From a virus, in the IMG/VR virus record IMGVR_UViG_3300046011_000553, positions 1 through 23,950 of that record: a stretch of DNA of 23,950 nt. One strand, given 5' to 3'. Shown piece by piece: positions 1 through 23,950 of this stretch. Under the pieces are notes generated by a model, which had not been told where the DNA came from, searched no databases, and saw nothing but the letters and a program-made list of their open reading frames with translations. Numbering within the stretch: position 1 is the stretch's first letter; each line of letters begins with the position of its first letter. The translations under genes were made by a program, and so were the position numbers.

Positions 1-11
1 ATAAAATCATA

Positions 12-236
12 ATGCGACTACTCTTACTATTATTACTTGCGGCCAATGCTCAAGCTGAAACCAAATACAATCCTTCAACACATCGATATGATACAGTTCC
101 GGCTAACACAAAAGTTCAAGCTAGATATAATCCTTATACTACAAAATATGAAATGACTACTAAAGATAGTACTATAGTATACAATCCATACTCACATACC
201 TATAACTATGTCTCAACTACAGCCAAAAAGCCTTAG
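12..236 (+). CDS. Small secreted protein with three YNP repeats
   Basis: The product has 74 residues if it starts at the ATG at 12. The frame stays open to the window edge, so the gene could begin further upstream. Residues 3-11 are a run of Leu and Ala followed by N-A-Q-A, an N-terminal signal peptide probably cleaved after Ala15. The mature part holds three imperfect repeats beginning Y-N-P at residues 19, 39 and 57, each followed by Tyr/Thr/Ser-rich sequence (the second and third read YNPY). The family is not recognised. The sequence supports export across the inner membrane, and the tyrosine-rich repeats suggest a small periplasmic or surface-associated protein. The last nine codons overlap the next gene. 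Function unknown. Confidence 0.6.
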   Translation: MRLLLLLLLAANAQAETKYNPSTHRYDTVPANTKVQARYNPYTTKYEMTTKDSTIVYNPYSHTYNYVSTTAKKP

Positions 237-492
237 TTATAGTTTAGACTATCCAGCCGAGCTTTGGGTTACCTATGCTAATCCAGCCGAAGAAACAATA
301 GCAGAACTAAGACAGCACAGTTCCGAGCTTGATGATATGTTAGCCAGTAGTATTAACTACACTTGGACTACTACCTGGCAGACTAATCAAAACTTAGTTA
401 GATTAGTTATATACATCGAGTTTACTGAAGAACGACTTAGTTGGATGCTACTCAAATATCCACAAAACAAACGAATAGTCCATATAGATTAA
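208..492 (+). CDS. Hypothetical protein, 94 aa
   Basis: The product is a 94-residue acidic soluble protein with no signal peptide or membrane segment. The ATG at 208 lies inside the upstream gene (29-base overlap) and has no clear Shine-Dalgarno sequence, so translation is probably coupled to the upstream gene. The next in-frame Met is residue 44. Residues 15-40 look helical and the second half alternates hydrophobic and polar residues (NLVRLVIYIEF) as in beta strands. I do not recognise the family. The pair at 12-492 is separated from the packaging genes by a 49-base gap with a promoter-like element, so it probably belongs to a preceding transcription unit. Confidence 0.6.
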   Translation: MSQLQPKSLSYSLDYPAELWVTYANPAEETIAELRQHSSELDDMLASSINYTWTTTWQTNQNLVRLVIYIEFTEERLSWMLLKYPQNKRIVHID

Positions 493-515
493 TTCTCAGT
501 AGATTAAGTTTGAAT

Positions 516-521
516 TAAATA
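516..521 (+). promoter_or_regulatory. TAAATA promoter-like element before the packaging unit
   Basis: TAAATA lies in the 49-base gap before the gene at 542, 26 bases ahead of its ATG and followed by the ribosome binding site AAAGGAAG (528-535). The same hexamer recurs in four other intergenic gaps of this window. It resembles the core of the T4-type late promoter (TATAAATA). No convincing -35 box was seen. Promoter activity is inferred. Confidence 0.35.
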
Positions 522-541
522 CTTAATAAAGGAAGAGATCA

Positions 542-2365
542 ATGGACATTCAACAATTACCGCTGGATAAGATAAAACCTTACTCACGCAATCCTCGTAA
601 CAATAGTCGTGCTATCAAAGTAGTAGCAGAATCAATTAAAGAATATGGCTTCCAACAGCCTATAGTTGTGGATAAAGATTATGTTATTATTGTAGGACAT
701 ACAAGATATGCCGCTGCCCAACAACTTAAACTTGATGAAGTGCCAGTTCTCATCGCTGATAATCTTAACAAAGAACAAGTACAAGCATATAGATTAGCTG
801 ATAATAAAACAAATGAATATGCACAGTGGGATGATGTACTGTTAGCAGAAGAACTTCGTGAACTAATGGCAGAGTTAGACAATAACATTAGTGAAGTTAG
901 TCGACAAAGTGCATTTACAGAACTTGAAATTGATAGACTACTTAATGGTAAAAACTATCTTGAAGACCTAGCTGAAAATAAACATAGTCGCGACGGCACT
1001 GTTAATAAGAGAATTGGTCTAGTAGTAATGAAAAACAGCTATGTCAATCGCGGTGTTGCTACCTATGTTAATGGATGGTTAGAATGGGGCTTGCGCAATA
1101 ATGTTCAAGTCGATGTTATTAGTAATGCTCCACTTGAAGATGTTTCAAACAATCAATTCAGTAGATATGAAGGTGTTAGCAATTGGTTAGCACCTGACCA
1201 TATGGATACAAGTAGACCTGACTATCTTGTTAGCCTACATCAACCAATCATTCATCTTAAGGATTGCTTAGATTTACGAACAAGTATATTAGAAGCATTG
1301 ACCAAATACAGTTTCGATGCCTTAATCATTAATAACCTTGATACACTATATTCAGTTGTAAGTCTTGGATTAGATCAATACCATCCAAATATCTATTACC
1401 CAACACATGCAGTTGAGGATGTAGGCGGTGGTAAGGGCACCTGGATTAATGATGTTACACACAAACTATTAGAATACAGCCCAATTAAATTACTCTGTCA
1501 GTCTGAACATATTCGACAAGTAGCCAAAGACTTCCTTGGTACACCTGATGATAGATTAGTAGTTGTTACACCAATGCTGGGTCAACCTGAACTATTAACA
1601 ATTGAACATACAGAAGAACCCAAAGGTATATTATACATAGGCCCATATGAAGATAGAAAGAATCCTGAAATCTTTATTAATGCATGTAAGCAATCCGGCA
1701 AGCCAGCACTACTAATTACTCCAAGTCAACACTCAGCTGATAAGTTTAAGAAGAGATTCCTACAAGAAGGTATTGAACATGAAATATATGTAGGATTAAG
1801 TGGTAAGAACAAAGTAGATGCAATGCAGAATGCCGCATTAGCTATTATACCAAGTCGAGAAGAAACATACTGCTACACAGCTATCGAAGCGGCTCATGTA
1901 TGTAGAACAATATTACCTAATGATTATGCTTGGACTGCAGCACATAAAGACTGGTGTATATTAACTGAAGAAAAAAATATCGTAAATATAGTTAATGAGC
2001 ATTATGGTCGACCCATACTTCCTGAACATCGACAAGCAATGGAAGAAAACTTTCAACTAAGTGAAGAACAAGGATGGTTAGTTATTAGTCAAACCCCAAG
2101 CAAAGAAACAGTAAATAATGCTTTGACTAAGTATATAGACAAGTTAGGTTCATCAACATTACGCAATTTCTTTAATTCAAGACCTAAGAAAGTATTTGAT
2201 GAGATGTGTTATCCAATTAAGATTATGAATCATGAGGATTATGAAATTACACAAACACTAACTGATACAGTTATTACACGATTAGGGTTTACACAACATT
2301 TCACACAAGATGAGATGTCTGATAACTTAGCTAATGTGTTTAATATAGGAACAACAGATGAGTGA
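542..2365 (+). CDS. ParB-like domain fused to GT-B glycosyltransferase
   Basis: The product has 607 residues and starts behind a good Shine-Dalgarno. Residues 1 to about 136 are a ParB-like domain of the kind found on phage DNA methyltransferases: RNPR at 16-19, GHTRYAAAQQL at 52-62, then RLADNKTNEYAQWDD at 84-98 and the linker FTELEIDRLLNG at 125-136. No methyltransferase motif (DPPY/NPPY) follows. Residues 157 to about 515 are instead a GT4-like GT-B glycosyltransferase. Its acceptor-side Rossmann start is RIGLVVMKNSYVNRGVATYV (157-176), its donor-side start ILYIGPYEDRKNPE (363-376), and its EX7E signature has E441 and E449 within PSREETYCYTAIEA. Residues 520-607 are a helical tail I cannot assign. 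It overlaps terminase small subunit by 8 bases. A sugar-transfer reaction is expected. That DNA is the acceptor is inferred from the ParB-like domain and gene position; a virion protein is the alternative. Confidence 0.8.
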   Translation: MDIQQLPLDKIKPYSRNPRNNSRAIKVVAESIKEYGFQQPIVVDKDYVIIVGHTRYAAAQQLKLDEVPVLIADNLNKEQVQAYRLADNKTNEYAQWDDVLLAEELRELMAELDNNISEVSRQSAFTELEIDRLLNGKNYLEDLAENKHSRDGTVNKRIGLVVMKNSYVNRGVATYVNGWLEWGLRNNVQVDVISNAPLEDVSNNQFSRYEGVSNWLAPDHMDTSRPDYLVSLHQPIIHLKDCLDLRTSILEALTKYSFDALIINNLDTLYSVVSLGLDQYHPNIYYPTHAVEDVGGGKGTWINDVTHKLLEYSPIKLLCQSEHIRQVAKDFLGTPDDRLVVVTPMLGQPELLTIEHTEEPKGILYIGPYEDRKNPEIFINACKQSGKPALLITPSQHSADKFKKRFLQEGIEHEIYVGLSGKNKVDAMQNAALAIIPSREETYCYTAIEAAHVCRTILPNDYAWTAAHKDWCILTEEKNIVNIVNEHYGRPILPEHRQAMEENFQLSEEQGWLVISQTPSKETVNNALTKYIDKLGSSTLRNFFNSRPKKVFDEMCYPIKIMNHEDYEITQTLTDTVITRLGFTQHFTQDEMSDNLANVFNIGTTDE

Positions 2366-2774
2366 AGAAAATAATGATAATGTAAGGAAGAGTACATTAG
2401 GACAGAAGTTTACTAAAATGGGTACAAAAGAAGTTGAAGGACAGGTTATTGGGCGCAATAAAGTAATTGTACCTAAAGATGAAGTATTCAAATTAGCACA
2501 AATCGGCTGTAAAAATCAGGAGATTGCTGATTGGTTTGGTGTTGATGAAAACACATTAACCTATAACTTTAGCGAAGAACTCTTAAAAGGCAGAGAGAGC
2601 TTAAAGCAATCATTACGCCGTGCTCAATTGAAGTTAGCACTTGGTGGAAATGCTACTATGTTAATTTGGTTAGGTAAGAATATACTTGGACAAAGTGACA
2701 ATCCAATTAACAGTGAAAGTCAGCAACCTTTACCATGGAATGAGATACCTGAGACTACTGATGATACTGAGTAA
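2358..2774 (+). CDS. terS: Terminase small subunit
   Basis: The product is a 138-residue DNA-recognition subunit of the packaging motor. Residues 42-72 form a helix-turn-helix of the terminase-small type (QIGCKNQEIADWFGVDENTL at 48-67). A helical segment, RAQLKLALGGNATMLIWLGK (88-107), follows, as in TerS oligomerisation regions. The C-terminus is acidic and low-complexity. The length is typical, and the large subunit follows at once, overlapping it by 14 bases. Start at 2358 has AGGAA at 2347-2351 and overlaps the upstream ParB-like/glycosyltransferase gene. In the family, TerS binds the packaging start site and delivers DNA to TerL. The binding site in this genome cannot be seen from the window. 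Confidence 0.85.
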   Translation: MSEENNDNVRKSTLGQKFTKMGTKEVEGQVIGRNKVIVPKDEVFKLAQIGCKNQEIADWFGVDENTLTYNFSEELLKGRESLKQSLRRAQLKLALGGNATMLIWLGKNILGQSDNPINSESQQPLPWNEIPETTDDTE

Positions 2775-3999
2775 GTGTCAACAAACAGTAGCTAATGATC
2801 GGCATAGATTCAAAGTTGTAATTGCCGGGCGTCGGTTTGGCAAATCATATCTTGCTATTAGAGAACTATGCTATAATGCTCGTATGCCTGATAAGACAGT
2901 ATGGTATCTAACATCCAGTTATCGTGCGGCTAAGATGATTGTATGGAAACCACTTAAGAAGCAATTACTTGAACTTAAATGGGTTGAGAAGATTAATGAA
3001 AGTACTCTTGAGATTACACTAAAGAATGGTAGCATTATATCACTTAAAGGATCTGACAATCCTGATAGTCTGCGTGGTGCCAGTCTTAGTTATTGTGTAA
3101 TAGATGAAGTAGCCGAAGTTGATCCTGAATTGTTTTATGAAGTAATTCGTCCTGCATTATCGGATCAACAAGGTGGTGCATTGTTCATTGGTACTCCAAA
3201 AGGTAAGAGTAATTGGAGTTATGACTTATTCACTAATCAACTTGACTATGCTGAACAATGGGCAAGTTGGCAGTTTACTACATTAGAAGGTGGCTTTGTT
3301 AGTGCCAGTGAAATAGAAGCCGCTCGTAGGGATATGAGTGATAGACAGTTCAGACAAGAGTTTGAAGCAACATTCGAAACATTTGAAGGTAGAATTGCTT
3401 GGAGTTTTGAACGCGATAAGAATGTAATGATAATCAAAGACCCTGATACTCAAGTATTACATATAGGTGTCGACTTCAATGTAAGCCCTATTACAGCCGC
3501 AATCTTTGTTAGACATAATGATGACATGCTACAGATAGATGAAGTAATGATGCACAGTAGTAATACACAAGAGTTAGCAGATGAAATAAAGAATAGATAT
3601 CCACGCAGTAGAATATTTGCTTACCCAGATCCAAGTGGTCGTGCGAGAAAGACTGCCGCTGGTGGAGCAACTGACTTTACTATATTACAGAACGCTGGCT
3701 TCACAGTCAAAGCACCATATAGACATAATGCAGTAAAAGACCGTATCAATAGTTTCAATGCGAGATTGTGCAGTAGTGATTCAGTTAGACATCTATTCAT
3801 TGATCCAAAGTGTAAGCACACTATCGAATGTTTAGACAAGTATCAATTTAAGACAGATACACAGATTCCAGATAAGGATCACGGTTGGGATCACATGTTC
3901 GACGCGGCAAGTTATTGTGTTGACTTCTTGTTTCCACTTACTAAAGACATACCAGAGGACTTTGATAGTCCGCAGACTTGGGGCCACGCCCTTGCGTAA
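2761..3999 (+). CDS. terL: Terminase large subunit (ATPase-nuclease)
   Basis: This is the packaging motor and genome-cutting enzyme, 412 residues from the ATG at 2761. An ATG at 2686 is in frame but would add 25 residues (MDKVTIQLTV...) read through terS that fit no terminase N-terminus. Starting at 2761 puts CQQTVANDRHRFKVVIAGRR at the front, as in the family. Walker A is GRRFGKS (residues 23-29). Walker B is CVIDE with D115 and catalytic E116. The coupling motif is IGTPKGKS (about 143-150). The RNase H-like nuclease domain begins at GVDFNVSP with D238. Further acidic positions are D290 in YPDPSG and D377/D381 in DHGWDHMFD. The Shine-Dalgarno is weak (GAG at 2751-2753), consistent with coupling to terS. 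Confidence 0.93.
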   Translation: MILSKCQQTVANDRHRFKVVIAGRRFGKSYLAIRELCYNARMPDKTVWYLTSSYRAAKMIVWKPLKKQLLELKWVEKINESTLEITLKNGSIISLKGSDNPDSLRGASLSYCVIDEVAEVDPELFYEVIRPALSDQQGGALFIGTPKGKSNWSYDLFTNQLDYAEQWASWQFTTLEGGFVSASEIEAARRDMSDRQFRQEFEATFETFEGRIAWSFERDKNVMIIKDPDTQVLHIGVDFNVSPITAAIFVRHNDDMLQIDEVMMHSSNTQELADEIKNRYPRSRIFAYPDPSGRARKTAAGGATDFTILQNAGFTVKAPYRHNAVKDRINSFNARLCSSDSVRHLFIDPKCKHTIECLDKYQFKTDTQIPDKDHGWDHMFDAASYCVDFLFPLTKDIPEDFDSPQTWGHALA

Positions 4000-4002
4000 T
4001 GC

Positions 4003-4008
4003 TAAATA
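4003..4008 (+). promoter_or_regulatory. TAAATA promoter-like element before portal
   Basis: TAAATA, in the context CTAAATATACATTG, lies in the 34-base gap between terL and portal, 31 bases before the portal ATG. The trailing ACATTG is almost shared with the element at 8739 (TAAATAACATTG). A loose -35-like TTGGGG lies at 3979-3984, about 17 bases upstream, inside the terL end. Promoter function is inferred from recurrence and position. Confidence 0.35.
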
Positions 4009-4033
4009 TACATTGCACCATATAGGATAACAT

Positions 4034-5461
4034 ATGAATACTTTAATCGAATTATATAAACAGGTTACATCATCAAACTATGTTTACAATCAGAACTATG
4101 CTCGTTGGTTGTTTATGTTGGAAAGCTATATGGGTGGTGAAGAATATAGACGCGGACAACATCTAAATCAATATGCTTTAGAAACACCTCAACAATATGC
4201 ACATAGACTTAATACTACACCACTTGATAATCATTGTCGTAGTGTGGTAAATGTCTACAATAGTTTTATGTTCCGCGAATGTCCTGACAGAGACTTTGGT
4301 GGACTTACAACTGACCCAACACTTCCTGACTTCTTAGAAGATGCAGACTTAGAAGGTCGTGACTTAGACTCAGTAATGAAAGAAGTTAGTACATGGACAA
4401 GTGTATTTGGACATTGCTGGATACTAATGAGCAAACCAAATATCAATGCACTAACAAGAGCAGATGAGATTGCTGCTGGAGTTAGACCTTATGTTAGTCT
4501 TGTTACTCCACTTACAGTATATGATTGGACATATGAACGCAGTGCCGTCGGTCGTTATGAACTTACATACTTCAAATATGTAGATGATGTTAATGAACAA
4601 ATCACCACAGTTATCGAATGGTACAAAGATAAGATTATTACTACAATAACTAATCGCAAACACAAAGAAGTAGTTAGTCAATCGACTGATGTAAATGAAT
4701 TGGGTGTTATCCCAGTTGTCATTGCATACAATCAACGCAGTCCTATTCGTGGTATTGGTATGTCGGATTTACAAGACATCGCTGATCAACAAAAAGCAAT
4801 CTACAATGAACTAAGTGAAATTGAACAGGGTATTAGATTAGATGGACATCCAAGTTTAGTAGCTACCGAAACAACTAAAGTAGGCTCAGGTGCTGGTAGT
4901 ATATTATATGTGCCAGAGACAATGGACCCTGGACTTAAACCATACTTACTTGATCATGGTAACACAGCCACAGAAGGTATCTGGACATCAATTGGACATA
5001 GAGTAGATGCTATCGATAAGATGGCTAACACTGGTGCTGTTCGTGCTACTGAAAGTCGTACACTATCTGGTGTTGCTATGCAAACTGAATTCCAATTGCT
5101 TAACGCAAAATTAGCTGAGAAGTCAGACAACTTAGAATTAGCAGAAGAACAAATGTGGCAGTTGTATGCAATGTATCAAGGTGCTGTATGGGATGGTGAG
5201 ATTGATTATCCTGGTAGCTTTGCTATACATGACACACAAAATGAATTCGCAAGTTTACAAACAGCTCGACAAGCCGCAACTGGTATTGATGCTATGAGTT
5301 TAATTGACCTACGATTAAGACAATTACTTGAAGATCCACGCTTATCAAATGAAATTGAAGAGCCAGAAGAATTAGCCAAATACGCAGTTGAGTTAGCAGT
5401 ATTAGCAAACCCAATAGTTGTGGCAAGTGACATTGTTCCACCACAACCAGAAGAACTATAG
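4034..5461 (+). CDS. Portal protein
   Basis: The product is a 475-residue portal protein, the ring at the capsid vertex through which DNA is packaged and ejected and to which the connector attaches. It follows terL directly and precedes scaffold and capsid genes, the expected position. Recognisable family features are the N-terminal helical segment (YARWLFMLESYMGGEEYRRG), the segment near residues 105-135 (LEGRDLDSVMKEVSTWTSVF followed by GHCWILM), the beta-rich clip or wing region (about 150-240), and the long helical section QDIADQQKAIYNELSEIEQG followed by the glutamate-rich stem near 350-380. The last 40 residues are acidic, ending PPQPEEL. AGGA at 4024-4027 is the ribosome binding site. 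No fusion to another head protein is seen. Confidence 0.85.
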   Translation: MNTLIELYKQVTSSNYVYNQNYARWLFMLESYMGGEEYRRGQHLNQYALETPQQYAHRLNTTPLDNHCRSVVNVYNSFMFRECPDRDFGGLTTDPTLPDFLEDADLEGRDLDSVMKEVSTWTSVFGHCWILMSKPNINALTRADEIAAGVRPYVSLVTPLTVYDWTYERSAVGRYELTYFKYVDDVNEQITTVIEWYKDKIITTITNRKHKEVVSQSTDVNELGVIPVVIAYNQRSPIRGIGMSDLQDIADQQKAIYNELSEIEQGIRLDGHPSLVATETTKVGSGAGSILYVPETMDPGLKPYLLDHGNTATEGIWTSIGHRVDAIDKMANTGAVRATESRTLSGVAMQTEFQLLNAKLAEKSDNLELAEEQMWQLYAMYQGAVWDGEIDYPGSFAIHDTQNEFASLQTARQAATGIDAMSLIDLRLRQLLEDPRLSNEIEEPEELAKYAVELAVLANPIVVASDIVPPQPEEL

Positions 5462-5511
5462 GACGACAATAGAATATATTCAGCAAATGAATACACCTAG
5501 AGGAAAATAAA

Positions 5512-5691
5512 ATGATTATTGAAACAACTACAACAGACGGCACACCGGGATGGAAATGGGATAAGTCAGACTTCATTCACACTGGTGAGAATGCTGAACG
5601 CAATGCTCAAATACAACGACACTATAATGTTATTGATGTTGAAGCAATGTATGCGGCACAGAAGGTAAGAGCCGAAAAAACAAATAGCTAA
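5512..5691 (+). CDS. Small hypothetical protein between portal and scaffold (59 aa)
   Basis: This 59-residue product begins MIIETTTTDGTPGWKWDKSD and ends EKTNS. It has a strong Shine-Dalgarno, AGAGGA at 5499-5504, eight bases before the ATG at 5512, in the same AGAGGAAAATAAA-type leader used by the capsid gene, which supports real translation. It starts with a Thr-rich stretch and a W-K-W motif and continues as an amphipathic helix (about residues 25-55). I do not recognise the family. Its place between portal and scaffold suggests a head assembly accessory or minor head protein; this is inference. Its stop codon overlaps a TAAATA element that precedes the scaffold gene. Confidence 0.65.
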   Translation: MIIETTTTDGTPGWKWDKSDFIHTGENAERNAQIQRHYNVIDVEAMYAAQKVRAEKTNS

Positions 5692-5694
5692 ATA
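5689..5694 (+). promoter_or_regulatory. TAAATA promoter-like element before scaffold
   Basis: TAAATA (context CTAAATAATG) overlaps the stop codon of the 59-residue gene and lies 43 bases before the scaffold ATG. A strong ribosome binding site, TAAGGAGG (5715-5722), follows and is the best Shine-Dalgarno in the window. The stop codon supplies part of the hexamer, so the evidence is weaker than for the fully intergenic copies. Confidence 0.3.
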
Positions 5695-5731
5695 ATGTAT
5701 TAACTAACCACTCTTAAGGAGGCACCGCGAT

Positions 5732-6406
5732 ATGAGCGATAACCAAATCATAGCAGGCAATACTACAGGTACTGACACTACAGCCACAGATACAACAAGT
5801 CAGGTAACAGCAAGAACTTATACTCAAGAAGAATTCGACAGTCATATGGCAGGGTTAAAATCCAGTCTGACTAAGAAATTACTTAAACCTTATGAAGATT
5901 TAGGTGATCCAACTGAGTTGCGTACACTTAAAGAACAAGCTGCTCATAAAGCTCAAGACGAGCAAATGAAGCGCGGTGAATTTGAGAAAGTACTACAAGA
6001 TCTTGCACAAAAGAAAGACTCTGAAATATCTAAGAGAGATACAGTAATTGAACAGTTTAAAGTTGAACAACCACTATTGCAGGCCGCAAGCGAGTTCAGA
6101 GCAGTTAATGCCGAACAAGTAAAACGACTATTGCGTGGTAGTGTTAGACTTAATTCAGACGGTGATGTAGAAGTAATTGATGATAAAGGCACAGTGCGAT
6201 ATAATGATGCAGGTCAACTTATTCAAGTAAAAGACCTTGTAAAAGAATTCTTAGACACTAATCCACATTTCTTATCTGCAACTCCAGCTACTGTCAATTC
6301 AAATCATTCAATTAATGCCAATTCTGGTAGTGTTGATGTATCGAAACTTGATATGAAGAATCCAGAACATAGAAAACTTTATGCCCAAACTAAGGGCATT
6401 GCCTAA
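5732..6406 (+). CDS. Capsid scaffolding protein
   Basis: The product is a 224-residue scaffold-type protein, expected to guide assembly of the capsid shell and then leave. The N-terminus (1-28) is a disordered Thr/Asp/Ser stretch. Residues about 60-120 are charged, heptad-like helix (LRTLKEQAAHKAQDEQMKRG, then FEKVLQDLAQKKDSEISKRD). A folded section (about 120-190) and a short basic tail ending KNPEHRKLYAQTKGIA follow; such tails commonly contact the capsid protein. It sits directly before the major capsid gene. No serine or cysteine protease motif is seen, so it looks like a pure scaffold rather than a protease-scaffold fusion. The strong TAAGGAGG site fits the high copy number expected of a scaffold. 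Confidence 0.75.
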   Translation: MSDNQIIAGNTTGTDTTATDTTSQVTARTYTQEEFDSHMAGLKSSLTKKLLKPYEDLGDPTELRTLKEQAAHKAQDEQMKRGEFEKVLQDLAQKKDSEISKRDTVIEQFKVEQPLLQAASEFRAVNAEQVKRLLRGSVRLNSDGDVEVIDDKGTVRYNDAGQLIQVKDLVKEFLDTNPHFLSATPATVNSNHSINANSGSVDVSKLDMKNPEHRKLYAQTKGIA

Positions 6407-6424
6407 CTTTAAAAGGAAAATAAA

Positions 6425-7264
6425 ATGGCTAATAACACAACAAATAATTCAGAATTATTCCAAAATCTTTTGGTTCAATCTCAATATGCTCTATATGAGA
6501 CATCAATTGCTCGCGCAGTATCAACAGTATTCGACTATCCAGTTGGTGCTGGTAAATCAGTATCAGTTCCATTATGGGCTGGTATTACTTCAACTAAACC
6601 TGGTGATGGCGTTGCTCCTGCAGCTGCTGACACTAACACAACAAGCAAATCAATCGACTTAGTTGAACATGTTGTTTACGCTCAAATCACTGATTTCTTG
6701 CGTGATTCAGCTCAAGAATCAGTTATTGCTGGTCTTGCTAATCAATCTGGTTCAGCACTTGCTGAAGGTATCGACAAAGAATTAGTAGCATTGTTCAATG
6801 ATGCTCTTGTAACACAAGAAATCGGTGCTGCTGGTGCTGATAATACAGTTGCTCACATTATGAAAGCTGCGGCAAAAATTCGTGCTAACAAATACACAGG
6901 TCAACTATTCGGCTTGTTAAACCCAATCCAAGCATACGGCTTGAAAGCAGCATTAACTGCAACTAACTCATACCAAGCAGCTACAACTGTTGGTAACCGT
7001 GTTTTAGAGGCTGGTTATGTTGGTACTGTAAGTGGTGTTCAATTATTTGAATCAGCTTTAGTTAATATTGATGGTGCTGGTGATGCTTCTGGTTGCGTAT
7101 TTGCTCCAGGCGCATTCGGTGTTGCACAACGCGGTGGTGTTAACATGGAAGAACAAAGAGTAGCTACAAAACGAGCAACTGACTTAGTATTATCTGTTGT
7201 TGCTGGTGCAGCTGTATTGCGTCCTGAATTAGCAGTTCGTATTTACGGTAACTCAGTACTTTAA
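6425..7264 (+). CDS. Major capsid protein (HK97-fold type)
   Basis: The product is the 279-residue shell subunit, placed between scaffold and connector genes. Features of small HK97-fold capsid proteins are an N-terminal arm followed by YPVGAGKSVSVPLWAGIT, the E-loop region near 60-90, the long spine-helix region around EGIDKELVALFNDAL, the A-domain segment KIRANKYTGQLFGLLNP, and a C-terminal beta segment ATDLVLSVVAGAAVLRPELA. No N-terminal delta domain is evident, which agrees with a separately encoded scaffold. Codon use leans to GCT, GGT and CGT more than in its neighbours, and the leader is AAAAGGAAAA (6411-6420); both are expected of the most abundant virion protein. The exact family is not certain. 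Confidence 0.85.
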   Translation: MANNTTNNSELFQNLLVQSQYALYETSIARAVSTVFDYPVGAGKSVSVPLWAGITSTKPGDGVAPAAADTNTTSKSIDLVEHVVYAQITDFLRDSAQESVIAGLANQSGSALAEGIDKELVALFNDALVTQEIGAAGADNTVAHIMKAAAKIRANKYTGQLFGLLNPIQAYGLKAALTATNSYQAATTVGNRVLEAGYVGTVSGVQLFESALVNIDGAGDASGCVFAPGAFGVAQRGGVNMEEQRVATKRATDLVLSVVAGAAVLRPELAVRIYGNSVL

Positions 7265-7283
7265 TTGTTAAGGAAAACATAGA

Positions 7284-7787
7284 ATGGCTTTTATTCGATC
7301 AGGCACGACAATAATTAGTTTCGCAGAATATCAAGATGTTTACGATACTGACCCAACTCTGTTTGATGAGAATGAAGGTCTAACTGATGATGTAATAGAG
7401 AATGCTCTAATTAGATCAACGGAAAGAATTCTAAGTCAACTTAAAAATACAGTTTGGTATAGAACACTTGCCTTACAAAATGGGGCAAGTGTCCTAACTA
7501 TTCCAGCTTTAAATGCATCAAAGATTATAAGTCGAGACAATGACTTCACTGACCTTTGTGTGTATTATAGCTTGTATCAATACATACTTCCAAAAGTAGC
7601 AGACTTCGGACAAGCAGGTGGAGCAGATACTAATGAAAAAGCTAAGATTGGTTTTTACCATGAAAAGTTTACTACATTATTAGATGAACTCTTGTTTAAT
7701 TCAGATTGGTATGACTACGATAATGGCGGTACAATTGGTGAAAAAGAATACAAACCAATGCCAACAAACTATGTGAGAATAAGATAA
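7284..7787 (+). CDS. Head-tail connector (adaptor) protein
   Basis: The product has 167 residues and follows the capsid gene after 19 bases, with TAAGGAAA at 7269-7276. It is largely helical. The N-terminal pattern (ISFAEYQDVYDTDPTLFDEN, then IENALIRSTERILSQLKNTVW) and a middle helix (FTDLCVYYSLYQYILPKVAD) resemble gp6-type or HK97-like head-tail adaptor proteins, which form a ring below the portal. The assignment rests on this pattern and on gene order, not on a diagnostic motif. Its stop codon overlaps the ATG of the next gene (TAATG), so the two are translationally coupled. Confidence 0.6.
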   Translation: MAFIRSGTTIISFAEYQDVYDTDPTLFDENEGLTDDVIENALIRSTERILSQLKNTVWYRTLALQNGASVLTIPALNASKIISRDNDFTDLCVYYSLYQYILPKVADFGQAGGADTNEKAKIGFYHEKFTTLLDELLFNSDWYDYDNGGTIGEKEYKPMPTNYVRIR

Positions 7788-8191
7788 TGCGTAGTGAATT
7801 ACTTGCTTATCTAAAAACACAGAACTTTGGGACTGTAAAAGTTGCCAGTGAATTTCCGTTTAGTACTAAAGCGGGCACTGAACCACTCTATGTAAAAAAT
7901 ACTAAAAGTATCTATGTAGACCAAGACCAAACAACTCAAGAGCCTTTGTTTAATACAATGGATGGCGGTAGCATAGTAGCTCAAACTACTAAAGTTATAG
8001 CTTACCTAACATTAGATGCAAAGACTCCATTAGTAAATTATGATAGTATTGTATCGAAATTAACAGCAGCACGAAATTTATTAGCCATTGATGGTAATTT
8101 AGATCGTACTGTAGCAGTAGCTAAAAGCTATGATGGCGATATAATGCTAACCGAATTTACTTTTGAATTTAAAGAAATACTAACACAATAA
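7787..8191 (+). CDS. Probable tail terminator (tail completion) protein
   Basis: The product is a 134-residue alpha/beta protein between the connector and tail tube genes, the usual position of tail terminators (lambda gpU-like), which cap the finished tube and join it to the head. The N-terminal helix (MRSELLAYLKTQNF) and alternating strands (KVIAYLTLDAK, DIMLTEFTFEFKEIL) match the fold pattern of that group. No catalytic or membrane features are present. It lacks its own Shine-Dalgarno and is coupled to the upstream gene through TAATG. A minor head-tail joining protein is the alternative. Confidence 0.5.
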   Translation: MRSELLAYLKTQNFGTVKVASEFPFSTKAGTEPLYVKNTKSIYVDQDQTTQEPLFNTMDGGSIVAQTTKVIAYLTLDAKTPLVNYDSIVSKLTAARNLLAIDGNLDRTVAVAKSYDGDIMLTEFTFEFKEILTQ

Positions 8192-8204
8192 AAGGAAAAA
8201 AACT

Positions 8205-8681
8205 ATGTCATATTTACAATCAGCAGCAGGTTCTAGTAACCCAACGCTAACATTGACAGTTGCCGGTAAAACAGGACCTCTAGCAGTTCCTTACTTACAA
8301 GATGTAACTATTAACAATGCTAACGATGTGTTTACTTGGAGTCAACTTAACGAATCAGCTAAGTTACAAGTAGCAACAACATCAACAAACAGTATCTCAA
8401 CTAACATCGTTGTAGATCCATTAACATTCTTTGGTAATGCTAATGTGTCTACAGCAGGTGCGGCAAGTAAATTAGGTATCATCGGTCTATCAAAAGAAAA
8501 AACATTAGTTGGCTTCACAATCAACATGGGTAATGTTGCAACTGGTGGTGGTGGTCGTACTGTATCTGGTAACGGTTATGTTACTGGTATTGCTCCAACA
8601 GTAAGTGCGGATAGCCCAGTTTGGGTTACTCCATTAACATTAACTGTTGACGGTGAGTACGATATCTCAGTAGCAGCGTAA
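8205..8681 (+). CDS. Major tail tube protein
   Basis: The product is a 158-residue beta-rich Ser/Thr/Gly/Ala protein with the leader AAAGGAAA (8191-8198) typical of the highly expressed genes here. It is followed directly by the only strong intrinsic terminator in the window, which suits an abundant structural gene at the end of a transcript. Position before the tail chaperones and tape measure supports the role of the stacked tube subunit of the non-contractile tail. Segments LTLTVAGKTGPLAVPYLQDV and PVWVTPLTLTVDGEYDISVA look like strands. A gpV-like fold is plausible but not provable by eye. Confidence 0.65.
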   Translation: MSYLQSAAGSSNPTLTLTVAGKTGPLAVPYLQDVTINNANDVFTWSQLNESAKLQVATTSTNSISTNIVVDPLTFFGNANVSTAGAASKLGIIGLSKEKTLVGFTINMGNVATGGGGRTVSGNGYVTGIAPTVSADSPVWVTPLTLTVDGEYDISVAA

Positions 8682-8707
8682 TAAGTAACTAACTGCTCTA
8701 AACAACG

Positions 8708-8731
8708 ACAGGAGCTCAGGCTCCTGTTTTT
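8708..8731 (+). terminator. Intrinsic transcription terminator after tail tube gene
   Basis: ACAGGAGC (8708-8715) and GCTCCTGT (8720-8727) are perfect complements forming an 8-bp stem with a TCAG loop. The T that closes the stem begins a run of five Ts (8727-8731). This is a textbook Rho-independent terminator on the + strand, 27 bases past the tail tube stop. The reverse strand lacks a matching T-run downstream. Confidence 0.9.
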
Positions 8732-8736
8732 GTATG

Positions 8737-8744
8737 TATAAATA
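8737..8744 (+). promoter_or_regulatory. TATAAATA late-promoter-like element
   Basis: This is an exact TATAAATA, the T4 late promoter sequence, starting six bases after the terminator T-run and 29 bases before the next ATG (8766). The terminator-then-promoter layout argues that a new transcript starts here for the chaperone/tape-measure/tip genes. The longer match TAAATAACATTG resembles the portal-proximal element. Activity is inferred, and the matching sigma factor gene is not in the window. Confidence 0.5.
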
Positions 8745-8765
8745 ACATTGTAAGGAGACTAACAG

Positions 8766-8942
8766 ATGTCAGATATATTCGACGAAAAAACAGATCAAGA
8801 GCTATTAGAGAGCTTGCTTGCTGAGGTAGCCAAAGCATCAAATGAGATGCGATGCGCTCAGCGAGATATCAACAAGGCCACAGGCCGAATTCAATTTGCC
8901 GTAATGGCACTTAACAATATGATTAATAGACCAGGAGATTAA
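8766..8942 (+). CDS. Small helical protein, 58 aa
   Basis: This 58-residue product begins MSDIFDEKTDQELLESLLAE and is predicted to be almost entirely helical, with an acidic N-terminus and a more basic middle (AQRDINKATGRIQFAV). TAAGGAGA (8751-8758) is a good ribosome binding site before the ATG at 8766. It is the first gene after the terminator and late-promoter-like element, and its stop lies three bases before the tail chaperone ATG. The pattern of an acidic LLAEVAKA helix followed by CAQRDINKA resembles small conserved proteins I associate with aquatic phages; that comparison is from memory. No function can be assigned. Confidence 0.65.
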   Translation: MSDIFDEKTDQELLESLLAEVAKASNEMRCAQRDINKATGRIQFAVMALNNMINRPGD

Positions 8943-8945
8943 CAG

Positions 8946-9287
8946 ATGAAATTAACACAAATCGCAGCAAAACCAAAACTAATAAAAGTAGAAATTAATG
9001 ACGAACAAACTATCAGTGAGTTCGGAGAAGCTCTTGAATTTTGGATTTGGGATCGTCAAAGCATGGATACTTTTGTTAAGATGGCTACAATTGATTATAA
9101 AGACTTTGGAGCATTGACACAGATTGTTCGTGATCTAGTCTTAGATGAAGAAGGTAAACCAGTAGTATCTGATGAATTAGTACTTCCTAGTCACATTTTA
9201 ATGAAGGCAATTAATGTGGTGGTAGAGACTTTGGGAAAGTCAGTAACAACCGCTATGACAGCACCGACAGAAATCTCCAGCTCATAG
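8946..9287 (+). CDS. Tail assembly chaperone, short form (G-like)
   Basis: This is the 113-residue zero-frame product of the tail chaperone locus between tail tube and tape measure, equivalent in position to lambda gpG. It begins with strands (KPKLIKVEINDEQTISEFGE), followed by an aromatic patch (ALEFWIWDRQSMDTF) and a helix-rich end. Chaperones of this kind coat the tape measure protein and recruit tail tube subunits. Ribosomes that do not shift read past the slippery site at 9233 and end at TAG 9285-9287 after residues ISSS. The Shine-Dalgarno is GGAG (8935-8938), inside the end of the upstream gene. Sequence similarity to gpG itself is weak; identity rests on locus structure. Confidence 0.75.
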   Translation: MKLTQIAAKPKLIKVEINDEQTISEFGEALEFWIWDRQSMDTFVKMATIDYKDFGALTQIVRDLVLDEEGKPVVSDELVLPSHILMKAINVVVETLGKSVTTAMTAPTEISSS

Positions 9288-9502
9288 TAGCAATCGATTT
9301 TGTTGCTAACCGTTATGGGGTGTTACCTAGTCAATTGTTGCGTGATGGTAATAGTGTAGATATGTTAGTTGCTGATACAGCACAAGGTTATAGAAATTTT
9401 CTTCAAGAAAAACAAAATGGTAAAGGTGTTAATCACCAAAATCATGGATTAAGCGAAACAGAAATGCTTAGAATGATTGAACAGGCAAAGAAAGGAGTAT
9501 AA
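8946..9502 (+). CDS. Tail assembly chaperone GT fusion made by -1 frameshift
   Basis: A -1 slip on GGGAAAG at 9233-9239 joins residues 1-98 of the G-like protein to an 87-residue extension read from 9239 to the TAA at 9500-9502, giving 185 residues. The -1 frame has no stop between the slip site and 9500. Its translation is coherent and protein-like: after the overlap it reads LQLIVAIDFVANRYGVLPSQ, then a helical segment, a Gly/Asn/His-rich linker and LSETEMLRMIEQAKKGV. The hydrophobic helix, the xxxYGVLPSQL motif and a C-terminal helix are what T-domains of this family show. The T-part binds the tape measure or tube protein in lambda. A GTG at 9320 is not needed to explain the second frame. 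Confidence 0.85.
9233..9239 (+). promoter_or_regulatory. Programmed -1 ribosomal frameshift site GGGAAAG
   Basis: The heptamer GGGAAAG fits X-XXY-YYZ, with zero-frame codons GGA and AAG. It is identical to the slippery sequence of the lambda G-T genes. It lies 46 bases before the zero-frame stop and at the right place to fuse the two chaperone frames. No strong downstream stem-loop was seen by eye; lambda also does without a clear one. Confidence 0.88.
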
Positions 9503-9504
9503 TT

Positions 9505-9798
9505 GTGTCTAAAGTAAATTTTAGAGGACTTACTACTAAACTTAAAAGAGTTAGTGATGTTAAAGATACTGTAATGCCTCAGGCATATCAATACTTTAAA
9601 GCCATCACACCTAAGCGTTCTGGTAATGCAAAAAATCGTACTCGATTAAATAATAGCAAGGACATCGAAGCGGCTTACAATTATGCTAGCTACTTAGACG
9701 AAGGTTCTAGTCGACAAGCACCAAGAGGTATGACTGAACCCACAGTAGCAAAACTTAAAAAGTTTGTTGCAGACTACATTAAGAAAATAGGAGCCTAA
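9505..9798 (+). CDS. HK97 gp10-like head-tail/tail component
   Basis: The product has 97 residues and starts at GTG 9505, supported by AAAGGAG at 9490-9496. The pattern is an N-terminal helix, ITPKRSGNAKNRTRL, a strand, NYASYLDEGSSRQAPRGMTE, then a C-terminal helix. It matches the HK97-gp10 family, whose hallmarks are a TP-x-x-SG segment, a YA-x-x-x-x-EG-S segment and a proline-containing final helix. Members act in head-tail joining or tail completion. They usually sit between the connector and tail tube genes; here the gene lies between the tail chaperones and the tape measure. The stop is one base before the tape measure ATG. Confidence 0.65.
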   Translation: MSKVNFRGLTTKLKRVSDVKDTVMPQAYQYFKAITPKRSGNAKNRTRLNNSKDIEAAYNYASYLDEGSSRQAPRGMTEPTVAKLKKFVADYIKKIGA

Positions 9799-9799
9799 C

Positions 9800-12592
9800 A
9801 TGGCTGATATATCAGTAAGTCTTGAATTAGATGACAGTAAGTATAAGTCTGGACTAAGTGCCGCCGAACGAAGTGCTAAACAGTTTAGCAGTTCAGTCAA
9901 CACAGGGCTACTTGGTAATAATCAAGCATTCAATACAATGGCTCAAGGCCTTGACAGTATTAACAGTAAATTCCAAACATTAAGTCGTGTATTAGTTGGA
10001 GCAGGTATTGTTGGCTTTGCTAACAGCCTACTTAAATCTGCTGATAACCTAGTTGACATGGCTAGAGCACTTGATGTCAGCACAGCACGCATGATGGAAA
10101 TGGGCACTGCCGCTACTATGGCTGGTGGTAATTTAGAAACCATGACCACAATGCTAGGCAAGATGGAACAGAACATTGGTGACGCATTAAATGGTAATGC
10201 CGCACTACAAAAAAGCCTAACAGCAGTAGGTGTTAGCATTGGCGACATCAACAGCAAATCACCGGATCAACTATTCAATCAGATAGCAGTGGCTATTAGT
10301 AAAGTAGAAGATCCAATGAAGCGTTCAGCATTGGCCACAGACCTATTTGGTAAGTCAGCTAAGATCATCAACTTCAAAGACTATGTACAGGGCATTGTCA
10401 GTGTATATGGTAGCATGGATCAATATGCTCGGAGCCAAGAAGATGCTGCAAGAATCAATCAACAATTAGAAATACAAGTTGGGCTACTAAAAAACGCATT
10501 TACTAGTATGCTTGCTCCAGTCCTAAGTCTAGTTGCTCCTACTGATGACATGGGTGGTGCGATGACTCGTGCCAAAGTAGCTGCTGGAGTATTAGGTGTA
10601 GCCCTAGCAGGATTTGTAGGCACGCAGGTAGTACAAGGTATTGCCGCAGTTGGTGCTGGTGTAAGATCGTTAGCTACATTTATGGGCATCAGTACTACAG
10701 CTACTAAAGTTGGTACAATAGTCACAGCCGAAAATACTATTACTACTATAGCCAATGCTAACGCACAGGCATTCTTAGCTGGTGCCGCTGGTCGTGTTGG
10801 TGCCGCATACACAGCAGTGGCTATCGCACAGGCAAACTTAAATGCCCTACAAGCAGGTGGTATTGCCACAGCCGCTGAATTAACAGCCGCAGAAACAGCT
10901 CTAACAGCCGCACAGGCAAGATTGGCCGCCGCAACTACTGCCGCCGCCGAAACACAAGCAGTATTGACAGGTGTTCAAACAGCAGGAGTTGGTTCCGCAA
11001 GTACAGCCGCAGCCGCTAACACAGCATTAGGTGCTAGTTTTCTACGCCTGTCAGGTATTATAGCCGGCGTCGCAGGTGTATTGGCACTGTTCTACTCAAG
11101 TGATTTAAACGCTGGCGAAGATGAAGAAATTGCTAAGATCAACGCACTTGGTAAAGCACTTGGCATGATGTCTAAAGAAGAACAAGACAGATACAAAAAA
11201 CTAAGTGCCTACGAACAAAATAGAATTAAAGATACTATCATTCAAAATAGTCTGTCAAAAGAACAGGCTGACATTATGTCTAAGGTTACTGGACAAGGTC
11301 AGACACCTACAGGTAACAGTTCTTTTGCTGAAAGTCCAGAGGCTAAAGCCGCCCGTGAGCGTATGCTAGCGGCTACTAAAAATGAAGCCAATGCTATCTA
11401 TGATACACTTAGAGCACAAAGATCTAGCAATGATGAGCGTGAACGCAGTCTCAGATTCCAAATTGAAAGTCTAAGCATTAGTGAAAAAGATCGTCTACTA
11501 AGTCAAATGTCAGAGCGTGATAAAATTGTTCAGTCAGCGGCATATGAAGCTGAAAAACAATATCTTACTGAAACTAGTAACCTACAGGCTAAAATCTACA
11601 AAATACGCACTACAGGTACTACAGAAGAAAAAGCACAGATCGAATCATTGTATACACTACAAAAAAATCTACGCACAGAGTATGAAGCACATCTTCCTAT
11701 TCTTAAAGAGTTAGCTAACCAATATGCTACATTACAAGAAGCTCGACAATTAAATCTATTCACTATTAGTGAAGAAATTAAACGACAAAATCAACTTATT
11801 CAGCTACAAGATGACATGGCTAAGTTGACTATGACTGAGATTGAAAAGAAATATTATGATATTGAAGCAGCCGCTCGTGCTAGTGCCAAGGCCGCAATTG
11901 AAGCAGAAGAAGCACGACGAGGCGCTAGACTAGCACCTGAAGAAGCAAAGGCCTATTATGATGCCGCATTAAAAGGCACAGAAGAACTTATACAAAAACA
12001 AAAAGAATTATACGATCAAAGTCGTGAGTTTTCAACAGGTTGGGAACGAGCATTTAAAGAATATCAAGAAAATGCAACTAATGCTGCTAAACAAGCAGAA
12101 ACAATATTTGCTAAAGCTACACAAGGTATGGAAGATGCTATTGTAAACTTTGCCAAAACTGGTAAATTTGAATGGAAATCATTTGTATCTAGCATTGTAG
12201 AAGAAATGTTACGCCAACAAGTTCGTCAATTAATTGCTAACACATTTGGTGGATTATTTGGAGGCGCAAGCGGTGGTAGTAGCGGGGGCGGAGGCGGTGG
12301 CTTATTAGGTCTAGGTGGGGTATTAGGCTTTTTAGCTGGTGGTGGACCAGCAATGGCAAATCAACCTTACATTGTAGGCGAAAGAGGTCCTGAGTTATTT
12401 GTTCCTAATTTAACAGGTACAGTAGTTCCTAATAATAAACTATCAAGTCAAGGTGTCGGTAGTACAAATGTCATCTACAATATTAATGCTGTAGATGCTA
12501 TGAGTTTCAAACAAATGGTTGCTAGAGATCCAAGTTTTATTTACGCAGTAAGTCAACAGGGTGCTAAAAGCATTCCTAGTACAAGAAGGTAA
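9800..12592 (+). CDS. Tail tape measure protein
   Basis: The product has 930 residues; the family sets tail length and is ejected with DNA. By the usual rule of about 0.15 nm per residue the tail would be near 140 nm. Residues 1-215 form an N-terminal helical domain of tail tape-measure type (SADNLVDMARALDVSTARMM and following). Two hydrophobic stretches, about 257-290 and 409-434, could cross the host membrane during ejection. Between them lies an Ala/Thr-rich helix, and residues about 435-780 are charged coiled coil. The C-terminal part is lambda gpH-like: ATQGMEDAIVNFAKTGKFEW, KSFVSSIVEEMLRQQVRQLI, a Gly-rich linker, then the signature GERGPELFVP near 860-869. AGGAG at 9789-9793 serves the ATG at 9800. 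Confidence 0.92.
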   Translation: MADISVSLELDDSKYKSGLSAAERSAKQFSSSVNTGLLGNNQAFNTMAQGLDSINSKFQTLSRVLVGAGIVGFANSLLKSADNLVDMARALDVSTARMMEMGTAATMAGGNLETMTTMLGKMEQNIGDALNGNAALQKSLTAVGVSIGDINSKSPDQLFNQIAVAISKVEDPMKRSALATDLFGKSAKIINFKDYVQGIVSVYGSMDQYARSQEDAARINQQLEIQVGLLKNAFTSMLAPVLSLVAPTDDMGGAMTRAKVAAGVLGVALAGFVGTQVVQGIAAVGAGVRSLATFMGISTTATKVGTIVTAENTITTIANANAQAFLAGAAGRVGAAYTAVAIAQANLNALQAGGIATAAELTAAETALTAAQARLAAATTAAAETQAVLTGVQTAGVGSASTAAAANTALGASFLRLSGIIAGVAGVLALFYSSDLNAGEDEEIAKINALGKALGMMSKEEQDRYKKLSAYEQNRIKDTIIQNSLSKEQADIMSKVTGQGQTPTGNSSFAESPEAKAARERMLAATKNEANAIYDTLRAQRSSNDERERSLRFQIESLSISEKDRLLSQMSERDKIVQSAAYEAEKQYLTETSNLQAKIYKIRTTGTTEEKAQIESLYTLQKNLRTEYEAHLPILKELANQYATLQEARQLNLFTISEEIKRQNQLIQLQDDMAKLTMTEIEKKYYDIEAAARASAKAAIEAEEARRGARLAPEEAKAYYDAALKGTEELIQKQKELYDQSREFSTGWERAFKEYQENATNAAKQAETIFAKATQGMEDAIVNFAKTGKFEWKSFVSSIVEEMLRQQVRQLIANTFGGLFGGASGGSSGGGGGGLLGLGGVLGFLAGGGPAMANQPYIVGERGPELFVPNLTGTVVPNNKLSSQGVGSTNVIYNINAVDAMSFKQMVARDPSFIYAVSQQGAKSIPSTRR

Positions 12593-12598
12593 TTAATT

Positions 12599-13225
12599 AT
12601 GACAACAAACGCATTCCAAATAGTAATTGACCGCGCTGAAACTATTACAATTAATAGAAAAGCAGTGGTAAGTCAAACAATATCAAGAGACCAAACTGTT
12701 CGCGCAACTAGTCGAGGCGGCCAAGTATGGCGGTTTGATGTTAGCATGCCTGATGGTATTCCATGGACAACTATGCGTCCTTACATCGAAGCAATTGATG
12801 CCGCAGATCGTTATACTTCGGCCAATGTAAGTTTTAACACTACAGGTACTACTAGTTGGTTTATGAAGTATCAAGGTGATAGTGTAAACTATACTGGCTT
12901 TGTAGGAACAGTAACACAAGGTAGCAACGCATTAACACTAACTACCAGCCCAACAACTAGTTCAGGATATAAATTTCGTGCTGGTGACCTAATTCAATTA
13001 GGCACAGGTGGCAAAGTATATTCGGTAGTTAGCGATGTTGCTTACAATTCAAACGCAGTTACACTTAATCGTCCTGTGTTAGACACTTCGGGTAGTAAGA
13101 ATTTATTAGTAGGCCCTAATTGTGTGTTCAAAGTAATTTGTACCGGATTACCTAACTGGACTATTATGGCACGCAATCAAGTGTCATGGGATGGTAGCTT
13201 TACATTTAGCGAAGACTTAACATAA
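12599..13225 (+). CDS. Minor tail protein (distal-tail-like)
   Basis: The product is a 208-residue beta-rich protein, first gene after the tape measure, where siphophages encode the distal tail protein that closes the tube and carries the tip. The N-terminal part contains VVSQTISRDQTVRATSRGGQ followed by VWRFDVSMPDG, a strand-rich ring-type pattern. A middle insert (about 100-155) contains the RAGDLIQLGTGGKVYSVVSD segment, typical of small OB or galectin-like inserts. The end is GLPNWTIMARNQVSWDGSFT. AAGG (12585-12588) lies before the ATG, and its stop overlaps the next start (TAATG). The role is inferred from position and strand pattern; I do not recognise a named family with certainty. Confidence 0.55.
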   Translation: MTTNAFQIVIDRAETITINRKAVVSQTISRDQTVRATSRGGQVWRFDVSMPDGIPWTTMRPYIEAIDAADRYTSANVSFNTTGTTSWFMKYQGDSVNYTGFVGTVTQGSNALTLTTSPTTSSGYKFRAGDLIQLGTGGKVYSVVSDVAYNSNAVTLNRPVLDTSGSKNLLVGPNCVFKVICTGLPNWTIMARNQVSWDGSFTFSEDLT

Positions 13226-13800
13226 TGGCATTAGATCTTTCATCATATACCTCAATTCAAACTAATCTATTTGTTAGATTAGATATCCCTGGCTATCAGG
13301 TATTAAAGTTTAGTGACTTTAACATTCCCTACACTATTAATAGCGAAAGCTATACTAGTCTAGGTAGCCTGCTATCTATTACTGATACTAGTAGCGAATT
13401 GCGTGCTACTTCACAAGAAGTGGCTGTTACTATTTCGGGCATTCCAGATGCTAATGTCATCGATATCTTAGACAATCCAGTTAAAGGTAGTAGCATTAAA
13501 ATCTATCGTGTATTCTTTAATCCACAGACTGGACAGGCACTAAGTATTAGTGGCAATCCTGCGCAGAAGTTTCAAGGTATTGTCAGCAACTATGATATCA
13601 GCGATGATTTAGATATGGGATCACAAACAGGTAGTGTTACACTGACCTTGGCTTGTACCAGCGTAGTTGAATTGTTAAACAATAAGGTAGCCGGTCGTAG
13701 AACAAATCCAGTGGATATGAAACAATATTATCCAACTGATGTTAGTTTCGATAATGTACTGGCATTAACAAATAGTAATTTTAACTTTGGAGCTGCATAA
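13225..13800 (+). CDS. Tail tip/hub protein
   Basis: The product has 191 residues and is coupled to both neighbours through TAATG overlaps. The sequence shows FVRLDIPGYQVLKFSDFNIP, an element of the type Y-x-x-LGSLLSI (residues about 42-50), then SSELRATSQEVAVTISGIPD, and ends with RRTNPVDMKQYYPTDVSFDN. This pattern of an early 'RLDI..LKFSD', a mid 'ELRA...E..ITISGIP' and a late 'RRTN...Q....P.D..FD' is typical of tail-tip hub-type proteins that sit between the distal tail ring and the J-like protein. Family identity is from pattern memory, so I keep the name general. Confidence 0.6.
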   Translation: MALDLSSYTSIQTNLFVRLDIPGYQVLKFSDFNIPYTINSESYTSLGSLLSITDTSSELRATSQEVAVTISGIPDANVIDILDNPVKGSSIKIYRVFFNPQTGQALSISGNPAQKFQGIVSNYDISDDLDMGSQTGSVTLTLACTSVVELLNNKVAGRRTNPVDMKQYYPTDVSFDNVLALTNSNFNFGAA

Positions 13801-16800
13801 TGGGATGGTTTGATGGAATAACGAGCATATTCAAAGGTGGCGGCATTGTAGGTGGTCTAGTTAAAACTGTGGCCATGGGTTATGTAGTCAACAAACTTAG
13901 TGCAAGTTCTACAAAAGGTAATAATAGCGGAAGTAGTATAAGTTCTACAGACATGAATGCTCCTGGCATTGATAATGGCGTTAGACTACAGGTTAATCCA
14001 GCTCCAGATGAAAAGATTCCGGTACTGTATGGTAGTGCTTTCTTTGGTGGTGTAATCTCCGAAGCTGTAATGTCAAATAATAATCAACGCATGACCTATG
14101 TGTTAACCTTAGCCGAAAAGACAGGCAATTTATACAGTTCAAGTTCCGCTACTAGTTATACCTTTGATTCAATCTTATGGGATGACCAATTAGTTTACTT
14201 TAAGGCTGATGGTGTTACGGTTGATTACACTGTTGATCGTGCTGGCAGTCGAGATGAAAGTTTAAGAGACTTAGTTAAAATTTACTGCTATGCTGGCAAT
14301 AGTAGTTCAACTAGTCAAAAATTCCCAACTGGATATAGTGGTACCGCAGTCAATGCATATAGCTTAATACCTGGATGGACAAGTGGCTATGCTATGAGCA
14401 ATTTAATATTTGCTGTGATTGAAGTAAACTATTCAGCAGCATATAATGTTAAAGGCATTGGCGATGTAACATTCCAAGTATCGAGTTCAATGTACAAACC
14501 TGGTGATGTACTATATGATTACATGACTAATTCGGTATTTGGTGCTAATATCGCCGTTGCTGAGATTGACACAGCAACTATCACAGCATTAAACAGTTAT
14601 TCTGCTAATAGTGTTACCTACACAGATGAAACTGGTAGTCATACATTGACTAATAGATATCAGATTAATGGTTTAGTTAATACCGATAATGAAGTAATGC
14701 GCAATGTTGAAGAAATTGCTAACTCAGCAGGTAGTTGGTTAAGCTACAGCGTCTTAACTGGCAAATGGGGTGTAATTATTAACCGTAGTGGTAGTAGTTC
14801 TATTGTCTTTGATGATAGTAACATCTTAGGTGGTATTAGTATCTCAGGTACTGGTTTAAAAGATCTGTACAACTCAGTTAAAACAGAATTCACTAACCGT
14901 GATATCCGTGACACTACAGATTATGTACAGGTTGTACTTCCTAACAATCTACGCAATGCTAATGAACAAGATAACACTTTAAACATTGCCTACAATTTAA
15001 TTAATGAACCAGTACAGGCACAATTACTTGGCTTTATTGAACTTAAACAAAGTCGTATTGATAAGGTAATTACATTCCAAAGTGACTATACTACTATAGG
15101 CTTAACTGCCGGTGAATTAATTAAAGTAACTAATAGCAAATTAGGCTTTAATGAAAAACTATTTCGTGTAATTAGTGTAGCAGAAGTATCTGGCGACGAA
15201 GGACTACAAAGTGAAATTACAGCCTTAGAATATGACAGTACTGTCTATGATGAGGATTTATCACGCTATACTCGTGTATTAAGTAATGGATTAATTACAG
15301 TAGGAAATATTGGTATTCCTAGTACACCAACAATTACCAAATATGAAGCTGCCGCGAGACCTCGCATTGAAATTAGTACTACAGCACCAACAGGTGTTAT
15401 CGAAGGGCTTGAATATTGGTTATCAAATGATGTTGGTGTAGGTGACGCACAGCGTAGTTATAGATTAATAGCAACTAAAGTTCCTACTAATGGCAATGCT
15501 AATGTACGAGGTACATTTATATCAGGGACCACAGTAAGTTTAGATTATGATACTATTGGTACAAGCAATCTTGTAGTTAAGACTCGTGCTTATAATAGTA
15601 CAACGGTTGGCCCATTTAGTAGCAATAGTGCTATTACTAGTTTTACAGCACAACAAACAACAGATCTAATTGGTCCTAATACCCAAGCAGTAAATGAACT
15701 TGGTGGATTAATGACTGCCTTATCGGTAGTTTCATTGTTGAATAATTTAGATGGATTATTTGGTAATAATGCGGCTTCAGCAGGAGGCCTATTTGAAAAA
15801 ATATTTGATGTCTTTAAAGATGAAACTGGATATGACATCGTAGGCGAAACAGCCGGCGGTAATTTAACAGTATCTAGTCAATTGGGTATTAAAGATGAAG
15901 GTACGCTTTTAACTAATGCGGCATCAACAATAAATTTTGTTGGTACTGGGGCAACTACTACTGTTTCAAATATTTCAGAAATAACTGTAACATTAAATGA
16001 TTCGTTTGGAACTATTTCTTCTAATAGTGGTATATCATCTACAACAGTAGCAGAAGCAGCTACTGCTTCATCTGCTAAATTAGCATTTGAATCTGCTCCT
16101 GTACAATTAGGCTGGAAAACATCTTTTGCGCCATGCTTTTTTGGATCGAGTGATACCTTAGGATTAGTAGATACTAGATATGGCATTTATACAGCTTGGC
16201 AACTTAGTCAAGGTACTGTACTTGCTTCAACTCCTGGATATGTTCCGCCGGCTGTGGTATCTTCAGGACAATATAATTTTTTAATTGATTTAATAGGTAC
16301 AGCATTAGATGCTAATATGCCTTCATTAAAAGTTTTTAGTCAAGGACAACCTCTTTCTACTTCTCCTAATCCTAATTGGAGTAATTCATTTGTAATAGAG
16401 GATTCGCCTAATTTAAATGATTATCCTGGAAAAATTTGGTGTTATTACGCAATTTGTACCTACGATGGTTCAAAAACATTACTTGAACAAGATTGGGGGA
16501 ATTGGAATTATTTATATGAGAGTAGTGGAAATGGATTATCATTTTCTGCTGCTAGTACACCTAATACTACTGTAGCTAGCACTTATGGTTCTGGTTCCTT
16601 GGGTTTACCTGGCATGAGAGATCATTGGTATTCGACGACTAATCCAATTCAAGGACGATATCAGATAGCAACTTTTGGTTCACCGGGGCCGGTGAGTGCG
16701 GCCCCTATATGTCCACTAACTCAACAATTTGGTAATAGTCCATATACAGCAGAAACTGATACAGGAATATCTTCTCCTCAGGCACCTGTTGGAAGAAATT

Positions 16801-17150
16801 TATGTAGGATTAAAAGTAAAACAAAGTTAATAACATTAGGAAATAATCAAATTATTACTTTTGGTATTAGTAATCAGAAATTTCAAAGTGGAACAGCATT
16901 TTCAGGTAATACTATTGTCGCACAAATGACACAACCAACTATTAATAATGGTTATAATGCCGACTTAAACTATTCATTTCCAGGATATACACCCATAACA
17001 GGAAACACAGCTCAAATTCCTTATAAGGTACCGTTTACCGGCACAGATTATGTTTATCCGACATCATCTACGACAGCAAATATAACAACTGCGGTTTGGT
17101 CACAAATCGGAATATTATGTCCATACATAGTAATTAAAAAACTTAATTAG
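13800..17150 (+). CDS. J-like tail tip attachment / host specificity protein
   Basis: The product has 1116 residues, encoded last in the tip block. It opens with a Gly-rich hydrophobic region (IFKGGGIVGGLVKTVAMGYV), then LQVNPAPDEKIPVLYGSAFF, the start of the hub domain of J-like proteins. Residues about 150-490 have the strand-rich hub pattern with a conserved-looking LSYSVLTGKWGVIINRSGSS. Residues about 500-615 look like a fibronectin-III-like domain. Residues about 693-725 (IKDEGTLLTNAASTINFVGT) match a beta module I know from phage fibres. Residues from about 740 are a separate 370-residue globular domain, rich in Asn/Ser/Tyr/Trp, probably the receptor-binding part. G+C falls within this gene, from 38% just upstream (13441-13620) to 29% (16261-16440). 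The domain boundaries are approximate. Confidence 0.82.
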   Translation: MGWFDGITSIFKGGGIVGGLVKTVAMGYVVNKLSASSTKGNNSGSSISSTDMNAPGIDNGVRLQVNPAPDEKIPVLYGSAFFGGVISEAVMSNNNQRMTYVLTLAEKTGNLYSSSSATSYTFDSILWDDQLVYFKADGVTVDYTVDRAGSRDESLRDLVKIYCYAGNSSSTSQKFPTGYSGTAVNAYSLIPGWTSGYAMSNLIFAVIEVNYSAAYNVKGIGDVTFQVSSSMYKPGDVLYDYMTNSVFGANIAVAEIDTATITALNSYSANSVTYTDETGSHTLTNRYQINGLVNTDNEVMRNVEEIANSAGSWLSYSVLTGKWGVIINRSGSSSIVFDDSNILGGISISGTGLKDLYNSVKTEFTNRDIRDTTDYVQVVLPNNLRNANEQDNTLNIAYNLINEPVQAQLLGFIELKQSRIDKVITFQSDYTTIGLTAGELIKVTNSKLGFNEKLFRVISVAEVSGDEGLQSEITALEYDSTVYDEDLSRYTRVLSNGLITVGNIGIPSTPTITKYEAAARPRIEISTTAPTGVIEGLEYWLSNDVGVGDAQRSYRLIATKVPTNGNANVRGTFISGTTVSLDYDTIGTSNLVVKTRAYNSTTVGPFSSNSAITSFTAQQTTDLIGPNTQAVNELGGLMTALSVVSLLNNLDGLFGNNAASAGGLFEKIFDVFKDETGYDIVGETAGGNLTVSSQLGIKDEGTLLTNAASTINFVGTGATTTVSNISEITVTLNDSFGTISSNSGISSTTVAEAATASSAKLAFESAPVQLGWKTSFAPCFFGSSDTLGLVDTRYGIYTAWQLSQGTVLASTPGYVPPAVVSSGQYNFLIDLIGTALDANMPSLKVFSQGQPLSTSPNPNWSNSFVIEDSPNLNDYPGKIWCYYAICTYDGSKTLLEQDWGNWNYLYESSGNGLSFSAASTPNTTVASTYGSGSLGLPGMRDHWYSTTNPIQGRYQIATFGSPGPVSAAPICPLTQQFGNSPYTAETDTGISSPQAPVGRNLCRIKSKTKLITLGNNQIITFGISNQKFQSGTAFSGNTIVAQMTQPTINNGYNADLNYSFPGYTPITGNTAQIPYKVPFTGTDYVYPTSSTTANITTAVWSQIGILCPYIVIKKLN
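16681..16705 (+). repeat. All-G/C inverted repeat inside the AT-rich tip domain
   Basis: GGGGCCG (16685-16691) and CGGCCCC (16699-16705) are perfect complements around a 7-base loop, a stem made only of G and C. An overlapping second palindrome, CACCGG (16681-16686) with CCGGTG (16689-16694), shares its bases. The flanks are AT-rich coding sequence for SPGPVSAAPICP. No T-run follows, so it is not an ordinary terminator. Confidence 0.7.
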
Positions 17151-17161
17151 GAAATAATTAA

Positions 17162-17503
17162 ATGATTATATATAAAAAATATATCGAAATAAAAATTAAA
17201 AAAAATGAATGTGATTGTTTTGATTATTCAATTGATAAATTAAAATTGTTTCTAACTGATAGTTCATTATTTGAAAAAAATATTTTTAGTAACAAATTAA
17301 AATTACAAAAATTTAATCTTGATGATTTTGGTATTATATTAATTCCAAATAATACAGATATTAATCTATTAGATTATATTGATATCTTAAAAAAAATGTT
17401 TGATTGCGCTGAATTTAAAGAATTATCATTTGATGAATATATATTTTATTTTAATGAACATAGACAAAATTTAGTAATGGAACTTTATTTTGAAGATCAA
17501 TAA
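17162..17503 (+). CDS. AT-rich orphan protein, 113 aa
   Basis: The product has 113 residues and starts 11 bases after the tip gene, with TTAGGAAA at 17147-17154 overlapping the tip gene's stop. It is rich in Ile, Lys, Phe, Asn and Asp (MIIYKKYIEIKIKKNECDCF and following), with no signal peptide or membrane segment. The composition is extreme: 27 G or C among the 180 bases 17221-17400 (15%), against about 38% upstream in the tip hub gene. Poly-A runs up to seven bases occur. This base use marks it as recently acquired. Position right behind the receptor-binding domain suggests a fibre/tip assembly chaperone or a 'moron' acting in the host. I do not recognise the family. Confidence 0.65.
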   Translation: MIIYKKYIEIKIKKNECDCFDYSIDKLKLFLTDSSLFEKNIFSNKLKLQKFNLDDFGIILIPNNTDINLLDYIDILKKMFDCAEFKELSFDEYIFYFNEHRQNLVMELYFEDQ

Positions 17504-17523
17504 TATTCAAAATTTAATCTAAC

Positions 17524-17529
17524 TAAATA
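17524..17529 (+). promoter_or_regulatory. TAAATA promoter-like element before the fibre block
   Basis: TAAATA (context CTAAATAATAGC) lies in the 89-base gap before the gene at 17593. It differs from the other copies in being 69 bases from the start codon, with a hairpin (17545-17573) in between, which would then lie in the mRNA leader. Confidence 0.3.
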
Positions 17530-17544
17530 ATAGCTATAACATGC

Positions 17545-17573
17545 AATTTGTACTGCCTCATGCAGTACAAGTT
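17545..17573 (+). terminator. Hairpin upstream of fibre genes: weak terminator or leader stem
   Basis: The stem is TTGTACTGC (17548-17556) with GCAGTACAA (17562-17570), a perfect 9 bp around the loop CTCAT. It extends to 12 bp with one T-G wobble and two A-T pairs. Only three Ts follow (17572-17574), so termination would be weak. It may instead stabilise or process the mRNA, or work with the TAAATA element just upstream. Confidence 0.5.
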
Positions 17574-17592
17574 TAACCCTTAGGAGCATAAC

Positions 17593-18093
17593 ATGGCTGG
17601 TATTCTTTCGTTTAACCAATATCTTGGTGGCCCTGATCAAATTCAAATTGAACAGGTATTTCCAAAAAATCAAAAAACTCTAATCTATAACTTCAATCAG
17701 AATATTACTGGTTGGACTTTTGAATTAGACCAACAAACTCTCGTCGTTGATACAATGACTTTTAATAGAAATACAGGGCAACCTAATTTCTCAACCAGCT
17801 CAGTTATTGGCTTCTTTCCAAAAGCAGAACTTACAGGTAGTGCCGTTGTAACTAATGCCGCACTTGGACTTGTTAATGTTACATTTCCACAAAATATGTA
17901 TGCTGGTCCTATCATTCCTGATGCACGATTAAATGTGCCAATCACCATTGTTGCTCTTACATGGACTGATGCACAAACTCCGGCACAAATCAATACACAT
18001 CGTTGGGCATTAGTACAATGCTGGGAACCAGATGTAGTTCCAGGTGACCCAACAGCAAGTGTTAGTCCACTTTACACAGCTATAGGAGTTTAA
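17593..18093 (+). CDS. Structural protein, possible fibre/baseplate anchor
   Basis: The product has 166 residues and is encoded directly before the long collagen fibre, with TTAGGAG at 17580-17586. It is beta-rich, with NFNQNITGWTFELDQQTLVV (about 34-53), then TAAALGLVNVTFPQNMYAG-type strands near 85-105, and a Pro-rich end. This resembles the N-terminal domain of baseplate/fibre anchor proteins (BppU-like), in which a segment on the input pattern 'G.TF.L' is followed by 'G.V.V.LP..'. Identity is tentative. A role linking the fibre to the tail is inferred from position. No enzyme motifs are seen. Confidence 0.5.
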   Translation: MAGILSFNQYLGGPDQIQIEQVFPKNQKTLIYNFNQNITGWTFELDQQTLVVDTMTFNRNTGQPNFSTSSVIGFFPKAELTGSAVVTNAALGLVNVTFPQNMYAGPIIPDARLNVPITIVALTWTDAQTPAQINTHRWALVQCWEPDVVPGDPTASVSPLYTAIGV

Positions 18094-18095
18094 TC

Positions 18096-21000
18096 ATGGC
18101 ATATACAATAGAAATTACCGAAGTAGGTAGTAATGTAAGTATTACAAATAGTAATCCAGTAATCGAAGTAAGTTACAATAGCATATCAGTCGAAGGTCCA
18201 GCAGGCCCACAAGGACCAGCAGGTACAAGTGTAGTACTAAAAGGTTCAGTTGCCGCAGTTATTAATTTACCAGCATCTGGTAATACTTTAGGTGACTTAT
18301 ATGTAGTTACTGCTGATGGCAATGGTTATGTATGGGATGGCTCAGCATGGGATAATGCTGGTCCAATTCGTGGACCACAAGGGGCTACTGGTGCAACAGG
18401 AGCAACTGGCTCACAAGGCATACAGGGCAATATTGGCTTAACAGGGGCTACTGGCCCACAAGGAATACAAGGCGAGCAAGGAATACAGGGTAATGTAGGT
18501 GCTACCGGCGCACAAGGTGTTATTGGACTTACCGGCGCAACCGGAGCAACTGGAGCTACTGGTAGTAAGGGAGATAAAGGCGATACTGGTGATCAAGGCA
18601 TACAAGGCATTCAGGGTAATGTTGGTGCTACTGGCTCACAAGGCATTCAAGGCGTTAAAGGTGATACTGGTAATATTGGCGCAACTGGAGCAACTGGTCC
18701 ACAAGGAATACAGGGTAATGTAGGGGCTACTGGTAGTCAAGGCATTCAAGGAATTCAAGGCGACACTGGCGCTACTGGTGCACAGGGCATTCAAGGCATT
18801 AAAGGCGATACTGGTAGTCAAGGCATACAGGGAAATATTGGCTTAACAGGTGCCACTGGTCCACAAGGGATACAGGGCGAACAAGGCATTCAAGGAAATG
18901 TCGGAGCTAAAGGCGACAAAGGCGACATTGGTAACACTGGTGCTCAAGGTGCTTCATTACATATTCTTGGAAGTAAAGTAGATGTTATCTCATTACCAAC
19001 TACTGGTAATGTAGGTGAAGCATGGGTTGTTGACAGTGACGGTGACTTATATGTTTGGAATACAATTACAAGTGTATGGGATGATATTGGACAAATTGTA
19101 GGTCCACAAGGGGCTACTGGTAGTACAGGCGCAACTGGAGCAACTGGTGCTACTGGTGCACAGGGCATTCAAGGCGAACAAGGAATACAGGGTAATGTAG
19201 GTGCTACTGGTGCTACTGGTAGTAAAGGCGACAAGGGCGACACTGGCGATCAAGGAATACAGGGTATTCAAGGCATTCAAGGCATTAAAGGCGATACTGG
19301 TGATCAAGGCATTCAAGGAAATGTTGGTGCTACTGGCCCACAAGGGATACAGGGCAATATAGGTGCTACTGGGGCTACTGGATCACAGGGAATTAAAGGT
19401 GACACTGGTGAGCAAGGCATACAAGGCATTCAAGGCATACAGGGCATTCAAGGAAATGTTGGTGCCAAGGGTGATACTGGTAATACTGGAGCAACTGGTA
19501 GTCAAGGCATTCAAGGAAATGTTGGTGCTACTGGTAGTCAAGGCATTCAGGGCATTCAAGGAGAGCAAGGCATTCAAGGGAATGTAGGTGCTACTGGTGC
19601 TACTGGACCACAAGGTATTATCGGTGCTACTGGCCCACAAGGGATACAAGGAAATATTGGTAATGTTGGACCTGTTGGCAGTTCAGGTGTAGCTTGGCGC
19701 TATGATTCATCTACTACTATGGCTGATCCGGGTAGTGCTGACTTCCGTATTAATAATGCAAACATTGCTATAGCAACCTCAATGACTATTAGTAATGTTA
19801 GTGTAAACTCATTTAATCAATCAAGCTGGTTAAACACTTGGAATGATAGTGGAGTAAGTCCATATGGTTCCTTATATCTATATTCATCATCAACTGGTGA
19901 GTTTGCTCCTGCTATATTAAATGTAACCGGAATCACTTATAATACAGGGTATGCTACATTAACTTTTCAATATCTAAGTGGAAGTATAACCAATATTAAT
20001 ACTTCAATACATTATTTAAATTTCCAGAGAGCAGGTGCTACTGGTGCAACTGGCGGTACTGGACCAACTGGCGGAGCATTAGTTTATAAGTTTGATACCT
20101 CAACAGATACTACTACAACAACTCCTGGTTCTAATTTAAGATTTAATAATACCTCAAGTTCAGCAGTTACTGAAATTGCTTGGCACCAAAATGATAATGG
20201 CGGTATTAATCAGGATGGTGTATTTCAAACTTGGGACGATAGTACCAGTGCAGTAAAAGGCTATATCTATGTTAATAGTTATGCTGGTGGTAGTCAAGGT
20301 GTTTATCGATTAAACACTTTAACAGATAATGGTCTATGGTATCGTGCCAATGTAACTTATATTTCTGGTTTAACTGTAGAACAATTAGTATACGGTGGCG
20401 ATCAAACTCCGCTTACTATAGCATTTAATAGAGTAGGTGATAAGGGTGATACAGGTGCTACTGGTATTAGTATTAGTACAGCAGAAATAGATCAACTTAC
20501 TGGTAATTTAATTATTACTTTAACAGATGCTTCAACAGTTGATGCCGGACTTGCTATTGGTGATACTGGTGCTACTGGCCCACAAGGGATACAGGGCAAT
20601 ATAGGTGCTACCGGAGCAACTGGTGCTACTGGCCCACAAGGGATACAGGGCAATGTAGGGGCTACTGGATCAACTGGCAATACTGGAGCAACTGGAGCAA
20701 CCGGCCCACAAGGGATACAGGGCATACAGGGTAATGTTGGCCCACAAGGGATACAGGGCATACAGGGTAATGTTGGTCCGGCCGGCAGTGGATTAACTTC
20801 AGTAGTAGATGATACAACTCCTGAACTTGGTGGCAATTTAGATTTAAATGGCTATAACATTACAAGTGCTAACCCATTCTATGTTCAAATTGGAAGTGAA
20901 ATTGGCAATCCTGCTAAAGGGGTAGTATATTCAGTAGATAAAGTAGATCATAGCAAAGCAATTAATATCTTCGGACTTACTGATACTAGTTCAATGGATA

Positions 21001-22781
21001 AAGAAGGTTTAAAAATTGGTGGTAGTTCAGGTGGACCAATGGGTATTAATGTTCAGAATGATACCTTAGGTGCAAACACAGGCTCAGCTATGAGTCATGT
21101 ACAACTTATTACTACGGTTGTCGAAGGTCAATCTACAACTGTTGAATTTGCTAAAACAGGTCCAGGATGGGATGGCAGTAGTGGTATTGGTTCTTTTGTA
21201 ACAGCGTGGAAATCAGGTGATGCTGGTTTCTTAAACTTTGGTTACGATATGCGTATTGGTGCTAGTGGCGCTCTAGGATCACCTCAGGGCAATATTATAT
21301 TTGGTACACATGCCGAAGGTGCTGATACAGTAACATTTGACCTAAGTACCGGCACAAGTGATGTAATTTTACACTCAGGTAACCTACGATTAGCCGCTAC
21401 GAAAGCAATTAATTTTAATGGTGATTTACTTACAGTTACTGGTGGTAATTTAACATTAAACGGAACAGCTATCGGTCTAACTGGCCCACAAGGGGCTACT
21501 GGTGCTACTGGTGCTACTGGCCCACAAGGGATACAGGGCAATGTAGGGGCTACTGGAGCAACTGGTGCTACTGGTGCTACTGGCCCACAAGGGATACAGG
21601 GCAATGTAGGGGCTACTGGTAGTAACGGATTATCCACTCTTATTAGTGATACTGCTCCACAACTTGGTGGTAACTTAGATCCAAATGGTCATAGTTATAC
21701 AGCGGCTAATATATGGACTGGACATAGTTTTACATTATCCGGTGTTGATGGTGGGCTTGAGCTAAGTGCTTTAAGTGGTGGGCTTAAATTTACTGCACCT
21801 GTTGGTTTTAAAGATGTTGGTGTTAAAATAGTTACTAATGCAGCTAACGGTGCTAATACAAATCCAGGTGGTGGCGGAAGTGATGGTCCAAGTATGACTA
21901 TTACAAATCTACACACTGCTGCAAGTGCCGAAGCAAGTATAGAAATGAGTGGTGGTGACGGATCATACGGCAAGTTTGGGTTCTTCAAAGGTATAAACTC
22001 ACACTATACACATCCGTTCTCAGTTAATATGCATCCAGGTGATGGTGGTATGTATGTAAATGGTGGTGATTTCCATATTAGTCCGTTTAGTTTAGACTTT
22101 GGACAAATGAATCCATTCGTTGGTGGTAAAGTTAAATTTACTGGTTTACTTGAAACAAATCCAGCATTTGAATTTGATTTGAACTCAGGCGATTTAACTT
22201 TCGATAAAGGAAATATTCTATTAGCCGCTAACAAAGGTATCTATGCTGATAGTGGACTTGTTATTGGCAGTGATGATGTTATATTAGGACAAGGTAATGC
22301 TACAGTTATGTCCGAAGTTGCAATTACCACAGCAGGTGGACAAGGTTTATTCTTTGATACTAATCAAGGCGTTGACACTGGCTTCTTTATGATTAACTCA
22401 GGTGTTAATGGTGATATTGAGATTACTCCTAACGGAACTGGTCGCACAGTAATTGCCAATGCTACATTATCAGGATATGCCGAAACTGTTTATGATTTAG
22501 GCACAACTGGTGGTACTATTGCTCCAAATGCGGCCAATGGTAATGTACAAAAAATTACTCTTAACTCAGCACTAACACTTAATGCATTTACAAATCCAGT
22601 TGCTGGTCAAAGTATTACATTGATTATTACTGGTGGTACTGCGTATACAAGTATTACCTCAACAATGAAATGGGCTGGTGGAGTTAAAACACTTACTGCT
22701 ACTGCTGGATGTATTGATATTGTTACTATGTTCTATGATGGTACAAATTATCTTGCAAGTATTTCAAAAGGATTCGCATAA
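18096..22781 (+). CDS. Collagen-like tail fibre protein
   Basis: The product is a 1561-residue fibre with several Gly-X-Y tracts, such as GPQGIQGNVGATG, that should form collagen-like triple helices. Short N-terminal GPAGPQGPAG is at 34-43. Long tracts are about 93-286 and 336-531, and shorter ones 822-898 and 1130-1178. Globular modules alternate with them: two copies of a domain with GDLYVVTADGNGYVWDGSAW-type sequence (about 48-92 and 290-335), two with YDSSTTMADPGS-type sequence (about 532-650 and 661-785), and two with a TPELGGNLDLNG-type start (about 907 and 1186). The C-terminal 100 residues (NGNVQKITLNSALTLNAF...) form a beta-rich tip typical of phage fibres. TAGGAG at 18083-18088 precedes the start. 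The receptor is unknown. Confidence 0.9.
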   Translation: MAYTIEITEVGSNVSITNSNPVIEVSYNSISVEGPAGPQGPAGTSVVLKGSVAAVINLPASGNTLGDLYVVTADGNGYVWDGSAWDNAGPIRGPQGATGATGATGSQGIQGNIGLTGATGPQGIQGEQGIQGNVGATGAQGVIGLTGATGATGATGSKGDKGDTGDQGIQGIQGNVGATGSQGIQGVKGDTGNIGATGATGPQGIQGNVGATGSQGIQGIQGDTGATGAQGIQGIKGDTGSQGIQGNIGLTGATGPQGIQGEQGIQGNVGAKGDKGDIGNTGAQGASLHILGSKVDVISLPTTGNVGEAWVVDSDGDLYVWNTITSVWDDIGQIVGPQGATGSTGATGATGATGAQGIQGEQGIQGNVGATGATGSKGDKGDTGDQGIQGIQGIQGIKGDTGDQGIQGNVGATGPQGIQGNIGATGATGSQGIKGDTGEQGIQGIQGIQGIQGNVGAKGDTGNTGATGSQGIQGNVGATGSQGIQGIQGEQGIQGNVGATGATGPQGIIGATGPQGIQGNIGNVGPVGSSGVAWRYDSSTTMADPGSADFRINNANIAIATSMTISNVSVNSFNQSSWLNTWNDSGVSPYGSLYLYSSSTGEFAPAILNVTGITYNTGYATLTFQYLSGSITNINTSIHYLNFQRAGATGATGGTGPTGGALVYKFDTSTDTTTTTPGSNLRFNNTSSSAVTEIAWHQNDNGGINQDGVFQTWDDSTSAVKGYIYVNSYAGGSQGVYRLNTLTDNGLWYRANVTYISGLTVEQLVYGGDQTPLTIAFNRVGDKGDTGATGISISTAEIDQLTGNLIITLTDASTVDAGLAIGDTGATGPQGIQGNIGATGATGATGPQGIQGNVGATGSTGNTGATGATGPQGIQGIQGNVGPQGIQGIQGNVGPAGSGLTSVVDDTTPELGGNLDLNGYNITSANPFYVQIGSEIGNPAKGVVYSVDKVDHSKAINIFGLTDTSSMDKEGLKIGGSSGGPMGINVQNDTLGANTGSAMSHVQLITTVVEGQSTTVEFAKTGPGWDGSSGIGSFVTAWKSGDAGFLNFGYDMRIGASGALGSPQGNIIFGTHAEGADTVTFDLSTGTSDVILHSGNLRLAATKAINFNGDLLTVTGGNLTLNGTAIGLTGPQGATGATGATGPQGIQGNVGATGATGATGATGPQGIQGNVGATGSNGLSTLISDTAPQLGGNLDPNGHSYTAANIWTGHSFTLSGVDGGLELSALSGGLKFTAPVGFKDVGVKIVTNAANGANTNPGGGGSDGPSMTITNLHTAASAEASIEMSGGDGSYGKFGFFKGINSHYTHPFSVNMHPGDGGMYVNGGDFHISPFSLDFGQMNPFVGGKVKFTGLLETNPAFEFDLNSGDLTFDKGNILLAANKGIYADSGLVIGSDDVILGQGNATVMSEVAITTAGGQGLFFDTNQGVDTGFFMINSGVNGDIEITPNGTGRTVIANATLSGYAETVYDLGTTGGTIAPNAANGNVQKITLNSALTLNAFTNPVAGQSITLIITGGTAYTSITSTMKWAGGVKTLTATAGCIDIVTMFYDGTNYLASISKGFA
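18372..18954 (+). repeat. Collagen-coding repeat tract 1
   Basis: This tract codes for an almost unbroken Gly-X-Y series with nine-base periodicity (GGN-NNN-NNN) inside the fibre gene. Recurrent coding blocks are GPQGIQGEQG, GIQGNVGATG and GDTGSQG. The reverse strand and other frames stay open because of the periodicity; those open frames are not genes. Confidence 0.9.
19101..19689 (+). repeat. Collagen-coding repeat tract 2
   Basis: The longest Gly-X-Y tract of the fibre gene, following the second copy of the YVW-type globular module. It includes GIQGIQGIQG iterations and GATGATG blocks, with DNA blocks nearly identical to tract 1. It ends in GNVGPVGSSG before the third module type. Confidence 0.9.
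20559..20790 (+). repeat. Collagen-coding repeat tract 3
   Basis: A shorter Gly-X-Y tract. It holds a 38-base stretch starting at 20631 that recurs exactly at 21519 and 21582, and an in-tract duplication of a GPQGIQGIQGNV coding block near 20705 and 20739. Confidence 0.88.
21483..21628 (+). repeat. Collagen-coding repeat tract 4
   Basis: The last Gly-X-Y tract of the fibre gene. Two copies of the same 38-base sequence start 63 bases apart, at 21519 and 21582, and a third copy lies 888 bases upstream at 20631. All are in the same reading frame. Confidence 0.88.
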
Positions 22782-23572
22782 TGTTAGGGCTCGCTAAATT
22801 TAGTGGGCTCGCTCGTTATGCAGCCCCAAGTGCCGCTGTTGTAACTGGAGGAACAGTAACTACTTCTGGTTTATATACTATACATACTTTTACTTCAAGT
22901 AATAATATTGTAGTTTCAAATAATAGTGTTTTAATAGATTATTTACTAATTGCTGGAGGAGGGTCTGGTGGTAATAGCGCCGATTCAGGCGGTGGGGGTG
23001 CTGGTGGATACTTAACAGCATCGGGCATAAATTTATCACCAGGTACATATAGTATTGTTATTGGTGGAGGAGGTGCTACCGTTGCTGTATCAACAAATGG
23101 TAGTAATGGATCAAATACAACTTTTAATTCATTGATTGCTTATGGCGGGGGTGGTGGTGGTGGGACTAATACTATTGCTCCAGGTAATGGTGGATCAGGC
23201 GGTGGAGGTAAATTTGGTATAGGTGGCACTGGAACATCTGGGCAAGGTAATAATGGCGGCACAGGTAACGCTTCTTGGTCATCAGGCGGGGGTGGCGGAG
23301 CTGGTGCTGTGGGTGGGTCATGGAATGCTGGTATTGGTGGTGCTGGACTTTCGAGTTCAATTAGTGGTACTGCAATTACTCGCGCTGGTGGTGGCGGAGC
23401 TGGCACACGAGATTACGGCGGAAAGGCTGGTGGAGCTGGTGGCGGCGGAGCTGGTGGTGCATCTTCGACAGGCACATCAGGAACTGTTAATACCGGTGGT
23501 GGCGGTGGTGGCGGTTATAATAATACAGCAAGCGGTGGTTCAGGTGTTGTAATTATTAGATACTTAACTTAG
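22781..23572 (+). CDS. Glycine-rich tail adhesin
   Basis: The product has 263 residues and is coupled to the fibre gene by TAATG. Residues 1-80 form a small N-terminal part (MLGLAKFSGLARYAAPSAAV, then strands). Residues about 75-255 are Gly/Ser/Ala/Asn-rich with GGGGGAG-type runs separated by short variable stretches. It ends GGSGVVIIRYLT, the C-terminal signature of glycine-rich phage domains. The arrangement recalls polyglycine-sandwich adhesins such as T-even gp38, which form the tip of the long tail fibre; that similarity is in design only. The variable stretches between glycine runs would be the receptor-contacting loops. Assignment as adhesin is inferred from composition and position after the fibre. 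Confidence 0.7.
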   Translation: MLGLAKFSGLARYAAPSAAVVTGGTVTTSGLYTIHTFTSSNNIVVSNNSVLIDYLLIAGGGSGGNSADSGGGGAGGYLTASGINLSPGTYSIVIGGGGATVAVSTNGSNGSNTTFNSLIAYGGGGGGGTNTIAPGNGGSGGGGKFGIGGTGTSGQGNNGGTGNASWSSGGGGGAGAVGGSWNAGIGGAGLSSSISGTAITRAGGGGAGTRDYGGKAGGAGGGGAGGASSTGTSGTVNTGGGGGGGYNNTASGGSGVVIIRYLT

Positions 23573-23583
23573 GAGATTAATAG

Positions 23584-23865
23584 ATGGCACATTTTGCAGA
23601 AATAGATGAAAACAACATCGTAACAAATGTTATTGTAGCAGAACAAGAGTTTATTAATACTCTATCTGGTACTTGGATACAAACATCATACAATACACTT
23701 GGTGGAGTACATAGATTAGGTGGAACTCCATTGCGTAAGAATTATGCCGGAATTGGTTATACCTACGATAGTGTAAGAGATGCTTTCGTAGCTCCAAAAC
23801 CAGTAATTGAAAATGTCATAATTACATTTAATGAAGACACTTGCCAATGGGATATAACAGAATGA
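23584..23865 (+). CDS. Conserved small phage protein of unknown function (MAHFAEID type)
   Basis: The product has 93 residues. The SD AGGAG (23571-23575) overlaps the stop codon of the adhesin gene. Sequence features are MAHFAEIDENNIVTNVIVAE at the start, then GTWIQTSYNT, LRKNYAGIGYTYD near residues 51-63 and a C-terminal ITFNEDTCQWDI. This is a pattern I recall from many phages of aquatic bacteria, usually next to fibre or tail genes, with no assigned function. It is soluble, with no signal peptide or membrane segment. A minor virion protein is plausible. Confidence 0.7.
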   Translation: MAHFAEIDENNIVTNVIVAEQEFINTLSGTWIQTSYNTLGGVHRLGGTPLRKNYAGIGYTYDSVRDAFVAPKPVIENVIITFNEDTCQWDITE

Positions 23866-23950
23866 CTGATAATGAATTAATAGCAACTCTTGAAATAGAA
23901 GGAACTGATTTATATATTCATACTCAGTTATGCCATGCAAGATATGAATT
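23862..23950 (+). CDS. Small protein, cut by the window end
   Basis: The ATG at 23862 overlaps the TGA of the previous gene (ATGA). The frame stays open to the window edge, giving 29 full codons: MTDNELIATLEIEGTDLYIH followed by TQLCHARYE. The DLxxHxxLCxxRYE arrangement recalls a small helical protein family I associate with phages, but the C-terminal part is missing and no function can be given. Confidence 0.45.
   Translation, partial: MTDNELIATLEIEGTDLYIHTQLCHARYE

Follow-up and report, generated by a model that had tools for sequence, protein, structure and literature searches.

The uncultured virus record studied here, referred to below as the window and analysed as a whole at 23,950 bases, carries behind a tail gene a terminator-like hairpin followed almost at once by TATAAATA, the octamer of T4 late promoters. 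Late transcription of the gp55 class is known from T4-like phages and a few other large myoviruses, and the locus raises the question of whether such an element works as a late promoter in a genome of another kind and, if so, what reads it. The first-pass annotation had regarded the genome as siphovirus-type, and the PHROG profile matches agreed: ParB-like, terminase small and large subunit, portal, scaffold, major head and tail completion genes were recognised, together with tape-measure, distal tail and other tail proteins, so that the window is, by gene content, the carrier of a siphovirus-type late module. Every gene of the working map lay on the + strand, only 443 of the 23,950 bases were non-coding on that map, and gene functions were named from profile or position only. 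In particular, the 158-aa gene before the junction matched no PHROG or Pfam family, and its label of putative major tail protein follows from its position between the head and tape-measure genes. The nearest named phages by terminase were Pelagibacter and Vibrio phages and DSL-LC06, with 42-46% identity among the best 20 matches listed. The window ended in a holin-like gene and started at C36/C37, in the same order as the terminally redundant relative G008; this comparison of gene order indicates that part of the genome, probably about 4 kb of early genes, is missing. Terminal direct repeats of 107-168 bases in four records, which the virus collection had not classed as complete, gave units of 26.3-31.3 kb. 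By these measures, the family is one of siphovirus-type, small uncultured water phages of about 26-31 kb that are unrelated to T4.

Several other features of the window were observed in passing. The 1561-aa tail-fibre-like gene at 18096-22781 contains long collagen-like Gly-X-Y repeats and a 40-base stretch with a 95% match to Klebsiella phage fibre genes. The 607-aa protein encoded at 542-2365 is ParB-like in its first 150 residues, with no PHROG match in the remainder. Two small adjoining open reading frames at 8946-9502 occupy the usual place of tail-assembly chaperones with a programmed frameshift.

At the junction itself (table 1), a GC-rich 8-bp stem is formed by the arms ACAGGAGC (8708-8715) and GCTCCTGT (8720-8727) around the loop TCAG (8716-8719), and five Ts (8727-8731) follow, the first of which doubles as a stem base. 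The five bases GTATG (8732-8736) lead from the last T to the octamer, and 21 bases separate the octamer from the ATG at 8766; the stem, the five Ts, the exact octamer and the spacing to the ATG were all present in the sequence, as first annotated. A GC-rich hairpin with a T run directly after it is the form of an intrinsic (Rho-independent) terminator, and this was the top-listed terminator-like site of positions 1-12000. The terminator scan as a whole was not enriched, with nine sites found against 7.1 expected. The octamer occurred twice in the window against 3.74 copies expected from dinucleotide shuffling, the second copy lying on the - strand inside a gene (16509-16516), and the case therefore cannot rest on the window count; it is the position and the recurrence of the octamer, not its number, that exceed chance.

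Table 1. Features of the tail-gene junction and late-type promoter candidates in the window.
Feature	Position	Strand	Basis
TTAAATA, weak candidate, 20 bases before gene 542-2365	515..521	+	position
CTAAATA, portal slot, 25 bases before portal gene	4002..4008	+	position and family slot
CTAAATA, scaffold slot, 37 bases before scaffold gene; overlaps stop codon of ORF 5512-5691	5688..5694	+	position and slot
Putative major tail protein gene, 158 aa	8205..8681	+	ORF list; upstream of terminator; name from position
Predicted intrinsic terminator: hairpin 8708-8727 and T run 8727-8731	8708..8731	+	sequence; hairpin at same place in 51/51 non-redundant loci
TATAAATA, putative T4-class late promoter element	8737..8744	+	sequence; NTAAATA at homologous junction in 45/51 loci
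Shine-Dalgarno AAGGAG	8752..8757	+	sequence
58-aa ORF (cluster C9) opening the tail operon downstream	8766..8942	+	cluster in 11/11 records; no PHROG match
CTAAATA, C17 slot, 63 bases before gene 17593-18093	17523..17529	+	position and slot

We addressed the conservation of this arrangement by analyzing the DNA behind relatives of the tail gene, which were found in 127 viral-contig stretches. The best 80 were kept; 79 of these loci (L001 was excluded, as its gene runs off the contig) and the window formed the junction set, in which 74 of 80 had enough downstream DNA and six were too short; 51 of the junctions were non-redundant. The alignment used (A3) left out the DSL-LC06 row, which did not hold the homologous protein, and the rows L015 and L074. 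A strong hairpin, with a stem of at least 6 bp and at least four G-C pairs, was observed in all 51 junctions in 41 distinct stems; the hairpin was thus kept while the stem sequence changed, which supports a function in RNA. At least five Ts followed within ten bases of the hairpin in 30 of the 51. NTAAATA was found no more than 130 bases from the tail-gene stop codon at 45 junctions and was absent at the other six; the motif was ATAAATA in 35 cases, CTAAATA in six, TTAAATA in three and GTAAATA in one, and at one of the 45 (L066) it lay inside the next gene. In L007, L042, L052, L061, L063 and L067, the word GGGAGCG recurred just behind the tail-gene stop codon, ahead of the hairpin.

The motif was then followed through the genomes of the relatives, a sample that is redundant in part. 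ATAAATA showed a strand ratio of 132:3 in 86 partly redundant loci, and in a set of 20 records it was found 80:0, on the late-gene strand only, in every record. In genomes whose genes all run one way, many words are unevenly spread over the two strands, so that strand asymmetry alone is weak evidence, and we used the intergenic share and the depletion on the opposite strand instead. In 11 records, in which 5.4% of the bases were intergenic with genes from a simple home-made caller, 41 of the 56 coding-strand sites were intergenic and 15 genic, and a single site lay on the minus strand. No other of the 21 7-mers composed of five As and two Ts had so large an intergenic share; the remaining 20 ranged from 1 to 58%, the 58% belonging to TAAATAA, which overlaps the motif, and their minus-strand counts were 15-67. 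Shine-Dalgarno sequences and T-runs aside, ATAAATA was the most intergenic 7-mer of all. It is its own reversal, which left the reversed-word control empty. CTAAATA was moderately enriched in the family (16 intergenic and 12 genic sites in the 11 records), and enrichment of T as the first base was not clear. In a profile of 53 intergenic sites, the information lay almost wholly inside the seven-base core. The sites fell into recurrent gene slots: in the 11 records, [AC]TAAATA was counted 11 times before the scaffold gene, eight times at the tail junction (C9), six times each before the small terminase gene (two of them from one record) and the portal gene, and five times in the C17 slot, the scaffold slot being occupied in every record. 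The negative controls, two phages of Pelagibacter and two of Vibrio whose terminases are related, lacked the intergenic bias (intergenic/coding sites: HTVC112P 1/19, HTVC026P 0/21, Vibrio 1.157.O 3/8 and 1.206.O 0/6), and the positive controls gave 10/15 for the T4 late region and 8/6 for the cyanophage DSL-LC02. The window itself held four ATAAATA or CTAAATA sites on the + strand, each inside an intergenic gap or at its margin, and one on the - strand; its CTAAATA sites may be late-type elements, judging from position and the moderate family enrichment. An inverted repeat without a T run, TTGTACTGCCTCATGCAGTACAA (17546-17571), lies in the leader between the CTAAATA at 17523 and the gene at 17593. 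Taken together, and as far as sequence can tell, the pairing of a terminator with a T4-style late start signal appears as a switch that the family conserves and uses across its genomes.

We thus consider it quite likely that the terminator and the T4-class late promoter form a real operon junction and are part of a genome-wide late regulon. Transcription through the head and major-tail-protein genes would stop at the intrinsic terminator, and a separate tail-assembly and tape-measure transcript would start from TATAAATA; in T4 the octamer occupies positions -13 to -6 and transcription starts about six bases after it, and, if this spacing holds, the 5' end is predicted near 8750. The junction would belong to a late regulon with the consensus [AC]TAAATA and no -35 element, the non-structural genes would be served by ordinary sigma70-type promoters, and the dose of the tail protein would be uncoupled from that of the tail-assembly genes. 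Promoter activity, late timing and dose uncoupling are what we infer from the comparative data. Regarding the early part of this scheme, sigma70-type sites (TTGACA-N16/18-TATAAT, at least 11 of 12 positions) were counted 28 times on the + strand and six times on the - strand in 12 records, with 11 perfect sites among those listed; the intergenic ones among those listed lay nearly all in non-structural regions, and a few overlapped the late element. Near-consensus promoters in the non-structural region point to early transcription by the host enzyme, and the pattern resembles a split into early genes under sigma70-type promoters and late genes under the motif.

The first-pass annotation had called the octamer a T4-type late promoter. 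In its DNA the element behaves so: a TATAAATA-type core without a -35 lies on the coding strand ahead of structural genes, and it is repeated in front of late genes throughout the family. What found no support in the genomes searched is the T4 machinery, as no gp55-like sigma factor or T4-type clamp was found in cis. The gp55 profiles phrog_234 and phrog_12791 matched in none of 21 records, the sigma region 2 profile PF04542 (Sigma70_r2) and the sliding-clamp profile phrog_223 in none of 13, and a cyanophage gp33 used as the sole query gave no match. A gp55 HMM built from 11 proteins gave nothing convincing in 12 genomes (weak matches, best E 0.05-1.5); as a control, a second HMM built without two of the proteins recovered both (6e-33 and 3e-14), and the profile searches do give matches in cellular control genomes. 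These searches took in four terminally redundant assemblies, the window itself being incomplete. As these searches found no gp55 or clamp homologue, the comparison with T4 is one of DNA elements; a host clamp could serve in place of phage gp45. The reader that we think most likely is a small early protein encoded by the phage, so diverged that it escapes recognition, which would work with the host RNA polymerase.

A universal early gene was sought among nine clusters searched iteratively, and none was found: only the terminase small subunit occurred in all searched genomes except G014, where the gene is cut, and non-structural gene content varied strongly, none of the eight non-structural clusters tested being universal. 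A scan of 90 non-structural proteins, drawn from six records, gave no polymerase or sigma factor among the families listed (25 of 28 Pfam, 25 of 33 PHROG). Replication-like genes consisted of a primase and a DUF5906 helicase-like gene in G006 and a weak, non-significant polymerase-like match in G008, and no replication gene was recognised among the families listed for the other scanned records. Three individual proteins were set aside as a recognisable gp55 relative or polymerase. A Zn-ribbon protein, C22 (seven of 12 genomes, one a short match), had a model pLDDT of 65, no fold match and no gp55 similarity; the early protein C23 (127-146 aa) showed no gp55 similarity either; and C161, considered as a polymerase, gave a model with pLDDT 59 and had DNA polymerase I among its top fold matches at a non-significant best E of 0.58. 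C161 (L103:9883-11040) and C85 (L092:7324-8913) share D..CCAP/LEHDG-like motifs and may be small polymerases.

In T4-like phages, late factors and polymerases carry a clamp-binding tail at the C terminus, as in T4 gp55 and in the DSL-LC02 polymerase, which ends in LEDFFS. A C-terminal tail of the form hydrophobic-x-x-L-F, a motif picked after the data had been seen, was present in eight of the 151 non-structural proteins that were 70 aa or longer compared with none of 189 late proteins and none of 221 control open reading frames. In C23 (L136-L155), 19 of 20 viral-contig members, some of them copies of one contig, carried the L-F tail after a loose linker when Y was allowed in the first position. 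Given this resemblance to clamp-binding tails, C23 is hypothetically an early protein that binds the clamp and could serve as a coactivator, although it is not present in all members. L-F tails were also observed on unrelated early proteins of the relatives G001, G003, G004, G007, G008, G009 and G014.

Since gp55 and the clamp were not found in cis, late transcription could be borrowed, as raised by the first-pass annotation. In the explicit form of this idea, a co-infecting T4-like phage would provide the late factor in trans, and the family would parasitise its gp55/gp33/gp45-type late transcription; we regard this as unlikely. It would fit the failure to find gp55, the clamp, a universal cluster among the non-structural ones tested, or a polymerase or sigma factor among the families listed for the six records. 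The motif is also identical to the NATAAATA described for T4-like cyanophages (PMC2984593) and is present in the T4-like DSL-LC02, which comes from the same lake as DSL-LC06. One member encodes an AAA+ protein with relatives in 1188 phage records, mostly of T4-like size among the 20 matches listed; this protein (L092:4008-4799) and that of L097:1278-2246 both match phrog_1250. However, the near-consensus sigma70 promoters imply the host enzyme for early transcription, and the primase and helicase-like genes of one record, with the non-significant DNA polymerase I fold match of another, also speak against a helper. DSL-LC02 is a cyanophage, whereas the predicted host of DSL-LC06 belongs to the Pseudomonadota. 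Moreover, most known satellites have relatives in bacterial genomes, but a search of the bacterial genome collection for a prophage or host link yielded no relative of the tail protein. A related version, in which the family would be a prokaryotic counterpart of virophages, made up of small tailed phages with complete virion genes and with late genes dependent on the sigma factor and clamp of a T4-like phage, seems a little less likely still.

It is improbable that a sigma factor of the host reads ATAAATA as a -10-only promoter. Such a reading, the other option of the first-pass annotation, would account for the lack of a recognisable phage sigma factor, but it is disfavoured by the sites themselves: around 53 intergenic sites there was no -35 element and no excess of TGn (four sites against 3.3 expected), and host promoters of the extended -10 or the -35 kind were dropped on that ground; the TAnnnT of a sigma70 -10 is missing from ATAAATA; and a T in front of the motif, giving TATAAA, was present in 19 of 63 sites and missing from 44. 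The same genomes hold ordinary sigma70-type promoters elsewhere. Very improbable is an RNA element, in which AUAAAUA would be a cleavage or stability site beside the hairpin and not a promoter. AU-rich sequence by a hairpin is the usual setting for RNase E-type processing, and hairpin and motif were adjacent in 45 of 51 loci; yet an element acting in sense RNA has no need of near-absence from the minus strand, and the motif keeps a strict seven-base core and occurs in other gene slots. A last reading takes the octamer for an AT-rich word that happens to follow an ordinary terminator. It fits the window count, which is not above expectation, but is contradicted by what divergent relatives conserve, both at this junction and in other slots, and it can practically be dismissed.

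Under the favoured reading, a late promoter read by a diverged phage protein, a family of small water phages unrelated to T4, in which a recognisable gp55 was not found, would have a T4-style promoter as its chief late signal. A T4-type promoter without a recognisable gp55 suggests either an undescribed class of late factor or the takeover of another phage's late machinery, and the terminator-motif junction offers a simple metagenomic signature for the family. Titles and abstract openings of the literature on late promoters, gp55, siphoviruses and satellites included no paper on such a family. DSL-LC06 (proposed Nanhuiviridae), published as a complete 29.8-kb circle, is a terminase relative of the window and has ATAAATA 7:1 by strand; the window tail gene had no match in any phage-collection record, DSL-LC06 included, and the word promoter does not occur in the main text of the DSL-LC06 paper. 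Virophages, which are described as carrying giant-virus late promoters (PMC6723459), provide a possible analogy, a small virus equipped with the late promoter that belongs to a larger virus; they are eukaryotic and unrelated, and the dependence of the present family is hypothetical. With the T4 late promoters (TATAAATA; gp55, gp33 and gp45), the family has in common the core octamer, the lack of a -35, the coding-strand bias (TATAAATA is distributed 13:3 by strand in the 75-115 kb region of T4) and the placement before head and tail genes. Unlike T4, its genome is small and siphovirus-type, searches found no gp55, sigma-region-2 or clamp homologue, and the first base of the motif is relaxed, with CTAAATA in use. 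In this last respect it resembles the T4-like cyanophages such as S-PM2, which encode gp55, gp33 and gp45 and for which the late promoter NATAAATA is described (PMC2984593): in both, the first base is free and the motif is intergenic and on one strand, although the cyanophage DSL-LC02 measures 168 kb compared with about 26-31 kb for the family. Another case is rV5, reported as a phage without gp55, gp33 or gp45 homologues that carries the T4-like late motif TggTAaAAtA (PMC3606486); its motif is degenerate and known there from eight copies, whereas in the family the core is strict over its seven bases and recurs in many genomes.

Follow-up and report, generated by a model that had tools for sequence, protein, structure and literature searches.

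Genes and features of the tail-tip region

The window, by which we mean the whole stretch of DNA analysed here, is a complete IMG/VR contig of 23,950 bases (class linear) and probably represents a genome fragment of a phage from uncultured samples. It encodes terminase, an SPP1-type portal, capsid, a tail tape measure, tail tip proteins, a J-like protein, fibre genes and a glycine-rich protein. Directly 5' of the terminase genes, at 542-2365, an unusual fusion protein of 607 aa joins a ParB_N domain at its N-terminus (3.5e-11) to a group 1 glycosyltransferase at its C-terminus (1.7e-7). The window has no close counterpart among isolated phages, the nearest J protein being that of Methylophilaceae phage P19250A. 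The region from the J-like gene onwards contains the following features:

13800-16004, + strand: conserved hub of the J-like central tail protein, spanning residues 1 to about 733-735 (from homology)
16005-17150, + strand: C-terminal tip domain of J (residues 736-1116), exchangeable by comparison with relatives and presumed to bind the receptor
17149-17154, + strand: AGGAAA, Shine-Dalgarno-like, overlapping the J stop codon (direct reading)
17162-17503, + strand: acidic, AT-rich orphan gene of 113 aa, 16.1% G+C, pI 4.75 (open reading frame with a homologue in contig L020)
17524-17529, + strand: TAAATA, a late-promoter-like element marking the right edge of the exchanged segment (from leader comparison)
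17545-17573, + strand: leader hairpin with the loop CCTCAT(G), at the start of the downstream fibre module (folding z -3.25)
17578-17586, + strand: CCTTAGGAG, Shine-Dalgarno sequence of the 166-aa gene
17593-18093, + strand: conserved 166-aa gene flanking the exchanged segment on the right
18096-22781, + strand: collagen-repeat tail fibre protein of 1561 aa (Pfam Collagen 1.2e-71; PHROG tail fibre families)

The hub part of J matches both the T5 baseplate hub pb3 (8hqz, 5e-8; 7zhj, 1e-6) and the 'host specificity protein J' of P19250A (1e-55, 28.7% identity over 72%), and is thus a homologue of gpJ/pb3-type tail hubs. The gene order, namely a Tape_meas_lam_C tape measure, a phrog_1302 distal tail protein, a phrog_2048 tail protein, J and the collagen fibre, is likewise that of such a hub, with tape measure, tail tip proteins, J and fibre in succession. 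Hubs roughly 37-73% identical to that of the window are present in many contigs, while their C-termini differ. Given the homology with pb3 and what is known of gpJ, the C-terminus of J should be located at the distal tip and contact the host receptor, and it is from this position and homology that we infer a role of the tip domain in receptor binding and host range.

Searched against 50,697 phage records, PDB sequences, Pfam, PHROGs and NCBIfam, the tip domain itself gave no match. Its relatives were found solely in contigs L020 (28-34% identity) and L086 (26%). Scans of viral contigs with the tip returned only L020, which is the same contig as L002, and a scan of genome contigs returned nothing; L086 was detected solely by a profile search of the collected related loci. 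Clustering of J C-termini at E < 1e-4 over-merged them via shared linkers and was left out of the argument. The AlphaFold model of the tip is of low confidence (pLDDT 33.4), and a GC-rich hairpin within the tip gene (16680) folds no better than shuffled sequences (z -1.1).

Borders of the exchanged segment and the history of its contents

Pairwise DNA comparison of the window with L017, L090, L020 and L134 placed the borders of the segment. On the left, homology breaks at window positions 15765 (L017), 15772 (L090) and 15988 (L020), and on the right it picks up again at 17508 (L134; 629 nt at 86.6% identity) and 17611 (L020 and L090). The initial annotation had delimited a cassette at 15880-17503, both ends of which fall within about 120 bases of these homology borders, and its prediction that exactly this segment would be replaced in related phages is borne out. 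In the comparison of L020 with L090, homology stops at about residue 661 of the L020 J protein and returns at the CATAAATA leader of the 166-aa gene. The gc3 change point of the L020 J protein (residue 654) coincides with the homology break. The flanks are homologous and the segment between them has been replaced, which demonstrates both the borders and the exchange of contents between relatives; in what follows this segment is referred to as the slot.

The relatives retain the T5-pb3/gpJ-like hub but differ in the C-terminus and in the downstream genes. The slots of L090, L023 and L027 hold a different tip, which in L090 contains Big_5 domains, and a gene of 1300-1670 aa; that of L032 holds a 254-aa gene; and in L071, L084 and L128 there is nothing beyond the end of J. 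Small cysteine-rich proteins ending in CPLxKW are encoded in the slots of L030 (11061-11243), L126 (13093-13287) and L208 (5477-5728), the last of which matches DUF6171 (5.4e-7). These proteins suggest that the slot commonly gathers small accessory genes.

The history of the slot disagrees with that of its left flank. In the hub tree, the window, L017, L020, L004 and L090 form one clade (100/100), within which L020 groups with L004 and L090 (100/99), and a clade of the window and L020 hubs is rejected (p-AU 0.0012). The tip type and the AT-rich gene are nevertheless common to the window and L020, whereas L004 and L090 carry another tip, no small gene and another downstream gene. Since the L020 hub groups with hubs bearing the other tip, the segment must have changed at least twice. 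In addition, this tip type is joined in L086 to a less closely related hub (53% identical), and the small gene is missing there. The tree conflict and the L086 case together indicate that the segment was exchanged, or gained and lost, repeatedly. Judging by the tip identity of only 28-34%, the acquisition is not recent relative to L020.

How closely the small gene follows the tip can be read from the same contigs. The initial annotation had proposed the acquisition of a new receptor-binding domain together with a linked small gene. The exchange, the tree conflict and the recurrence of a homologue beside the same tip type in L020 support this proposal, and the small gene does accompany the tip there; strict linkage, by contrast, is contradicted by L086, and composition does not mark the tip (see below). 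The link between tip and small gene is real in two contigs but optional, and the case for co-transfer rests on these two.

The right border coincides with a distinctive leader. At 17524-17592 the window has TAAATA, a covarying hairpin and then CCCTTAGGAG, and the same leader is found upstream of the homologue of the 166-aa gene in about 60 contigs (e.g. L020 14040-14100, L090 18833-18894 and L134 9916-10000). TAAATA occurs in 59 of 60 such leaders (0.6 expected), and in 40 of the 60 a perfectly paired stem of 8 bp or more is present, compared with 1.8 in shuffles. The stems vary freely in sequence yet still pair, i.e. they covary, and the loops are mostly CCNYAG. The leader of the window has no match among Rfam families. 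Across 23 related loci TAAATA is the most enriched intergenic hexamer (61 occurrences, 6.4 expected). In the window it is present on the + strand at five gene junctions (516, 4003, 5689, 8739 and 17524), at 8739 after a terminator-like hairpin. The late promoter of T4 is TATAAATA. TAAATA resembles it, with the hairpin located at about the expected 5' end; the putative T4-like late promoter thus occurs in a lineage with a lambda/T5-type tail.

The 166-aa protein is 91% identical in L134-136, where it is found behind different tip genes, and neither isolated phages nor PHROGs gave a match to its family. The leader and the 166-aa gene (17508-18133) are 86.6% identical at the DNA level to those of L134, even though the two J hubs are no more than 45% identical, and in both the window and L134 collagen fibre repeats come next. 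The high conservation of the 166-aa protein behind different tips and a divergent hub indicates that the fibre module (17508-22781) is itself independently mobile. A self-contained leader, consisting of TAAATA and the covarying hairpin, would explain how fibre modules can move behind different tips without loss of expression.

Base composition and the small AT-rich gene

The earlier counts of G+C in three 180-nt stretches (68, 53 and 27) are exact on recount, and the region of 15% G+C that they pointed to is real and extreme: 180-nt windows have a mean G+C of 38.5% (sd 6.0), a minimum of 12.8% at 17131, and values of at most 25% at start positions confined to 17040-17419. The small gene at 17162-17503 (16.1% G+C; 29, 12 and 7.0% at codon positions one to three) stands far below the next-lowest gene of the window (33.3%) and below its neighbours, J (36.2%) and the next gene (17593-18093, 38.5%), where the drop ends as proposed. 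Its proposed beginning at the tip domain, however, is not seen in plain G+C, because residues 736-1116 of J (35.8%) do not differ from residues 301-735 (35.6%), and J outside its C-terminal part has 36-38%. The 29% stretch at 16261-16440 is one among several similar local dips (for example 378-577, 2070-2394 and 14978-15176). The tip is AT-shifted at synonymous sites only (gc3s 0.130 against 0.213 expected, z -4.0), less strongly than the small gene (0.045 against 0.264, z -5.3), and the collagen fibre gene is shifted likewise (z -3.8). With the tip equal in G+C to the rest of J and the fibre gene also shifted, composition alone flags the small gene as unusual, and not the tip domain. A 23-nt near-repeat (91%) between 16835-16857, inside the tip domain, and 17146-17168, at the J stop and the start of the small gene, might be a mark of past recombination or a chance match in AT-rich DNA.

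These data also bear on the view that composition drifted gradually and nothing was exchanged. In its favour, gc3 inside J declines gradually from about residue 398, a change point away from the domain border, and the tips of L004, L086 and L090 are AT-shifted as well. The small gene, however, forms an abrupt step at both sides, and the homology breaks and the tree conflict reveal exchange independently of composition. Gradual drift is therefore very improbable: both the small gene and the segment contradict it, and it holds for plain G+C within J.

Several observations show the small open reading frame to be a real gene. A run of 113 open codons would arise with P = 1.4e-6 in random DNA of this composition, none of 5000 permutations reached its difference in G+C between codon phases (29/12/7%), the other forward frames contain 10 and 27 stops, and L020 carries a homologue (105 aa, 20.1% G+C, pI 4.59) in the same place. 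The two proteins are very divergent (pairwise E 0.003), with a local alignment score of 63 against a best score of 61 in 2000 shuffles, and have a CDC-D motif in common. The gene starts 11 nt past the J stop, and AGGAAA lies 7 nt ahead of its ATG at 17162. Neither of the two small genes has a match in Pfam or NCBIfam, and that of the window has none in PHROGs or PADLOC and returned nothing from scans of viral contigs; it represents a new gene family and the sole new part of the module. Direct reading of the N-termini, MIIYKKYIEIKIKKNECDC and MITKVLRIKYNQYGNCDC, gave no sign of a signal peptide or lipobox in either protein. Together with a pI of 4.75, this makes a cytosolic location of the window protein likely. 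Its AlphaFold model is of low confidence (pLDDT 46.6).

What the small protein does may be considered in the light of these properties. We tentatively favour an assembly chaperone dedicated to the tip: a soluble protein, synthesised directly after J, that would fold or trimerise the C-terminal tip and be absent from the virion. The location of the gene 11 nt behind J and its recurrence with the same tip type are consistent with such a role, as are the acidic, soluble-looking character of both proteins (pI 4.75 and 4.59), seen without signal sequences, and the joint movement of fibre and chaperone pairs in other phages (PMC10579305). On the other hand, neither gene matches a tail fibre chaperone family (Tfa, gp38, DUF4376) in Pfam or NCBIfam, nor does the window gene in PHROGs, the tip type occurs in L086 unaccompanied by the small gene, and the low-confidence model gives no usable structure. 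Ranked after the chaperone, though also plausible, is a moron or selfish passenger inserted at a recombination-prone site and acting in the cell, in counter-defence or host takeover, with no relation to tip folding. The extreme composition (gc3 7%) gives the gene a foreign look, and unrelated small genes, such as the DUF6171-type, occupy other slots; however, the L020 homologue, with a similarly extreme composition, is found in the same place next to this tip type, which points to a stable pairing rather than a passenger, and the gene has no match in PADLOC.

Two further readings are much less probable. Linkage of a small gene to a receptor-type domain would also fit a protein that blocks superinfection by masking the receptor of the tip, as T5 Llp or lambdoid Cor do, and gp25 of Alteromonas phage V22 (107 aa, in a matching position) has, on direct reading, a lipobox-like start. 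We regard this as improbable for the window gene, since neither it nor its L020 homologue displays a signal peptide or lipobox, and neither protein resembles V22 gp25 (scores below the shuffle mean). The order of a receptor protein followed by a gene of about 110 aa also recalls a diversity-generating retroelement that diversifies the C-terminus of J with the small gene as accessory protein. We reject this reading as next to impossible: there is no second copy of the J 3' end, and hence no template repeat of the Mtd-Avd type, in the window or L020, and the window proteins that were searched include no identified reverse transcriptase.

Interpretation and comparison with known systems

Taken together, the data make it quite likely that the window contains, from about 15,770/15,990 to 17,507, a replaceable tail-tip slot between a conserved hub and a fibre module, here holding a tip together with a co-transferred gene. 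The left flank is the conserved tail hub (J residues 1 to about 733) and the right flank the conserved fibre module, opening with its own promoter-like leader. The contents are the C-terminal tip of J, of about 380 residues, and the AT-rich 113-aa gene. The exchangeable end is probably the host-recognising part of the tail: if, as the position of gpJ and pb3 implies, the tip is where the J C-terminus protrudes and meets the host receptor, recombination in the shared flanks would switch host recognition in a single step. More tentatively, the small acidic cytosolic protein may assist the folding or assembly of this particular tip.

Tip swapping is a well-known route for phages to change hosts, and our main result is therefore an ordinary, well-delimited example of modular tail-tip exchange in an uncultured lineage. 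More may be learnt from two other parts: the right border of the slot, and the orphan small gene with its recurrence beside the same tip type. In a bolder version, which we consider doubtful, the small gene would found a new family of tip-dedicated proteins, whether assembly factors or receptor-related, that travel with one class of J tips, and the right edge of the slot would be a dedicated late-promoter-plus-hairpin leader allowing the fibre module to join any tip and still be expressed.

Small genes near receptor-binding genes are known from T5 (Llp) and lambdoid phages (Cor). The window gene is similar in location but has no visible signal peptide or lipobox and no family match. Alteromonas phages of podo-, myo- and siphovirus form have fibre plus chaperone modules in common, and those of V22 and A5 run from central fibre through a gene of about 110 aa and tail fibre to chaperone (PMC10579305). 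The window resembles the V22/A5/P24 modules in the order of central fibre, hypothetical gene and tail fibre (V22 and A5), and in having a module common to different phages. However, V22 gp24 has no similarity to the tip, and gp25, lipoprotein-like and unrelated in sequence to the small gene, was rejected as its counterpart; moreover, the DUF4376 chaperone that follows the V22 fibre was not found in the window. P19250A, the closest isolated phage by J hub, has a different C-terminus, no small AT-rich gene after J and no detected homologue of the 166-aa protein, but its fibre genes follow J as they do in the window. Finally, the J-like protein of the window is akin to lambda gpJ and T5 pb3 in the homology of the hub, in its position downstream of the tape measure, where the tail operon ends, and in its variable C-terminus, although the sequence of its last ~380 residues matches no known tip domain.
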